A stretch of 64,000 nucleotides of DNA from NCBI RefSeq assembly GCF_001865575.2, contig NZ_CP017565.2, positions 124,001 through 188,000 of the forward strand, written 5' to 3'. The translations under genes were made by a program, and so were the position numbers. Shown here piece by piece: positions 1 to 64,000 of this stretch. Within the stretch, counting starts at the first letter, position 1; the number at the start of each line of letters is the position of its first letter. This DNA comes from Paraburkholderia sprentiae WSM5005. GTDB lineage: Bacteria; Pseudomonadota; Gammaproteobacteria; Burkholderiales; Burkholderiaceae. A model generated the notes under the pieces. The model saw only the letters and a list, made by a program, of their open reading frames with translations. It had not been told where the DNA came from and searched no databases.

Positions 1-1520
1 GGCGCTTCTGCGTGAATTGTTGGAAGGAGCGACGTCCCACGCGATCCGCTTTTCGGAAGACTTTCCGCAGGACCCTGTGTCTCTTGTCGCCTCCGCATGC
101 AAGATGAAGCTCGAGGGCATCATCGGCAAACGCGCGGACGCGCCTTGTCGTCCAGGCCGCTCGACGGACTAGATCAAACTAAAGTGCCACGCCAAACAGG
201 AGTTCGTGGTCGGGGGCTTCACCCGTACGAAATGGGCGCGCGCGGGCGTGCATTCGCTGCTACTGGGCGTGCATGAAAAGGACGGCTCGTTGCGCTACGC
301 GGGCAGAGTAAGACCTTACTTTTCCTCCCGCGCTGCGTCTGCGTTTCTTGCGCGAGCAGAACCCCTGCGCTGCGAACAGACCGCTTTCTACAATCCACCA
401 CAGCCAGACAAGGAACGGGATCATCTTTGGCTTAGGCCGTCGATCGTCGCTGAGTGCTCCTTTCTCGAATGGACGCCGGGCGGGGAAGTGCGTCACCCCG
501 TCTTTCATGCGGTCCGTGATGACAAGGCGGCGTCATCCGTTACTGAAGAACCTATGGTTGCCGTGGAGTTTGACGACCCGGTGGACGCAGACGCAGGCTC
601 TACACGGGAAGTGTCCGGCCCGAGGGGCGCGGTGAAAATCGTGGGCATCCGGATTACCAACGCGCAGCGCGTGCTGGACGAGGTCACCGGTCACACCAAG
701 AAGGAGCTGGCGGAGTACTACGCAGCGATCTCCGAGTGGGCCTTGCCGCATCTGCATATCCGTCCGCTCGCCCTTGTGCGCGCGCCCGACGGAATCAATG
801 GCGAACTGTTTTTCCAGAAGCACAGCGAGAAAGCCCGTATCCTTGGCGTGATCGAACTACCCCCCGAATTACATCCGCGGCACCCTCCGTTACTGGTCGC
901 CGGCAGCGAAGCGGCGCTGATCGGTTTGTCACAACTGAGTGTCATTGAGATCCACACCTGGTGCCGTCGCGCCAGATCTGGATCACCCCGACCGCATCAT
1001 CTTCGATCTAGATCCGGACCCGGCGCTGCCGTGGACAGCGATGCTTGAAGCGGCCGAACTGCTGAAGGTCGTGCTTGACGAAATCGGCCTGCGCTCTTTT
1101 CCAAAGACGAGCGGGAGGAAAGGCTTTCACGTCGTTGTGCCGGTGACTCGCCGTCAGGGCTGGAGCGAGACGAAAGCTTTCGCTCACGCGGTGGCGCGGC
1201 ACATGGCGCGGGTCGTCCCGCAGCGTTTTTCCGCAGTCCTCGGCCGTAAGAATCGCGTCGGCAAGATATTCATCGACTACCTTCGCAACAGTCGTGGAGC
1301 AAGCACTGTTGCGGCGTTCTCGGTCCGCGCCAGGCCAGGGATGGCCGTATCGATGCCTGTCTCTTGGGACGAACTGAAAGAGGTGAGCCGCGGCGACGAA
1401 TGGACGATGAAAAAAGCGATTGCGCGCCAGCGGTCGCTCAGAGTGGACCCGTGGCTAGGCTACTGGCAGACGCGACAAGGCATCACTGCCGCCATGCGAC
1501 GCGCCGTCGGGATGCATTGA
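1..1520 (+). pseudogene. ligD: ATP-dependent DNA ligase LigD remnant (5' end outside window)
   Basis: Remnant of the bacterial NHEJ protein LigD, which joins a ligase domain to a primase-polymerase domain. The first reading frame (from base 2) gives the end of the ligase domain, with motifs such as KLEGIIGKR. It is stopped by TAG at 170-172 where the family has Trp (RSTD-stop-IKLKC). Ligase OB-fold sequence resumes in the same frame (GEVRHPVFHAVRDDKAA), followed by the polymerase-domain start (ITNAQRVLDEVTG). Near 960, after EIHTW, the frame shifts and continues as APDLDHPDRIIFDLDPDP to 1520. That segment carries the polymerase Asp pair (FDLDPD). One nonsense codon and one frameshift mean no functional protein. 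The polymerase part is otherwise well preserved, so the decay looks recent. Confidence 0.85.
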
Positions 1521-1856
1521 ATGCGCTGCTAAGTTGGGTGCGGCGGCAAACCTGCGAGCCGCAAAGATCGATGTCTTTTAGTTAGGCCGTTCGCCGATTC
1601 ACCGAGGCATCGCCAGGGTTCCTCGGACGGGTCATTACACCGGAATCGATCTCAGCCGAGGCCGACGCCGCCTGTCAGCCGCCCCGCGGCCGTGCGCTGG
1701 CAGCGATCTCTTATACGATGCGACTTGCCGTTGCCGGACGGATTACCCTTTTCCGATGACACCGGGAAAGACGGGCGTTTATCATGGAAAGGAGCGCCCG
1801 ACGTTTCTCTCTCGTAACAGGCTCGATTTTGAGCGTATTCCGAGAACGGAGAAACG
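1521..1856. other. Intergenic, no gene seen
   Basis: About 335 bases between the ligD remnant and an integrase fragment. I find no conserved reading frame, RNA gene or clear terminator. Confidence 0.5.
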
Positions 1857-2078
1857 ATGAAAACCAAACGCGCACGCGTACTGTCCCCTTCCCAATCCAA
1901 GCATCTTCTACGCGTCACAGGGGCTACCAGTCGGCATCCCGAGCGCGACACGCTGATTTTTCTGCTCGGTCTTACCTGCGGTATGCGCATAAGCGAAATT
2001 GCCCGCCTCGAAGTAGTTGACGTGCTTTCGCCGTCAGGCAGGCTGCGTGAGGAAGTCAGCCTGCCCGGTTCACTCTAA
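1857..2078 (+). pseudogene. Tyrosine recombinase/integrase N-terminal fragment
   Basis: A 73-residue open frame resembling the start of the catalytic domain of a phage-type site-specific integrase. It contains RDTLIFLLGLTCGMRISEI, the usual context of the first catalytic Arg (GMR-SEI), and then LEVVDVLSPSGRLREEVSL. The frame ends just after this, and the rest of the catalytic domain (H-x-x-R and the nucleophilic Tyr) is not found downstream. It is a truncated relic. A dispersed repeat begins about 100 bases later. Confidence 0.6.
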
Positions 2079-2179
2079 AATTCAAGAAAATGGACAGGCC
2101 GCCTGTGCCGAGTTGGGCTGCCCTCAAGAAACGGATTTTTTCGTATTCTAAGCGCCCGAACCACGCGTTGTGAACGTCT

Positions 2180-2300
2180 TTGTGCGACCCACTCCGGCCC
2201 GACGACTTTCTCAAAACCGGTCGCTCGGCCACACTCAGAATTCGCGAAATGGGGTGCCCCTAAGCGGTCGTTGGCGATCTCTACCCAAACGGCCAGAAGC
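2180..2300 (+). repeat. Dispersed repeat, copy A
   Basis: About 120 bases that align, at roughly 75-80% by eye, with the reverse complement of 35525-35640. Shared blocks include the runs around CGACCCACTCCGG, ACTTTCTC, TAAGCGG and CGTTGGCGA. The encoded reading is not conserved, so this looks like a non-coding dispersed element. Its function is unknown. Confidence 0.6.
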
Positions 2301-2411
2301 CGTCATTCACCCGCATTAACCATCGCCGATCCGGCTGGCAGATCAGGTCTTACAAGCGGTCGCTCATGGTCGAACTTTTGCGCCGCGCCGTTCGTCCGTG
2401 CCTGTCAACGC

Positions 2412-3305
2412 CTACCCTCGTTGGCGCAGCGCATTCGCAACGACCTCGAACGCAGGGGTCGGCTGTCGTCGGCTCGGATAGTAGAGGTGGAACCCCGCGA
2501 AAGGCTGGCACCAATCAATCAGCACGCGCGTCAATTCGCCACTCTTGATATGAGATAAAACGCGCTCTTCGGGCACGAAGGCGAGGCCCGCGCCGGCGAG
2601 CGCCGCTTTTGTCGCCATCGTCGCGGAATTGAAGATCAGTTGCCCTTCGACGCGCACTTTAAGCGCGCGTCCGCCCTTCTCGAACTCCCACGCATAAAGG
2701 CTGCCGGCCGTCGGCATCCGGATATTGATGCAGTTGTGCGCCGTCAGGTCCTGCGGCGTTTTCGGCTTTGGGTGCTTCGTAAAATAGCTGGGCGTACCAA
2801 CAACTGCCATCCGCATATCAGGAGCGATGCGCACGGCGACCATATCCTTTGCGATCGATTCGCCAAGCCGAACACCTGCGTCGAGTCGCTGCTCGACAAT
2901 GTCCGTTAGCCCGTTATCGATGACGATTTCGATGGTGATATCGGGGTAGTCCGGGAGTAGCCGTTCGATCGCCGGCCACAGCAGCAGCTCGGCCGGATGC
3001 TCTCCGGCGGCTATACGAACTGTGCCGGACGGCTTGTCGCGCATGGCCATCATCGCCGCCAACTCCGCCTCCACTTCTTCAAGCCGTGGCCCGACTGCCT
3101 GAATTAACCGTTCGCCGGCCTCTGTCGGCGAGACGTTGCGCGTTGTCCGCGCCAACAGTCGTAGTCCGAGCCGTTCCTCCAGATTGCGGATGGTCTGACT
3201 CAGCGCCGATTGAGAGACGCCGAGCTTTGCCGCGCCCTTCGTAAAGCTGCCCTCGCGGGCGACAGCCAGGAAGGCAGTGATATCGGAAAGATCGGAGCGC
3301 GCCAT
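2412..3305 (-). CDS. LysR-family transcriptional regulator
   Basis: 297-residue LysR-type activator/repressor. The N-terminal winged helix-turn-helix (residues 5-63) contains [20 protein letters not shown] and the scaffold ISQxIRxLEE-like stretch [15 protein letters not shown]. The remainder is a periplasmic-binding-like effector domain. The gene is transcribed away from the cupin/AKR/ADH operon, whose first start codon lies about 100 bases off. LysR proteins typically control the divergent neighbour, and a perfect 9-bp inverted repeat lies between them (3325-3358). The inducer is not evident. It is full length, with a start right at the intergenic region. Confidence 0.92.
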
Positions 3306-3324
3306 TTATAAGCCTGTCTTCTAA

Positions 3325-3358
3325 CTTCATGCGGATTTTAGCTCTTAATCGCATGAAG
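3325..3358. promoter_or_regulatory. Candidate LysR operator (perfect inverted repeat)
   Basis: CTTCATGCG at 3325-3333 is mirrored exactly by CGCATGAAG at 3350-3358, with 16 bases between. It sits midway in the divergent LysR/cupin intergenic region, 20 bases from the LysR start, as expected of an autoregulatory and activating site. It was inferred from position and symmetry only. Confidence 0.55.
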
Positions 3359-3406
3359 CCACGCTGCTACATTGAATGTCAAGGCAATTACCGTATGGAG
3401 CTCCCT

Positions 3407-4815
<1,409 letters not shown>

Positions 4816-4830
4816 ACAAGGAACACCACC

Positions 4831-5916
4831 ATGAAAGCATTCGGTTTCGCCGCACAATCCGCTGAATCTCAACTCGCGCCCTTCAGCTTCGAGCGGCGCG
4901 CGCCCCGGCCGGAGGACGTCTCGATCGATATCCTGTTCTGCGGCATCTGCCATTCCGATATTCACTCCGCCCGCAACGAATGGGGCGGGACGCGCTATCC
5001 GTATGTGCCGGGCCATGAGATCATCGGCCGCGTGTCGGCCGTCGGCGACAAGGTTACGAAATACAAGGCGGGCGACCTGGTCGGCGTTGGCTGCCTGGTC
5101 GATAGCTGCCGCCATTGCGCGTCCTGTTATGACGGGCTCGAACAGTATTGCGAGAACGGTTTTACGGCGACCTATAACAGCGAAGACAGGATCGGCGGCA
5201 CCCCGCATAAATTCACCTTGGGCGGCTACGCCGACAAGGTCGTGGTCGATGAGCGGTTCGTGCTGCGCATTCCGGACAATCTGGACCCTGCCGCGGCGGC
5301 TCCGCTGCTCTGCGCCGGCGTGACCACCTATTCGCCGCTGAAGCACTGGAAAGTGGGAGCCGGGCAGAAGGTCGGCATTATCGGCCTCGGCGGCCTCGGC
5401 CATATGGGCGTGAAGTTCGCGCATGCAATGGGTGCGCACGTCGTGATGATTACGACGTCGCCGGCGAAAGGCCAGGATGCAAAGAAGCTCGGCGCGGATG
5501 ACGTTCTGATTTCCAAAGACGCGGACGCGATGGCGAAGGCTGCCGGCACGTTCGACTTCCTGCTCAACACCATCCCGGTCGGTCACGACACCGATCCCTA
5601 CATGAACCTGCTGAAGCGTGACGGCACGATGGTCATCGTCGGCGCTGTCGAGACCCTGACCCATGCAAGCGGCGTCCCGTTCATCTTCAAGCGCCGCTCG
5701 ATGGCGGGTTCGCTGATCGGCGGTTTGCCCGAAACCCAGGAAATGCTCGCTTTCTGCGGCGAGCACAATATCGTCTGCGACATCGAAACAATCGCCATGA
5801 ATGACGTCAACACGGCCTATGACCGTACGGTTGCCGGCGACGTGAAATATCGTTTTGTGATTGATATGGCGACGCTCAGCGAAGCGGCGGGGGCTGCGAT
5901 AGCGGCTTCGAGGTAA
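4831..5916 (+). CDS. Zinc-dependent alcohol dehydrogenase (YahK/cinnamyl-type)
   Basis: 361-residue medium-chain dehydrogenase. Catalytic zinc ligands are in FCGICHSDIH and GHEIIG. The four structural-zinc cysteines are in CRHCASCYDGLEQYC. The Rossmann glycine motif is GLGGLGH, and the following residues (ITTSPAKGQDA) suggest NADP(H) preference, as in YahK-type aldehyde reductases. It is the third gene of the cupin-AKR-ADH operon, with a ribosome site AAGGA before ATG. The C-terminal tail (SEAAGAAIAASR) is a little longer than usual. It is likely to interconvert aldehydes and primary alcohols. Confidence 0.93.
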   Translation: MKAFGFAAQSAESQLAPFSFERRAPRPEDVSIDILFCGICHSDIHSARNEWGGTRYPYVPGHEIIGRVSAVGDKVTKYKAGDLVGVGCLVDSCRHCASCYDGLEQYCENGFTATYNSEDRIGGTPHKFTLGGYADKVVVDERFVLRIPDNLDPAAAAPLLCAGVTTYSPLKHWKVGAGQKVGIIGLGGLGHMGVKFAHAMGAHVVMITTSPAKGQDAKKLGADDVLISKDADAMAKAAGTFDFLLNTIPVGHDTDPYMNLLKRDGTMVIVGAVETLTHASGVPFIFKRRSMAGSLIGGLPETQEMLAFCGEHNIVCDIETIAMNDVNTAYDRTVAGDVKYRFVIDMATLSEAAGAAIAASR

Positions 5917-5937
5917 GCGGCACGATTCGGCTCGGAA

Positions 5938-7029
5938 ATGAGATGCTCGCGCAAGAGCCTGCCGTTCTCCGGGCGTTCGGTGAATCAGAAGAGCGTGGGC
6001 GGGCGCGATGTCGCGCGTTTCTTCACGATCGAAGCGATCGAGGCACTGCGCATTCAGGCGCGGGCGATGCGCGGCAGCCCGCAAATCGACTTCGTCAACG
6101 AAGCGCTCCCGCTCGTTAAGGCGGACATGGCCTATGCGCGGCGGCTCGCGCTCGACGGCGTCGCCTCGCTAGACACGGGATGGGTGCCCGACGCGGCGGA
6201 ACTTGCCGTGATCGACGCGATCCTCGATCCGCTTGCGGGCCGCTCGTTCACGAGCATGGCGGAGTTTGAGGTGTATTTCCGTGAGTTCCTGCTCGACGAC
6301 CTGTGCGAGATCGACAAGGGTAATGTCCATGGGCCGGTCAAGGCCGCTACCGATGTGCTGCGCGACCTCCGCGATCATTTTCGCTTCGCCGCCGAGTACG
6401 CCGGCTTCACGCCTGAATCGCATGCTGTGTTCGTTGGCGAATTCGTACCGACGCTGAACCGGATCGTATTCGGGCCTCCGCGACACCGCAACGACGAGCT
6501 GCTTGCGCTGCTAGACGCGGGCATCGTCGAGCTTGCGGGCGGTCCGGTCGCGCACACCGGGGTGGACGAGGCGCGCGCGCAATTCGTCATCGAGACTACT
6601 TTCGCCGGTCGTGTCGAGCGGCGTCACGCCGATGTGCTAGCCCTGTCGCGCATCGACGTCTACAGCCCGCTCAACGATGCAGCGCCGCTGACAGCCGACA
6701 TGATTCAGCGAGGTGTGATCCGGCCGCACATGAACGGCGACTACCACCCTGGTGGCATCGACATCGACACGAACAATAACGTGCTGAGCGCAGACGGCCG
6801 TGTGCAGTCGAACTTGTGGGCGATCGGCTATCTGGTCGAGGGGCCGCACTATTACACGCAGGAGCTTCCGCGCCCGGGGCGGCTGTCGCGGCTCACGCTC
6901 GATGCGCAGCAGTGCGTCGAGGCGCTGTTCGCAAGCCTGGCCGCCACCGCGCGGGGCGGCCAGATAGGCGGTGACGTGGGCGGTGAAGCGGCACTCGAGG
7001 ATCGGCAACTGATCGGCGCGGCCGGCTGA
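5938..7029 (+). pseudogene. FAD/NAD(P)-binding protein, N-terminally truncated
   Basis: The 363-residue open frame matches only the C-terminal two-thirds of the large FAD-NAD(P)-binding proteins (lysine N-monooxygenase-like Rossmann proteins). Recognisable stretches are DDLCEIDKGNVHGPVKAATD and, near the end, SNLWAIGYLVEGPHYYTQ. The N-terminal dinucleotide-binding glycine motif expected in the first 40 residues is absent, and the sequence before GGRDVARFF does not look like a natural start. No ribosome site precedes the ATG. I read it as a 5'-truncated gene fused to unrelated sequence after the ADH gene. If expressed it would lack its FAD site. Confidence 0.6.
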
Positions 7030-7098
7030 GGCTTCGAATTGCGCCCGCGCGGCGTCGTTGCGGGCGCATCTATCTGTTCTGACACTAGGAGATGGCAA

Positions 7099-7749
7099 GT
7101 GCAACTTTATTCCTTTCATCGCTCCACGGCATCGTTTCGGGTACGCATTGCACTGAACCTGAAAGGCATTCCGTTTGAGACGATTTCAGTAAATCTGACC
7201 AGCGTGCCCGGCGAGCACGAGACCGACGTCTATCGGCAACTCAATCCGCAAGGACTTCTCCCCACGCTGGTCGACGGCAAGGTCGCTGTGCACCAATCGA
7301 TCGCGATCTGCGAGTACCTCGAACACGTGCAACCGGAGCCCGCGCTGCTGCCGGGACATCCGGCCGACCGAGCGCGCGTGCGCGGGCTGGCCGCCGCGCT
7401 CGCCTCGGACATCCATCCGCTGCATTCTATTCGTGTCAGTCGACACCTGGCTCGCGCGTTCGGCGCGAGTGACACGCAGCGTGGCGCGTGGGTGCGTCAC
7501 TGGATCGAGGAAGGACTGTCTGGCATTGAGCGATTGCTCGCGAATTCGACGCAAACGGGCTTGTTCTGCCACGGCGACGCGGTGACGCTCGCCGATGCTT
7601 TCCTGGTGCCGCAGGTGATTGCGGCGCAGGCGTACGACGTCGACACGGCGCGCTTTACGACCGTGGCCGCGATCACGGCGCGCTGCCTCACGCTGCCGGC
7701 GTTCGAGGCCGCGCTGCCGGCACGGCAACCCGATGCGGTGCCGGCATAG
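7099..7749 (+). CDS. maiA: Glutathione S-transferase, maleylacetoacetate isomerase type
   Basis: 216-residue zeta-class GST. The start is GTG at 7099, because AGGAGA lies 7 bases upstream and no better ATG exists. The thioredoxin-like N-terminal domain carries STASFRVRIALNLKG, equivalent to the zeta signature S-S-C-x-W-R-V-R-I-A-L with Cys replaced. The helical C-terminal domain includes VTLADAFLVPQV. Zeta GSTs isomerise maleylacetoacetate or maleylpyruvate in aromatic (homogentisate/gentisate) catabolism. No homogentisate gene is adjacent, so the symbol is tentative. Confidence 0.82.
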   Translation: MQLYSFHRSTASFRVRIALNLKGIPFETISVNLTSVPGEHETDVYRQLNPQGLLPTLVDGKVAVHQSIAICEYLEHVQPEPALLPGHPADRARVRGLAAALASDIHPLHSIRVSRHLARAFGASDTQRGAWVRHWIEEGLSGIERLLANSTQTGLFCHGDAVTLADAFLVPQVIAAQAYDVDTARFTTVAAITARCLTLPAFEAALPARQPDAVPA

Positions 7750-7789
7750 CGGCCCATCACGCGCAAATGTGCCGAGGCTCTTTTCGCCG

Positions 7790-8401
7790 CTATGCGGCCC
7801 GCCGGGCCTCGGCCTTCGTGGGCCGAGCGATCGCGCGGCCGGAGCCGGGCGACGGTTCGGGCAGCAAGCGCGAGAAAATTTCCCGTGCCGAATCGGCGCT
7901 GTCGGCGCGTCGCGAAACCTGGGCAGAGACGATCGCCCCATCCACGAGCATCATCATTTGACGCGCGAGCGCATTGGCTTGCTCGGGCACGGAGTCCATC
8001 AACACCGATTCGAAATACGCTTGCATGCTGGCCTTATGCTCCGCGGCTGCGCGCGCAATGTCGCCGCTGTCGATGCCGTATTCAGAAACCGCGTTGACGA
8101 ACATGCAGCCGCTAAAGCCACTGCATTTGATGCGCTGATCGAGCCACTCGAAAATCGCGCGGATCTGCGGGCGGCCGCGCTTGGCACGCCCGACGAATTC
8201 CGTGAGCGAAGCGCGGGTGCGCTGGTCCCGCTCGCGTAGCACTGCGACCACCAAGTCGTCCTTCGAGCGGAAGTGGTTGTACATCGTCATCTTCGCGACG
8301 CCGGACTCCGCGATAATCCTGTCTATGCCGACCGCACGATAGCCATGTTCCTCGAAAAGGCGCAACGCGGTTTCGATGATGTCCTGCTTCTTCCTCAACA
8401 T
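7790..8401 (-). CDS. TetR/AcrR-family transcriptional regulator
   Basis: 203-residue TetR protein. The start is ATG at 8401, preceded by AGGGGA. A longer in-frame opening up to 8593 lacks a ribosome site. Residues 1-50 form the DNA-binding domain (ALRLFEEHGYRAVGIDRIIA, then VAKMTMYNHFRSKDDL). The remainder is helical and ligand-binding, with the YjdC/AcrR-like feature CSGFSGCMFVNA. It lies downstream of and on the same strand as the DMT transporter and CoA-transferase genes, with about 200 bases between, so it probably has its own promoter. Ligand unknown. Confidence 0.9.
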   Translation of the reverse strand: MLRKKQDIIETALRLFEEHGYRAVGIDRIIAESGVAKMTMYNHFRSKDDLVVAVLRERDQRTRASLTEFVGRAKRGRPQIRAIFEWLDQRIKCSGFSGCMFVNAVSEYGIDSGDIARAAAEHKASMQAYFESVLMDSVPEQANALARQMMMLVDGAIVSAQVSRRADSADSAREIFSRLLPEPSPGSGRAIARPTKAEARRAA

Positions 8402-8602
8402 ACGGATCCCCTGGCCGGCTCGAGTGGCCTTCGATAAACGCTCGCGCGGGACCGTCGCAGTCGGCGATCCAAGGCCGATGATACGGCTTGCGATTACATC
8501 AAAATATATACCGACCAGTACGTACATGTAAATAGCTTTGTCCGACTGCGGGCCCGTGCTCGTGGCGGCGCGTGCGAGGCGCCCCCTTGTCATGCCACGC
8601 CG

Positions 8603-9598
8603 TTACTTCGCGGCGGCCTGGCGCCGCGCGCGTGCCCGCAAATAGGCATTGTTCAGAATCAGCGCGGCGCCCGACATGCAGGCGCCTGCGATCTGCACAT
8701 TGGTCGGGATCACGCCCTCCAGCGACGACACGATGAAGGTCGTGATCGGCACAACGTCCATGAAAAGCACGCCGTTGAGCGGCGTGAGGATCTTGTTGCC
8801 AAGGTTCCAGCACAGGATCCCGCCGAAGCCAGCGACAAGCCCCATGTAGAGCAAGTGTGGGCCGATAGCGCTCAGCGCGGACAGGTGGGGCACAGGGATC
8901 GCGTGGGCCGCGAACAGCAAAAGGTTGACTACCACGATTGTGCTGAGGCCGAGCCAGGTCGTCACCGTGGTGTACTTGAAGGCCGACCAGGTTGGGAAAT
9001 ACATTGCGCTAAACGTGTAGACCACCCAGCACGCCGCGCCGAGCACGATCAGCGCGTTGGCCGCGTAGTTCTGCGGTTCGTTCAGCAGGCCGAAGATGTC
9101 GCCCTTTGTGACGACGAGCGCTACTCCGCAGAACGACATCACGATGAAGAGGAACGAAAAGAGTGGCGGGCGGATCCTGCGCACCGCGGAGTTTAGCAGC
9201 AGGCCGATCATCGGCTGGGTGGCCATCATGATCGACGCAGTCAGCGCGCCGTCGCGGCCGGCGAGTTGCTGCCCGAGGAACACGAAAAAGCCGAAGCCGG
9301 CGAAGCCGATCGAGCCAAGGAACCAGGCAAAGCCGACCCGCTCACCCTTCAGACGCAGTGTACCGAAGCCCTCGCGCGCCACCAGCAGGATCAGGAAGGC
9401 GGTGCCGGCTATCAGGTAGCGCAGCGATGTGAACGTGAACGGATCGATGTGCAGTAAGGCGTCCGTCATCACCGGAAACATGATGCCGAAGGAGAGTGTG
9501 GCGGCGAGGCAGAACAGCACGCCACTCGTGTAAGAACCCCAGGCAGAGGCCTGGGACGGGGTGGCGGCGACGGCTGGCGACGGGTTGGTGGTGGACAC
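8603..9598 (-). CDS. EamA/DMT-family transporter
   Basis: 331-residue inner-membrane protein with about ten hydrophobic helices and the two-fold repeated EamA organisation of drug/metabolite transporters. GTG at 9598 is chosen because AGGAG lies 6-7 bases upstream; the earlier in-frame codon at 9616 is TTG without a ribosome site. The first helix pair includes GVLFCLAATLSFGIMFPVM, and the second repeat begins near ANALIVLGAACWVVYTFSAM. It follows the CoA-transferase gene by 63 bases and is probably cotranscribed. It is likely an exporter of a small metabolite. Confidence 0.9.
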   Translation of the reverse strand: MSTTNPSPAVAATPSQASAWGSYTSGVLFCLAATLSFGIMFPVMTDALLHIDPFTFTSLRYLIAGTAFLILLVAREGFGTLRLKGERVGFAWFLGSIGFAGFGFFVFLGQQLAGRDGALTASIMMATQPMIGLLLNSAVRRIRPPLFSFLFIVMSFCGVALVVTKGDIFGLLNEPQNYAANALIVLGAACWVVYTFSAMYFPTWSAFKYTTVTTWLGLSTIVVVNLLLFAAHAIPVPHLSALSAIGPHLLYMGLVAGFGGILCWNLGNKILTPLNGVLFMDVVPITTFIVSSLEGVIPTNVQIAGACMSGAALILNNAYLRARARRQAAAK

Positions 9599-9661
9599 GG
9601 CGAACTCCTGGCGCAATTGGAAAGGTTGGCTGGCCGCAGCCAGCCGGTTAGAGCGGGATGC

Positions 9662-10849
9662 TTACTCGGAATGGGCAGTGGCCTCGGCACGCTCGAGCCC
9701 GTAGCGCGCGAAGATTTCATCGGTATGCTGGCCGAGCGACGGCGGGTCGAGCACCGGACGCGACGAAGCGACGTCACGCCGCGGCATGCCCGGCACCGCG
9801 ACGCGGCGCCCGCTTTGCGGCGGGTACTCGACTTCGAGCAAGGTGCCCCGTTCGGCGAGATGCGAGTGCGCGAGGATCTCGGGCACGCTGTTGACGGGCG
9901 CGACAGGCAGGCCAAGCAGGAGCATCGCGTCGAGCCAGTGTTCGACCGGCCGCGAGACCAGAATCGCTTCGAGCTCGACGTAGAGCGCGTCGCGGTTCCT
10001 ATTGCGCAGCGCCTGGGTGGCGTAGCGCGCATCCTGTTCGAGAAGGGCGAATTCAGCGATGGAGCAGAGCTGTCGCCACCGCTTGTCGTTCGCGAGCGAT
10101 ACCACGATGTCGCGCGTCGCAGTGCGGAACGACGTGTACGGCGCGATTGTTTCGTGCGCGTTGCCGTAGCGCTTGGGCTCCTGGCCCGACATCTGGTGCG
10201 CGACGATCGGCTGGCCGAGCATCGTGATCAGCATGTCGAGCATGCTGATGTCGATCGCGCGGTTAGCGTGCGTCGTGCCGCGCGCACGGCCCAGTAGAGC
10301 GGCTACCACGGCGAACGCCGCGCCGAAACCGCCCCACAGGTCCGCGATGGGTACGGCCGCCTTTACCGGTCGTCCGTTGGGCTCGCCGTTCAGCGACATC
10401 ACGCCGCTGATGGCCTGGATGATGAGGTCCATAGCGCCTTGCTGGGCGAGCGGGCCGTGCTGCCCATAGCCGGAGATTGAGCAGTAGATCAGCTCCGGAT
10501 TGCGTGCCTTCAGCACCGGCTCGTCCACGCCAAAGCGCCGCGTTGTGCCGGGGCGGAAATTCTCGACCACCACGTCGGCATGTGCGGCCAACTCGACTAA
10601 CTGGCGCTGACCCGCCTCTGTGTGCAGGTCGATCTCCACGCTGCGCTTGTTGCGGTTGAAGCCGATGAACGCGGCACCGCAGGTCTCGGCGAACGGTGCT
10701 CCCCAATGACGCGCCTCGTCGCCCGCGCCGGGCAACTCCACCTTGATCACGTCGGCGCCGAGGTCCCCGAGCACCATCGTGCAGAAGGGGCCGGACAAGG
10801 CGCGCGTCAGGTCCAGTACGACGATTCCATCCAGTGCTCCACGTTCCAT
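9662..10849 (-). CDS. Class III (CaiB/BaiF) CoA-transferase
   Basis: 395-residue family III CoA-transferase, which moves CoA between carboxylic acids without a ping-pong enzyme-CoA intermediate. Start ATG 10849 follows GAGAGGAAG; a longer opening to 10945 is not preceded by a ribosome site. Family features are LDLTRALSGPFCTMVLGDLG and the VIKVE strand near the N-terminus. The catalytic Asp lies in GAMDLIIQAISG at about residue 140. It forms an apparent operon with the DMT transporter. The acid substrate cannot be told from sequence. Confidence 0.93.
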   Translation of the reverse strand: MERGALDGIVVLDLTRALSGPFCTMVLGDLGADVIKVELPGAGDEARHWGAPFAETCGAAFIGFNRNKRSVEIDLHTEAGQRQLVELAAHADVVVENFRPGTTRRFGVDEPVLKARNPELIYCSISGYGQHGPLAQQGAMDLIIQAISGVMSLNGEPNGRPVKAAVPIADLWGGFGAAFAVVAALLGRARGTTHANRAIDISMLDMLITMLGQPIVAHQMSGQEPKRYGNAHETIAPYTSFRTATRDIVVSLANDKRWRQLCSIAEFALLEQDARYATQALRNRNRDALYVELEAILVSRPVEHWLDAMLLLGLPVAPVNSVPEILAHSHLAERGTLLEVEYPPQSGRRVAVPGMPRRDVASSRPVLDPPSLGQHTDEIFARYGLERAEATAHSE

Positions 10850-11040
10850 CTCGCTTCCTCTCGGGTCTGAAGGCCGGCAGTCGCCTGCGGCGCGAACGGC
10901 CGTTTTCACGGCCGGCGAGCAACGATCCAAACTAGACAAATTCATCGTAAAATAAACGTACAGTTCTGTCTATAATTGAATGCGAAAATGGCGAATTTCG
11001 TCAGTGATGTGGCCGGTATTTTCGGAGCACGGGAGGGAGC

Positions 11041-11594
11041 ATGACGATCGCAGTACTCACCGTGCCCGGCCTCTATGGCTCGGGCACAGAACATTGGCAG
11101 ACGCGATGAGAGAGGAAGTTTGACGGCGTGATGCGCGCGGAACAGGACGAGTGGCGAACGCCGCGCGCGCACGACTGGATCGCGCGGCTCGATCGCGAGG
11201 TCGGGCGCTACGGCCCCGAACTGGTGCTGGTCGGCCACAGCCTGGCTTGCTGTCTGATTGCGATGTGGGCGGCCGCGACGGCTCACACCGTGCGCGGCGC
11301 GTTGCTCGTTGATCCGACGGATACTGAGGCCGAGACGTTTCCGGTAGGGCCGCGCGGTTTCACGCCAATGCCGGCGCAGCGGCTGCCGTTCGCGTCGATC
11401 GTGTGATGAGCGCCGACGATCGGTTCGTCTCGGTCGAGCGCGGCAGCCGATTCGCGAGGGCATGGGGCAGCGAGCTGGTGTTGTTGCCCGAAGGCGGCCA
11501 TTTGGGCGCCGACAACGGCTTGGGCGACTGGCCGGCCGGGCTTGCCCGGTTGCGACGCCTGCTCGGGCGCGGCGCGCCGGGGCTCAGTGCATGA
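11041..11594 (+). pseudogene. RBBP9/YdeN-like serine hydrolase, broken
   Basis: Reading from ATG 11041 gives VPGLYGSGTEHWQTR and then TGA at 11107, where relatives have Trp. The frame continues with LVLVGHSLACCLIAMWAA, which contains the nucleophile motif G-H-S-L-A, and stops near 11404. The C-terminal part continues in another frame from 11403 (DDRFVSVERGSRFARAWG, PEGGHLGADNGLGDWP), which holds the catalytic Asp and His regions. One nonsense codon and one frameshift inactivate an otherwise complete small alpha/beta hydrolase. It lies between the CoA-transferase and a LysR gene. Confidence 0.75.
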
Positions 11595-11995
11595 CGGCGC
11601 CGCGTTCGCGGTGGTCACCATCCTTGTCATGGGTCGCAGCGGTCACAACGGTCGCATCCGATATCGATCGGCAGTCGGAGGAGGACATGGATTCATCGTT
11701 GCTCTGCGACGGCCGGCTGTCTCCGCGGCTCCCAAACGTGATTGCGACCAACAGCATCAGTTTCGTTGCGACCCAGCCCGACGTGACCATTTGAACGTTG
11801 CGCGGCTGCCGCGCTGGCTGGACTCGTCGCGACACGCGAGGCGCGTGTCGGGTTGAGCCGATAGAGGAACGACGCAACCGCGCCCCGCGGGTGGTGCGAA
11901 CGATCGGACAGTTAGGAAAGGCGGCGAGAGCTTTGATATGCGGCACGCGGGCTGCGGTGCGCAGGAAGAAGACAACGACCACTCGAAGATAAAGC

Positions 11996-12853
11996 ATGGA
12001 TCTGATCGAGCTTGAAATTTTCTGCGCCGTCGCTGAGGGCCGCAGCATCACGCGCGCGGCGGCGCAGCTCAATCGCGTCCAGTCGAACGTTACGACGCGG
12101 ATCAAACACCTCGAGCATGATCTCGGCGTCCCGTTGTTCTTCCGCGGCGGGCGCGGCATGACGCTGACGCCGGCGGGCGAGCGACTGCTCGGCTACGCGC
12201 ATAAGATCTTGGCGCCGGCACGCGAGGCACGCCATGCGCTGGGAGCGAGGGTGCCGAGCGGCGTGCTGCGCATCGGCACGGTAGAGAGCGTCGCGGAACT
12301 TTGGCTGCCGTGTGTCATCGGCACCTATCACCAGCGTTGGTCCGACGTCCAGATCGAGGTCTCGACTAATACAAGTCGCGCGCTCGTCGATCAGGTACGC
12401 GGGGGCGCAATCGAATGTGCATTCGTGGCGCAGGTTGAGGGTGGGGCGCACGTTCAAGCCGAACTGGCAGCCGACTCGTTGATCGGGGAGTCCGGCCTGC
12501 ATGCGACCAAGATCGGCGGCGATGAACTGCTGGCTGTGCTGCCCGCGTCGAGCGGTATGAGCGCGGCCCGGCGCTACACGATCGCGACTACCGCCGAGGG
12601 CAACGCCTATCGCGCGCTCGCCCATAACTGGCTCGCCGACAACGGCGTCGATATCGACCCGCAGCAGGAGGCAATTGAGCTGTCCTCGTACCCCGCCTTG
12701 CTGATGTCAGCGATGGTAGGCGATGTCATCGCGCTGTTCCCGAGATCAGTCCTCGAACCGCTAGAGTTGCCGCGCGGCAGCAGCACGGTGCGGTTCGCCG
12801 TCGAGCATCTACCTCGTCAGCAGCGCTGGCTTTACGAGCAGTGCGTTCGATGA
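11996..12853 (+). CDS. LysR-family transcriptional regulator
   Basis: 285-residue LysR protein. The helix-turn-helix spans residues 3-60 (FCAVAEGRSITRAAAQLN, then VTTRIKHLEHDLGVPLFFR). The effector domain starts near GVLRIGTVESVAELWLP. The gene points rightward toward a truncated CmcJ/NvfI-like gene and the tandem-repeat array. Its regulated target may therefore be lost, or may be the CoA-transferase/DMT operon to the left beyond the broken hydrolase. There is no obvious operator. Length and domain layout are normal. Confidence 0.9.
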   Translation: MDLIELEIFCAVAEGRSITRAAAQLNRVQSNVTTRIKHLEHDLGVPLFFRGGRGMTLTPAGERLLGYAHKILAPAREARHALGARVPSGVLRIGTVESVAELWLPCVIGTYHQRWSDVQIEVSTNTSRALVDQVRGGAIECAFVAQVEGGAHVQAELAADSLIGESGLHATKIGGDELLAVLPASSGMSAARRYTIATTAEGNAYRALAHNWLADNGVDIDPQQEAIELSSYPALLMSAMVGDVIALFPRSVLEPLELPRGSSTVRFAVEHLPRQQRWLYEQCVR

Positions 12854-12980
12854 ACTGGTGCGCCTGCTGCCGGCGGCCGGCCGTTGTGACAAATCGCCTG
12901 CGCCGTGAGCAGGCCAGCGAGCAGGCGGTCGCTCGCTGGTTTGCGCGGGTGAGGATTTTCATGTCAATCAGGAGGGCGCA

Positions 12981-13256
12981 ATGAACATGGTGGATGAAGC
13001 CGCGCACGACGTCGGCGAGCTACAGGCGGACATCAATTATCTGGAGCCAGGCGTCGATCGTCCGGTATCCTACATGTTCGACCCACCGCGCGGCGCGGCG
13101 CGGCCGACGCTCGCGCTGACGTCGCGGCGCATGCCGATTCTTGATGCGAGACCGCTCGGGGCGGCAGGCACGCTCGGGCTCGACACGAGGTACATCTCGA
13201 ACCTCCGATTGGCCACGGTCTCTCCCGGCAAAAGGCCGGGTCTAGCCGATCAATGA
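12981..13256 (+). pseudogene. CmcJ/NvfI-like oxidoreductase, 5' fragment
   Basis: A 91-residue open frame with a strong ribosome site (AGGAGG, 8 bases before ATG). Residues 15-60 (INYLEPGVDRPVSYMFDPP, then MPILDARPL) resemble the N-terminus of CmcJ/NvfI-family proteins, which are normally about 270-300 residues. After about residue 65 the similarity is lost and the frame soon ends beside a tandem repeat array. I take it as a gene cut by an insertion or deletion. The family assignment is from memory of the N-terminal motif and is moderately uncertain. Confidence 0.45.
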
Positions 13257-13285
13257 AAGTTCGAACCCTCGTTGCTCGTTTCCTG

Positions 13286-13415
13286 GGTGGCGCCCCATTA
13301 CGCCGAAAAACAACTGGCGCCTTTACGCCGAAAACGCCGTGGCTCCGTTACGCCGGAAATCCGTGGCGCCATTACGCCGAAAGCGAATCGGCGCCTATAT
13401 ACCGGAAATTCACAG
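13286..13415. repeat. Tandem array of five ~25-27 bp units
   Basis: Five imperfect copies of TGGCGCC-N1-4-TTACGCCGAAA separated by 4-7 variable bases. They begin near 13288, 13315, 13339, 13363 and 13389. The last copy is the most diverged (ATACCGGAAA). Multiple short repeats like these are known at the ends of IS21-family elements, so this may be an orphan IS end left beside the truncated gene at 12981. No transposase adjoins it. Confidence 0.7.
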
Positions 13416-13493
13416 CGCCCGTCGGTGACAGGCCTGCAGTGAGGCGGGCACCTGCGTAGCTCCCGCTTGGTATTAACACTGACGCGGTTCGGG

Positions 13494-13546
13494 TTGACAG
13501 CGTTCCTGACGACACCTATCGTTAACTGAAACTGCGATTCGCTTAA
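13494..13546 (+). promoter_or_regulatory. Sigma-70 promoter with overlapping operator (site B), esterase gene
   Basis: TTGACA at 13494-13499, a 17-base spacer and TATCGT at 13517-13522 form a good vegetative promoter. A 25-base imperfect palindrome bounded by TTAA at 13522 and 13546 starts on the last base of the -10. Its reverse complement matches 20 of 25 bases of the site upstream of the acyl-CoA ligase gene (16732-16756). Repression by the TetR protein encoded at 15914-16561 is the simplest reading. Confidence 0.65.
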
Positions 13547-13633
13547 GATCGCATTTCTGCCGCGGCTAGCGCATGCGGCACTTCGCCTGCTGCCCCACTG
13601 TATCGAAAGTATTAAAACGACACGGAGACACAA

Positions 13634-15520
13634 ATGAATGTCAGGATTTCGGCGATAGCCAGCGTAGCTGTCTCTCTGATGACGGTAGGGTGCGGCGACG
13701 GGGGTGTACAGACTGCGTCGCCGCAGCAGCCGACGTTAGCGGAAATGTGCACCACCTCGACCATGCAGAAAGCAATGCCGACGGGCGTCACGGTCAAGGA
13801 CATCCCAAATTTGTGGACGAGCCTGCCGGCAGTATTCCGCGCGACCAAAGGAGGGGTCAACCTGCTAGCTGAGAATGCCTTGGGCGATGGTGCACCCGCC
13901 TATTGTCTGGTTACCGGGAGCTTCGTTACCAATTCCGTAACCGGCAAGACCGCAAATTTTGCAGCAGGATTTCCTGCTGCAGATAAGTGGAACGGCAAGT
14001 ACCTCCAGATTGGATGCGGTGGCAACTGCGGAAACGTTGGTGAGTCGGGAGCTCCCAATCCAGCTCATCTCCGCGCTGGTTTTGCGGTCTGGCAAACCGA
14101 CGACGGTCATGTAGACGGTTCCATTGCTGCAACGGGAACATCCCTCGAGTCCGACAGTAGTTGGGCCGTAAGTTCTCCAGGTGTGCAAAATACCGATGCC
14201 GTACAGGATTATCTGCATCGCGCGGTGCATACAATGGCGGTACTTGGCCAGCATGCAACGGCGTCTGCATACAACGTTCAGACCGTGAAGCGTTCATATT
14301 TTATGGGCTGTTCGGACGGTGGTCGCGAAGCGATGGTTGAAGCAACGAAGTATCCACTGGACTTTGACGGAATCGTAGCGGGCGCACCGTATAACCCCCG
14401 CAAAAATCATCCTAACTTCATGACGCGCGCACTTGTTCAGCTTCGCGGCACGAGTGCTCAACTATCAGGCGCGCAAATGAAGCTTGTTGCCTCCGCTATG
14501 ACGACTGCCTGCGATGCAGCTGACGGTGTCACAGATGGGCTGATACAAAATCCAAACGCGTGCAACTTCAATCCCCGCAAAGACATCCCGATGTGTGCAG
14601 CAGGCGCTGCCGGAAGCGATTCGTGCTTGAGCTCGGATCAGATCGATAGTGTGGCCGCGATCGTCTCGGCTGCCCGCGACCAGACCGGCTCCATTCTTGC
14701 CGCGGGTTGGTCGCCGGGTACATTAGCGGACGCAGCCGACACCGCCGCCTTCCCGTCACAGCCGGCTGCGGGTCCCGACCCGTTCGGTCCTCAACCCTAC
14801 CTCACGATGTTCAACGACTGGGCGTTTTCGAACTACACGCTCAAGAACATCGTTTTCAACGGTGACCCGAAATATGATGGAAGAACGACGCTCGGACAGA
14901 CGTTTGGGCTTTCGGATCCTGCGGACCCTTCGACATTCCATGTCACGTTCCCCTCGCAGACTACGGGCGCGATCCAGAACGCGTTCCTCAATGGCACGTG
15001 GGATGATCCGGCGGCTCTTGCACCGTTCATTCAAAAAGGTGGAAAACTGTTCATGTATCACGGTCTCACCGATCCCTATCTGAATGCGAACAACACGGTC
15101 ACGTACTATGAGAATCTTGCGTCCGCGGAAGGGGGATTTGCGGCGCTGAAGAAAAACGTGCGACTCTTCCTGGCCCCGGGCATGGATCATTGTCAGGGCG
15201 GAGCTGGTCCCAACGCTTTCGTAAGCCAGTATCAACAGTTCTCTCCAACAATTCCATTTGACCCGCAGCACGATGCACTTGCTTCGCTGGACAATTGGGT
15301 AGGAACCGGCCAGGCACCCGACAGCATTATCGCGACGAAGTATACCGACGACGACTCAACAAAACCTGTGTCGCGCACCATGCCGCTTTGTCCCTTCCCC
15401 GCACAAGCACATTACTCAGGTTCTGGATCACCGGCAGACGCTGCAAACTGGAGTTGTGCGGACGGGGACAACTCGATGCTCCGCCTGGGGACCGCAGGCA
15501 CGTTAGCCGGGATGCAGTAA
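13634..15520 (+). CDS. Tannase/feruloyl esterase-family lipoprotein
   Basis: 628-residue exported esterase. The N-terminus is a lipoprotein signal with Cys in LMTVGCGDG, so the enzyme is probably anchored at the outer membrane. The tannase-family CS-D-HC pattern is complete: nucleophile Ser next to Cys in MGCSDGGREAM, Asp in YHGLTDPYLNANN, His next to Cys in GMDHCQGG. The family hydrolyses galloyl, feruloyl or related aromatic ester bonds. It heads a catabolic cluster, and its promoter/operator at 13494-13546 is nearly identical to that of the acyl-CoA ligase gene. This suggests that the released acid is activated to a CoA thioester. The exact ester is unknown. Confidence 0.88.
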   Translation: MNVRISAIASVAVSLMTVGCGDGGVQTASPQQPTLAEMCTTSTMQKAMPTGVTVKDIPNLWTSLPAVFRATKGGVNLLAENALGDGAPAYCLVTGSFVTNSVTGKTANFAAGFPAADKWNGKYLQIGCGGNCGNVGESGAPNPAHLRAGFAVWQTDDGHVDGSIAATGTSLESDSSWAVSSPGVQNTDAVQDYLHRAVHTMAVLGQHATASAYNVQTVKRSYFMGCSDGGREAMVEATKYPLDFDGIVAGAPYNPRKNHPNFMTRALVQLRGTSAQLSGAQMKLVASAMTTACDAADGVTDGLIQNPNACNFNPRKDIPMCAAGAAGSDSCLSSDQIDSVAAIVSAARDQTGSILAAGWSPGTLADAADTAAFPSQPAAGPDPFGPQPYLTMFNDWAFSNYTLKNIVFNGDPKYDGRTTLGQTFGLSDPADPSTFHVTFPSQTTGAIQNAFLNGTWDDPAALAPFIQKGGKLFMYHGLTDPYLNANNTVTYYENLASAEGGFAALKKNVRLFLAPGMDHCQGGAGPNAFVSQYQQFSPTIPFDPQHDALASLDNWVGTGQAPDSIIATKYTDDDSTKPVSRTMPLCPFPAQAHYSGSGSPADAANWSCADGDNSMLRLGTAGTLAGMQ

Positions 15521-15913
15521 CCATTGACTTGTAGTGGGGCAGTAGCTCACAAGCAAACTGCCTCACTCTTGTATTCAGTCAAAAATAAGCGTCTTGCCCG
15601 TCTTGCAGTTAATCACATCATCGTCGAAACCAGACCTGATGCGGCGTCTGCCAAGGGCTGAGCTTTCAGGAAAAGCCGTTGGGACCGGGGACCGTTGGCT
15701 TTTTTGGGGGGCAACAAAGTAAGCCCGGACTCGGGGCTCGTCAAACGCAGATTCTGTTCAAGCGGCAAGAGTCTCGCACCATGGCCGACTAATCCGCAGT
15801 AATCACCTCGAGCGACCGGCCGCGGTGAATGCCGGCAAACTGCACTTCCCGCTTGAGCCTCTCCAGTTTGTGGCCCATCGCCTAGCAAGCCGGTTCGTCG
15901 CCGAGCTTAGGAT
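15521..15913. other. Convergent intergenic, no gene seen
   Basis: Separates the converging esterase and tetR genes. A weak open frame on the minus strand has no family resemblance I recognise. A T-run at 15701-15706 is not preceded by a convincing stem. Confidence 0.4.
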
Positions 15914-16561
15914 TCAATAGGCGGGAGGAGAGAACGGTCGCGAGTCGCCCGACACCCCTCGCAGACAGAAAGCGATAATCGCCGTGGCGTGGGCAGCTTG
16001 CTCCGGCGCAGGGTCTGCCGGGTTAATCGTAAGTGGCGCCACCAGGCCCTCAAACAGGCATCCCACGATGCAATCCGCCGAGGCGGCGGCATCCTGAACG
16101 GGGAATTCGTTCCCCGCGATTCCTTGCTCGATGATCGTCTTGAAGACTCGCGACAGCGCGCGGTGATAAACAAGGCGAGCTGCCTCCACGTCAGGCTCGA
16201 CCGGCTCGGCAACGAGAGCATGTGCCAGGCGATGCCCGCGCAATGCTCTGCTTGCAAAAGTCCATGCCGCCGCACCAAGCCGATCGCGAGCAGTTCCATC
16301 ACGCATCGCAATTCCGGCGACGACATCTACTTCTCGCTGCGCGGTCGTCTTTACAACCTCGACCATGAGTTCTGTTCTGGACGGGAAATATCGATAGAGC
16401 GTTCCAATCGCAAGCCCGGCGGCGTCTGCGATCGACGACATCTGCGCTTCGCGAAATCCCGATTGCGCGACCAGCGCACGCGCAGCCTTGAGGATCAGCG
16501 GATATTTGTCTGCGCCGCGGCGACGGATGCGAACGCGCGGTACGTTAAGTAGATCTTCCAT
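15914..16561 (-). CDS. TetR-family repressor of the catabolic cluster
   Basis: 215-residue TetR protein. The N-terminal arm is basic (RVRIRRRGADKYPLILKAA) and the helix-turn-helix reads SSIADAAGLAIGTLYRYFPS (residues about 42-61). The helical domain probably binds a ligand such as an acyl-CoA. It is divergent from the acyl-CoA ligase gene with 243 bases between. A sigma-70 promoter there has a 25-base palindrome just after the -10, and the same palindrome lies before the esterase gene. This links the regulator to both, although binding is inferred. Confidence 0.9.
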   Translation of the reverse strand: MEDLLNVPRVRIRRRGADKYPLILKAARALVAQSGFREAQMSSIADAAGLAIGTLYRYFPSRTELMVEVVKTTAQREVDVVAGIAMRDGTARDRLGAAAWTFASRALRGHRLAHALVAEPVEPDVEAARLVYHRALSRVFKTIIEQGIAGNEFPVQDAAASADCIVGCLFEGLVAPLTINPADPAPEQAAHATAIIAFCLRGVSGDSRPFSPPAY

Positions 16562-16703
16562 TTCAGCTCACCGTCGGTGCGGATGTCCTATGAGGTCAGA
16601 AGGGGCTGCTGAGAGCGTCCTCTTGAAAGTCATTATGACATGGCAGTTTGCGACAAACCTCCAGACGCGCCGGAAGTGCGTGCTAATACCTAGGTTTCCG
16701 AGC

Positions 16704-16756
16704 TTGACAGCGAGGCGGTGCCGCACTATTGTTAAGCGAATCACAATTCTACTTAA
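16704..16756 (+). promoter_or_regulatory. Sigma-70 promoter with overlapping operator (site A), ligase gene
   Basis: TTGACA at 16704-16709, a 17-base spacer, and TATTGT at 16727-16732. A 25-base imperfect palindrome runs from TTAAG at 16732 to CTTAA at 16756. It shares 20 of 25 positions with site B at 13522-13546 (opposite orientation), with the same placement relative to the -10. A repressor here would block the promoter. Confidence 0.68.
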
Positions 16757-16804
16757 ACAAGATGATTGAGCCGCCCTCGGTCCTAAAAAATTCAGGAGAC
16801 AGAT

Positions 16805-18499
16805 ATGGATATCAAAACGACTCTTTTGGACCCGCGCCTGCGGATAACCGAACTGGTGAGTCAATACTCCGATCCTTCTGCAAGTGTGGCCTGGCTTCTG
16901 TGCGACAGGCACAATCCGCAAAGCGTGGCGTACGAGGTCGTTGATGCGACGCTCGAGGCTAAACGCTTGACCTATGGTGAACTGAAGCGTCAGTCCGAGG
17001 CATTTGCCGCCGGTCTTGCATCGCTTGGGATTGGAAAAGGCGATAGGGTTGCTACGCTGGCCGGCAAAAGTCAGGAATTCCTGATCGCGCTGATGGCGAT
17101 CTGGAGGCTAGGCGCGGTGCATGTGCCGCTCTTCACGGCATTTGCACCGGCCGCGATAGCGCTGAGGCTAGCCGGCAGTCATGCGAAGGTCGTGATCTGC
17201 GATTCCGCTCAAGCTCCAAAGCTAGCCACGGGCGAAGATATGCCGGAAAACCCTTCGTGGCGTGTTGTAGTGATCGGGGGTGAGCAAGCGGCAAGCGCCG
17301 ATCCGCTGGCCGTTACTTTCGAATCAGTCCTCAAGGGCGGTGCGCAGCAGCCGGTAAGCGCGGCTGCCTCACTGGGCGGGGATGCCCCCTTCATCCACAT
17401 CTTCACCTCCGGTACCACGGGTCGGCCGAAGGCGGTGGTCGTTCCGATTCGAGCGCTCGCCGCATTCCATAGCTATGTCGAATTCGGTATCGGCGTACGC
17501 GATGACGATGTCTACTGGTGCGCTGCTGACCCCGGCTGGGGCTACGGCCTATACTTTGGCGTTATCGGATCCTTGTGCACCGGCGTTCACAGTATCTTGC
17601 TGAAAGCCAGTTTTGACCCGCTGACCACGTACCGCGTCCTGGTCGATCGCAAAGTGACAAACTTTGCTGCTGCGCCGACCGTTTATCGCTCCTTGTTGTG
17701 TTCGGAAATTGAGCCGCCTCCCGGCCTTGCACTCCGTTGCGCCTCAAGTGCGGGCGAACCGCTCACACCGGATGTGAATGAATGGGCAGTCGGCGCCCTT
17801 GGCCTTGAAGTGTTTGATCATTACGGTCAAACGGAAGCTGGCATGCTCATCAATAACCATCATGACCCACGTCTCGCGCGGCCTGTGAAAGTGGGCTCAA
17901 TGGGTGTCGCGATGCCGGGATGGAAGGCGGTTGTGCTCGATCGCGACAATGACGTCGAGATCGGAGTCGGCGAGGTGGGCCGAGTCGCGTTCGAACTGGC
18001 GGAAAGCCCGCTGGCCTGGTTCAAGGGCTACCAGGACGATCCTGCCAAAAGCGCGGAGCGGTTTGCCGGCGACGGAAGATGGTATCTGAGCGGCGACCTG
18101 GGCCGCGTCGATGAAGACGGTTTCTTCTTCTTTTCCTCGCGAGAGGACGACGTAATCATCATGGCTGGCTACCGGATCGGCCCGTTTGAGGTCGAATCGG
18201 TGATCGCCGCGCACCCGGATGTCGCCGAATGCGCAGTGATTGCGGTACCGGATAAGGTGCGGGGCGAGGTTATCGAAGCGTATGTCGTACTGCGTCGGCC
18301 TGAAAAGGCGGGGCCCGAAATGGAACATGACATTCAGCAGTGGGTAAAGACCCGCTATGCGGCTCACGCTTACCCTCGCCAGGTCCACTTTTCCGCCGAG
18401 CTTCCCAAAACTCCGAGCGGGAAGATTCAACGGTTTGTGCTGCGGGAGCAGCGCAAAAAAGACGGTTCTATTGCCTCGATTGGTGCCGGGACGAATTAG
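16805..18499 (+). CDS. AMP-binding acyl-CoA synthetase
   Basis: 564-residue adenylate-forming ligase that activates a carboxylic acid to acyl-AMP and then acyl-CoA. The P-loop-like A3 motif is FTSGTTGRPKAVV (about residue 200). The A5/A7 regions are DHYGQTEAGM and YLSGDLGRVDEDGF, and the acyl-transfer Lys is in KTPSGKIQRFVLRE near the C-terminus. Overall it is closest in feel to the acetyl/medium-chain acyl-CoA synthetases. The ribosome site CAGGAG precedes ATG 16805. It heads a run with a nitroreductase-family gene and an SDR, under the TetR-type operator at 16732. The substrate is probably the acid released by the tannase-like esterase. Confidence 0.92.
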   Translation: MDIKTTLLDPRLRITELVSQYSDPSASVAWLLCDRHNPQSVAYEVVDATLEAKRLTYGELKRQSEAFAAGLASLGIGKGDRVATLAGKSQEFLIALMAIWRLGAVHVPLFTAFAPAAIALRLAGSHAKVVICDSAQAPKLATGEDMPENPSWRVVVIGGEQAASADPLAVTFESVLKGGAQQPVSAAASLGGDAPFIHIFTSGTTGRPKAVVVPIRALAAFHSYVEFGIGVRDDDVYWCAADPGWGYGLYFGVIGSLCTGVHSILLKASFDPLTTYRVLVDRKVTNFAAAPTVYRSLLCSEIEPPPGLALRCASSAGEPLTPDVNEWAVGALGLEVFDHYGQTEAGMLINNHHDPRLARPVKVGSMGVAMPGWKAVVLDRDNDVEIGVGEVGRVAFELAESPLAWFKGYQDDPAKSAERFAGDGRWYLSGDLGRVDEDGFFFFSSREDDVIIMAGYRIGPFEVESVIAAHPDVAECAVIAVPDKVRGEVIEAYVVLRRPEKAGPEMEHDIQQWVKTRYAAHAYPRQVHFSAELPKTPSGKIQRFVLREQRKKDGSIASIGAGTN

Positions 18500-18528
18500 T
18501 CTTGCCGCTATTAAAGAGTGACCAACCT

Positions 18529-19212
18529 ATGAATGCAACGCCTTCCGTAAGCGCGATCGAAGCTATTGTCCAACGTCGGTCGGTAAGACGGTTTTTGGAT
18601 ACGCTTATTACCGCGGGCGTGATCGACGACATTCTCAACCTGGCTGCAAGAGCCCCTTCAGGTACGAACATTCAGCCTTGGCACGTTCATGTGGTAACCG
18701 GCAATGCCAGAAATCGGCTGTCCGCAGCCGTATTGGAGGCCGCTCGCGAAGGCAGGCGGTGTGACGAGTATGCCTACATGCCGGAAAAACTGCACGACGT
18801 CCATCTATCGCGACGACGCAAGGTCGGCTTCGACCTATACAGTCTTTACGGGATTGAACGCTCAGACCATGTTTCCCGCAAGGAGGCGATGCTTCGCAAT
18901 TTCAAGTTCTTCGGTGCCCCCGTCGGCTTGTTCTTCACCATGGACAGATATCTCCTGGCGGGCTCCTGGCTTGACAGTGGCATGTTCATGCAGAACGTAA
19001 TGATCGCGGCACAGTGCTACGGAATTGCGTCATGCCCGCAGCAAGCCTGGTGCGAATATGGTGGCGTCGTCCACGACATCCTGAACATCCCTGACAGCCA
19101 CATTCTGCTGTCGGGCATGGCGCTCGGATATGAGGATACGTCGGCTGACGAAAATAGATTGAGGACGGAGCGAGCGCCTGCTCGAGAGTTCGCGATTTAC
19201 CACAATGAATAA
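18529..19212 (+). CDS. Nitroreductase-family flavoprotein
   Basis: 227-residue FMN-dependent nitroreductase-fold protein. The FMN phosphate site is visible as IVQRRSVRRF, and the second motif ARAPSGTNIQPWHVHVV is typical. The C-terminal region MNVxIAAxxxGIASCPQ-like (VMIAAQCYGIASCPQQAW) fits the family. ATG 18529 is preferred; it is 29 bases after the ligase stop, so translation as part of the operon is likely. Family members reduce nitroaromatics, quinones or enones. In this aromatic-acid setting an enoate or nitroaromatic reductase role is plausible but unproven. Confidence 0.9.
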   Translation: MNATPSVSAIEAIVQRRSVRRFLDTLITAGVIDDILNLAARAPSGTNIQPWHVHVVTGNARNRLSAAVLEAAREGRRCDEYAYMPEKLHDVHLSRRRKVGFDLYSLYGIERSDHVSRKEAMLRNFKFFGAPVGLFFTMDRYLLAGSWLDSGMFMQNVMIAAQCYGIASCPQQAWCEYGGVVHDILNIPDSHILLSGMALGYEDTSADENRLRTERAPAREFAIYHNE

Positions 19213-19322
19213 CGGCGTGGTGCGAACCAGCCAACGGAACACGCCCTAATAGCGCCATCCCGTTCCGGCGGGAAAAGCGAGCTCCGCGCCGCTGACGCGA
19301 CCCGCAGACAATAAGGATCCCT

Positions 19323-20093
19323 ATGCGTATCGAAGGTAAGACGTTTCTGGTGACAGGCGGCGCCTCTGGACTTGGTGCCGCCACCGTCGAGGCACTTGTG
19401 GGTAAAGGTGCTGTGGTTGTAGTTGCAGACCGGAATTCGGACGCCGGCGCCGCTCTCAGACAACGTTACGGGTCTGCCATCGAGTTCATTCAGGCTGACG
19501 TGACGAGCGAAGACAGCATCGTGAAAGCCCTCGACCTGGCTGTCGGCCTTAGTGGGACATTTTCCGGTGTCGTTAGCTGCGCCGGGGTCGCGCCGGCGGA
19601 ACGCATCTTCGGCCGAAACGGAATACATGGGCTGCAAAGCTTTCGCGCAGCCGTGGACGTCAATCTCGTCGGAACGTTTAACGTATTGAGGGTCGCGGCC
19701 GACAGGCTGATCAAGCGTGACCGTACCGGCGGCGAAGAGGAAAATGGCGTAATTATAAACACTGCATCCGTTGCCGCCTACGACGGCCAGATTGGGCAAG
19801 TTGCGTACGCCGCGTCAAAAGGCGGCGTCGTCGCGCTGACGTTGCCCGCGGCTCGGGAATTGGCAAGGCATTCAATCCGCGTAGTGACCATTGCCCCAGG
19901 GATCATGGAAACGCCGATGCTTCTCGCAATGCCGGACGAAGTCCGGGCATCGCTGGCCGCGACGGTGCCCTTTCCGAGCCGTCTTGGAAAGCCACAGGAG
20001 TTTGCGTCGCTCGTTTGTCATGTAATCGAGAATCCGTATCTAAACGGGGAGGTGATCCGACTAGACGGGGCGATCAGGATGGCTGCGAAATGA
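19323..20093 (+). CDS. SDR oxidoreductase, 3-hydroxyacyl-CoA dehydrogenase type 2-like
   Basis: 256-residue classical short-chain dehydrogenase. The NAD-binding motif is TGGASGLG (residues 11-18) followed by an Asp-type acidic end of beta-2 (VVADRN), indicating NAD+. The catalytic Ser is in INTASVAAYDG and the Tyr/Lys pair in YAASKGG. The C-terminus ENPYLNGEVIRLDGAIRM is characteristic of HSD17B10-like 3-hydroxyacyl-CoA dehydrogenases. With the acyl-CoA ligase and thiolase in this cluster it would supply the second oxidation of a beta-oxidation-like side-chain shortening. Confidence 0.92.
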   Translation: MRIEGKTFLVTGGASGLGAATVEALVGKGAVVVVADRNSDAGAALRQRYGSAIEFIQADVTSEDSIVKALDLAVGLSGTFSGVVSCAGVAPAERIFGRNGIHGLQSFRAAVDVNLVGTFNVLRVAADRLIKRDRTGGEEENGVIINTASVAAYDGQIGQVAYAASKGGVVALTLPAARELARHSIRVVTIAPGIMETPMLLAMPDEVRASLAATVPFPSRLGKPQEFASLVCHVIENPYLNGEVIRLDGAIRMAAK

Positions 20094-20469
20094 GTGATGG
20101 CAAGGTCAGGCTGGAGCGGAATGCACTTGCATCGAACGACCAATGCACCTCACGGCACGTACTGGAATTCAATGCGCACTGCCGAGGCTTGGCTCGCCCA
20201 CGCCTCGACCACACAAGGGCGAGCCGGTCCGGCGGCGGTGACGATAGACCGCGCAGCGGCGCGCCAACTCGTTGGGGGAAGCATTCCGGGCCCAGTTGGC
20301 AATATCGCCGGTTCTCGACCGTTGCGAATCCAATGCGGATACCCGTCGACCGAACGGGAGTGGCGTCGGTAAGTGAGGGCCGTACCTACTGCGCTGCCTG
20401 ATTACATGAGCCAGCTTATGTAGCTAACAGTTCCAGCCGCACATCTGCTATTGACTGAGGAGATACAAA
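20094..20469. other. Intergenic, no gene supported
   Basis: 375 bases between the SDR and MFS genes. A frame opening with GTG-ATG at 20094 codes for about 92 residues without recognisable motifs or a ribosome site. AGGAG appears only before the MFS gene. Confidence 0.4.
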
Positions 20470-21948
20470 ATGCATCGTATAGACGTACGTAAGTTGGCCG
20501 ACGAAGCTAGCTTCAACCGGTTCCACGCACTGGTTCTTTTCTGGGGAGTGCTCATCCTTGTTCTCGATGGCTACGACCTCGCAGTCGTGGGCGCGGCGCT
20601 ACCGTCGATCATGAAGGATATGGGCGTTGAAGCTACGAAGGCTGGCTTCATGGTCAGTTCAGCACTATTTGGAATGATGTTCGGCGCAATCTTCTTTGGT
20701 ACCTTGGCTGACAAGCTTGGACGTCCCTTAATGATCGCCGTCTGCGTTGCCCTATTCAGCGTCTTCACGGCGACTGCTGGATTGACACACGAGCCGCTCA
20801 CCTTCAGCATCGCGCGCTTCGTCGCCGGGCTAGGTATTGGCGGAGTTCTACCTATCGTCACGGCCCAGATGGCAGAGTTTGCGCCCCGCAGGATTAGAGC
20901 TCGGCTGGTGACCTTGGTCTTCGCGGGCTATTCGGTAGGCGGTGTCCTGGTGGCATTAATTGGGAAACAACTGATTGCAGCGTATGGCTGGCAGTCGATG
21001 TTCTACGTTGCAGGTGCACCGGTGCTATTCATTCCGCTGCTTCTGAAGACGATGCCGGAGTCAATGCCTTTTCTGATAAAAAACCAGCGCTACGATGACC
21101 TCCGGAAGGTCGCTAAGAAACTGGTACCTGAGTACGATCTTCATGAGACATTTGCCGCACCGACCGATGACCGGGCGTCAGACGCCTCGGTGTCCATGTT
21201 GTTCAGCGATGGACGCGGCCTCAGCACGGTAATGATCTGGATCGCCTTTGTGACGGGTCTGTTCATGGTCTACTCACTAAGTTCGTGGTTGACGAAGTTG
21301 ATGGCTATGGCGGGTCACAGTCTCGGCTCGGCGTTGACGTTTGTGCTGATCTTCAACGTAGGCGCGATGATCGGTGCGGTGCTCGGCGGTTGGCTCGGCG
21401 ACAGACTCAATATCAAGTACGTACTTATCGGGTTCTACGCGACTGGGGCGCTTTCCTTGACGTTGATGGGCTATACAAAGTCAACGGAGCTGTTATATCT
21501 CGTCGTGTTCATCGTTGGGGCTTCGACGCTTGGCACGCAACTCCTGGCATATGCATATGCTGGTGAGTACTATCCGATGGCGGTCCGCTCGACTGGGGTC
21601 GGATTTGCATCGGGTCTGGGACGTTTGGGGGCAGTCTGTGCGCCAGTAGTGATCGGTACCCTGGTGGCGATGAAGTTGCCGCTCGAGCAGAACTTCATGG
21701 CCATTGCGTTGGCAGGTCTGATAGGAATGGTCGCCGTCTCGTTAATCAATCAACGTTCGTCGGCTGCCACGCACGTCTATAACGCAGTTGCGGGGGCTGA
21801 GCGAGCCGGCACTGTATCGGACGTATCAGAAAGACATGCCCCGGCCATCGGTAGTGGCGGTCAAGGTGGCTTCCAGGCAACTGCCCGGTTTGAGACTGAC
21901 GTCCATGTTACTGGCAGGACGCCTTCCAGATCGAGGAAGGAATTTTGA
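20470..21948 (+). CDS. MFS transporter, aromatic acid:H+ symporter (AAHS) type
   Basis: 492-residue inner-membrane permease with twelve predicted helices. The AAHS hallmark is LDGYDLAVVGAALP in helix 1 (the DGYD motif of PcaK/BenK-like carriers). The loop 2-3 motif is GTLADKLGRPLM, and the second-half equivalent is GGWLGDRLNIKYV. A cytoplasmic tail of about 55 residues is longer than usual. The ribosome site GAGGAG precedes ATG 20470. It would import the aromatic or related acid used by the ligase of this cluster. Confidence 0.93.
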   Translation: MHRIDVRKLADEASFNRFHALVLFWGVLILVLDGYDLAVVGAALPSIMKDMGVEATKAGFMVSSALFGMMFGAIFFGTLADKLGRPLMIAVCVALFSVFTATAGLTHEPLTFSIARFVAGLGIGGVLPIVTAQMAEFAPRRIRARLVTLVFAGYSVGGVLVALIGKQLIAAYGWQSMFYVAGAPVLFIPLLLKTMPESMPFLIKNQRYDDLRKVAKKLVPEYDLHETFAAPTDDRASDASVSMLFSDGRGLSTVMIWIAFVTGLFMVYSLSSWLTKLMAMAGHSLGSALTFVLIFNVGAMIGAVLGGWLGDRLNIKYVLIGFYATGALSLTLMGYTKSTELLYLVVFIVGASTLGTQLLAYAYAGEYYPMAVRSTGVGFASGLGRLGAVCAPVVIGTLVAMKLPLEQNFMAIALAGLIGMVAVSLINQRSSAATHVYNAVAGAERAGTVSDVSERHAPAIGSGGQGGFQATARFETDVHVTGRTPSRSRKEF

Positions 21949-22035
21949 AAGCTAACGCCGTGGTGCCGTTCCAGATGGCCCTATGTGCCCAGCTCAACGT
22001 CAATCCCGGAACACTGTAAGAGGCATGGAGGATCT

Positions 22036-23223
22036 ATGACACAACACGACCCAATCGTTATTGTCGGGGCTGCCCGCACACCGATGGGCGCACTGCAAGG
22101 GGATCTTGCGTCGCTCACCGCTGCGGAGCTTGGGGCCGTCGCTATACGTTCGGCGATAATACGGTCGGGGGTAGCGCCCGAACATGTCGAGGAAGTAGTA
22201 ATGGGCTGCGTCTTACCTGCTGGCTTGGGTCAGGCCCCTGCGCGTCAGGCATCGCGCGCCGCAGGAATCCCTGATTCGACGGGTTGCACAACAGTCAACA
22301 AAATGTGCGGCTCAGGCATGAAAGCCGCAATGTTCGCGCACGATCTGCTGTTGGCGGGGAGCAACCGAATAATGGTGGCCGGCGGTATGGAGAGCATGTC
22401 TAACGCTCCATACCTGCTGGACAAAGCACGCGCAGGTTACCGGATGGGCCATGGGAAGCTGATCGATCATATGTTTGTCGATGGATTGGAGGACGCATAT
22501 GATCGCGGGCGCCTCATGGGGACGTTCGCGGAAGATACCGCACAGACGTATGGCATTACTCGAGAGGCGCAGGATGCTTTCGCTCTGACTTCGCTTAATC
22601 GAGCACTCGCCGCCACTGCCGACGGCACGTTCGCAGACGAGATCGCCGCCGTCTCCGTCAAGGGACGAAAGGGTGAAGCTTTGATTGCACTGGACCAGCA
22701 GCCCCGGATGGCGCAGCCCGAAAAGATTCCCACACTCAAGCCCGCCTTCAGAGATGGCGGAACCGTTACCGCCGCGAACTCTTCTTCCATTTCCGACGGA
22801 GCCGCTGCGCTCGTGATGATGCGTCGTTCAGAGGCGCAAATGCGTGATCTAAAGCCTGTCGCGACTATCGTTGCCCATAACACTTTCGCCCAGCTACCCT
22901 CGCTCTTTACCACCGCCCCTGTGGGCGCGATCAAGGGTTTGCTCGAGAAGGCCTGCTGGAGTGCTGCGGAGGTTGACCTATGGGAGATCAACGAGGCTTT
23001 TGCGGTGGTGGCGATGGTAGCCATGCGCGATCTGGGCCTGCCTCACCAGAAAGTGAACATCCACGGCGGGGCCTGTGCCCTGGGCCATCCAATTGGCGCC
23101 TCGGGAGCACGGATAATCGTTACTCTCCTCTCCGCGCTAAAAAAATACGGGAAGAGAAGGGGGGTTGCGTCGCTTTGCCTCGGAGGGGGTGAAGCCACAG
23201 CGATAGCTATTGAGCTGGCGTGA
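22036..23223 (+). CDS. Acetyl-CoA C-acyltransferase (thiolase)
   Basis: 395-residue thiolase. ATG 22036 is chosen for GGAGG 5-9 bases upstream over an earlier ATG at 21985. The nucleophilic Cys is in NKMCGSGMKAA, the His base in GGACALGHPIGASGAR, and the second Cys in SLCLGGGEATA. Length and motifs are those of degradative or biosynthetic acetyl-CoA acetyltransferases. As the last gene of the 13.5-23.2 kb cluster it would cleave a 3-ketoacyl-CoA made by the SDR, completing side-chain shortening. Confidence 0.94.
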   Translation: MTQHDPIVIVGAARTPMGALQGDLASLTAAELGAVAIRSAIIRSGVAPEHVEEVVMGCVLPAGLGQAPARQASRAAGIPDSTGCTTVNKMCGSGMKAAMFAHDLLLAGSNRIMVAGGMESMSNAPYLLDKARAGYRMGHGKLIDHMFVDGLEDAYDRGRLMGTFAEDTAQTYGITREAQDAFALTSLNRALAATADGTFADEIAAVSVKGRKGEALIALDQQPRMAQPEKIPTLKPAFRDGGTVTAANSSSISDGAAALVMMRRSEAQMRDLKPVATIVAHNTFAQLPSLFTTAPVGAIKGLLEKACWSAAEVDLWEINEAFAVVAMVAMRDLGLPHQKVNIHGGACALGHPIGASGARIIVTLLSALKKYGKRRGVASLCLGGGEATAIAIELA

Positions 23224-23542
23224 GTTGGATCCGTCGTCGCTGCACGCGTGAGTGTCCGCGCAAGCCCACCCATAGAATTGAATAGAGCTGCATGTGTCGG
23301 ACGAACGGATCTTCGCGCTCTCAAACGTTTCGGGGCGCACCTGTCCCATACCGTCGTGCATCCCGACTCGTATCTACACGACTTCCCGCTCATTCAGTAC
23401 CGCGCGACGTGAATCGTGGGACCGTATTCCGAGCTGTGCACAGCTGATCCGAGGTCGCATGGACTGTAAGCGCTCGGTCATCCCGTCTTGAGTTGGGCTG
23501 AATGTCTTGGGAGCATCGTATCCACTTAAAACAGGTGGATAC
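23224..23542. other. Intergenic, probable IS66 left-end debris
   Basis: No gene. The last 100 bases read into the leader of an IS66-type accessory gene, so part of this stretch is probably IS sequence. Confidence 0.35.
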
Positions 23543-23746
23543 GTGAACACTATCGAAGAAGCGCCGACTGGAAGGCGGCGGCGTCGCCGCTACAGCCCGG
23601 AGTTTAAAGCTCAGGTTGTTACGGCTTGTCAGGGCCCGGGAGTGTCGCGCGCGGCCATCGCCCTGCACCACAAGTCGATAGCGGTTAGCTGGCCGACATC
23701 AGAGGCAGCACAATGCGCCGCCTGGCTGCGTGAGTGGCTCGCGTGA
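23543..23746 (+). pseudogene. IS66-family accessory protein (TnpA), internally deleted
   Basis: GTG 23543 opens a 67-codon frame. Its first 33 residues (IEEAPTGRRRRRRYSPEF, KAQVVTACQGPGVSRAAIAL) match the N-terminus of IS66 OrfA/TnpA. The last 20 residues (SWPTSEAAQCAAWLREWL) match its C-terminus. The roughly 45-50 residues in between are missing. TnpB and TnpC do not follow. It is a dead relic at the start of a mosaic of element fragments that runs to 25.1 kb. Confidence 0.7.
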
Positions 23747-24113
23747 TCCGCATCTGGTGTCCATAGCGCCTGTATGCGCCACGCCTGCTGTTGCTCGGGA
23801 TGCCAGCCCGGGAGTTCAAAGGCCGCCCATCCGGGTGTCGCAAATACCAACCTGTTTCGAGCCGGAGAGCGGTCTGCGCTCAATAGCGCGATGCGCACTG
23901 TGGCAAGCCATCTGATCGGCGCACTCCTGAATAGCGACGACGCCGGAGCCTTACCGACTCCGTATGTCGCGACATCGCCCCCCGGCGGTCGGTCAAATTC
24001 CGCCGGGTATGGTCACTTCAAATTCCCCACCTGACGACCGTCGATTGAGCTGACGGGAGAAGTGTTGCAGGACGTCTATCTTCGTCTCCTTCGAACAAGA
24101 AGGAGTTCAGAGA

Positions 24114-24605
24114 GTGAACGTCTTGAAGCCGCACCTGCAAAGCACCGTATTCACACTACTCGAGCGTAATAAGAGCCAGCGCCAGATCCAGCGGCTCGCG
24201 GGCATCGACCGCAAGACGATCCGTCGCTATCAGGCGATCTTCGAGTCCGAGAAGTCCGCTTCGGCAAACTCCTCCATGGTGACCACCGGCTCCGCAACGT
24301 TCGTCACGCAAACTCCTCCACCGCCGCGACCACCGGCTAGCGACGATTCCGGCAAGACCACAGGGTTCAATTTCGCCCGCTCGGCAAGCGAACCGCATCG
24401 CGAATGGATCGAGCAGCAACTCCGCCTGAGGCGCAACGCGCAGGCGATCTATCAGGATCTGGCCGATCAGTTCGCATTCACCGCGAGCTACGAGAGCGCC
24501 AAGCGTTTCGTGCGCGCCTTGCGCCACATTGATCCAGAGCAGTTCGACCGTCTCGCGTCGCCCCCGGCGAACAAGCTCGAGTGGACTATGGCGAAGGCGC
24601 ACTGA
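24114..24605 (+). pseudogene. istA: IS21-family IstA, N-terminal fragment
   Basis: GTG 24114 with AAGGAG upstream starts a 163-residue protein. It holds the IstA helix-turn-helix region (LLERNKSQRQIQRLAGIDRK, then IRRYQAIFE) and part of the following linker. It stops before the DDE catalytic core expected at about residues 180-350. No istB follows. It belongs to a different IS21 lineage from the element at 39-41 kb. Confidence 0.7.
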
Positions 24606-24654
24606 CCCCGATCCGAAAACCGGCCGCTACCGACGCCCGCGGTTGTTCGTGATG

Positions 24655-24763
24655 CCGCCCCGATTGCCCGAAGAGAAGACGAATCGAGAATCACGCGTGA
24701 GAGGTCGAGTTGGCCAGCTGCGCGTAGCTCGGCGAGCAGCAGTTCGTGCCCTCGACTCTCTGA
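24655..24763 (-). pseudogene. Possible IS5-family transposase fragment
   Basis: A minus-strand stretch of 35 codons reads GHELLLAELRAAGQLDLSRV and then DSSSLRAIGA. This is the region of the first catalytic Asp in the IS427-type branch of IS5 transposases (VDSSSVRAVGA). It is flanked by unrelated sequence on both sides. It is short, so confidence is limited. Confidence 0.45.
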
Positions 24764-24765
24764 TA

Positions 24766-25119
24766 GATCCGCCTTTGTTACCTGCGTGGCTCGCACCCAC
24801 CGACCTCGACCAGTTTGTCCGGGCATTCAGCATTTCTGGCTTTCGCGGTGGATTGAATTACTACCGCAACCTCGACCGCAATTGGGAAATGCAATCGGCT
24901 TTCGAGGGCCTGCTCGTCAAGGTTCCCTCCCTGTACCTTGTCGGCGAGCGAGATACAGGTCTGGCAATGCCAGGCATGCACGAAATTATTGGCGGCATGC
25001 CTCAGATCGTGCCCAAGTTGTCAGCCTCTCGAGTCGTTCCGCAAGCAGGGCATTGGCTGCAACAGGAGGCGCCCAATTTCGTCAACGCGGCATTGATTGA
25101 GTTTTTCCGCGAGCTTTGA
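24766..25119 (+). pseudogene. Alpha/beta hydrolase (epoxide hydrolase-like), C-terminal fragment
   Basis: The last 117 codons of a hydrolase. The cap-domain end (FSISGFRGGLNYYRNLDRNW) is typical of soluble epoxide hydrolases. The core then resumes with VPSLYLVGERDTGL (acid residue region) and AGHWLQQEAPNFVNAAL, which holds the catalytic His. The nucleophile half is missing and the sequence upstream is IS debris. No independent start is convincing, so I treat it as a relic. Confidence 0.65.
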
Positions 25120-25353
25120 TGTACACCGGCGCAGTGTGACGGTTCAACTACAGTTAGCAGCCGTTCTGCCCGCAGATCGGTATGTCGGAGAAGGGGCGAT
25201 CCCGGCCTCTCGTTGCCACTGCGAAAAGCGCGCCGCTCGCTCAACATACGCAATCACCGATCCAGGCACGACGCCGATAGCCACGTCGGTCCCGCCGATG
25301 GCCGGCCTTTCTGGCCTAAGACATTTCAAAGGAGCATCCGTGCGAGGGGCATC

Positions 25354-25617
25354 ATGAAAGCACTTATCGTTGCTGCGACATTGGCGGCTGGCTGTTCCAT
25401 CACCTGCGCGCAGACTTACCCGCAGGGAGCGCTGGCTGACCCAGGCATGGGGGCCTACAGAGCGCAGTTGGAAGCGCAGAAGCAACAGATCGAACTCCAG
25501 AACGAACAACTCCAATTACTGAAACAACAGCGCGAGCTGGATTTGCTGAGGCAGCAGCGCGAACTGAATTCGCTGAGACAACAGCGCCAATTTGACTTGC
25601 TCAGACAGAAGCGCTAG
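25354..25617 (+). CDS. Small exported coiled-coil protein with octad repeats
   Basis: 87-residue protein that I do not recognise. Residues 1-20 (MKALIVAATLAAGCSITCAQ) are a clear signal peptide. After a short linker, residues 40-87 are almost only Leu, Gln, Arg, Glu and Lys. They form four to five eight-residue units of the type (D/N)-(L/S)-L-(R/K)-Q-Q-R-(E/Q), with 24-base DNA periodicity from about 25515 to 25617. It should form a long polar helix or coiled coil in the periplasm. ATG 25354 follows a weak GGGGC. It stands alone before the chemoreceptor gene. Confidence 0.6.
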   Translation: MKALIVAATLAAGCSITCAQTYPQGALADPGMGAYRAQLEAQKQQIELQNEQLQLLKQQRELDLLRQQRELNSLRQQRQFDLLRQKR

Positions 25618-25854
25618 ATCGCTGTAAGGCGCGGCCCACGCCTCAAGATTTGGCTGAGGCGACTCCAGCCAACTTCGGCCAGTCACATCCGAGACCGGAT
25701 CTTCTCGGAGCGGACGGGTCGCATCAAACAATCCATTACTTTGTAGCCAGGCCACCAGCAATAACCCTTAAGTTTTCCGTGTTTGTTGTCGTTAAACAGG
25801 ATTGCCCGGCAAGCCGGTGGCCAGGTGGCAGATATTGAAAGATGGAACTCTCAT

Positions 25855-27582
25855 ATGCGATTGAGCAACATGAAAATAGGAGCGCGCCTCGCGCTGGCGT
25901 TCGCAGTCACGTTGCTGCTGACGTTCGCACTTGCAGCCGTATCACTGAGTGGACTGAGGGGCTTCAACCAGGACGTCAATAACGTCACGCGCTCGCGCAT
26001 GCCGGTGTTGTGGGATCTGCACAAGCTGCTCGAAATCACTCGAGGGCAGGCGGTGATGGAACGCGACGCATTGGCCGCGTTGGCAGGCAACCAGTCGGAG
26101 GTCGTAAGCGGCAATCTGCAATCGATCGGCAATGGTCACGATATCGTGTCCAAGGCAGTCGAAGAAATCCAGCAACTCCTTGACACGGACCAGGGCAAAG
26201 AGCTCTGGGCCAATGTAGCGTCCGCCCGTCAGGCGTATTTGTCCGACCGGGCGGCAGTCATCGCGCAGATCAAGGCCGGCGACGCCGAAGGGGCACGCCA
26301 GAAGTTACTGAGCGAACAGGTGCCGCTGGAGAACCAGTATCTCGGCGCAGTCCAAGCCCTGATCGATTATGTCGGCAACCAGGTAGCGACCGAGCACGAC
26401 GCATCGAGCGCATCGTATGCCGACGCTCGCATGCTCGTACTGGTGCTCGCGGCGCTCGCGCTGGCGATCGGAGGGATTTGCGCGCTGCTGGTCACGCGCT
26501 CGATCGTTCGGCCGCTGCATGTAGCCGTCGACGCGGCTGAGAAAGTTGCGCAGGGCAACCTGGCCACGGGGATCGACGCAGATGGCAGGGACGAGACGGG
26601 GCAACTGCTTCGCTCGCTTCGCACCATGACCGAAAGCCTGTCTAACACCGTCGGCGAGATCCGCATGGGCGCCGAGTCGGTAATGACTGGCGCGCGACAG
26701 ATCGCGCAGGGCAACACCGACCTATCTTCTCGCACGGAGGAACAGGCGGCGTCGCTGCAGGAAACGGCGGCGAGCATGGAGGAACTCACGGCCACTGTCA
26801 AGCAGAATTCGGAGAACGCTCGCCAGGCGAGCGGCCTCGCGGACAGTGCGCATGCTGTTGCCAAAGAAGGTTCGGCAATCGTCGGGGAGGTAGTCGGGAC
26901 GATGGCGGGCATCGAGGAAAGCGCGGGCAAGATCGCCGAAATCACCGGCGTGATCGAGGGCATCGCATTCCAGACCAACATCCTCGCACTCAATGCGGCG
27001 GTGGAGGCGGCGCGGGCGGGCGAGCAGGGTCGGGGCTTTGCGGTAGTAGCCAGCGAAGTGCGCTCTCTGGCGCAGCGCTCGTCGGTAGCGGCGAAGGAAA
27101 TCAAGGAGCTGATCGAGACCTCGGGCAGCCGCGTGCAAGCCGGAACCGACTTGGTCGCGCGGGCAGGAAAGACGATGGACAAGGTTGGCACAGCGATTCA
27201 GCGCGTGACCGACATCATGGGCGAGATCGCGTCGGCTTCGAGCGAGCAGAGCCGCGGCATTGAACAGGTGCACCAGGCGATCAGCCAAATGGACCAAGTC
27301 ACGCAGCAGAACGCGGCGCTGGTCGAAGAGGCGGCGGCCGCGGCTGGCTCGCTGGAGGACCAGGCGAAGCAGTTGCGCGCTGCGGTAGCGGTGTTCCGCA
27401 CGGCGCAGACCGATATCGCCGCGCCAGCAGCGCGCCCGCTGTCTGTTGCGAAGCCGCCAGCAGCGAAGCGGCCCGTCTGTGTAGCCGAGCGTGCCGTATC
27501 AACCACGAAAGTCCCCGCGCCGATACCGCGGCGCGCTGACTCGCCGGTGACGGTCGAGGGCGCGGACTGGGAAAAGTTCTGA
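25855..27582 (+). CDS. Methyl-accepting chemotaxis protein (Tsr/Tar type)
   Basis: 575-residue transmembrane chemoreceptor. Helix 1 is [20 protein letters not shown], followed by a four-helix-bundle periplasmic ligand domain to about residue 190. Helix 2 is [19 protein letters not shown], then a HAMP domain and the long cytoplasmic signalling hairpin. The hairpin tip reads [20 protein letters not shown], the invariant CheA/CheW contact. The C-terminal pentapeptide DWEKF resembles the NWETF tether for CheR/CheB, so the receptor is adaptation-competent. ATG 25855 is favoured by position and GGAA upstream. Ligand unknown. Confidence 0.93.
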
Positions 27583-27925
27583 CAGTGTCTGTGTGCGCTC
27601 GAATTAATTGAGTACGGAACGCAACTATAGTGAGTCTGCTTCGGGCCGCGTCAACGCCGTGTCAACGCCGCGACATAGCCTGGCGGCGCACTCAGTATTA
27701 TCAGATGCGCCTCGTTTTTTTTGGCAAAGCAGCGGCAGGCAGGCACATCGTCGTCTTTTCCAGGCGGTTCGACGCTGGCCGGCTTGATGAGTTAATCAGC
27801 TCGATTACTCGACCGGTAGCCGAAAAGGGTCGCGAAGCCGATCTTTCATCGGTCCGTTTATAAGAAATTCGTTTATGATTCGCGTTGGCAGGACTTGGAC
27901 TTGATCAACCTGAGAAATTCATTCG
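27583..27925. other. Intergenic, nothing recognised
   Basis: About 340 bases after the chemoreceptor gene. No convincing gene, promoter or terminator was identified; an AT-rich patch lies around 27855-27890. Confidence 0.35.
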
Positions 27926-28267
27926 ATGAAAAGCCGGCGTTTCGCCCTCGACGTTCCTTTCGTAACGATTTTGCTGGTCGCGTTATATCTGCCCCGGCCT
28001 GTGCTGGCAGCTCAAACGCGCTGTGGATGGATCGAGAACGACATGCCGTCCAGCCTCACCCTGTCGGATCGCGAAGGTACGTGGACCATTGCATCGATCG
28101 ACACGCAAGCTAGTGGCTTCGACCATATGCCGGACACCGATAAGGGCGACTCATGCGGTTGCCTGTCGGTCGAGACCGACAAGACATCGATGACAATCAC
28201 CAAGTTGCTCGGGGGGAGGCTCAAGCCTGTATCAGCTTGTCAACAGGATAGAAGCCTGAAGCAATAG
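27926..28267 (+). CDS. DUF4087-like exported protein
   Basis: 113-residue secreted protein. Signal peptide about residues 1-29, ending PRPVLAAQ. The mature part opens RCGWIENDMPSSLTLSDREG and WTI, followed by a central GDSCGCLSV. This matches the R-C-G-W-x-x-N-P ... D-R-x-G-x-W-T-I and C-x-C pattern of DUF4087 proteins. Function is unknown; such proteins are periplasmic and often sit in clusters of other small exported proteins, as here. No ribosome site is obvious before ATG 27926. Confidence 0.75.
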   Translation: MKSRRFALDVPFVTILLVALYLPRPVLAAQTRCGWIENDMPSSLTLSDREGTWTIASIDTQASGFDHMPDTDKGDSCGCLSVETDKTSMTITKLLGGRLKPVSACQQDRSLKQ

Positions 28268-28515
28268 TGGTCGTCGAATGGTCTCCAGCGCAACGTCGTG
28301 TACGTGCTGATCGGCGTCGTCGACCGCGTGGGGTCGATCTGGTGCGTTCGCCGTCGGCGCGCATTCGGCCAATTCCGGTCACTGGTCCATGCTATCGCGT
28401 GGGCATTCGGAGGTCGGCTTTGCAGCGACAATGGACCTTCACGCACCGGCGGTGTCATTCGTAGCGTCGATCGTTCGCGCTTCGCGGGGTCAGCGCGGGG
28501 GCCGCGCTTAAATCA

Positions 28516-29496
28516 TCATCGCGGTATCGGCGCTCCTGGCGCAAGGAAACGATGCAGATCGGTCCAGGGTACGGTTAATTTGACAATACCGGACTCGAGT
28601 GCATCTGCCTCACCGGGGTCGAAGGTAATAAGAAGGCCCTCCTTGGTGAAGGACCACGCCGTCGGATCGCGCACGTCCTTGCTGACACGATCAGCAAAGA
28701 ATGGGTCGACGTTCAACGCGCGCGAGGCGCGATCGCGTAAGAAGGTTTCCCATCCGCTACCCGGCTTGAACACGTCCTCGGCCTTAAGCCGATGCAGGGT
28801 TGGCTTGAGCCAGTAGGAGATGTTGTTTGTATCTTCAGATATCGCCCCCCCATGGCATTGCTCGAGGTGCTGCATCTCGACGTTGATGAAATCGGGCGTC
28901 GCTGACATGACCGTGAAACTCACAAACTGGTCGCTGGCATCTCCGGGGTCTCCGAAACACCGGTTGGCCCGCGCTGTCGCCGCCGCTCGAACTATCGCGG
29001 CATTCCATTGTCGTGCCAGCGTTGAAACCGGGTAATCGATTCTTGGCAGGCCCGTGTGCTGTTCCAAAGGCATGCCGGTATTTGTTTCCTTTCCAATTGA
29101 CGTGTAATGGTCAATTCGGCTGAACATGAAGGGATCTACGGACATGGAGGCGCTGCGCAGATCTTCGAATCGGTCGGTGTACTGCCGTCGCAGACAGGAG
29201 GTAGGGCTTTCATTCCTCTTATGACCAAGACACAGGACTTTCACGACTTCGAGCCACTGATCCTGTCCTCTGCGCAGAATCATTCTTCCCGGCTCCGAAA
29301 GCAACGGCAAGGCCGCATGGTAACGCTGCGCCACCGCTGAGTCCTGAGCCGATAGCTTCGGATCCGCGCAAACCGTTTTCTCGAAACGGGTTTTGGCAAT
29401 GTTGCAGTCAAAGCTTGCTGCCGTCACGGCTGACGGCGCTAAACAGGCAAGCAACAAACTCAAGATCAGTAAACAATGTCCATTAAGAATACGCAT
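28516..29496 (-). CDS. LprI-like exported protein with DUF3298/RsiV-like C-terminus
   Basis: 326-residue protein starting at ATG 29496. The signal peptide (LLILSLLLACLAPSAVTA) is followed by an LprI-type lysozyme-inhibitor domain. In this domain FDCNIAKTRFEKTVCADPKL fits F-D-C-x(5)-T-x2-E-x2-I/V-C, and QWLEVVKVLC follows. Residues about 130-320 look like the RsiV/DUF3298 domain (SYWLKPTLHRLKAEDVF, ITFDPGEADALESGIV). LprI domains can inhibit lysozyme. In this company (PAAR protein, other exported paralogues) a periplasmic inhibitor or immunity role is plausible but inferred. Confidence 0.75.
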   Translation of the reverse strand: MRILNGHCLLILSLLLACLAPSAVTAASFDCNIAKTRFEKTVCADPKLSAQDSAVAQRYHAALPLLSEPGRMILRRGQDQWLEVVKVLCLGHKRNESPTSCLRRQYTDRFEDLRSASMSVDPFMFSRIDHYTSIGKETNTGMPLEQHTGLPRIDYPVSTLARQWNAAIVRAAATARANRCFGDPGDASDQFVSFTVMSATPDFINVEMQHLEQCHGGAISEDTNNISYWLKPTLHRLKAEDVFKPGSGWETFLRDRASRALNVDPFFADRVSKDVRDPTAWSFTKEGLLITFDPGEADALESGIVKLTVPWTDLHRFLAPGAPIPR

Positions 29497-29843
29497 TGAG
29501 GTGTATGGTCGAACGTTGAAGTTGGCATTGGACCGGTGCGCTGCCGCGGGCATTGTACGTGTGGTCCTTCCAGCTCGCCATATTCAGCGAATTTTGCGGA
29601 TCAAATGCCTTCCTGGATCTGCGCGGCCGGATAATCCGCCTCGATCCCCGCCAGGCAGCGCGTTCGATTTCCTGCTCTTTTCTTGATCGAGTCAGATGCT
29701 GTGGCCAACCGAGAGGAGCAGTGAGGCCGAAAGTCTGATATGGAAGACAGTCGGGGCTGGGTGGGCCAAACGCCACCATGACCGCGACGCACTGACGCAC
29801 CTCTGTGCTACGCTCGTGCCCTTCATCGAGTGAAGGTGCCTGA

Positions 29844-30587
29844 ATGAACTTCTGTTCTCGGGCGGTGTGCTGGTCCATGGTTGTGTCTTTCGCTGCCGGC
29901 GTTGCGGTGGCAGCGGAGCCAGCGCCGATCCAACTGGTCAAGCAGCCCAACGTCGTTCCGCATCTGGCGGCGTTCCCGCGCATCGCGGCACCGGATGGAC
30001 CAGCGATGCAACGCATCAACCAGCATTTCGCGAATGCCGACGTCCGGGCACGGAAGGCGGCCGAAGGATGCGACTGGAAGCGCAGCGTTACTGCGACCAT
30101 GCGGGGGCCGCGTTTCCTTGCGCTGATCGCGTCCGACGATTGGTATTGCCCCGGGACAGCCCATCCCGACGCCGACAGCTTCGCCTTGACCTATGACCTG
30201 AAGACCGGTGCGCCGCTGAATTGGGATCGGCTGTTGCCGAAGGCGCTGGGGATGACCGCCACACTCGATTACTCCGGCGACGCAACCCCGCTTGGCGTGG
30301 TGGCGTCGCCCAAGCTGACTGCGCTCTATGCGGCGGCTGCGAAGGCGAAAGTGGCTGATCACTGCCTGCAGGAGCTGCACGACTCGGACCTGCACTTCAT
30401 CCTCTGGCCCGACGCGCGGCGCGAGGGCATTGCCATGCAGCCGTCTTACCTGGACCACGCTGACGCCGTTTGTGGGGTGGATGTCGCGATCCCGCTGCCG
30501 ACGTGGCGCCAGTTGGGCGTGGCCCCGACGCTGCTGGACGCGATCGCCGCGGCACACGAAGCCAAGCTCTACGACCCTACTCCGTAG
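29844..30587 (+). CDS. Exported protein of unknown function (DUF3298-like)
   Basis: 247-residue protein with a signal peptide ending AGVAVAAEP. The mature part contains NQHFANADVRARKAAEGCDW and then FALTYDLKTGAPLNWDRLLP. The latter resembles the strand-turn of DUF3298 domains. Four cysteines could form disulfides in the periplasm. It is divergent from the LprI-like gene, with about 350 bases between, and may share its regulation. I do not recognise a specific family function. Confidence 0.65.
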   Translation: MNFCSRAVCWSMVVSFAAGVAVAAEPAPIQLVKQPNVVPHLAAFPRIAAPDGPAMQRINQHFANADVRARKAAEGCDWKRSVTATMRGPRFLALIASDDWYCPGTAHPDADSFALTYDLKTGAPLNWDRLLPKALGMTATLDYSGDATPLGVVASPKLTALYAAAAKAKVADHCLQELHDSDLHFILWPDARREGIAMQPSYLDHADAVCGVDVAIPLPTWRQLGVAPTLLDAIAAAHEAKLYDPTP

Positions 30588-30898
30588 TGTCAGCCGGTCA
30601 GTGATCCTGAGCAGGCCTCTCAACGCCGATGCCTCGGCTGGGGAGCGCATGGTCACTTTGGCGGAACAAGGTAGTTCCAACGCAGCCGCTCAAGGGGGCA
30701 GAGGACCAGGCTCCAAGTGAACGGCCGCTCTGGTTATCAGGCCGTGTGGAAACTCGACGGAGTTGCAATCCGACGGGGAAACCTGGCCCGTCGGCGCGTT
30801 TGGCTGTCTTTGGGGGTGTCGCGGCGATGACGAGACGCTGAACGTCTCTAACGCGCTCCAAACAAGTTCAAGGGTCTAGTTTTAGGACCTACGGGTGC
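30588..30898. other. Intergenic, includes IS1182 left end
   Basis: No gene. The right part adjoins the IS1182 transposase stop and must include the element's end, though I could not define terminal inverted repeats by eye. Confidence 0.35.
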
Positions 30899-32344
30899 TC
30901 ACGCACCCACCAGCCGCATCGCTTTCATCGTTTTCTTGAACCCCAGGATTCTCAGCGCTCGCATGAGATTGTAGGCGAGTACGTTCAAGCTCATCTCGGT
31001 CCCCACGTTGGGCAGCCTGCGTGTCAGGAAATGTGTGTAGCCCATCCAGTGCTTGAACGTTCCAAAGACATGTTCGACGGTCCGCCTGCGCACTGTCATC
31101 GCGTCCGGTGTCCTGTCGAGCCGACGTTGGACCGCGTCCAGCACCGACTCATGTTCCCATCGGGTGATCCGACGTTCTGTGCTCGGCGTGCATTGTGATT
31201 TCATAGGGCATCGAGGACAGGCACTGCTCCAATAACGACGCAGTTGCATACCGCGCTCCTCCCGGGTTAAGCGAGAAATTGCGCGTTCACGGGCTGGACA
31301 TTGGTATTCGTCGTCCCGAGCAATGTAGATAAAGTCGGCCCTATCAAATCGACCATGGAATTTCGCGCTTGATGTCGTGGGCTTTGGCAGCATTACTGCA
31401 ATCCCGGCATCCGCGCACTCTTTTATCTGAGGTGCATTGTAGTAGCCGCGATCGGCGACTGCCCGCAGTTTGGTCCTGCCCATCGCATCGCGCGCGGCTT
31501 TCGCCATGGGACCGAGCTGCGCCCTGTCGCTGCCAGAGTTTGTGACCTCGTGCGCGACGATCAGATGGTGCTTGGCGTCTACTGCTACCTGTACGTTGTA
31601 GCCCACCATTCCCGAGCCTTTGCCGCTCGTCGCCATGGAGCGTGCATCAGGATCGGTCGTCGAGAGCTGACCGTCAGGCTCAGTCTTGAGTTGCTCCTTG
31701 ATCTGCTCAAGGTTTCGCATCTGCTCGCGCAAGCGCGCGATCTTGTCCTGCAAGCGGGTTGTCTTCGCTTCCAGCTCCGCGGGTTGCGTACGATCGGCGG
31801 TCTCCAGCGCGTTCAGATGCCGCTGGATGCTCCCCTCGATCTGCTTCCGACGCTTGTCGACCTTACCCTCTGTGAAGTTGCGATCGCGCGTATTGACTGC
31901 CTTGAACTTGCTGCCGTCAATGGCAACCAGCGCCTGCGAGAACAACTTCAGCTCGCGGCATAGCACTACGAAGCGGCGACATACGTTGCGGATGCCTGTT
32001 CCACTGTCACGACGGAAGTCGGCGATGGTCTTGAAGTCCGGCGCCAGGCGGCCGGTGAGCCACATCAATTCAACATTGCGTTGGCATTCACGTTCCAGCC
32101 GACGGCTCGACTGGACCCGGTTCAGGTAACCGTAAATATAGATTTTCAACAGCACGGCTGGATGATAGGACGGGCGACCTGTAGTCGACGGCATCGCGCC
32201 ATCGAAGCCCAGTGATGCAAGGTCAAGCTCTTCAACGAACGCGTCGATAATCCTGACCGGATTGTCCTCGGCAACGAAGTCATCGAGGCACTCTGGAAGC
32301 AGCGTCACCTGCTTGCGATCTTCACCTTCTATGAATCGCTTCAT
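30899..32344 (-). mobile_element. IS1182-family transposase (intact)
   Basis: 481-residue DDE transposase, uninterrupted. ATG 32344 is chosen because relatives start MKRFIEGEDRKQVTLLPE; a GTG 12 bases upstream is an alternative. Domains: N-terminal InsH/DUF772 region (RPSYHPAVLLKIYIYGYLNR), a central coiled coil (residues about 170-225), and the catalytic core with VAVDAKHHLIVAHEVTNSGS and a C-terminal VEHVFGTFKHWMG carrying the Glu. It sits inside the exported-protein island and has separated its left and right parts. Target-site duplications were not resolved. Confidence 0.9.
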
Positions 32345-32740
32345 CCGGTCACCCACGCTGAATGAGTTAATCCAGTCTAGGCGATCAGCGTGTTTTCACA
32401 CAAGCTCGTTATAACAACGGTCGTCCACAATCGTGAGCCAGAAGGGCTGCTAGGGATCGGGAGTACGCACTGCCGACTGGCCGCTTCCAGGCAGCGGAAT
32501 TCCACTGGCCGCTTTCCAGCGATGAGTTTGAAGAGCGGACTGACGCAGCCCGACTCACAGGGGACATTCAAACATTCTCGATAAGGGACACTCAGACGGC
32601 CGTGAGAGCGCCCGTCTTCTCGGTCAGAAGCCTGTACTCAATTAGGCCGGGTTCCCCAAGTGTGTCGACCGTTATTTAATAAAATCTGTCTGCGCACCGA
32701 CTCGGACTGCTGCGAGAGCCCACCAGTCGGCGTCACACTG
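32345..32740. other. Intergenic, probable IS end plus dispersed-repeat-like DNA
   Basis: No gene. Around 32480-32530 the phrase GACTGGCCGCTTCC recurs with variations (CACTGGCCGCTTTCC). This style is common in dispersed intergenic repeats of this group. Confidence 0.35.
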
Positions 32741-33658
32741 TCACTCGTAGCGCTGTCTCGCAGATGACCACCTGAAGGTACGAAGCCATTTTCCCGCCTG
32801 CTGCCGAAGCTGAATGTCATGAAAGCCACCGGTCTGGCCCGGCAGAATCACGAGCGAGTTGCTCGCGTCCCCCACGTCGTAACTATGGGTGCCGTTCGAC
32901 TCACTCACGTATATCTCATAGTCCGACATTGGCCGTGCGAAAACGACGCGCAGAGACTTTCCCTCGACCCGGAAAAGGTACAACGCTTCAAAACCCGAGC
33001 CGCCGTCGGCAAAACCGGGCTCTAACCAACTCGCACGAACGCCAAACGCGTACTCGCCAGACTTGATCTGATAGGGTGCGAGATCGAATTGATTCCAACT
33101 GGTCGGCACGGACAGGGCGCCATCTTTCGGATCCCTCGCCTTCACTGCATCAGGCAGGACAATATCCGTGTCGCTCCAGTCGGTCGGTGTGGCGACAGGC
33201 CCGTCGGTACGCGCGACAAGCTTCGGTACCCCGCCGCCGGTCGTTTCGAAGACCCCGAACCATATATTGTCACCCACACAATAGCCTGGCCCGTCTTGCG
33301 TCGCTCCGACCGCGCCAGCCGGGTTGGTGAGGCATACCATCGCCACGTAAGAATTTGGACGTAGCGGCCATGCTTTTGCGGCTGACAGCACCATGCGCCT
33401 TGGATCTTGGCCCGGTGCCAGTTGCTGAACCAGAAACGCGCTGGTGAAACCCGCGGGCAACCTGGTGTCGAAGTTCGTCTCAAGGTCTAACAGCTTGCGC
33501 GCCTCTTGTGTCTTGATAGCGGCCTTGACGCCGTCCCACGACTGTATGGTTGTATCAGCGATAGCTGCCGACGCGTGAAGGACACAGATCAGGGGGTAGA
33601 GGATGAGGGAAGCAAGGCGCATTTTCATCGGCAGCGACAGAGAGTGGAAGCGCTGCAT
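32741..33658 (-). CDS. Exported protein, paralogue of the PAAR-fused neighbour
   Basis: 305-residue protein that I cannot name. The start ATG overlaps the stop of the upstream gene (TAATG), so translation is coupled. A signal peptide follows (MRLASLILYPLICVLHASAAIA, cut here at AIAD). Residues about 200-265 (YQIKSGEYAFGVR, GSGFEALYLFRVEGKSLRVV) align with residues of the upstream protein (YQLTPGNRALGVR, EGTSLSLYVIDGQTLRPV). The KAWP motif is also shared. Tandem exported paralogues behind a PAAR gene resemble duplicated immunity genes of type VI secretion effectors. That role is inference. Confidence 0.7.
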   Translation of the reverse strand: MQRFHSLSLPMKMRLASLILYPLICVLHASAAIADTTIQSWDGVKAAIKTQEARKLLDLETNFDTRLPAGFTSAFLVQQLAPGQDPRRMVLSAAKAWPLRPNSYVAMVCLTNPAGAVGATQDGPGYCVGDNIWFGVFETTGGGVPKLVARTDGPVATPTDWSDTDIVLPDAVKARDPKDGALSVPTSWNQFDLAPYQIKSGEYAFGVRASWLEPGFADGGSGFEALYLFRVEGKSLRVVFARPMSDYEIYVSESNGTHSYDVGDASNSLVILPGQTGGFHDIQLRQQAGKWLRTFRWSSARQRYE

Positions 33659-34692
33659 TAGAGATCCTTGAGTTGCATTTCCTTCGGGAGCCCATAGTGA
33701 CCGCCGCGGTACTCAAGCTCGAAGGTCGCGCGAACTTGCGGCTGATCCTTGCTCACGCACGCGGACTTCGTTTGGGTGCTTATGCTGTGCGTAGTCTTTT
33801 CCGAAACCTTCAGCGCAGCATATCCGTCCTTGCCTGCCGGGCCGATTTCGATCGAGCGTGACATGGCGTCGAATGTGCCCGCACAGTTGCCATCCCAATC
33901 GCCATTGCTTGAGTCGACCTCAAGTCGGTCAAGTACGGGGCGCAATGTCTGGCCGTCAATGACGTACAGGCTCAGCGAAGTCCCCTCGTACGGGCTAACA
34001 CGCGACGACCCTGAATACTTGATGCGCACGCCCAACGCGCGGTTGCCCGGCGTTAGCTGATAGCGTGCGGTGTCGATGGCGAGACCGGACAGGCGCACTG
34101 CATCATAGGTGATGGCCGACGGCTGGTATGTATGCGCCACGACGGCACCCGTTGCGCTATCAGTAACGAGCACCTCCAGGTCGTCAGTGCCCGAATCGTC
34201 GTTATTTCCTTTCTGTGGCAACGGCAACGCCGCCACCGTCAGGGCAGGATTTGCCGGCCATGCCTTGCAGGCCGCGTTGTCCGTGTCAACGGTACGCCCG
34301 GGGTGCAACTGCGCAACCCACGCCTGGAAATGATCTTCGCATCCGGCGTGAGCAAGAATGGGCGTCAGCAGGATCGCAGCAATGATGAGTAGCCTGTATT
34401 TCATATCGGTGGAGATGCCTGGAAAGGCCTTGGAAGAAATCGAGACGGGCATCAGAGCCGCGCCGCATGCGGTTCTGCCACCGAAGTACACAACCCGAAT
34501 GCAGGGGCGGTCCTGATTGCCGGTGGCAATGATTGGAAACACGCCGCCCCTCTTCGGGCACGTGACAAGGCGACCATCCAGTGCGACCTTGATGCCTATG
34601 TGCGATAGATCCGGCGGTGCCTCAAGCACTTTTCCGCTGTGATCTGTCGTTTCACCCAGTCGGGTCATATCCTTCCCGTGTTCGTCCTTCAT
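33658..34692 (-). CDS. PAAR-domain protein fused in frame to an exported-type domain
   Basis: 344-residue open frame in two unlike parts. Residues 1-85 are a PAAR spike-tip domain (RLGETTDHSGKVL, VALDGRLVTCPKRGGVFPI, TACGAAL), the family that caps VgrG in type VI secretion. From Met97 (codon at 34404) a typical signal peptide or membrane helix begins (MKYRLLIIAAILLTPILAHA). It is followed by about 225 residues homologous to the next gene's product. Either this is a true fusion or the PAAR gene has lost its stop and read into a separate exported-protein gene. I see no ribosome site before Met97. A GTGAGG/CCTCAC hairpin directly precedes ATG 34692. Confidence 0.75.
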   Translation of the reverse strand: MKDEHGKDMTRLGETTDHSGKVLEAPPDLSHIGIKVALDGRLVTCPKRGGVFPIIATGNQDRPCIRVVYFGGRTACGAALMPVSISSKAFPGISTDMKYRLLIIAAILLTPILAHAGCEDHFQAWVAQLHPGRTVDTDNAACKAWPANPALTVAALPLPQKGNNDDSGTDDLEVLVTDSATGAVVAHTYQPSAITYDAVRLSGLAIDTARYQLTPGNRALGVRIKYSGSSRVSPYEGTSLSLYVIDGQTLRPVLDRLEVDSSNGDWDGNCAGTFDAMSRSIEIGPAGKDGYAALKVSEKTTHSISTQTKSACVSKDQPQVRATFELEYRGGHYGLPKEMQLKDL

Positions 34693-35088
34693 GTGAGGAT
34701 TGTTGCCTCACGCGTTTCGTCTTACGGCAATGCCATGCAGCCGTTAGGTTCAATACGGGAACATCTCGTTGTCTTGGGGTGACGTTGTACTCTCAAGAAA
34801 TGAAACCGTCTGCGATAATAGCCGATATTTGTCTGAAGACATGTCAACGCTTGAAAAGTTAATTCGGACGGTAAGTTGTCGGAACGGCCGCTCTCCTTGA
34901 TGAGGCAATTTCAAAGCTGTCCAGCGACTGCCCGGTTGTGGCCGGAACACTCTTTCAATGTTCGCATTAGCGGATGATCGTGACCGATTGGTGCCGCGAA
35001 GCCTGAATGCGAAATTTCAATAGGCGACTCCCGCTGAACGAAGTGTGCGACTTCGAAAGTCGCTTCGTTATCGCACGCCGTCTCGATG
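34693..35088. other. Intergenic, nothing recognised
   Basis: About 400 bases between two minus-strand genes of the exported-protein island. Apart from the GTGAGG/CCTCAC inverted repeat touching the PAAR start, no feature stands out. Confidence 0.35.
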
Positions 35089-35460
35089 TTACGTGAACGT
35101 TTCCGTGCGGGAGCCATAGTGCTTCGTGATCTCCGCGTCGGTCATCAGTTTGGACGATTTCAGGATTGGAGCCGTCACCGGATAGAGTCGATCGGGATCG
35201 GATCCGTACATATACAAATAGCCATCATTGCCGTCAACATGAAACTCGGTCTCACCAAGTTCCCCAGCGCCTGCACGTTTTTTCGCGCTTTTTAGTTGAT
35301 TTTCCAGAGCGCGAATTCGCGGACGGTCCTTCGGGTAATAATCGAAATGGACCATCATTACCGGTGCTGGTGGTTTCTGTGACCGCTCCGAAGCTGCTGT
35401 GCTGCCCGCGAACAAAGCGAGGCACAGAAACGTGACGAATGCTCTTCTTAGCATGGGCAC
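35089..35460 (-). CDS. Small exported protein, unknown function
   Basis: 123-residue protein with a signal peptide (FVTFLCLALFAGSTAA, cut near ASERS). The mature part has VMMVHFDYYPKDRPRIRALE, a short basic helix, and a C-terminal ITKHYGSRTETFT. No family is recognised. It lies upstream of the PAAR-fusion gene on the same strand, separated by about 400 bases, and fits the run of small periplasmic proteins in this island. Confidence 0.6.
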   Translation of the reverse strand: MPMLRRAFVTFLCLALFAGSTAASERSQKPPAPVMMVHFDYYPKDRPRIRALENQLKSAKKRAGAGELGETEFHVDGNDGYLYMYGSDPDRLYPVTAPILKSSKLMTDAEITKHYGSRTETFT

Positions 35461-35524
35461 GATATCGTTGGCGAACTAAAGACCAATTGTCGACGATGTG
35501 GCAAACCCCGTCGAGCGTCTCTTC

Positions 35525-35640
35525 ATGGCCGATTGGGTGAGGTCGCCAACGGCCGCTTAGTGGCACTCCCGTTTGCAAAACCTGAAATTGGCTGACTGAC
35601 CGGTTTGGAGAAAGTTGTCTGACCGGAGTGGGTCGACTGC
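35525..35640 (-). repeat. Dispersed repeat, copy B (inverted relative to copy A)
   Basis: Reverse complement aligns with 2180-2300 over about 115 bases. The nearly constant blocks are GACCCACTCCGG, ACTTTCTC-AAACCGGTC and TAAGCGG-CGTTGGCGA. It has no coding capacity of its own. The two copies bracket 33 kb in inverted orientation. Confidence 0.6.
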
Positions 35641-36037
35641 GGAAGCTCGCCACCACGGGAGGACCGCGGGTCACCGACCGACGACGAACTTCCGGGTTCG
35701 GCCAGTTAGAGTCATTCACAGACAACTTGGGACTGGCCGTTTTCAAGCTGACTTGAGCCGGTCGGCCGCCGATCTTGGGGCATGCACGCGTCTCGATGAG
35801 CGGGCGCCCCGATTCAGGAAGGCACGCGCTCGCGGCCGAATGACCAGCTGGTCATGCAGACCGCGTACCAATAGTTCAAGCTCACCTTGTACGGCAGACG
35901 CATTGTCGGGCTCGATACCCGCAAGCATTTTTTCTTCGAGCACGTGCATGCATCGGATCCGTAGCAGAACGGATCGGCAGGTGAGGTCCGCCGCCGAATG
36001 TTATTTTAGGGCGTTTCAGCCCCGTGCCATCAGCCGC

Positions 36038-36385
36038 TCACGCGAGGTCAACCGGGCCGTGGTCGTCGCAGTGATCGCCGTGCGGATGGTGCAGGTGGCC
36101 GTCGACGAGATAGTCGACGTGATCGCCATGCGGCACCGCTTCATGGCCGCACCCAGGTCCGTGAACGTGGCCCGGGTCATGGCCGCCGCAGCCAGGCGTG
36201 CATTGGTCCGGATTTTTGGCGCTCACTTCAAGCCGGTGCTCGTCTACATGATCGCCGTGCGGGTGATGCAGATGACCGTCATGCAGCTGATCAATATGAT
36301 CGTCGTGCTTGATCGCAGTATGTCCGCAGTTCGGGCCATGCTCATGGTTGTGGTGAGCGTGGTGAGGTTCGTTGCAGGTGCTCAT
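36038..36385 (-). CDS. Histidine-rich metal-binding protein
   Basis: 115 residues, 28 of them His (about 24%), with six Cys and many Asp. Two related blocks occur: one around residues 26-50 (HDDHIDQLHDGHLHHPHGDH) and one around residues 86-109 (GDHVDYLVDGHLHHPHGDH). Such proteins bind zinc or nickel. The neighbouring WD40 protein and COG0523 GTPase form a combination typical of zinc-homeostasis loci. There is no signal peptide, so the protein is probably a cytoplasmic metal store or chaperone. No Zur-like box was found in front of it. Confidence 0.75.
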   Translation of the reverse strand: MSTCNEPHHAHHNHEHGPNCGHTAIKHDDHIDQLHDGHLHHPHGDHVDEHRLEVSAKNPDQCTPGCGGHDPGHVHGPGCGHEAVPHGDHVDYLVDGHLHHPHGDHCDDHGPVDLA

Positions 36386-36686
36386 GTGAAGCCTCCGTGG
36401 TTGAAGCGCTGCCGTCAGCTGGGATGGTCAAACCCACAACGGGTCGACAGCAACGACCCGACAGCACGGTAGTCCGCGGACACTGCTGCCCCAATTGTTC
36501 AGCTGCTCACGTCCTTACCATGGTAGGTCATGCAATGGCTCGTTGCGTAGGAAAGTGGGCAGAAGAACCGGCTCGGCCGACCGATCGGCGTGATGGGCCT
36601 ACCGCCAGAATCGCGGGCGACACTACCCCTGGACGATCGCGCCGGTCCCAGGTGAGGGCATGAGGACCGCCCTCACGCGGACGACT

Positions 36687-37727
36687 TTAGGTGCCCCGCG
36701 CCTCCGGACTGACGGATAGACTCAGCAGTCCACTCGCGTAACCCACCAGGATGGCACAATCGTCCGGGCTCCATGCCAGCACACTGACTGCTACGTCCCC
36801 GCGCTGACTCGCGACGCGGCTTTGCGAACCTGTATCGTAGACTGCCAGAATGCCGTCGTCGTCGCCACTCGCCATACGCGCGTCTGCATGGCTGAATTCG
36901 ATGGTGTTGATGCGCGCCGTGTGCGCCGCCGCCGTCAATGGCTCCGTGCCCTGCGGTCCAGCACCGGCGAAATCCCAGATAACAAGCGATGCACCGGCCC
37001 CCGTGGCGAAGTAGCGGCTGTCGTACCGCCATCCCATTGCCGTGACTTTGGCCGGATAGCCGCTCATCTGGAAATCGTCAGCGCTTTCAGCGTCCCACAG
37101 GTGAATGGCGTTCTCCTGCGTGGACGCGGCGAGCGTGCGGCGATCCGGGCTGACGGCCAGTTGCGGCAGTGAGCCCTTCCACGCATAGATGCGTACTGGT
37201 TTAGCCGCGTCGGTACGCCAAACCTCAACGCCACCGTAGCAGGAGGTCATGAGCCGGTCCTCGCCCTGCCAAGACAAACCGGTCAGCGTACTGGAAGCCG
37301 GTTCGAAGGCGTACAGTTCGTCGCCCTGCGCATGCCAAAGACGTAATTCGCGTCCTGCGGTGGTCGCCAGGACTCCTTTTTCCGACCACGCCAGGTTCTG
37401 GACCCAGCCGCGACCCGCGTTCAGTCGGCGCAGTTCCGTCCCCTCGTCCGGCGCCCATAGCGCCGCACTGTTGTCCAGTCCGCCGCTTGCCAGAATCCGC
37501 GTGTCTGGCGACCAGGCGAGACTTCCCACCCCCATGGCGTGAGCGTCATGGCACCACATCTTGCGGCCATCAAGCGCGTCGTGAATTGCCAGGGTGCCAT
37601 CCGCATGTCCCACCGCAACCCGTGTTGCATCTGGCGACCATGCCAACGCGCTCACGTAATCGCTCCCCTGTGCCTCCCACATGACCCGCAGCGGCGGTGA
37701 CTTCTCGATGCGGCTCATACGAGACAC
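36687..37727 (-). CDS. WD40-repeat protein of zinc-type locus
   Basis: 346-residue beta-propeller of about seven WD-like blades, for example LAWSPDATRVAVGHADGTLA, LAWSPDTRILASGGLDNSAA and LAWSPDDCAILVGYASG. There are no other domains and no signal peptide. Its start (ATG 37727, or 37718) overlaps the end of the GTPase gene, so the two are translationally coupled. WD40 proteins of this type accompany COG0523 metallochaperone GTPases in Burkholderiales. A scaffold role is inferred and no activity is known. Confidence 0.85.
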   Translation of the reverse strand: MSRMSRIEKSPPLRVMWEAQGSDYVSALAWSPDATRVAVGHADGTLAIHDALDGRKMWCHDAHAMGVGSLAWSPDTRILASGGLDNSAALWAPDEGTELRRLNAGRGWVQNLAWSEKGVLATTAGRELRLWHAQGDELYAFEPASSTLTGLSWQGEDRLMTSCYGGVEVWRTDAAKPVRIYAWKGSLPQLAVSPDRRTLAASTQENAIHLWDAESADDFQMSGYPAKVTAMGWRYDSRYFATGAGASLVIWDFAGAGPQGTEPLTAAAHTARINTIEFSHADARMASGDDDGILAVYDTGSQSRVASQRGDVAVSVLAWSPDDCAILVGYASGLLSLSVSPEARGT

Positions 37728-38833
37728 GCTCTCAGGCCTTCAGTTAGCGCCTGACGGTCGAGTTCACGTCCGATGAACACGATCTCGCTGCGGCGCGGCT
37801 CACCGGCTTTCCAAAGCCGATCGACGCTGCTGTCCATCAGCATATGCACGCCCTGCAGGACGACGCGACGGTTCTCGCCCGCAATATTGAAGATACCCTT
37901 CATGCGATAGATGTCCGCGCCTTTTTCCGCCAGCAGTGGACCGAGCCAACGGTTGAGCTTGTGCTCGGACAACGCACCTTCGAGGCTGATACCCACCGAA
38001 TTGACGGCCTCATCGTGAGTGTGGCCCGCGTTGAATTCGCGGCTAATCAACGGAGTGATGCGCTGCCCGTCCCGCTCGAGCCGCAGATCGAACTCGTCTG
38101 GACCGTGCTCAGTGACCAGTGCATACGGACCCGCCTGCGAAATGAGCAGTTGCACGCTTCGCTCCGCACCCTCTTCGGGAACGCGCAGGCTGACTGCGGT
38201 GCTACCGGCCATCAGCTTTGCGTTTGCGGGCTGTAACTTGCGCTGCCTGGTAAAGGCGATGTTCGCGCTGGCCACCACTTTGTCCATGTGTTCTGGTGTG
38301 ACGCCCTTGGCCGGCGTCAACAGCGTGCCGATTGTGCGATCAGGGCCGCCACCGTAGCGCAGTTCCGTAATACCGGGCGGCAGTTCCCAGATGCCGACCC
38401 ACTCGAACGGATATTCCGGTTCGAGGAAGGTCGGTCGATCTTCGAGTACCCGGCTCAGGTCAAAGCCACCCACATCCATCACCGTCTTTACGGGTATATC
38501 GGCGTTGACCGTGCGGTGGATGCGTGCCAGCCCGTTCATGCCGTGCAGACGCTGCTCCAGCATGTCCAGTTCCGGGCTTGCCACGAGGTCGGCCTTGTTC
38601 AGCAGGATCACGTCGGCAAAGGCAATCTGTTCGCGCACCTCGTCGGTGTCGTCGATATGCAGCTTCACGTGCTTCGCGTCGACGACCGTGACGATCCCGT
38701 CCAGTCGGAGTGCTGAGCGGATCTCATCGTCGACGAAAAACGTTTGGCATACCGGACCAGGGTCGGCCATGCCAGTCGTCTCAACCAAGATATGATCGAA
38801 GCGATCGCGACGACGCATCAGGTTGCCCAGGAG
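37715..38833 (-). pseudogene. COG0523 (CobW/ZigA-type) GTPase, N-terminus deleted
   Basis: The open frame encodes the G-domain from the Walker B region onward: ILVETTGMADPGPVCQTFF, and the guanine motif in VILLNKADL. The CobW C-terminal domain follows, including FNAGHTHDEAV and a metal-site-like EFNAGHTHDE. Homology can be followed back only to GNLMRRRDRFDH (about 38833), where a stop enters. The first roughly 90 residues are missing, including the P-loop GxxGxGKT and the GCxCC metal site. Without them it cannot bind GTP. The break faces an IS21 element 200 bases away, which likely caused it. Confidence 0.8.
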
Positions 38834-39050
38834 AGGACCTTGAATTCACGTACAAGCGATTGATTTTATGAGGATAATCCGTGATTCGTGTTCGTCCGTG
38901 TACTCATTGATGTACTCATTTGCGGCCAGCTTTAAATTCGTACCATTTTTTGCGTGAACGCAACGCTGGATCAACGTGGATAGAGTCAAGCAGGACGTCC
39001 GGTTTACCGACAAACATCTTGGCCGGTAGGCCGAGGTGATTGTCGCTGCG

Positions 39051-39775
39051 TCAGGGGGTCATTGTTGTCACTCCGTTCGGGTTGTCAGTGGGTAATTGAC
39101 GGCGGCGCTCTTTCTGTTTGCCGCTCGCTGTGCGGCGCCGATAGCTTTCGACATTCAGCTCAAAGATCGTCGAGTGATGGACGAGCCGGTCGATGGCCGC
39201 CACCGTCATGCCGGGGTCCGGGAAGACGTCATTCCAGCCGGAGAATGGCTGGTTGGCGGTTATCAGAAGACTTTTCCGCTCGTATGTTTCGGCGATCAGC
39301 TCGAACAGCACGCTGGTTTTGGCCTGGTCCTTCCTCACATACGACAGATCGTCCAGGATGATCAGGTCGAACCGGTCGAGTTTGGCGAGCGCCGAAGGCA
39401 GTTGCAGACCTGACGTGCGACCTGAAGCTTCTGAACGATTTCGCCGGTTCGGGTGAACAACACACGATAGCCGGCATCGATCAGGGGGGTGGCCAGCGCC
39501 ATCACATGCGCCTTTGAGACCATAGGCACAACACCGAAGTCGAAGGTGGCGAGCGTCTTGGTCGGATCCAGATGTGACTCGGCACGATGACGTTCGATTC
39601 TTCGTTTGGCGCGCTCGGCAAGTTCATGTTCGAGCAATGCACCGAGTAGCCGCGAAGCCTGCCAACTTTCCTTGTCCGAGCGTTCAGCGAAGTCCGGCCA
39701 CAACCGTCCGATCGTTGGCAGGCGCAGTTCGTTGAGCATCAGCGCGATACGGCCAGCATCGTAGGCGGCGTTCAT
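39051..39775 (-). pseudogene. istB: IstB helper ATPase, Walker A deleted and frameshifted
   Basis: Starts at 39775 (MNAAYDAGRIALMLNELRLP). After VPMVSKAHVMALATP the sequence jumps directly to LIDAGYRVLFTRTGEIVQKL. About 30-35 residues containing the GPPGxGKSHL Walker A loop are missing. After VQKLQVARQV the frame shifts and continues as LDRFDLIILDDLSYVRKDQA to the stop near 39051, with Walker B intact. Both lesions abolish ATP binding, so the element needs help in trans to move. Confidence 0.85.
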
Positions 39776-41271
39776 ATGGGCACCTCCTCATCGAGCAACG
39801 TGTCATAGAGCGCGGCGGACGGCATCTCGACGACAACCACCGGACACTCGGACAGGCGCGGCGCGAACTCTTCGAACAGCGCCTCCAGATCGGGCAGCTC
39901 ACCGAGTTCGAGCAATGCATCGAGTCTCTGCGCCAGCTGCGCCTCGACGCCGTGGTTTCCTGCCAGCTCAAGCAGGCCCACCATGGTCTTGCACGCGCTG
40001 CGCGGCGTCAGCGTCTCCTCGAGTCGCTCCCAGGTCCGTCGGTAAGCGTCACGCGGAAACAGATCGTCACGGAACGCGAGGCCCCTGAAGGCCTGCGGCT
40101 TGCGTTTGAGCGAATCGATGAAGTGCCGGTAGTCGATGCCGCGACCGCGCCGTTTGCTCGTGTGCGTGGCTCTCGCCGTGCTGTGCACAAGCGCGCCAGA
40201 CAGATAGCAATCGAGCCGGTCACTGTAGAGGCGTACCTTCAGGCGATGACCGATCAGCCGCGACGGCGCGCTGTACAGGACGCAACGCACGGTGAACGTG
40301 CCACAGCGTGTCACGCGCGCCTCTTCCTCGGCGAAGTCGGTGCTCCGGTGCTCAGGTAGATCCAGCAGGTGTTCGCGCTCGATCTGGAACGCTGCAGCAT
40401 TGCGCCGGTTGCGGCGCATTACCACCCCGCGCACAAACTCGTCGTACGCCGCGCGGTCTGCGAAGTCGCGGTGACCGCGCAACTCCAGAGCATGATCGAC
40501 CTGATCCTTCAGATAACGATGCGAGAATTCGACGCTGCCATTCTCATGACCCATGCCACGGTTGTTGCGCGTGCCTTCCATCCCGTAATGCTCGAGCAGC
40601 GCCGCATAGCGAACCGTGAAGTCTTCCTCTTCCTGCCGGTTTCTGAAGGCCGCCGACAGGCTGTCGGAACGATGTTCTCGTGGGCAACCACCAGCCTGCC
40701 ACAGCGCGTTCTGCAAGCCGGTCGCGATCGCCTGGAAGCTCTCCCCGCCATCGACCACGCTCGCGTACTCCCAGCGCGAGAACGCCAGCACGAAGTGATA
40801 AAGCAGGTGGTCAAACGGGACGCTGCCGATCGTCACGCCCAGCTTGCCCATGTGCGTGAAGTCCAACAGGCCTCGCGCGCCCGGCTGATACGTTTGAGGG
40901 AAGAACACTTCCTGGTTCGGCCCTTCGAGCGCGCGCCACTGGCCGACATGCCGTTCGAACGTGCGACGCATGCTGTCAGGAACGCGCTCGGGATGGTCCT
41001 CCTGCAATTTGCGCAGCAGGGTGATCGTCTTCAGCTTTGGCGAAGCGCGCAGCAATGGGACCACTTCGCTCTCCCAGACATCGGCAAACGGATCAGGGCG
41101 CGAGCGCCAGTAGCGCCGGGGCTGCTGTGACGGTAGACCGGCTTCGTGTTCGACACGCCGCGCCGTGAGCTCGCTCATGCCTGACTTCGCCGCAGCGAGC
41201 TTCTGCGGATGGTGTTTGCGATGGTTCATGTAGAGGCGGACCTGCTGCTCGGTGATGCGACTTCCAGACAT
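39772..41271 (-). CDS. istA: IS21-family transposase IstA
   Basis: 499-residue transposase, complete. It has an N-terminal helix-turn-helix (residues about 8-50). The DDE core has Asp in LLDFTHMGKLGV, Asp in HRSDSLSAAFRN and Glu in NRGMGHENGSVE. A C-terminal beta-barrel region follows (CGTFTVRCVLYSAPSRLIGH). It overlaps istB by four bases, giving coupled translation. It is intact although its partner istB is dead. Confidence 0.92.
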   Translation of the reverse strand: MSGSRITEQQVRLYMNHRKHHPQKLAAAKSGMSELTARRVEHEAGLPSQQPRRYWRSRPDPFADVWESEVVPLLRASPKLKTITLLRKLQEDHPERVPDSMRRTFERHVGQWRALEGPNQEVFFPQTYQPGARGLLDFTHMGKLGVTIGSVPFDHLLYHFVLAFSRWEYASVVDGGESFQAIATGLQNALWQAGGCPREHRSDSLSAAFRNRQEEEDFTVRYAALLEHYGMEGTRNNRGMGHENGSVEFSHRYLKDQVDHALELRGHRDFADRAAYDEFVRGVVMRRNRRNAAAFQIEREHLLDLPEHRSTDFAEEEARVTRCGTFTVRCVLYSAPSRLIGHRLKVRLYSDRLDCYLSGALVHSTARATHTSKRRGRGIDYRHFIDSLKRKPQAFRGLAFRDDLFPRDAYRRTWERLEETLTPRSACKTMVGLLELAGNHGVEAQLAQRLDALLELGELPDLEALFEEFAPRLSECPVVVVEMPSAALYDTLLDEEVPI

Positions 41272-41593
41272 GGGCTGACCGCCTCTTTTCAGGTTCAGTC
41301 AGCCATCCTAAGCCTCGCCGATCCGGCGCCGCCGGCAGTTCGTCGTCTCCGGCGGCTACGCCGCCTCCGACTCCTCACTACCGGCCAAGATGAATGTCGG
41401 TACACCGGACGTAGTCATTGTCGCCGCCCAATCAACGTTAAGGAATGTCTGATCAAGTTCGGCTGATGCGTCGGCGATCGACCGGAAGAGTCGATTTTTT
41501 GGGAATGGGGCCGAAGTGACCCATTTTCGCGCCGAGTCGCGGGCTTTTTCGCCCCGCAGCGCCCCTTGGGCGCGCACCAGGCGCATCTTCCGC

Positions 41594-42591
41594 TTACGTC
41601 AGCATCGCTCGCCTCGCCAGACAAAGATCGGTCAAGCCGATCAAGGTGAACACTTGGGCCGCGTTCTTCGCCAAGCCCTAGTAGCACACCTTGATGTAGC
41701 CGAACTGCCGTTTGATCACGCGAAACACATGCTCGACTCGGCTGCGAATCGATGACATCTTCGGGTCGAACCGCCTGTTCGCCTCAGTCAGCTTGTGCTG
41801 CGCGCTCGACTTCAGCGCCACGCCCCAGAACACGCCCGCTTGGCGTGCCGCACGCTTGATGCGGTTGTCCACATACCCCTTTGTCGCCTAACACGGCTCG
41901 GTCTTCTTCGCGCAGCAGCTTGGGCAACTGGCTCCCATCCGGCGCGTTGGCCGACGTCACCGAAACGGTATGCGCCAAGCCGCTTTCCACATCAGCCCTG
42001 ACATGGATTTTCATGCCGAAATACCACTGATTGCCCTTCTTGGTCTGGCGCATCTCGGGGTCGCGCTGCTTGCTCTCGTTCTTCGTCGGCGGCGGCGCGT
42101 GAATGATCGTCGCATCCACCATCGTGCCGCCCTTGAGCGGCAGGCCCTTTTGCTCCAGCACTTCGTTGATCGTGTTCATGATCGCCGCCGTCAACTGGCG
42201 CGCTTCCAGCACGCGCCGAAACTTCAGGATCGTCGTCTCATCCGGCATCGATTCGTCGAACAGCTCCAGCTTCGCAAATGCCCGCATGCACGCAATGTCG
42301 CACAGTGCGTCTTCCATGCCCGGGTCCGACAGATTGAACCAGTGCTGCATGAAGTACATGCGCACCATCGTCTCCAGCCCTCGCGGCCGCCGGCCTCGGC
42401 CCGCCGTCGGGTAGTGCGGCTCGATCACCGCAATCAGCTCCGCCCACGGCACCACCGTTTCCATCTCCTCCAGGAACTGCTCGCGGGTCGATGAGCAACC
42501 TCCGCCCGGGATGAGTGCTTGCGAAAATCGAGCCAAGGGCGGCCTGCTGATCGGCTTCGGACAGTAGCGATAGAGCGAGCTGCCGGGACAA
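41594..42591 (-). pseudogene. IS5-family transposase, frameshifted and nonsense-mutated
   Basis: The main frame reads STREQFLEEMETVVPWAEL, then IEPHYPTAGRGRRP, FMQHWFNLSDPGMEDAL, VDATIIHAPPPTKN and QWYFGMKIHVRADV, a full IS5 signature. After VLGDKG (near 41880) the frame shifts, continuing as DNRIKRAARQAGVFWG to VEHVFRVIKRQFGYIKVCY. A TAG stop comes next, and the native C-terminus (GLAKNAAQVFTLIGLTDL) follows. The N-terminus may also be out of frame (possible start at 42591). It is inactive and lies directly against the 3' end of nodU. Confidence 0.85.
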
Positions 42592-42625
42592 TTGACCGCG
42601 TCGTACTGACCACTGAGCTGCAACG

Positions 42626-44347
42626 TCAGCAATCTTCGAACGGCGACGTAGCGAAAAGTGTTTCGTCGACTGACGGCGACAGACCAGTCCTGGTCAGTAA
42701 CAAACCATCGCACCACACACGTTCGACGCGTCCCCACGCACAGGCTGAAGCAGCGTCCGGGAAGAAACCTCGTCCGTGATAGTTGGCGCTCGTGTTGCAG
42801 AGCAACGGAATACCCGTCAGCTTTTCGTATTCGACCAGAAGTTGCGCCACCGGATGCTCGGAAGTTCTTGAGATGGTCTGCAATCGGGCAGATCCGTCAA
42901 GATGCACGACGGCAGGGATTTTTTCTCGCCATTCCGCGCGCGTCTGATGATCGAACAACATATAGGAATCAGGGCTCCCCGGGTTAAAAATGGTCGGCGC
43001 GTGATCCTCGAGGCAAATTGGCGCCACGGGACGGAAGTGCTCTCGAAACTTGATGTCGTTGAGATGATCCTTCATTGTGGGCAAAGTCGCGGCGGCCAAA
43101 ATGCTTCTGCCCCCCAATGCTCGTGGTCCGAGCTCGGCCCGGCCGGCAAGGAAAATGACGGGCTCGCTACTGGCGAGTATGCTGGCGAGTTCTGCAATGG
43201 AGCAAGTAGACGCCGTCCATCCGGGCGGTACTTGGCAACCTTTTAAGGCCGGTCCGCTATATACCGACCACTCCAGCGGCACGAAGCCCTTCTCGGCTGC
43301 CAGCGCGCAACAAGCGGCGCCAATCGCAGACCCGCTATCGTTGGGAAACGGGGGCACCCAGATTGCGTCGAACAAACCGCTCGCGCGCAGGGCGCTGTTC
43401 CATTTGATATTGAGTCCGCATCCGCCAGCGATGCACAAATTTTTCGGGCCCGCAATCGAATGGCGCTGCAGCGCGATACCCATTTCATGAACGAGAAGAC
43501 GCTCGAGGAATACATGGAACGAGGCGAGTACGTCTTCGGGCGGCTTGGCTTCTAGTCGCAGCGCGCTTGCTTCGAAGAACTCTCCTACAGCCGCTAGTGA
43601 CGCGTCCGCGCTGTGGATGTTCTCGCGATAAGCTTGCGCACACTCCGTGTCGCCAGCAAAGCGTGCCTGATAAAGCCCGCGAAATACCTCAACGATCTCT
43701 TCGTCAACGGAGCCCAGCGCGATGTAAGCCATCAGCTTGCCGGCCACACCCAGATCCCACCGGGCACCGCCCGGCTTCTTATAAGGACCAAAGTGATGAC
43801 CCGCCGCAGCGTAGATGTGACCTATCACGGGGAACAGGCAGTCAACATGGCGGGCGTGGTGGCGTTCTACATGATAGAGGCGTGGGACGATGCCACCATC
43901 CCACACCAAACAGAATGCAGGTTGCCCGCTTTGGGCAAAGGGACTGGTGCAGTACGCGGAGGCCACATGGCCTGACACGTGAGGATAGCTTTTATAAGGA
44001 AAGGACTGGCCGCCGACAAGCAGTCCGGAGCCGTCGAGCGAAGCGAGAAGATCATCGGCTCGGCGTTCGGCATAAGGAGCCCCTTTCAGGCTGACGGGAA
44101 TCGACCCACTGAGGACGCGAAACTGCGACTCGACTACTCCGTCCCAGCCGTCGATGACAAATTGGTCGATATCGTGCACACCGAAACCATGCTCGGCCAG
44201 TGCGATCGCGATCGCGTCGAGGTCGTCGATCGCCTGATACCGCGGATTGTTGTCTCGCTTTTCCTGCTCCACGCAAAAAACCAGTTTCCCATCCTCGACA
44301 AGGGCGATCGCTCCGTCGTGCGTCAGTTTTATCCCGCAGATGCGCAT
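42626..44347 (-). CDS. nodU: Nodulation carbamoyltransferase NodU
   Basis: 573-residue NodU/CmcH-family O-carbamoyltransferase, which places a 6-O-carbamoyl group on the non-reducing end of Nod factors. ATG 44347 follows AGGGAGA. The Kae1-like domain has HDGAIALVEDGKLVFCVEQE at the N-terminus, the SGHVASAY His, and the WDGG Asp. The C-terminal domain has GRAELGPRALGGRSI and LCNTSANYHGRG. It lies 13 bases after nodS in the nolO-nodS-nodU operon under nod box 1. The last 20 residues run into sequence next to an IS5 relic and differ from the usual ending, but the catalytic parts are whole. Confidence 0.93.
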   Translation of the reverse strand: MRICGIKLTHDGAIALVEDGKLVFCVEQEKRDNNPRYQAIDDLDAIAIALAEHGFGVHDIDQFVIDGWDGVVESQFRVLSGSIPVSLKGAPYAERRADDLLASLDGSGLLVGGQSFPYKSYPHVSGHVASAYCTSPFAQSGQPAFCLVWDGGIVPRLYHVERHHARHVDCLFPVIGHIYAAAGHHFGPYKKPGGARWDLGVAGKLMAYIALGSVDEEIVEVFRGLYQARFAGDTECAQAYRENIHSADASLAAVGEFFEASALRLEAKPPEDVLASFHVFLERLLVHEMGIALQRHSIAGPKNLCIAGGCGLNIKWNSALRASGLFDAIWVPPFPNDSGSAIGAACCALAAEKGFVPLEWSVYSGPALKGCQVPPGWTASTCSIAELASILASSEPVIFLAGRAELGPRALGGRSILAAATLPTMKDHLNDIKFREHFRPVAPICLEDHAPTIFNPGSPDSYMLFDHQTRAEWREKIPAVVHLDGSARLQTISRTSEHPVAQLLVEYEKLTGIPLLCNTSANYHGRGFFPDAASACAWGRVERVWCDGLLLTRTGLSPSVDETLFATSPFEDC

Positions 44348-44360
44348 TATATCTCCCTGC

Positions 44361-44990
44361 CTAACGCTGGTAAGTTGGTCCACACGAAGGCGAAGCCGCG
44401 TTGCGAAAACGGGCGAGCAGACAGTCTTCATTCAACGACTGCCCGACGCACCTCAAACGATCGATTTCAACCAGTTCTTCTTCTAGGATGGCTATGACTG
44501 TCTCGGCTCCGGCAATGTGGCCCCATCGCCGGCAATTGGCGTCATGTGCCGATCCGAAAACCAGCTGTCCACCGGGCGCAAGCATCCGTGCTAAATTGCG
44601 GACAGCGGCGCGCACCTCGGCGCTGTCGTCGAGGTAATAGAGAACCTCCGCCACCACGATCAGATCGAACTGTTGCTCAGTCGAAAAATGCTGGACATCG
44701 GAGACGATCCAATTGATGTGTGGTGGGTCCATCATCCGTTCGCGTGTCCTGGCAATTGCGCGTGGCACGATATCGATCACGGTGAGCCGTTGGCAGTGCG
44801 GTGCCAATTTTTCCGTGAAGGTTCCGCCTGCGCATCCGACTTCGAGCGCATTTGTGACGGATCCCTGCGAAAGTGCCATCCGAAGCATTTGCCTGTGGCG
44901 CTCGTGCTCAAAGGGATTGCTGTCGAGCCGCCATGGATCGTCTGCGTCCAATTCCCGACGCAGCAATTCGAAGTTCGTTTGATGTGTCAA
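44361..44990 (-). CDS. nodS: Nodulation N-methyltransferase NodS
   Basis: 209-residue SAM-dependent methyltransferase that N-methylates the deacetylated non-reducing glucosamine of the Nod factor. Motif I is LEVGCAGGTFTEKLAP, motif post-I VIDIVPRAIAR, and the later strand is FDLIVVAEVLYYL. The N-terminal DDPWRLDSNPFEHERHRQML is diagnostic of NodS. The start is an unusual TTG at 44990: it is preceded by AGGCGGA, an in-frame stop lies just upstream, and no ATG fits. NodS acts after NodC and NodB and before NodA. It is intact, yet its substrate needs NodC, which is broken here. Confidence 0.93.
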   Translation of the reverse strand: MTHQTNFELLRRELDADDPWRLDSNPFEHERHRQMLRMALSQGSVTNALEVGCAGGTFTEKLAPHCQRLTVIDIVPRAIARTRERMMDPPHINWIVSDVQHFSTEQQFDLIVVAEVLYYLDDSAEVRAAVRNLARMLAPGGQLVFGSAHDANCRRWGHIAGAETVIAILEEELVEIDRLRCVGQSLNEDCLLARFRNAASPSCGPTYQR

Positions 44991-45182
44991 TTCCGCCTAC
45001 CTTTGTGGTGCGCCGCTGCAAGTGTCAGGACCTTGGGCCGGGACTGGTGCTCCGTTGGACACCAGCGTGTTGGTACAAGAACTGCACGGCGGCCAAACGC
45101 TATTGTTTAACGTTCTAGAAAAATAGCTCGCGAGCGCTGTTACCTAGTTTCAGATCTTCAGCCACTCATTGGAAGGGCGTCG

Positions 45183-47093
45183 TTACCGTGACAATGCCCG
45201 TGAGGGATGTAGCCGAACCCGACGCTGTTCCCACAATCCGCGCAGCTCCTTGACGAGGGTTTCACGTCGAGTCTGCTCATGCGTAATCGTATCGAGAAGA
45301 TGTCCGAGCACGGCTTCGCCTTCGATCCGCATCAGCAGATCGAACAACTCATGTGAAATACGCACACTGTCACAGTTGGAGCCGCCGGTGCGAATTTCGC
45401 ACACCGTCTCCTGACGATCCCGCGCTGTGTGAGCGCGGACTCGATAGAGCGATGCATAGGGCGGCAGTGAAACCGCGAGCGCAGTCCAATGTTCCTGCGT
45501 TGCGGGCCGCTTTTTGACGAGGTACGGCCCGACCACAAGTCCATCCAGCTCTGTCGTCAGAAATGTGGCAATCGCGTCTGCAACCGAGTCTACGATCGGC
45601 TCAGCGTTGTTATTAAAGGAAGTATTGAGCAGAATTGGGATTCCTGTCCGCTTCTTGAACGCATTAATAACCTCCCAGTAGGCGGGATTGGTCTTGCGCG
45701 ATACTGTTTGCAGCCGCGCTGTACCGTCAATGTGCGTGATGGCGCCGAGCAAGGCACGCTTGGAGTCGCGCACGCGAACTACAAAATTCATAAAAGGGAA
45801 TTCGCGGGTACCCTCTGGGAGGTCAAAAAATTCGTGCGCATCGTCCTCGAGCACTGATGGCGCGAACGGTCGGTAACCCTCGCGCTTCTTGACCATGGCG
45901 TTGATCCGGTCCTTGTTTGCGGCCGGCCTGGGATCGGCAAGAATGCTGCGGTTGCCAAGCGCGCGTGGCCCGAACTCCGAACGACCCTGCACCCAGCCGA
46001 TCACGGCGCCATTGGCCATCCAGTCGGCTGCTCTGCCTGCCACGTCATCACTGCGTTCAACGTCGAGGTGTCCGGCCCACGCATTTAATTCTTGCCCCAC
46101 GACTAGATCGCTCCCAATATCGGGCCCCCAATAAACGTCCTGCAATCGCTCACGCGGCGGGGGCCGACCGAAATCGTTTGATACCATAAGGGCAGCGCCT
46201 AATGCGCAACCGGCGTCGTGCGCTGCGGGCTGCACGAAGATGTCTTCGAAAAGTCCCGAATACATCAGCTTACCGTTCATGGTGCAATTATGAGCTACTC
46301 CTCCGGCTATACACAGCCGCTTCATACCGGTGACCTCGCGATGATGGCAGAGAATGTGAAACACGATCCGCTCCAGCGCTTCCTGCAATGAAGCACCCAC
46401 ATCTCGATGCTGCTGTGTGAATGGCATTCCCTTTCGCCGGACCTGGATGCTGCGGAGCAACGTCGGACCGATGCGATCCAGATAGACGCGGTACTCACCG
46501 TTGGCGGAGAGTTGATAGAATTGCTCGAAGAGCCCGCGATAGGGAGCGGGATCCCCATAAGGGGCAAGCCCCATGACCTTGTATTCGTCGAACAAGCCGT
46601 AACCGAGATACCGGATTGTTTCGAGATAAAACAGCCCGATCAGGCTTTCCTCGAATCCAGACATCGCAAACGCGCTCACGGCATGCGCCAGATGGTGACT
46701 CACGAATGAGACTCGCGAAGGATCGACCTCGGTACCGAATTCCTGCGTTAGTAAGTTACGCAGAAACAGCTTGGCATCCACCGGAATGGAGATGTTCGGC
46801 TGGGACAGGAACAGGCGTTCGAGCATGACGTTGCAATAGGCCTCGGTAGCGTAAAACGCGATGCGGTCGATATCGCTGAGCTGAATCCCTGCGGATGCGA
46901 GGCAGTATTGAATTGAACTGCTCGGGAATTTGTTAGAGTGCTTGATCCGGTTGAGGCGCTCCTCTTCGACGGCCGCTATTACGCGTCCGTCCCGGACAAG
47001 CACCGCAGCGCCGTCATGCAGAAATGTGTTCGGCAGTTCGAGTGGATTTTCATGAACTTTGTCTAGCCCGCCGCTCACTCCTAAGCACAGCAT
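45183..47093 (-). CDS. nolO: Nodulation carbamoyltransferase NolO with internal deletion
   Basis: 636 residues from ATG 47093 (GGAG 6-9 bases upstream; a second ATG lies 15 bases earlier). NolO carbamoylates Nod factors, as does NodU. The N-terminus MLCLGVSGGLDKVHENPLEL and the body are very like rhizobial NolO. After SGFEESLI (codons near 46637) the sequence jumps to GLFYLETIRYLG. NolO and relatives have about 37 more residues here, including the DGxGD motif of the Kae1-like active site. The reading frame is kept, so a protein may be made, but it is probably inactive. The C-terminal domain (GRSEFGPRALGNRSI) is intact. First gene after nod box 1. Confidence 0.88.
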   Translation of the reverse strand: MLCLGVSGGLDKVHENPLELPNTFLHDGAAVLVRDGRVIAAVEEERLNRIKHSNKFPSSSIQYCLASAGIQLSDIDRIAFYATEAYCNVMLERLFLSQPNISIPVDAKLFLRNLLTQEFGTEVDPSRVSFVSHHLAHAVSAFAMSGFEESLIGLFYLETIRYLGYGLFDEYKVMGLAPYGDPAPYRGLFEQFYQLSANGEYRVYLDRIGPTLLRSIQVRRKGMPFTQQHRDVGASLQEALERIVFHILCHHREVTGMKRLCIAGGVAHNCTMNGKLMYSGLFEDIFVQPAAHDAGCALGAALMVSNDFGRPPPRERLQDVYWGPDIGSDLVVGQELNAWAGHLDVERSDDVAGRAADWMANGAVIGWVQGRSEFGPRALGNRSILADPRPAANKDRINAMVKKREGYRPFAPSVLEDDAHEFFDLPEGTREFPFMNFVVRVRDSKRALLGAITHIDGTARLQTVSRKTNPAYWEVINAFKKRTGIPILLNTSFNNNAEPIVDSVADAIATFLTTELDGLVVGPYLVKKRPATQEHWTALAVSLPPYASLYRVRAHTARDRQETVCEIRTGGSNCDSVRISHELFDLLMRIEGEAVLGHLLDTITHEQTRRETLVKELRGLWEQRRVRLHPSRALSR

Positions 47094-47364
47094 GTCTCTC
47101 TCCTTCATCGTGGTAGGAAGGCCCTATTGGCAAGACTCGAACCGCTACCACCTAAGTAAGGTAGGATATCGCTCGCCGCTGGGAACACCGGTCAGACGTA
47201 CCAGCCCCAAAGAATCTCGCCGCAATTCATGAAAATTCTGTACCGTTTGGTCCAGGGGTTGCGTTTTTTGGCGCTGTAGGATGGCGCGACCAGAAAGCTG
47301 AAGCGCTGGAACCCCGAGGAAATCCCCAATCTCTGCCAAACATGCGGCGGGTTCGCGAGGAGGC

Positions 47365-47441
47365 TCCCGATGCATGTGATTGATCGACAACTGATGCAAC
47401 GTCATTTCCTCGGCTTCGCTCAGTTCTACGGCACGCTTCAT
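47365..47441 (-). pseudogene. IS630-family transposase, 5' scrap (copy 1)
   Basis: About 25 codons reading MKRAVELSEAEEMTLHQLSI and then NHMHRE, the N-terminus of IS630-type transposases. After that the sequence diverges into unrelated DNA at the edge of the duplicated block. The same scrap, slightly longer, precedes nodD2 (55289-55531). Confidence 0.65.
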
Positions 47442-47524
47442 CCGCTACCCCCGGCACCACGAAGGCGCCAGCAGGTTGCGAAAATGAAATGGATCTACCA
47501 GGAACACTATCCTCCATGCCGTAC

Positions 47525-47571
47525 GATTCGTAAAATCGATTGTTTTGATGGAACCCATCTACATTATGGAT
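47525..47571 (-). promoter_or_regulatory. nod box 1 (NodD binding site, nolO-nodS-nodU operon)
   Basis: Reading leftward from 47571: ATCCATAATGTAGATG, then six bases, then ATCAAAACAATCGATTTTAC. It carries two perfect ATC-N9-GAT units (ATC-CATAATGTA-GAT and ATC-AAAACAATC-GAT) and the conserved AACAATCGATTTTAC end of rhizobial nod boxes. It is oriented toward nolO, whose start is about 430 bases away. nodD1 starts 12 bases from its other edge. Confidence 0.93.
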
Positions 47572-47582
47572 AATTTGGGATC

Positions 47583-48530
47583 ATGCGTTTCAAGGGCCTC
47601 GATCTGAATCTCCTCGTCGCGCTCGATGCTCTGATGACCGAGCGTAACCTCACCGCGGCGGCACGCAGCATCAACCTGAGCCAGCCGGCCATGAGCGCGG
47701 CCGTCGCCCGGCTACGCGCCTATTTTTGTGACGAACTATTTACGATGAGGGGCCGGGAATTTGTCCCAACACCGCGTGCAGAAGGGCTCGCTGCTCCAAT
47801 CCGCGAGGCTCTGGTGCACATCCAGCTCTCCGTTATTTCCCGGGACGTCTTCAACCCAGCCAAATCGGATCGCCGCTTCAGGATCATCCTTTCCGATTTC
47901 ATGGCAGTCGTATTTTTTCGAAAGATCGTGGAGCGTATTGCACGGGAAGCTCCCGCCGTCGGCTTCGAATTGCTGCCACTTGCCGATGATACCGATGAGG
48001 TTCTCCGGCGCGGCGAAGCCGATTTTCTTATCCTGCCGGAATTGCTCATGTCGAGCGCGCACCCTAAAGCGAAGCTGTTCGAGGAGACACTCGTGTGCGT
48101 AGGCTGCCGCACGAACAAGCAGCTATCAGGGCAGCTCACATTCGAGAGATACATGTCGATGGGGCACGTTGTGGTCAAGTTCGGGCGTACGCGGCAGCCC
48201 TCGATCGAGGAGTGGTTTTTGCTTGAGCACGGTCTCAAGAGACGGGACGAGGTCATCGTGCAGAGCTTTAGCATGATCCCGCCCATGCTATTGAACACTG
48301 ACCGTATAGGGACGATGCCCTTAAGGCTGGTCAAGCATTTCGAAAAAACGATGCCTCTGCGGATCGTCGACCTTCCGCTGCCACTTCCCGCATTCACCGA
48401 GGCCGTCCAATGGTCTGCCCTTCACAACAGTGATCCGGCAAGCAATTGGATGCGGGAGATAATATTGCAGGAGGCGTCACGCACGGTTCCTCGGCGTGAG
48501 ACCACGCGAAGACCAATTCACCCAAGTTAG
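47583..48530 (+). CDS. nodD1: Nodulation regulator NodD (copy 1)
   Basis: 315-residue LysR-type activator of nod operons, responding to plant flavonoids. The helix-turn-helix (residues 18-65) includes [20 protein letters not shown]. The characteristic NodD sequence continues with [18 protein letters not shown] and [10 protein letters not shown]. It lies on the strand opposite to nolO-nodS-nodU with nod box 1 in between. Residues 1-126 are identical to NodD2. All 14 differences are in residues 127-315, the inducer-binding domain. The ribosome site is weak (TTGGGA). It appears functional. Confidence 0.95.
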
Positions 48531-48681
48531 GAAATGGGATCTTTCAGCAAGCTTTTTGCGGCATGGATTTGTGGGGTTTCGAGGGTTTTGTGGCGACATA
48601 ACGGATATGGCCACACCAGGCCTGATTCGTCGCGGTGACGGCAAACGCCTGATCGAGCAGGTTCGGCGCGACCGGCAAGCT

Positions 48682-49088
48682 GTTGCCTTGATCTGCGTTT
48701 CTGGTTGCAACGCAACCCCTCTTTGCGACGCAGTCTCTTTATCGGATATACGCCGAATCATCGGTACCGCTGGGCTACCGGTTTCCACGGCTCGCTGAAA
48801 AACGTCCACGGCATGAAGTGGAAAAAATTCCTCTACATGCACGTGTGCGAGCGCGAGGCGTTGATTATCTGCAAGGCTTCAAACTGCGGCGATTGTGCCG
48901 ATTTCGGGATTGCTTCGGGCCAGAATGAAGATCTGGCTGTCTAGGTAGCCCTGCGTGCGCGCCCGCGCGAAGTGTGCGGTGAGTGTCGGCTTTGACTACT
49001 GAAACGATCGCCATGAACTGCAATGGAGCTCTGCCATCGCCATGCCGGGGACATAATGTCAATCTGTCAGTTGATCTTCCGGCGGCGG
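48682..49088. other. Intergenic, no gene supported
   Basis: About 400 bases between nodD1's duplicated block and the nif-associated gene. One plus-strand frame (48705-48944) shows no recognisable family. Confidence 0.4.
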
Positions 49089-49574
49089 TTATCGGGACCC
49101 GGACTGTGCGAGCAAGGCTTCCACGACGTCCAAGCCTATGCAATCGATCGGGTCCAGCCTGCGCAGCTTGGCGATCAGCTTCAGTGCAACGACGCGCTCA
49201 CCGCGCCGCACGCTGATGAACGCGAGCGCTTTCAGTGTGAAGAGCCAGAAGCGGCCCGGACCAGGAGTGGTGAAGTCGGTGTCGCCCGGCTGTACCGCAC
49301 ACCAGTCGCTGTCGAGCGACGCTTGCCGGGCGGCGACCGCCAAAGCCTTCGTCGCGACCTCCTGCGCCTCGCCAAGTTCACCCCGGTTCGCATGGAACTT
49401 ATACAGCAGATAGTAGGGTGGCAGGCAGCGCGGGTACGACAGGACCGCAGTCCACAACGCGGCGGCCACGTCGTCATTGCTGTCGCCGCGGGTTCTCTCG
49501 ATCAGCTGTAGCACGGGGGAGGGAACGCTGTCGCCGAAGAGATCGGTCGATTCGATACCAGTAATGAGATTCAT
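49089..49574 (-). CDS. Conserved nif/fix-associated protein of unknown function
   Basis: 161-residue helical protein, start ATG 49574 behind CGGAG. Central motif DTDFTTPGPGRFWLFTLKAL, then AFISVRRGE. The N-terminal half (LWTAVLSYPRCLPPYYLLYK, ANRGELGEAQEVATKAL) has TPR-like helix spacing. It lies at the end of the nifV-fixC-fixX run, so it was probably under the NifA-dependent promoter. A clear paralogue lies at 63726 to the window edge (DANFHAPGPACFWLFTLKAL). Function unknown; recurring placement next to nitrogen-fixation genes suggests a role in that process. Confidence 0.75.
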   Translation of the reverse strand: MNLITGIESTDLFGDSVPSPVLQLIERTRGDSNDDVAAALWTAVLSYPRCLPPYYLLYKFHANRGELGEAQEVATKALAVAARQASLDSDWCAVQPGDTDFTTPGPGRFWLFTLKALAFISVRRGERVVALKLIAKLRRLDPIDCIGLDVVEALLAQSGSR

Positions 49575-49652
49575 CAATTTGCTCCGATATGGTGAGGCGT
49601 CCGGGCACTTTTTGCGTCGCTCGGAAGCCGATGTGACGATGGATGTGTTTAT

Positions 49653-49950
49653 CTACCCGAACTTGAACTGGACGCGATGCCCGCCGCGCGGACACGCCCA
49701 TTCGAGGTTGTGATGGTCCGTGCACAGAATGCGGCAACTACCGCAGTCCAGCCAGCCGCCGGTAATCAGCGTGACCGAGCCGTTGCTGTCCTTCCGATAA
49801 CGAGGCCGGGCACACGAACGTGCAGCTTTTTCCGGCAAAGTCGTTGGTGCAGAGTTCAACGTTTTTGATGTGGACGTGCAGCCGCCCGACGTCCACGCGG
49901 TAGCGGTTCTGAAACAGCTTTTCCTCGATATTGACAGCGACCGTTTTCAT
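49653..49950 (-). pseudogene. fixX: FixX ferredoxin-like protein, frameshifted
   Basis: ATG 49950 opens MKTVAVNIEEKLFQNRYRVD and continues to GKSCTFVCPA. The frame then breaks near 49820 and resumes as DSNGSVTLITGGWLDCGSCR and ILCTDHHNLEW, ending FKFG at 49653. FixX is the 4Fe-4S partner of the FixABC flavoprotein complex that supplies electrons to nitrogenase. The cluster cysteines (CGSCRILC and the earlier CTFVC region) survive, but in two frames. It follows the fixC remnant directly. Confidence 0.88.
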
Positions 49951-50546
49951 CGGAAGGCTCTCCAGAAATTGTATGCGTCGCCGACCAGCCGGGCAGCGAG
50001 CGATTTTTGCGGAAACTGACCATGACATCATGCTTTTTGGTCTTCTTGCCGACGCCATCTACCGTAATCACGGTGCGGGCCGCTTGAACGACGAGATCAG
50101 GGTATGTTGTAAAGAACTGTAGATTGCGGTGCGGAATTTCTGGCATGTCGCGGTACTTGTTCAAATCCTTCGTCATGAAGCTCTTGTCGAGCGCGGCCTT
50201 ATACGCCGACAGCACGTTAGCGCGTTAGCGCGGTAGCCGCGGCAGCCGGCTGCTTTTGCGGCTATCGCCGTCTCGGCGGCGAGGCGTCCTGCGGTCATGG
50301 CGAGGTTGGAAACTTCGGGATGCGCGGCGTTGACGAACCCGCCGGACTCACCGACGATCATCCAGCCATTGCCGTACAGTTAGAGAACCATTTGTCGAAC
50401 TGCGCGCGGATGATCGTATAGCGGTTATACGGCGGTTTGTTGTAGTCGTCGCTGCGTGCGTGTGTTCCCACGAACGAAGTGTCGTCGAGTATCCACATGC
50501 GCTGCTCGATGATGTGGCGCTCGAGTGGCGCGCCCCATAACCACAC
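49951..50546 (-). pseudogene. fixC: FixC flavoprotein remnant, deleted and frameshifted
   Basis: Three FixC pieces in order. First, [20 protein letters not shown] and [15 protein letters not shown] (50358-50540), near the N-terminal third. A direct jump leads to [20 protein letters not shown] (50173-50370), near residue 300. In a new frame follow ALDKSFMTKDLNKYRDMPEI and TTYPDLVVQAARTVITVDG (to about 49970). The FAD-binding N-terminus, about 200 internal residues and the frame are lost. fixA and fixB, normally upstream, are absent; nifV abuts at 50547. Electron delivery through FixABCX cannot come from this locus. Confidence 0.87.
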
Positions 50547-51683
50547 TCACGACACGTTCACCCGCGTGCTGTGGGCTTCGGTCAGGAAGCGGCGCAGATC
50601 GCTTGCATTCGGCGCCTGCTTGTACTGCGTGACGAAAGAGCGGATGCGCGCAAGCAGGAGCGGGATGAGCCGCTCCGACACCCTCACGCCTAGAGCGTCG
50701 TAGGCCTCACGCACACTTTGAGATCCAGAATGTTTCCCGAGTATCGTCAACCGTTGCCGGCCGAGCTCTGCTGGATCGAATCCCTCGTAGGTCGTGGGGT
50801 GCTTCGCGAGGCCGTCGGTGTGAATGCCCGACTCGTGAGTAAAGATCCTCCTACCGATGATGCTCTTGCTGAAGGAAACTGCGCGGCCTGAGGCTTGTTC
50901 GACCAGTGATGAAATGTCGAGCAGCGCTCTGGTGTCGACGCCGGTGTCTCGTCGCAGCAGGTGCCGCGCGCCCATCACGACTTCTTCCAGCGCTGCATTG
51001 CCGGCACGCTCACCCAAACCGTTGACGGTGGTGCTCGCATGGGTCGCGCCGGCCCCGAGGGCGGCCAGTGTGTTGGCTGTGGCGAGCCCGAGGTCGTCGT
51101 GCGCATGGATTTCGATCTCCAGATCGACGGCGACGCGCAGCGCTGCAATGGCGTAGAAGGTCTTAAAGGGGTCCAAGATACCGACAGTGTCGGCAAAGCG
51201 CACGCGCTGGGCCCCGTGCTGCTGCGCGCATTGAGCCACTTCTATGAGAAATGAGCGATCCGCGCGCGAGGCGTCTTCCATGCCGAGGGAAATCTTGGGA
51301 TGGTTTTTCGCTGCCTCGTCGACGACGCGTGCGATCTGCGCCAATACCCAACTGCGCGACTGCCCCAGCTTGCGTTGCAAATGAATATCCGAAACGGGAA
51401 CCGAGAGATGAACGATATCGGCATCGCAGCGCAATGCCGCGGTGAGATCCTCGTCGGTGAGGCGCCCCCAAACCATCAGGCGGGCGTCGAGGTTCAGGTC
51501 GACGATTGCAGCGATGCACGCCATTTCGTCTTCGCCCATGGCGGGAATTCCGATTTCGAGTTCGGGCACGCCGGCTTGCGACAGTGCGGCGGCGATTGCG
51601 CATTTTTCCTCGGTGCGAAACGCGACGCCGGCGGCCTGCTCGCCGTCACGAAGTGTCGTGTCATTGATGATCGGATTGAGCAT
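50547..51683 (-). CDS. nifV: Homocitrate synthase NifV
   Basis: 378-residue DRE-TIM metallolyase that condenses 2-oxoglutarate and acetyl-CoA to homocitrate, the organic ligand of FeMo-cofactor. Start ATG 51683 ([17 protein letters not shown] with the D-x-x-L-R-D-G-x-Q active site). Later come [20 protein letters not shown] (the metal-binding HxH) and [15 protein letters not shown], plus [17 protein letters not shown] sequence ([12 protein letters not shown]). A perfect sigma-54 promoter lies 30 bases upstream and a NifA site about 100 bases beyond. The gene looks functional and strictly NifA-controlled, although the genes behind it have decayed. Confidence 0.95.
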
Positions 51684-51712
51684 GTCAGGTCTCTTGAGTT
51701 GTCGGCGAGGGA

Positions 51713-51730
51713 TTGCAAGCGTTGTGCCAA
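51713..51730 (-). promoter_or_regulatory. Sigma-54 (-24/-12) promoter of nifV
   Basis: Minus strand TTGGCACAACGCTTGCAA matches the consensus TGGCAC-N5-TTGCA exactly, with GG and GC 10 bases apart. The predicted transcription start is about 20 bases before the nifV ATG. Confidence 0.9.
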
Positions 51731-51823
51731 GCGAGCATCTACAGTCGGAGCACAATTTGCGGGATGTTGACCGGCACAATGTCGGATTATGGCGGTGCAT
51801 CGTCCGTTTGTTCGTGTCGCGAA

Positions 51824-51839
51824 TGTTACGTTCCGGACA
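51824..51839 (-). promoter_or_regulatory. NifA upstream activator sequence
   Basis: TGT-TACGTTCCGG-ACA, a perfect TGT-N10-ACA element, about 95 bases upstream of the -24 box, which is the usual distance for NifA looping. Confidence 0.85.
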
Positions 51840-51878
51840 ATGCGGCCGCGCTGGAGGTGGCTCGATCGGTTCCATCCG

Positions 51879-52262
51879 CTAGCGGACAGAATATCCAACT
51901 GATGTCGATGGCGTCCCGCAGCGTTTCCGGGATTCCGGTAGCTCAGCATCCCGATAAGCGTCGCCGACAAGCGGGTCTGGCAACGCCAGCTTCTCGTCGA
52001 TGCCCGCAAGACCCGCCGCGATCAGGGCCGCAAAAGCGAGATTCCGATTCAGATCCGCACCGCCAATGCGGCACTTCACGCGGACGGCGTCCGAGCCTTC
52101 GCCGTAAAGGCTGAAACCGACCGTCCGATTGCCTTGGCGCCATGCGACCTTGGTCGGCGCGAACGTACCGATCTGAAATCGCTTGTAGGAGTTGATGTCG
52201 GGCGCTAGAAAGAGGGTGATGTCCTTCGAATATTTCAGCAGGCCGCCAAGGTAATGGTGCAT
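51879..52262 (-). pseudogene. Glutamine synthetase fragment
   Basis: The open frame starts HHYLGGLLKYSKDITLFLAP and DINSYKRFQIGTFAPTKVAW, the ATP-site region of glutamine synthetases (NSYKR, PxxxxW). It proceeds through VKCRIGGADLNRNLAFAALI. Near 51940 the frame shifts (AELPESRKRC instead of the expected ELPEIPETLRDAID). The first 250 or so residues and the end are missing. It lies between truncated nodC and the nifV control region. The type resembles the GlnT/PuuA-like enzymes found in rhizobial symbiotic regions. Confidence 0.75.
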
Positions 52263-52445
52263 CAGATTAAGACGTTTATATGCGGACGCGGTACGAAGGC
52301 TTTGCCGCGGGGCAAGGTTTCACAAGGCAATCTTGTTCGTGCAAAGACTGGCGGTGGGCGAGTGCGGAGCTGCTTCCGGTAAGGCTCAGTAGCTCCAAGT
52401 TTTCACGGAGTCGACGGATGCACAAATCGTTAGTCGGTAAGCGAT

Positions 52446-53230
52446 TTTATAAATCATCTGCTAGATTCTCAACGAAAAGCACGATCGTCTCTAGATGCTC
52501 TGGGAGTGCAGTGGAAGTGAGCCCGCTGGAGTAAAACGGGTTTTCCGTCTCGTGCTGATCGAGCAGCAAAAGGAGCGCGGACCGGCGGTACATGGCACAT
52601 GGACCGCAGCAGCACGTAACGGCACCGAAGTGCCTGTGCCGCGCGCTCTTCGTTGCAAGCCAGCCAGTACTCCATATCGATCAACCGGGTCAACCAGGCG
52701 TCGCTCCGGTTGTTGGCGGTCAACCGACCCATGGCCGCGCCGATCGCTGGATTTTGCATTTTTTCAATGCAAGCTTCGTGACCACGTCTGAGCCGATTAT
52801 CGTGTCCGCGTCGACGTTAAGCACCAAATCTCCAAACGAGCGGCGTATCGCGGCGATGTATGCCTTGCGCTTTCCCATATTTGGGGGGAAGCGTAATGAA
52901 GTTGAATCTGTGGTCGCGCGTGTAGGCATCGTATATCGGCCTCACGGCGTCGAGATTCGCAGAAACATCATCAACCACATAGACCCGCAGTTTTCCGGCG
53001 CAGTCGTGGATTGCAATGGACTCTAGGCATGCTGAGAGCGTGCGCGGGTCCTCGTTCAAGCAGGGAACGATGACATCCACGCCCGGCAGAGTGTCGGAGT
53101 CGACGAGGCCGTCCGAGAGCGATGACACGTTTGTCGGCTGAGCATAAAGCGCGTGCGTGCTTTTATAGACAGTCGAGAGCAGCGCATAAAACGAGACAGC
53201 GACAGTGCTAGTTGCGGCAAGCACGTTCAT
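52446..53230 (-). pseudogene. nodC: NodC chitin-oligosaccharide synthase, frameshifted and truncated
   Basis: ATG 53230 overlaps the nodB end by 23 bases, the normal nodBC arrangement. Frame 1 gives the membrane helix and glycosyltransferase start (GVDVIVPCLNEDPRTLSACL, YVVDDVSANLDAV) to RFNFITLPP. A shift leads to KRKAYIAAIRRSFGDLVLNV-DADT, another to GAAMGRLTANNRSDAWLTRL, and a last to CCCGPCAMYRRSALLLLLDQ. After LLDQHET homology ends. The acceptor motifs GEDRH and QxxRW and the C-terminal membrane helices are absent. NodC makes the Nod-factor backbone, so this copy cannot. Confidence 0.92.
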
Positions 53231-53900
53231 AGGGTGTCTGGTTCGTCCGGTGAGGTTGAGGAAGCGATCGGATTGCAAACCCCCGGTCATGCAATGCCGG
53301 AATCATGAGGGAAAGCGCCGTGAGGGTCTGCTCGCGCCGACCAGCGTGAGCACATTGTCCCAACTCATCGGGAGGGCATCCGTCGTGCAAGAGCACAATT
53401 GCACCCGGCCGGACAGAGGCCAGCACTGCGCTGACAATCGCGTCTACGCCGGGACGAGACCAGTCTCGCGGGTCTACCGACCAATGGAGGGGCGCCAGAC
53501 CAGCGCTCGCTGACGTAGTGAGCACTGTTTCGGTCCACATGCCATACGGGGCACGCATATACCGCGGCGAAGCCTGGGGGCTCGCCATCCTGATGACCCT
53601 GCTTGCCGTTAGTATTTCCTGTTGTACTTCGGTGGGTTCGCATCTGGATAGGTCCGGATGAGTCATCGTATGGTTTGCGACCTCGTGCCCTTCTGCGATC
53701 ATCCGTCGGATCAGCTTCGGCTGGTCCGTTGCGTACGCGCCGATGACGCAGAAAGTTGCTGTCACCCGGTGTTCGGCCAGCACATCGAGGATGTCCGGTG
53801 TGCAAAGTGGATTAGGGCCGTCGTCAAACGTCAAATAAACGCTGCGACGTCCGGTGGTGTCAGCGCACTCGCTGCGCGCTTCGGATAAGCAGTGCCTCAC
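53208..53900 (-). CDS. nodB: Chitooligosaccharide deacetylase NodB
   Basis: 230-residue NodB, a carbohydrate-esterase family 4 enzyme that removes the acetyl group from the non-reducing end of the chitin oligomer. Motif 1 TFDDGPNP (catalytic Asp plus metal Asp), motif 2 [14 protein letters not shown] (metal His pair), motif 3 RAPYGMW and motif 4 [10 protein letters not shown] are present. Motif 5 is VLLHDG. The start is GTG at 53900, overlapping the nodA stop as GTGA, so it is coupled to nodA. It is complete and probably active. Confidence 0.95.
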
Positions 53901-54490
53901 AGCTCTGGCCCGTTCCGATCAATGATCGTTCCGGTCGGCCAATCGCTCATTGACCGTCCAATCGGTAAGACGACAATGAGTACGTCCTCGATGCGCGTGG
54001 GCGGCGTGTCGAGATGCACTTCTCGAAGGGTCGACCTCACGCGAACTCCAGACACAATAGTCGCCAGACCGGGTCGGCCGAGCAGCCTTGCAATATGTTG
54101 CCGCAACGCGTGTCGAACCGTGCCGAAGCCAAATGGAACGCCAAGTTCCTGCAACACGGGATACATCACGCGCATTAATTGAGGGATTCCGAGTCCCTCA
54201 AGATCCGGACGTACCGCGTACAATCCTAGTTCGGCCACTAGTAGATCGACTGCGCCAACCTTGATGAAACGACGCAGTGCGCCGATATGAGCCGCTACGC
54301 CGCGCGCGTCGTAGCCGATTGCACGGAACTCTGGCCTCGCACCAGCCCAACTGTGATTGCCTTCGAATGGTTTTGCATTAAACGCCCCGGTCGGTCCGTA
54401 GGACTTTCGGAAGAACTCGGACAGTTCGATGTGGTCGGCGAGTCGCAACTCATTTTCCCAAACCAGCCTCCACCGCACCTGAGAGCGCAT
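53897..54490 (-). CDS. nodA: Nod-factor N-acyltransferase NodA
   Basis: 197-residue NodA, which transfers a fatty acyl chain to the free amino group made by NodB. Start ATG 54490 gives the canonical [15 protein letters not shown]. Continuing features are [39 protein letters not shown] and the C-terminus IIDRNGPEL. Length is exactly typical. No nod box is directly upstream: the nearest (55616-55662) is about 1.1 kb away, with an IS630 scrap and regulator remnants between. Expression of nodAB may therefore be weakened. Confidence 0.95.
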
Positions 54491-54525
54491 GGAGAGAGGT
54501 CCTCTATCTGTGGACACGGCCAAAT

Positions 54526-55185
54526 TCACGACTGCCTCCTATGCGCCGTCCGGCCTTTGAGGGCGGACCTGACGGACGCGAAGGACTTGCTGAGAAAGCG
54601 GTTCGATTTCAAGAAATCATCTGCACTCTGGAACAGTTCTGGGATGAAGCCCGAAGAAAAGAGTATTTCCGTCAACGCTTCACGGACCGTTCGAACCTCA
54701 TCCACGATGGAGATTACATCGAGTGCGCGTGCCTTTCGTACCAGATCTACCAAAGACTTCCCCCGCATCTTCCGCACGATCTGACCGCGATTGACACGAG
54801 ATCCATTTGGCCGGGTCGCTGAAGCATTTGGCACCTGCAATCGGCTGCTCCCGATTCGACGCGAAGCCAAGGCGAAGTCGAGGGTTGCCTCAACTGTACG
54901 AAGGTAACCGGCCGATATAGGAAGGGTTTGGAAAACTTTGCGAAGGTTTGCCGGTAGTAAGTGCCTACGCGACCTGCCAGACGCTTGTCGCGTCGTGTCG
55001 GCGCGATCCAGCTTGCCCATGCGGCCGAAGGCCGTGGCCGCATTGGACATGTGCCTCGGTGGATGCTCGACGTACACCTGAGGATTTTTCTCGGAGTCAA
55101 GGCAAAGATCGACAACCGTCTTGATATGCCTAAATTCTATTTCTCCGGCCCGACGTTTTGCTAGAGGATTCATGAGAGCGTCCAC
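54526..55185 (-). pseudogene. Mosaic of FixJ/NodW-type response-regulator remnants
   Basis: One long minus-strand frame. Its middle resembles the end of a LuxR-type helix-turn-helix (NRGQIVRKMRGKSLVDLVRK). It is followed by the beginning of a receiver domain (IVDEVRTVREALTEILFSSG, PELFQSADDFLKSNR). The order (end of one regulator, then start of another) suggests two adjacent two-component regulators reduced by deletions. The phosphorylation Asp region is missing. The N-terminal third (NPLAKRRAGEIEFRHIKTVV) is not recognised. It lies between nod box 2 and nodA. Confidence 0.5.
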
Positions 55186-55288
55186 GAGAAATTGACTTGA
55201 AATTTGGTGCCGTATCCGCCGAGAAAGTTCAGCGAGTTCGGCATCGGCGTTTCCTTCGTGCAGGTGATGAAGCGTCGCCAGTGGTGCT

Positions 55289-55531
55289 TCATGTTCCCAC
55301 CGTTATGGCCGCCCGTCGGGCCATACACGCCGATGTTGCGCCATGCGTGAGCCAGTCACGGACCGACTGCCCGCTCACGCGGAGTTGCTCGGCGGTGAGC
55401 TTGCAATTGGTCCTGTGTCCGAGCAGCGACAGGGCTGCCGCTCGCGTGCGCGTGTCCCGATGCATGTGCTTAATCGACAACTGCTGCAACGTCATTTCCT
55501 CGGCTTCGCTCAGTTCTACGACACACTTCAT
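55289..55531 (-). pseudogene. IS630-family transposase, 5' fragment (copy 2)
   Basis: N-terminal helix-turn-helix part: ELSEAEEMTLQQLSIKHMHR and TRTRAAALSLLGHR, then EQLRVSGQSVRDWLTHG. Beyond this the frame shifts (WRNIGVYGPTGGHNGG in another frame) and the rest of the transposase is absent. It lies immediately downstream of nod box 2 and may have inserted between the box and nodA. Confidence 0.7.
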
Positions 55532-55615
55532 CCACTACCCGGGCACCACGAAGGCGCCAGCAGGTTTTGCGAAATTGAAATGGATCTACCAGGAACACTA
55601 TCCTCCATGCCGTAC

Positions 55616-55662
55616 AATTCGTAAAATCGATTGTTTTGATGGAACACATCTACATTATGGAT
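55616..55662 (-). promoter_or_regulatory. nod box 2 (NodD binding site toward nodABC)
   Basis: From 55662 leftward, both ATC-N9-GAT units are present exactly as in nod box 1. Within the box only one base in the central linker and the outermost end differ. It is oriented toward nodA. Confidence 0.93.
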
Positions 55663-55673
55663 AACTTGGGATC

Positions 55674-56621
55674 ATGCGTTTCAAGGGCCTCGATCTGAAT
55701 CTCCTCGTCGCGCTCGATGCTCTGATGACCGAGCGTAATCTCACCGCGGCGGCACGCAGCATCAACCTGAGCCAGCCGGCCATGAGCGCGGCCGTCGCCC
55801 GGCTACGCGCCTATTTTTGCGATGAACTATTTACGATGAGGGGCCGGGAATTTGTCCCAACACCGCGTGCAGAAGGGCTCGCTGCTCCAATCCGCGAGGC
55901 TCTGGTGCACATCCAGCTCTCCGTTATTTCCCGGGACGTCTTCAACCCAGCCAAATCGGATCGCCGCTTCAGGATCATCCTTTCCGATTTCATGGCAGTC
56001 GTATTTTTTCGAAAGATCGTGGAGCGTATTGCACGGGAAGCTCCCGCCGTCAGCTTCGAATTGCTGCCACTTGCCGATGACCCCGACGAGGTTATTCGGC
56101 GCGGCGAAGCCGATTTTCTTATCTTGCCGGAAATGTTCATGTCGAGCGCGCACCCTAAAGCGAAGCTGTTCGAGGAGACACTCGTGTGCGTAGGCTGCCG
56201 CACGAACAAGCAGCTATCAGGGCAGCTTACATTCGAGAGATACATGTCGATGGGGCACGTGGTGGTCAGGTTCGGACGTACGCGGCGGCCCTCCATCGAG
56301 GAATGGTATTTGCTTGAGCACGGTCTCAAGAGACGGGACGAGGTCATCGTGCCGAGCTTTAGCATGATCGCGCCTATGCTATTAAACACTGACCGTATAG
56401 GGACGATGCCCCTAAGGCTGGTCAAGCATTTCGAAAAAACGACGCCTCTGCGGATCGTCGAACTTCCGTTGCCGCTTCCCGCATTCACCGAGGCCGTCCA
56501 ATGGTCTGCCCTTCACAACAGTGATCCGGCAAGCAATTGGATGCGGGAGATAATATTGCAGGAGGCGTCACGCATGGTTCCTCCGCGTGAGACCACGCGA
56601 AGACCAATCCACCCAAGTTAG
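55674..56621 (+). CDS. nodD2: Nodulation regulator NodD (copy 2)
   Basis: 315-residue NodD, divergent from the nodABC operon with nod box 2 beginning 12 bases upstream. The DNA-binding half is identical in protein to NodD1, with three silent changes in 378 bases. The effector half differs at 14 positions, among them residues 127 (Ser for Gly) and the pair LPEMFMSS for LPELLMSS, plus [10 protein letters not shown] for [10 protein letters not shown]. There is no disruption. Two NodD proteins with the same DNA reader but altered ligand pocket suggest response to different flavonoids. Confidence 0.95.
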
Positions 56622-57021
56622 GAAATGGGATCTTTCAGCAAGGTTTTTGCGGCATGGATTTTGTTGGGTTTCGAGGGTTTTGTGGCGACATAACGGATAT
56701 CGCCACACCAAGCCTGATTCGGCGCAGTGACGGCAAACGCCTGATCGAGCAGGTTCGGCGCGACCGGCAAGCCGTGTGTCAATCTGGTCGTTGCCTTGAA
56801 TTGCGCTCCGAAGTGCCTTGCAAGCGTTCGGCCCCATAACTCTCACGGGAGCGCTGATGTGCGGCAGTATCTCCACCTCAAGCCGGGCCCCTGCTGCGCG
56901 CGGTGACGCCGCCATCGCTCTATCCACGAATCAAAGACATAGTGCGGGTAGATAGTCGATCCTGCAAAATTCAGTTTGCGGTGGCGAGCCAACCAAGGGT
57001 GCGCCTGTCGGCGAACAGGAA

Positions 57022-57325
57022 TCAGCCCATCGAAAGCGGTTGTGCCGAGCAAGCGCTCGGCTGCAGCGTGACATTGGCGAGCCAATGCAGCACCGCGAGG
57101 ATAAAAAATGCAGGCCCCAGGCCCAGACGGACGATGGCGCGCAGCAACCAGCGCAGGTTGTAACCGGCAGCACACAGTACCGCGTGTAGCGCACCGCCGG
57201 TTTGCCCTTTGAGCCAGCAACGCCGCATGCCGTGGTCGTCCTTCACATGGCCGATGACCGGTTCGATCGCGTGCCGTCGCTTGAGCCAACGTCGCTGCGT
57301 GCTGGTCAGGGTCTTCCGTTTTCCG
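57022..57325 (-). pseudogene. IS5-family transposase, C-terminal fragment
   Basis: Minus-strand reading TLTSTQRRWLKRRHAIEPVI, GHVKDDHGMRRCWLKGQTGG and ALHAVLCAAGYNLRWLLRAI, the end of an IS5-type transposase including the catalytic Glu in AIEPVIGH. The N-terminal 75% is missing. It belongs to a different subgroup from the IS5 copy at 41.6-42.6 kb. Confidence 0.75.
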
Positions 57326-57562
57326 CGATTAATCAGTTATACTGATGACACTTAGGCATTGACGCCCCGAACCCCGAGATCGATCGGCACGGCCTTCGGT
57401 TGCGGCGTACCCGGGCAGATCCTCCAACAGAATGGTGTCACGGATCGCCGTATAGGAGCCATTTGATGATCGGCGCATAGGCGCCACCTGCGCTGTGTAG
57501 CAGAACGCGGTTCGAACTTTCCCCAACTGGGTACGCTTCGCTCTTTTCTGAGTGGAGCGCCC

Positions 57563-57970
57563 ATGGCCAACCGGAGATTCGAATTGTTTGAGTACCGCCA
57601 AGTCCTTGTCCGCATGCGGCAGGGCGATTCCGACCGCGACATCGCGCGCGTCGGGTTGATGGGCCCGCCGTGAGGCGGTGTCGCCCTGGAGCTCGGCTGG
57701 CTCGATCCAGCGCAGCCGCTGCCGGAAGACACCGTGATCGCCGGACGCTTCGGCCGCACACCACACCTGCCCAGCATCTGCGTGTCGACGCTCGAGCCCT
57801 TTCGCGAGCGGATTGCTCGCTGGTTCGAGTCCGACGTCCAGGGCACGACGATCCACAGTGTCCTCAAGCGCAACCACGGCTACTCCGGCAGCTATTCCGC
57901 GGTGCGCCTAGACAGCGTCAAGCAGCACGGCCGGTCGGCCAAAACAATTGTCGCTGCCCGACTCATTTAG
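57563..57970 (+). pseudogene. istA: IS21-family IstA, 5' fragment with stop
   Basis: ATG 57563 reads MANRRFELFEYRQVLVRMRQ, then GDSDRDIARVGLMG, followed by TGA at about 57671. The frame continues with GWLDPAQPLPEDTV, STLEPFRERIARWFESDVQG and IHSVLKRNHGYSGSYSAVR. This is the IS1326-like IstA N-terminus with an internal deletion and nonsense codon. The catalytic core is gone. Its istB tail is found at 58181. Confidence 0.72.
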
Positions 57971-57979
57971 AACCTGCGA

Positions 57980-58060
57980 GAAGAGCTCCAGCAGAGCATC
58001 ACCGCGCCCTTCTCGGAGCTCTTGCAATCGCTGTGGGGAAACAAAGTATGTTGCCAACAT
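57980..58060 (-). pseudogene. Integrase-like N-terminal scrap
   Basis: ATG 58060, preceded by GGAGGACGTC, gives MLATYFVSPQRLQELREGRG-DALLELFSQVL. This resembles the SAM-like N-terminal domain start of tyrosine recombinases. Homology ends after about 27 codons. Short and tentative. Confidence 0.4.
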
Positions 58061-58180
58061 GACGTCCTCCTGTAGTGGCGATCGGCCACGAAAGACATTA
58101 TCATTATGCGGGGAGACAGGGGTTAGATCTGTCGCGTTCACGGCCCCATGGGGCTGACACTTCGCGTAAAAATAGACCCT

Positions 58181-58330
58181 GCATTTAACCTTGACGTCAG
58201 CGAGTGGGGCGAGGCATTCGCCGGCAACCGCATCCTCCGTGCCGCTACGCTCGACCGTCTACGCCACGGTGCCCACCGCATCGTGCTTGACGGCGACAGC
58301 TTCCGGTCACCCAAACCGATGCCCGAACAC
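58181..58330 (+). pseudogene. istB: IS21-family IstB, C-terminal fragment
   Basis: About 50 codons reading NLDVSEWGEAFAGNRILRAA-TLDRLRHGA and VLDGDSFRSPKPM, the C-terminus of IstB of the IS1326-like branch. With the istA fragment at 57563 it marks one internally deleted IS21 copy. Confidence 0.7.
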
Positions 58331-58499
58331 GATAAAACTCGCGGGGGACACTTGTCGCCCCGACGGATCGGTCTGCTTTGCTTGATCTGGATCATGGTTT
58401 GCCTCGATTCAGTTGTGCGACAGTTAGCCGCGCAATTTCGAGATGACAAAGACGGGTTTGTGAAACAGACTTGGACATCGATTGAGTAAGGAGAATCAC

Positions 58500-59288
58500 A
58501 TGGCAATTGCGCACAATCGCCTTACCGCGCCACAGACCGACACGTTTCGGCCTTCGACAACGGCTTCGCGGACGAAGCCCATGGGTTCGAGTGGCACGTC
58601 ATGCAAGACCTGCACGATGCGTCCGTTTTGCGCGGTGAACCCCGATGAGCTCGCCTGCGACCGGCAAATGGACGACCTCGTTCTCGGCTATCGCCACGTG
58701 AGAAAAGGCGAAGCATTGCACCGCGCGGGCGATTCATTTTGCAACGTCTATGCGGTTCGCACGGGATCGTTCAAGAAGCTCTCGCTGCTTCCGGACGGGC
58801 GGGACCAGGTCACTGGGTTTTATGTTGCCGGCGATCCGATGGGCTTGGACGGCATCGCTACTGGCCATTATGCAAGCGACGCCATCGCCCTTGAAGACAG
58901 CAGCGTATGCGTGATGCCGTTCCATCTGCTCGAGTGGCTGAGCCGGGAAGTCAAAGCGGTGCAGAGTCACGTCTACCGAATGCTCAGCGCGGAACTCGTG
59001 CGGCAACGCGGTGTCAGTACGCTGCTCGGCACGATGGCGGCCGACGAGCGGGTTGCGTCGTTTCTTCTGGATCTCTCGCGGCGTTGGCGGGCACGCGCCT
59101 ATTCGCCGACCGAATTCATCTTGCGAATGACGCGCGAGGAGGCCGGCAGCTTTCTCGGGTTGAAGCTGGAGACGGTCAGCCGCATATTGTCGAGGTTCCA
59201 GAGGCAGAGGCTCATCACCGTGAACGGTAGAGAAATCCGCATCCTCGACTTCGCCGGATTGAGCAAGGTCGCTAGTCTTTCGGCCTGA
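58500..59288 (+). CDS. fnr: FNR-type oxygen-responsive regulator
   Basis: 262-residue CRP/FNR-family activator. ATG 58500 has AAGGAG 7 bases upstream. The N-terminal cluster ligands are SCKTCTMRPFC (C-x2-C-x5-C), with a fourth Cys in DSSVCVMPF after the cyclic-nucleotide-like barrel. This is the 4Fe-4S FNR arrangement. The recognition helix reads LGLKLETVSRILSRF with the E-x-x-S-R FNR specificity residues. It is therefore a direct oxygen sensor, expected to bind TTGAT-N4-ATCAA sites. Its position near nifA suggests microaerobic control of symbiotic genes. Intact. Confidence 0.92.
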   Translation: MAIAHNRLTAPQTDTFRPSTTASRTKPMGSSGTSCKTCTMRPFCAVNPDELACDRQMDDLVLGYRHVRKGEALHRAGDSFCNVYAVRTGSFKKLSLLPDGRDQVTGFYVAGDPMGLDGIATGHYASDAIALEDSSVCVMPFHLLEWLSREVKAVQSHVYRMLSAELVRQRGVSTLLGTMAADERVASFLLDLSRRWRARAYSPTEFILRMTREEAGSFLGLKLETVSRILSRFQRQRLITVNGREIRILDFAGLSKVASLSA

Positions 59289-59486
59289 GGTAAGAAAGCG
59301 GCTTCCAACGCGGACAGGTCCGGTTGTTTCATGAATCGCATCGCTTGTCCAATCCGTTCGTGACTCCCCCAGAATCCCCCGAATGGAAATCGTCCGCGTG
59401 TTTTCGCACCATGATTCGGTCAAACCAGTGCGCAGAGCCGGGGGCGGCGATGCGATTTAGTCGCCTGATCGCTCCACGCGTTCCTG

Positions 59487-59867
59487 ATGTCTTACTTGAC
59501 CCAAATCAAGGCGCAGGCAGACGGTGTTCGATACGCTTGCGTCCATTTAAAGACGAGAATGATGGTTCGCCGGGAAGCCATGCCGAATCACACGTTGGAT
59601 GTCGAAATCGGACGACTTGTATCGTGGCCGATACTGGAGTTCATGCTGCAGACGACCGTAAGGCACGCTGCCATGCAGATGGCGGCGCGCCGGTGCCTCC
59701 TTGAAAGCCGGATGCGTCATATCGGCGTGCTGGGCGAGCAGCATACGCTGATCGGGCCGCTTGGCTTGTCCGGGCCCGACCGCTGGCCGGCAGGCCCGTT
59801 CCTGGTCCAACCAGAGGCGTATCAGCTGTCCTCGGCCCGACAGGGTGTTCACCATTTCGAACCATAG
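59487..59867 (+). CDS. Hypothetical protein
   Basis: 126-residue open frame that I do not recognise. It includes VRREAMPNHTLDVEIGRLVS and QTTVRHAAMQMAARRCLLES, possibly helical, and ends QGVHHFEP. No signal peptide and no clear ribosome site before ATG 59487. It lies between fnr and a group II intron relic and could be a gene fragment. Confidence 0.35.
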   Translation: MSYLTQIKAQADGVRYACVHLKTRMMVRREAMPNHTLDVEIGRLVSWPILEFMLQTTVRHAAMQMAARRCLLESRMRHIGVLGEQHTLIGPLGLSGPDRWPAGPFLVQPEAYQLSSARQGVHHFEP

Positions 59868-59995
59868 CGGTGTTCAAAGGAGTGTTTCCATGCCGGGTCA
59901 AAGGGATTGGCTTCGCCACGGATTTACGTATGTTGCCGGATTGGGACGTCGGATGCTTTGCGTAGCCTCGTCCCGGGTTCCCTTCTGCCGTTAGT

Positions 59996-60638
59996 TCACC
60001 AGTATCGCGGACAATACCCAGTGCCGCGTTCCTTCACGATGGAAGTATCGCGCTCTGATCCATCGTGCGCCCTTGCACGGATGCCGCCCGCAGCACCACT
60101 TTCACAACGCCTGCCAGATGGCAGCGTCGACTGCGCTATATATTGTTTCGAGACCAAGCATCGATGACAGTTCGACCAGCCATCGATGATCGGGCTGAGC
60201 AGGCCGATGAGAGTGACCTGTTCGGCCGATGCATTGTCGTTGATGACTGAGCGCACTGTCACTAGAAACGTTTGAACATTCTGTTTTGATGGCTTGATGA
60301 GTAGCTTGCCGTTCGGATATTTTCGAATGTTATGCCCGAGAAATCGAACCCTTGCAAGACGTGCGTGATCCTGGTCTTTCCGGAGAGAGCGTCAGTCCGC
60401 GCTCCTGCAGAAAGACCCCGACCAGTGGCTTGACCTCGTCTTCCAGCAACTCTTTCGAGTAACCGGTGATCAGAAAGTCATCGGCATAGCGAACCAGACT
60501 GAGGTAGCAATTAATGAGGGACGACGCCTGTAATCGGCTGCACCTGGAGTAGACAAATTGCAGTTTGAGCGACATCAATTGGACTCGCGTTCTTGGCGGA
60601 ATCCGCGCGGCGAGATGGCAAGAGGAGAAAATAGGCAA
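59996..60638 (-). pseudogene. ltrA: Group II intron reverse transcriptase/maturase remnant
   Basis: Minus-strand reading SLVRYADDFLITGYSKELLE, with the catalytic YADD box, then GVFLQERGLTLSPE. A frameshift gives KTRITHVLQGFDFSGI, another IRxYPNGKLLIKPSKQNVQT-like sequence. Then come VTVRSVINDNASAEQVTLIG and SPIIDGWSNCHRCLVSK, the maturase (domain X) region. The finger domain upstream and the C-terminal endonuclease are missing. It is a degraded intron ORF next to nifA. Confidence 0.8.
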
Positions 60639-60668
60639 ATCAAGGCACTATAGTTTCACCGCCCTGCC

Positions 60669-62564
60669 ATGAAAAGACGTTATCTCTTGAAGTCAGTCCG
60701 TGAAATTGGGCGCGAGATCGAGGATGATATGCAACACAATACTCGTAAATCCGAACAAGGTGACAGGGAGGATGGCCCCAACAACGGAGACGTCGTCATG
60801 CTGCATATCGCTTCCGTACGCGAAAGGCGTATCTCAAAGTCCGAGACGGACCACGCGGTCCCTATTGTGCAGTGGTACGAGAGCGCGCTTACCGGCATCT
60901 TGGAAATATCGAAGGTACTCACCGCCCCCTGCCGGCTCGAAGTCATGTTGGCCAACGTCGTCGATCTCCTGCAATCGTTTGTGCAGATGCGGCTCGGTAT
61001 CGTCTCTCTCTTCGACGATGATGGCGTACCGGATATTACCGTTGGTGCCGGCTGGGGCGAAGGCAGCGATGAGCGCTACCGGATGCGCCTGCCGCAGAAG
61101 GCAATTGACCAGATCATGGCGACGGACAGGCCGCTCGTCGCCGAAGACGTAGCGGTGCATTCGGGCTTCAGTACCGCCGACATGGGCGTGCTCGGTGCTT
61201 CCGACAACGTGCGAGTGTCGTTCATCGGCGTTCCTATTCGCATCGACGCAAAAGTCGTGGGCACGCTGACCATCGACCGCATCCTGGATAACGGGGCGAA
61301 TCTCCGGCTCGATTACGACGTGCAGCTGCTTTCCATGATGGCCAACCTAGTGGGGCAGACGGTGAAGCTGCATCGCTTATTTAAGAGCGACCGCGACCGA
61401 CTGATGGCGGGGAGGGACGGGCTGCAAAAACAATTGTCCGAGCTCAAGTACCCTGCACAGGAGCGTAAGAAGTTTCAGGTCGAGGGGATCATTGGCGACA
61501 GCCCGGCGCTGCGCGGCCTGCTCGAGAAGATCGCGGTGGTAGCTAAATCGAACAGCACAGTTCTCTTGCGCGGGGAATCCGGTACCGGGAAGGAGCTGGT
61601 CGCCAAGGCCCTTCACGAGCTGTCGCCGCGAGCCAAGCGGCCCTTCATCAAGCTCAATTGCGCGGCGCTCCCTGAGACGGTGCTGGAATCCGAATTGTTC
61701 GGTCATGAGAAGGGTGCCTTTACCAGCGCCTTCAATTCGCGCAAGGGGCGCTTCGAACTCGCCGACAAGGGGACGCTGTTTCTGGACGAGATCGGCGAGA
61801 TCTCGGCCTCGTTCCAGGCAAAGCTGCTGCGCGTCCTGCAGGAGCAAGAATTCGAGCGAGTCGGCAGCAACCAGACCATTAAGGTCGATGTTCGCGTGAT
61901 TGCCGCCACGAATAAGAACCTGGAAGACGCGGTGGCAAGGAACGAGTTCCGCGCCGACCTTTATTATCGCATCAGCGTGGTTCCCTTGCTGCTGCCGCCG
62001 TTGCGTGAAAGGCGCAGTGATATTCCGCTCCTCGCCGTTGAGTTTCTCAAGAATTTCAACAGCGAGAACGGCCGTACCCTGACCTTCGATGCGAGTGCGA
62101 TTGAAGTATTGATGAACTGCGGTTTTCCCGGCAATGTCCGCGAGCTCGAAAATTGCGTGCAGCGAAGCGCGACCTTGGCGCCGGGACCAGCGATCGTGAG
62201 AAACGACTTTGGTTGCTGCCACGGCCAGTGCCTGTCCGCGCTGCTGTGGAAGAGCGGATCGGACGAAATCGCGCTGCAGCCCGGGCGAATCGTACCAGTG
62301 CCCGGGAAGCCGGCTACGCCTCGGGTTGAGGCTGTTACGTCGGGCGCAATTGCGGTCCAGCCTGTCGGCAGCGAGAGGGCTCCGTTAACGGCTGGTGGGG
62401 CAGTCCTCGGAAGTGATGCGAAGATGACCAACCGCGAGCGTCTCATCGCCGCCATGGAAAGATCCGGCTGGGTGCAGGCAAAGGCGGCGCGGCTGCTTGG
62501 ACTGACGCCGCGCCAGATTGGCTACGCGCTGAGAAAATACGGTGTCGAGATCAAGCGTCTCTGA
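60669..62564 (+). CDS. nifA: Nitrogen-fixation activator NifA
   Basis: Up to 631 residues. ATG 60669 has no ribosome site; ATG 60798 (588 residues) has GGAGA upstream and may be the real start. A GAF domain spans about residues 75-235. The sigma-54-interacting AAA+ domain follows, with Walker A GESGTGKE, Walker B TLFLDEIGE and a GAFTGA loop that here reads GAFTSA. The linker carries C-x11-C-x19-C-x4-C (from NCGFPGNVRELENC to FGCCHGQC), which marks the oxygen-sensitive NifA of rhizobia. The C-terminal helix-turn-helix is AKAARLLGLTPRQIGYALRK. Target: the TGT-N10-ACA site before nifV. Confidence 0.95.
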   Translation: MKRRYLLKSVREIGREIEDDMQHNTRKSEQGDREDGPNNGDVVMLHIASVRERRISKSETDHAVPIVQWYESALTGILEISKVLTAPCRLEVMLANVVDLLQSFVQMRLGIVSLFDDDGVPDITVGAGWGEGSDERYRMRLPQKAIDQIMATDRPLVAEDVAVHSGFSTADMGVLGASDNVRVSFIGVPIRIDAKVVGTLTIDRILDNGANLRLDYDVQLLSMMANLVGQTVKLHRLFKSDRDRLMAGRDGLQKQLSELKYPAQERKKFQVEGIIGDSPALRGLLEKIAVVAKSNSTVLLRGESGTGKELVAKALHELSPRAKRPFIKLNCAALPETVLESELFGHEKGAFTSAFNSRKGRFELADKGTLFLDEIGEISASFQAKLLRVLQEQEFERVGSNQTIKVDVRVIAATNKNLEDAVARNEFRADLYYRISVVPLLLPPLRERRSDIPLLAVEFLKNFNSENGRTLTFDASAIEVLMNCGFPGNVRELENCVQRSATLAPGPAIVRNDFGCCHGQCLSALLWKSGSDEIALQPGRIVPVPGKPATPRVEAVTSGAIAVQPVGSERAPLTAGGAVLGSDAKMTNRERLIAAMERSGWVQAKAARLLGLTPRQIGYALRKYGVEIKRL

Positions 62565-63052
62565 AAGGACTGCCTGACTTGCGGCGTGTCGGGGCCGCGA
62601 CATCGCGACTGAGGCGAATGGCTCTGACAAGTCAAATCTGGATTTGACGTGGACGTTGGCACGATCACGATCGTGGATGGCACGACAGGTTAGAGCGTGG
62701 TCGGCAAAGCCGGGAATGTCCGAGCACCGTCGAGTGCGCGAAAGCGACAAGGAACCGACCAGCGAAACCCGTCAGGCTCAGCGGCACAGCCACCTTGAAA
62801 GTCCGAATGTACGGTTGCAATCTACCTACCCATCATCATCGATTGAAAAGTTGGCAAACTGGCGGCGTCCATGTACTGACATTCGTTGAGTCGAAGTTGG
62901 GATCGACGGCGGCTGGCCGCAATGGCCAACATTAAGACATTCAGTAAAAGCGATTAACAACGCAAGTTTGTTCCTCACGCATCACTACCCGTCTACCTGG
63001 CCCGGCTTTATTCCGCCAAGGTATCGTGTGAGAATTCGCCCGGAATTCCTCA
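62565..63052. other. Intergenic, no gene seen
   Basis: About 490 bases between convergent nifA and the IclR pseudogene. A perfect ACGATCACGATCGT-like inverted repeat lies near 62661-62674. No coding frame or known site is supported. Confidence 0.4.
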
Positions 63053-63714
63053 CTATCTCCGCCCGGAGTCCAGTCTCTCGCGGGGCATGGTCAGCGTAAT
63101 GACACCGGCGAGTTGCCCGGACGGGCCGAACACCGGCGCGGCGATACCTGTCAATTGCGGATCGAGGTCTCCTGCTAAGGCGATGACCTGCTGGCGGCGG
63201 ATCTGTTGACCGAGTGCCTCGTTGCCCTCATGGCAGTAGGCTTGCAACACCCGGCCTCCTGTGCCACGATCCAGCGGCAGTAGCTCGCCCACGCGGATGT
63301 GATCTCGCACAGGCTGTGGCGAGTCGACGCGATACAGGCATAGCCGTTGCGCACCTTGACGTACGTGAAACGCGGCGCTTTCACGGGTTGCGGCCACCAG
63401 TTCCTGCAGCACGGGCATCACCAGCGACTCGCTGGAGGACGATTGCGCATGGACGGCATGCAGCCTTGCGACGCCGGACCCGAGCACGTAGCAGCCATCG
63501 GCGCGACGTACCACGAGATGCGCATGTTCCAGCGACGCGCGCAGGCGCAGCACGGTGCTCTTTACACGCGCGTGCGTTCCGCGAGCGCGCTCAATGACAG
63601 CACGGGCGTGCCGTTGCCGAAGGAAGCCAGCAGGGTCAGCGCACGGTCGACTGCTGCCACGCCGGCTGCCAGATTGTCGTCGGCCAACGATGCGATGGCG
63701 GGCTGTTTGGACAT
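63053..63714 (-). pseudogene. IclR-family regulator with one frameshift
   Basis: ATG 63714 opens MSKQPAIASLADDNLAAGVA, VDRALTLLASFGNGTPVLSL and SALAERTRV. The helix-turn-helix is interrupted by a single-base loss, giving a stop near 63562. The next frame continues KSTVLRLRASLEHAHLVVRR and the ligand domain (SLVMPVLQELVAATRESAAF, GGRVLQAY, GIAAPVFGPSGQLAGVITL). Apart from the one-base lesion the gene is complete, so the damage is recent or could be a sequencing error. Confidence 0.8.
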
Positions 63715-63725
63715 CGTGCTTCTCC

Positions 63726-63999
63726 TCAGACGGACCGTTGCAGCAACGCTTCCACTGCGCCGAAGCCGATGTGATCCGCCGGATCGAGCTGCCGTAGTTG
63801 TGCGACCAACTGTGTGGCGGTTTCGCGTTCGCCGCGCCGCAGGCCGATGAAGGCGAGCGCCTTTAGCGTGAACAGCCAGAAGCAGGCGGGACCGGGCGCG
63901 TGGAAGTTCGCGTCGCCGGCTTGTACCATCCGCCAGTTCTCATTCAACCCGGCGGCATGCGCAGATGCTATTAGTCCCAGATGGGCCGCGTGCTCTGCC
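63726..63999 (-). CDS. nif-associated protein paralogue (5' end outside window)
   Basis: The C-terminal 91 codons of a protein homologous to the one at 49089-49574. LGLIASAHAAGLNENWRMVQ is followed by DANFHAPGPACFWLFTLKAL, GLRRGERETATQLVAQLRQL and DPADHIGFGAVEALLQ. The frame is open to the window edge, so TTG 63947 is not the start. It ends 11 bases before the IclR start. Function unknown, placed beside nifA. Confidence 0.7.
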   Translation of the reverse strand, partial: AEHAAHLGLIASAHAAGLNENWRMVQAGDANFHAPGPACFWLFTLKALAFIGLRRGERETATQLVAQLRQLDPADHIGFGAVEALLQRSV

Positions 64000-64000
64000 T

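Follow-up and report, generated by a model that had tools for sequence, protein, structure and literature searches.

Copies of one gene dispersed over a bacterial genome may be kept alike by homologous recombination, as described for nifH in Rhizobium and tuf in Salmonella, where each recombination tract spans a few hundred nucleotides (PMC8223754, excerpt). Recombination between nifH copies is also reported for the symbiotic plasmid of R. etli (PMC10932983, excerpt). Several nodD genes may occur in one symbiotic genome: R. tropici CIAT 899 has five, and the roles of its NodD1 and NodD2 differ by experiment (PMC5424341, excerpt). A nodD phylogeny is mentioned, as part of the supplement, in an excerpt of PMC6116057; PMC4062628 and PMC3708930 gave no match to terms on nodD, copies or duplication, and in the available section of PMC12912947 gene conversion is named just in a reference title. 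Among the matches listed by a literature search of titles and opening abstracts, with subscription journals outside its scope, there was no description of the case reported here.

Our analysis covered a window of 64,000 nucleotides from Paraburkholderia sprentiae WSM5005 (contig NZ_CP017565.2, positions 124,001 to 188,000, hereafter C5; coordinates are those of the window unless contig C2 is named). The best explanation of the patchy identity of its nodD genes is ectopic recombination, or gene conversion, among nodD copies, with a probability of about 0.8; this is a new case of a known process. As in nifH and tuf, copies within one genome appear to be kept alike by homologous recombination; unlike there, the gene is nodD, two replicons and two regions of apparently different ancestry are involved, one identical stretch reaches 16.4 kb, and the copies have been equalised only partly. 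Several nodD genes share one symbiotic genome as in CIAT 899, but here the copies are mosaics of common alleles.

nodD genes and their surroundings

Two nodD genes were found on the plus strand, nodD1 (copy p1, 47583..48530) at the nodSU-side position and nodD2 (copy p2, 55674..56621), which equals a copy on contig C2 (1502541-1503488) over 948 nt. Both ORFs encode 315 amino acids and lie exactly where they had been placed originally; the predicted pair is thus real, but the genome has four copies of nodD, of which these are two. Pfam domains HTH_1 (PF00126, residues 8-67 of NodD1) and LysR_substrate (PF03466, residues 96-298 of NodD1) scored above the gathering thresholds in both proteins, while no NodD model of NCBIfam matched, the 18 matches being to other LysR families and all below cut-off. 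Copies of other Paraburkholderia are 91-95% identical, and those alpha-rhizobial loci that ranked among the best 80 are about 73-83% identical at the protein level. The two proteins resemble alpha- and beta-rhizobial NodD in type (LysR), length (315 aa), combination of helix-turn-helix and substrate-binding domains and divergent orientation relative to a nod-box operon; what differs here is the presence of four copies in one genome, two of them identical.

The neighbours of nodD1, all on the minus strand, are a divergent gene for a NodU-like carbamoyltransferase (45183..47108, below the NodU cut-off), nodS (44361..44990, NF041650, above cut-off) and nodU (42626..44431, NF041651, above cut-off). 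nodD2 adjoins nodA (53897..54529, TIGR04245) and nodB (53208..53900, TIGR04243), both on the minus strand and above cut-off. A nodC-like fragment of 157 aa (52817..53290, minus strand) covers 119/395 model positions and is below cut-off, and nifV, encoding homocitrate synthase (50547..51875, minus strand, TIGR02660, above cut-off), lies between nodD1 and nodD2.

Each nodD gene forms, with its promoter and a short downstream part, a repeat unit on the plus strand (unit 1, 47365..48683; unit 2, 55455..56775), and BLAST of the two stretches gave 95.9% identity; three gap-free pieces of the repeat were also seen. The claim that the same nod boxes precede both genes was borne out: a 24-bp core with the same bases lies on the minus strand, directed at the divergent operons, between nodD1 and the NodU-like gene (47526..47549) and between nodD2 and the nodA side (55617..55640). 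It has 0 mismatches, with 0 expected in shuffles, to a pattern that was partly derived from the window itself. NodD1 and NodD2 should both be working NodD activators at the same nod boxes.

Distribution of differences between nodD1 and nodD2

nodD1 and nodD2 differ at 32 of 948 nt. Three differences, all silent (nt 66, 147 and 150), fall in nt 1-378 (47583..47960 in nodD1, 55674..56051 in nodD2), which we regard as a homogenised first part. The predicted identity of residues 1-126 with three silent changes in 378 bases is exact to the base. The other 29 lie in nt 379-948 (47961..48530 in nodD1, the mosaic second part) and lead to 14 amino acid differences, at residues 127, 137, 141, 154, 155, 199, 205, 212, 227, 233, 257, 263, 301 and 304; a recount of both ORFs confirmed that all are confined to residues 127-315, as had been claimed. 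At least nine base changes had been expected in the first 100 bases past the boundary, and nt 379-478 contain exactly nine. By segment, the copies differ at 11/209 nt upstream of the start codon, 3/378 in nt 1-378 and 12/222 in nt 379-600. At nt 66, 147 and 150 it is nodD1 that departs from all three other nodD copies of the genome.

The description of the identical part as a DNA-binding half did not hold. The inducer-binding domain starts near residue 91-96, and residues from there to 126 belong to it; the border at 126/127 is therefore about 30-36 residues inside this domain, which rules out its coincidence with the domain border. Nearly invariant sites make up 55% of the first part vs 28% of the second in 65 alpha-rhizobial NodD at the protein level (65 of 68 alpha-rhizobial loci, with L059 and L094 left out and L091 removed because of a stop; the analysis also took in 9 beta loci of the mimosoid type), and stronger protein constraint on the first part contributes to its dearth of amino acid changes. 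Such constraint alone cannot explain the first part, because silent sites are depleted too: 3/97.7 differ in the first part vs 15/134.7 in the second (Fisher p = 0.026), or 0.031 vs 0.111. Pooled over the 78 pairs that 13 clade sequences form, the silent difference is 0.087 in the first part and 0.084 in the second; with clade-wide silent rates thus equal, pure protein constraint was rejected.

The null for clustering comprised 143 polymorphic sites in the 13 clade sequences, 47 of them in nt 1-378. The probability that at most three of 29 differences fall in the first part was 0.0023, with the boundary taken as given though chosen from the same data. For the identical run at nt 156-378, P was 0.006-0.007 for the nodD1-nodD2 pair, a value that rose to 0.29 once corrected for 78 pairs, and MaxChi with a self-chosen boundary gave P = 0.074. 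In view of the latter two values, the first-part tract is no more than moderately supported as a separate event.

Comparison with nodD genes of relatives

The full comparison included 17 nodD sequences. Thirteen of them, all but the C2 copy equal to nodD2, the second copy in each of BL9I2N2 and G099, and the BL25I1N1 fragment L047, entered the silent-divergence, run and MaxChi, two-tree and diagnostic-site tests. The trees and AU tests on nodD parts used 16 (all but L047), and the comparison of residue states used 15 (all but the C2 nodD2 copy and the second copy of G099).

The ratio of first- to second-part silent difference was compared for the 68 pairs whose second parts show a silent difference above 0.05; its two lowest values belong to pairs of this genome, nodD1-nodD2 being the second lowest, and pairs with P. 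kirstenboschensis are also low (0.39-0.52). In G101, P. tuberum and BL25I1N1 the copy whose flanks are those of the nodD1 position has its own type at six diagnostic first-part sites, and nodD1 and the C2 copy at the nodD1 position have the other copy's type at 6/6 of these. nodD1 is of the other type also upstream (-117, -97, -93, -44, -39 and -19) and in its tail (904, 914 and 939). Two trees describe nt 1-900 better than one: a break at nt 379 raises the log-likelihood by 63.4 and one at nt 600 by 93.5, vs maxima of 47.6 and 50.0, respectively, in 40 column shuffles. Of 16 single breaks tried over the clade, the best lies near nt 600 rather than 378. In the first-part tree the four nodD copies of the genome cluster with weak support (70/81). 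For this part the AU test rejects a grouping of nodD1 with the G101 copy at the nodD2 position (p = 0.033); it does not formally reject one with the copies that G101, P. tuberum and BL25I1N1 have at the nodD1 position (p = 0.099). In the second part, forcing the four own copies together costs 15.5 log units (AU p = 0.055).

Both states at 9 of the 14 differing residues are also present in other Paraburkholderia copies. At the level of sequence, the nodD copies are demonstrably mosaics of alleles present in sister species, and recombination in general among them is strongly indicated. G101 has a nodD unit at each of the two positions, and at least parts of both occur in P. tuberum, P. podalyriae and P. 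rhynchosiae; because these units recur there, the pair probably predates this genome. The recurrence also argues against a recent duplication of one nodD unit after which the second part of one copy was replaced by the divergent allele of another strain. Such a scenario would agree with the nodD2 second-part blocks that match other strains, namely nt 606-795, which matches the nodD1-position copy of G101 (uncorrected permutation p = 0.018 for these two sequences), and I141/M154, which match P. podalyriae; however, the 11 upstream differences between the units are too many for it, and we consider it very unlikely.

Concerted evolution of nodD pairs is seen in two further genomes. The two copies differ at 0/948 nt in G099 and at 1/948 in BL9I2N2, and at positions where each genome's two copies agree, the two genomes differ from each other by 5/300 and 4/102. 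Each has two identical NodD proteins, with genome-specific changes common to both copies. Copies more alike than their history predicts are found in these pairs and at the six diagnostic sites of the present genome, and tract-wise identity between divergent flanks is found for nodD1-nodD2 and for the 16,397-bp stretch described below.

Selection and gene conversion

Two readings had been offered originally, gene conversion and selection for flavonoid specificity with a fixed operator half; the former gained support and the latter did not. Gene conversion agrees with the lowest silent ratios, the 6/6 diagnostic sites and the homogenised pairs of two relatives, the evidence for the tract itself being moderate. 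If the operator-binding part had been held constant and the inducer-binding part of the two NodDs had diverged for different flavonoids, all 14 amino acid differences would be expected after residue 126, as observed; moreover, clade-pooled uncorrected dN/dS is 0.13 in the first part and 0.52 in the second, and multiple nodD genes with differing roles are known, e.g., in CIAT 899 (PMC5424341, excerpt). However, the depletion of silent sites is unexplained by protein constraint, the border lies within the inducer-binding domain, and both states of most differing residues occur in other strains. A check by dN/dS had been suggested with the original prediction; between nodD1 and nodD2 the second-part value is not raised relative to relatives: it is 0.29 uncorrected (0.27 with the Jukes-Cantor correction), under the median of 0.50 for the 68 clade pairs, and therefore diversifying selection on the inducer domain as the main cause is unsupported. 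Relatives do not repeat the pattern either: paired NodD proteins of two differ in the first part (residues 60, 73 and 87), and the other two, G099 and BL9I2N2, retain proteins identical throughout. On balance, we regard divergence for different flavonoids as improbable, and any difference in inducer response between NodD1 and NodD2 would be a by-product.

Gene conversion would proceed by homologous recombination that leaves the flanks in place and is presumably RecA-dependent. Exchange between nodD units, and between two symbiosis regions, would overwrite parts of genes. The unit at the nodD1 position would first have turned nodD2-like, and later a short tract would have equalised the first part again; allelic blocks of greater age, and mutations that only nodD1 has, would persist in its middle and end. 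A copy-and-paste reading is preferred here because silent sites and relatives point that way, and a conserved half combined with a variable half of paralogues need not mean functional tuning. The case bears on the reshuffling of rhizobial host-signal sensors between strains.

Two symbiosis regions

Contigs C5 and C2 carry collinear symbiosis regions of ~67 kb each, with four nodD copies together. Two of the four NodD proteins are identical, the third is off by 5 in the first 300 residues and NodD1 by 14/315; in the first 378 nt at most 4 bases differ among the four genes. A stretch of 16,397 bp, which starts within nodA and includes nodD2 and nifA (60669..62564, plus strand, TIGR01817, above cut-off), is identical between the contigs in the assembly used (53925..64000 and on to 70321, past the window; C2:1488841-1505237). 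Its flanks are 3.5-4.7% divergent, with 35/744 and 32/914 differences. This 16.4-kb identity, which rests on one assembly, far exceeds the few hundred nucleotides described for concerted evolution in bacteria (PMC8223754, excerpt). A mis-resolved repeat would produce just such a long exact match of two replicons, and the near identity, chiefly that of this stretch, could partly be an artefact of collapsed or copied repeats. However, divergence of several percent is present in both flanks and between nodD1 and nodD2 on one contig, which should be enough for an assembler to keep them apart, and like homogenisation is present in two further assemblies, G099 and BL9I2N2; there is thus little to recommend an artefact over gene conversion.

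In a tree of six sequences, nodSU of C5 groups with Paraburkholderia podalyriae (AU p = 1.3e-6). Together, the tree and the AU test on these sequences reject, for the nodSU part, a scenario in which the entire symbiosis region of C5 was simply duplicated in situ to give that of C2; the same nodSU tree would also result if podalyriae-like nodSU DNA had later entered C5 alone. The two symbiosis regions apparently differ in ancestry, and the genome would be a natural case of such regions being merged by recombination. A tentative extension, which we hold possible rather than probable, is that two regions of different ancestry on two replicons are being merged, with one step of at least 16 kb, and that coding parts of nodD have repeatedly been equalised to near the start codon (in this genome, G099 and BL9I2N2), promoters being position-specific; in that case the copies might be retained for the dosage or separate control of a single sensor and not as two sensors.

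Inducer-binding domain

Two solved structures, 9iib and 9x6w, match NodD from residue 91 onwards; both are named merely 'LysR family transcriptional regulator', and no paper on them was among the matches listed in the literature search. In DntR, mutation of H169 to T results in a partly autoinducing protein (PMC4730206, excerpt). A phmmer alignment to DntR, read by hand, places H169 opposite E168 of NodD, which is the same in NodD1 and NodD2.

Two symbiosis regions and four nodD copies

The 7.84-Mb genome of P. sprentiae WSM5005 comprises five contigs, and two of them, C5 (which carries the window) and C2 (2.64 Mb), are directly seen to hold a symbiosis region each; this pair of partly merged regions is a larger fact than the nodD pattern described below. 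C5:166483-233273 is collinear, in opposite orientation and with gaps, with C2:1516662-1449688, the collinear blocks of at least 400 bp having 93% to 99.6% identity. A protein search of the genome found four nodD copies at 95% identity or more, two in the window and two on C2, the next match being at 41%. The C2 gene at 1502541-1503488 is identical to nodD2 across 948 nt. At the nodD1 position, C2 has a copy (L010/L011, C2:1510400-1511457) with nodD1-like flanks and a mostly nodD2-like gene, with 1/378, 1/222 and then 11/299 differences from nodD2; its end is shortened and altered, the last codons being lost and a short new tail following residue 300. A gap at position 301 also occurs in 22 of 65 alpha-rhizobial NodD proteins.

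Divergence between nodD1 and nodD2

As stated in the original prediction, nodD1 (window 47583-48530) and nodD2 (window 55674-56621), 948 nt each, show three differences, all silent, in nt 1-378 (first part) and 29 base differences in nt 379-948 (second part), nine of them in the first 100 nt past the border, with 14 amino acid differences. The repeat unit exceeds the gene, covering ~1.3 kb (window 47365-48683 and 55455-56775, 95.9% identity). Upstream, 11/209 positions of the two units differ, and downstream 5/102; in between, the counts are 3/378 (nt 1-378), 12/222 (nt 379-600) and 14/300 (nt 601-900); therefore, the low-difference stretch starts near the start codon and stops at nt 378.

Two explanations had been offered: selection for different flavonoid specificity with a fixed operator-binding half, or gene conversion of one half. 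The identical half is not the DNA-binding half, as had been assumed. The helix-turn-helix of NodD occupies residues 8-67 and the substrate-binding domain residues 96-298 (Pfam), and the alignment of the solved chains 9iib and 9x6w to NodD starts at residue 91; thus, the protein-identical residues 1-126 extend approximately 30-36 residues into the inducer-binding domain, and 126/127 is no domain border. Pooled over 78 pairs from 13 clade sequences, the first-part and second-part silent differences were 0.087 and 0.084, so slow evolution is not a property of the first part as such. For nodD1-nodD2 the values were 0.031 (3/97.7 sites) and 0.111 (15/134.7 sites; Fisher p = 0.026), a ratio of 0.28; of the 68 pairs whose second-part silent difference exceeded 0.05, only nodD2 paired with the C2 nodD1-position copy was lower (0.18), and the next-lowest ratios among other genomes came from P. 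kirstenboschensis pairs (0.39-0.52). Pooled uncorrected dN/dS was 0.13 in the first part and 0.52 in the second. For nodD1-nodD2 it was 0 and 0.29 (0.27 corrected), the second-part value lying below the clade median of 0.50, which leaves selection for different flavonoid specificity unsupported.

At five of the 14 differing residues the nodD1 state (T137, L155, D263, T301, R304) is private to nodD1 among Paraburkholderia copies, and at the remaining nine both states are present in other strains. All 28 states are found in at least one of 65 aligned alpha-rhizobial NodD proteins, but five of them, I141, P227 and A233 (nodD2) and L155 and T301 (nodD1), are rare, at 1/65 each; L155 and P227 occur in 9/9 mimosoid-type beta-rhizobial NodD. 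Such a distribution would neither prove nor exclude an altered inducer response.

Probable recombination within nodD

Gene conversion is the better of the two explanations, with moderate support for the exact tract. Replacing one tree by two raised the log-likelihood by 63.4 with a break at nt 379 and by 93.5 with one at nt 600, where the gain peaked over the 16 breaks tried; in the column-shuffle control (40 shuffles, six breaks) the gain was at most 51.2. Between nodD1 and nodD2, identity at polymorphic sites is unbroken over at most 32 sites (nt 156-378), a run that takes first place among the 78 pairs, with a permutation p of 0.006-0.007 for this pair and a global p of 0.29 over all 78; MaxChi placed a break at 378/379 (p = 0.074). 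A tree of the first part unites the four own copies with support of 70/81, which is not strong. There, a placement of nodD1 beside the nodD2-position copy of G101, a relative's genome, was rejected (AU p = 0.033); its placement with the copies at the nodD1 position in G101, P. tuberum and BL25I1N1 was not (0.099). In the second part, where a forced grouping of the own copies cost 15.5 log units (AU p = 0.055), the AU test rejected a nodD1-position clade that contained the C2 copy (p = 0.0013) and did not reject nodD1 with the G101 nodD2-position copy (0.47). On the tree, run, MaxChi and AU results, recombination within nodD is well supported, and the specific event producing the border at 378/379 only moderately so.

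At six sites (nt 144, 178, 217, 260, 267, 306), the copies occupying the nodD1 position in G101, P. tuberum and BL25I1N1 are distinct from the remaining copies of the first two genomes, whose paired NodD proteins differ at first-part residues 60, 73 and 87. The position of the second P. tuberum copy (L024) is uncertain, because its flanks partly resemble the nodD1 position. At 6/6 of these sites, nodD1, nodD2, the C2 nodD1-position copy and P. podalyriae carry the type of the remaining copies. nodD1 carries that type also at -117, -97, -93, -44, -39 and -19 upstream and at 904, 914 and 939 in the tail, a segment absent from the C2 nodD1-position copy. From these gene, upstream and tail sites, the entire unit at the nodD1 position appears to be derived from nodD2, and the even lower difference in nt 1-378 suggests an additional, later tract. 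In nt 379-900, the nearest sequences outside the own genome lie crosswise to position: the G101 nodD2-position copy for nodD1 and the G101 nodD1-position copy for nodD2, with 11 differences each.

nodD pairs in related genomes

nodD matches at E <= 1e-120 were found in 24 of 144 genus genomes searched, and in nine of these, counting P. sprentiae WSM5005, a copy reaches at least 91% identity. The named relatives compared were P. tuberum STM678, BL9I2N2 (treated as one genome with G100, which has the same positions), P. podalyriae, P. rhynchosiae, BL25I1N1 and P. kirstenboschensis. G101 also has both positions of the window's pair; P. tuberum, P. podalyriae and P. rhynchosiae have at least parts of both, and the nodD1-position copy of P. 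rhynchosiae (L029:2533-2951) matches over nt 1-420 only and looks broken.

The relative G099 carries nodD twice, 22 kb apart, with no difference across 948 nt or the following 102 nt; the BL9I2N2 pair has one difference in 948 nt, which is silent. Between these genomes, 5/300 positions in nt 601-900 and 4/102 downstream differ, the copies in each genome agreeing. Upstream of the paired genes (L102/L124 and L025/L026), the two copies within a genome still differ, at 18/209 and 10/210 positions (5-9% over 210 bp). Read by eye, the homogenised stretch starts no more than ~50 bp from the start codon in G099, BL9I2N2 and the window. Judged from these sequences, the G099 and BL9I2N2 pairs are cases of independent concerted evolution.

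Homologous recombination would lie behind the mosaic structure and homogenised nodD stretches, both seen directly, and is probably RecA-dependent by likeness to R. etli, in which experiments have addressed gene conversion and crossover at nifH of the symbiotic plasmid (PMC10932983). The process is an established one, and within the literature searched the case is new. The nt 1-378 stretch matches the usual tracts of bacterial concerted evolution, a few hundred nucleotides as described in PMC8223754, whereas a 16.4-kb stretch shared by C5 and C2 is outside this size and resembles instead a swap of one long block.

Ancestry of the regions and the long identical stretch

In a tree of six sequences of the nodS-nodU part (~4.15 kb), C5 is sister to P. 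podalyriae (support 100/100), and forcing C5 and C2 together was rejected (AU p = 1.3e-6); the tree and the AU test rule out that the two regions are recent duplicates of each other in this part. The two regions would have come from separate acquisitions, or podalyriae-like DNA would have entered C5 later.

In the assembly, the 16,397-bp stretch that runs from window 53925 to the window's end at 64000 and on to 70321 in locus L012 matches C2:1488841-1505237 at every base. It starts inside nodA and holds nodD2, nifA and a second nifV; matches to fixC-like and electron-transfer flavoprotein-like genes in it were below their cut-offs. Three nifV copies have been reported in P. sprentiae WSM5005 (PMC8073898). 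The flanks are 3.5-4.7% diverged (35 differences in 744 bp before, 32 in 914 bp after). Unless an assembly error lies behind it, we read this identity as the product of a single recent recombination between the replicons over a long tract. Between C5:64001-288000 and C2:1390001-1570000, compared in the same orientation, only one other exact run of at least 500 bp was found; this 761-bp run (window 43353-44113) lies in nodU, in surroundings of 2.5% divergence, and may be another tract.

The nodC gene in window 52817-53290 is a fragment (119/395 model positions); C5:231369-232840 is homologous to this stretch at 79% DNA identity and may contain another nodBC copy. A 219-aa ORF between the nodD2 nod box and nodA (window 54526-55185), possibly a gene remnant, has a weak FixJ-like fragment, below cut-off, close to its end.
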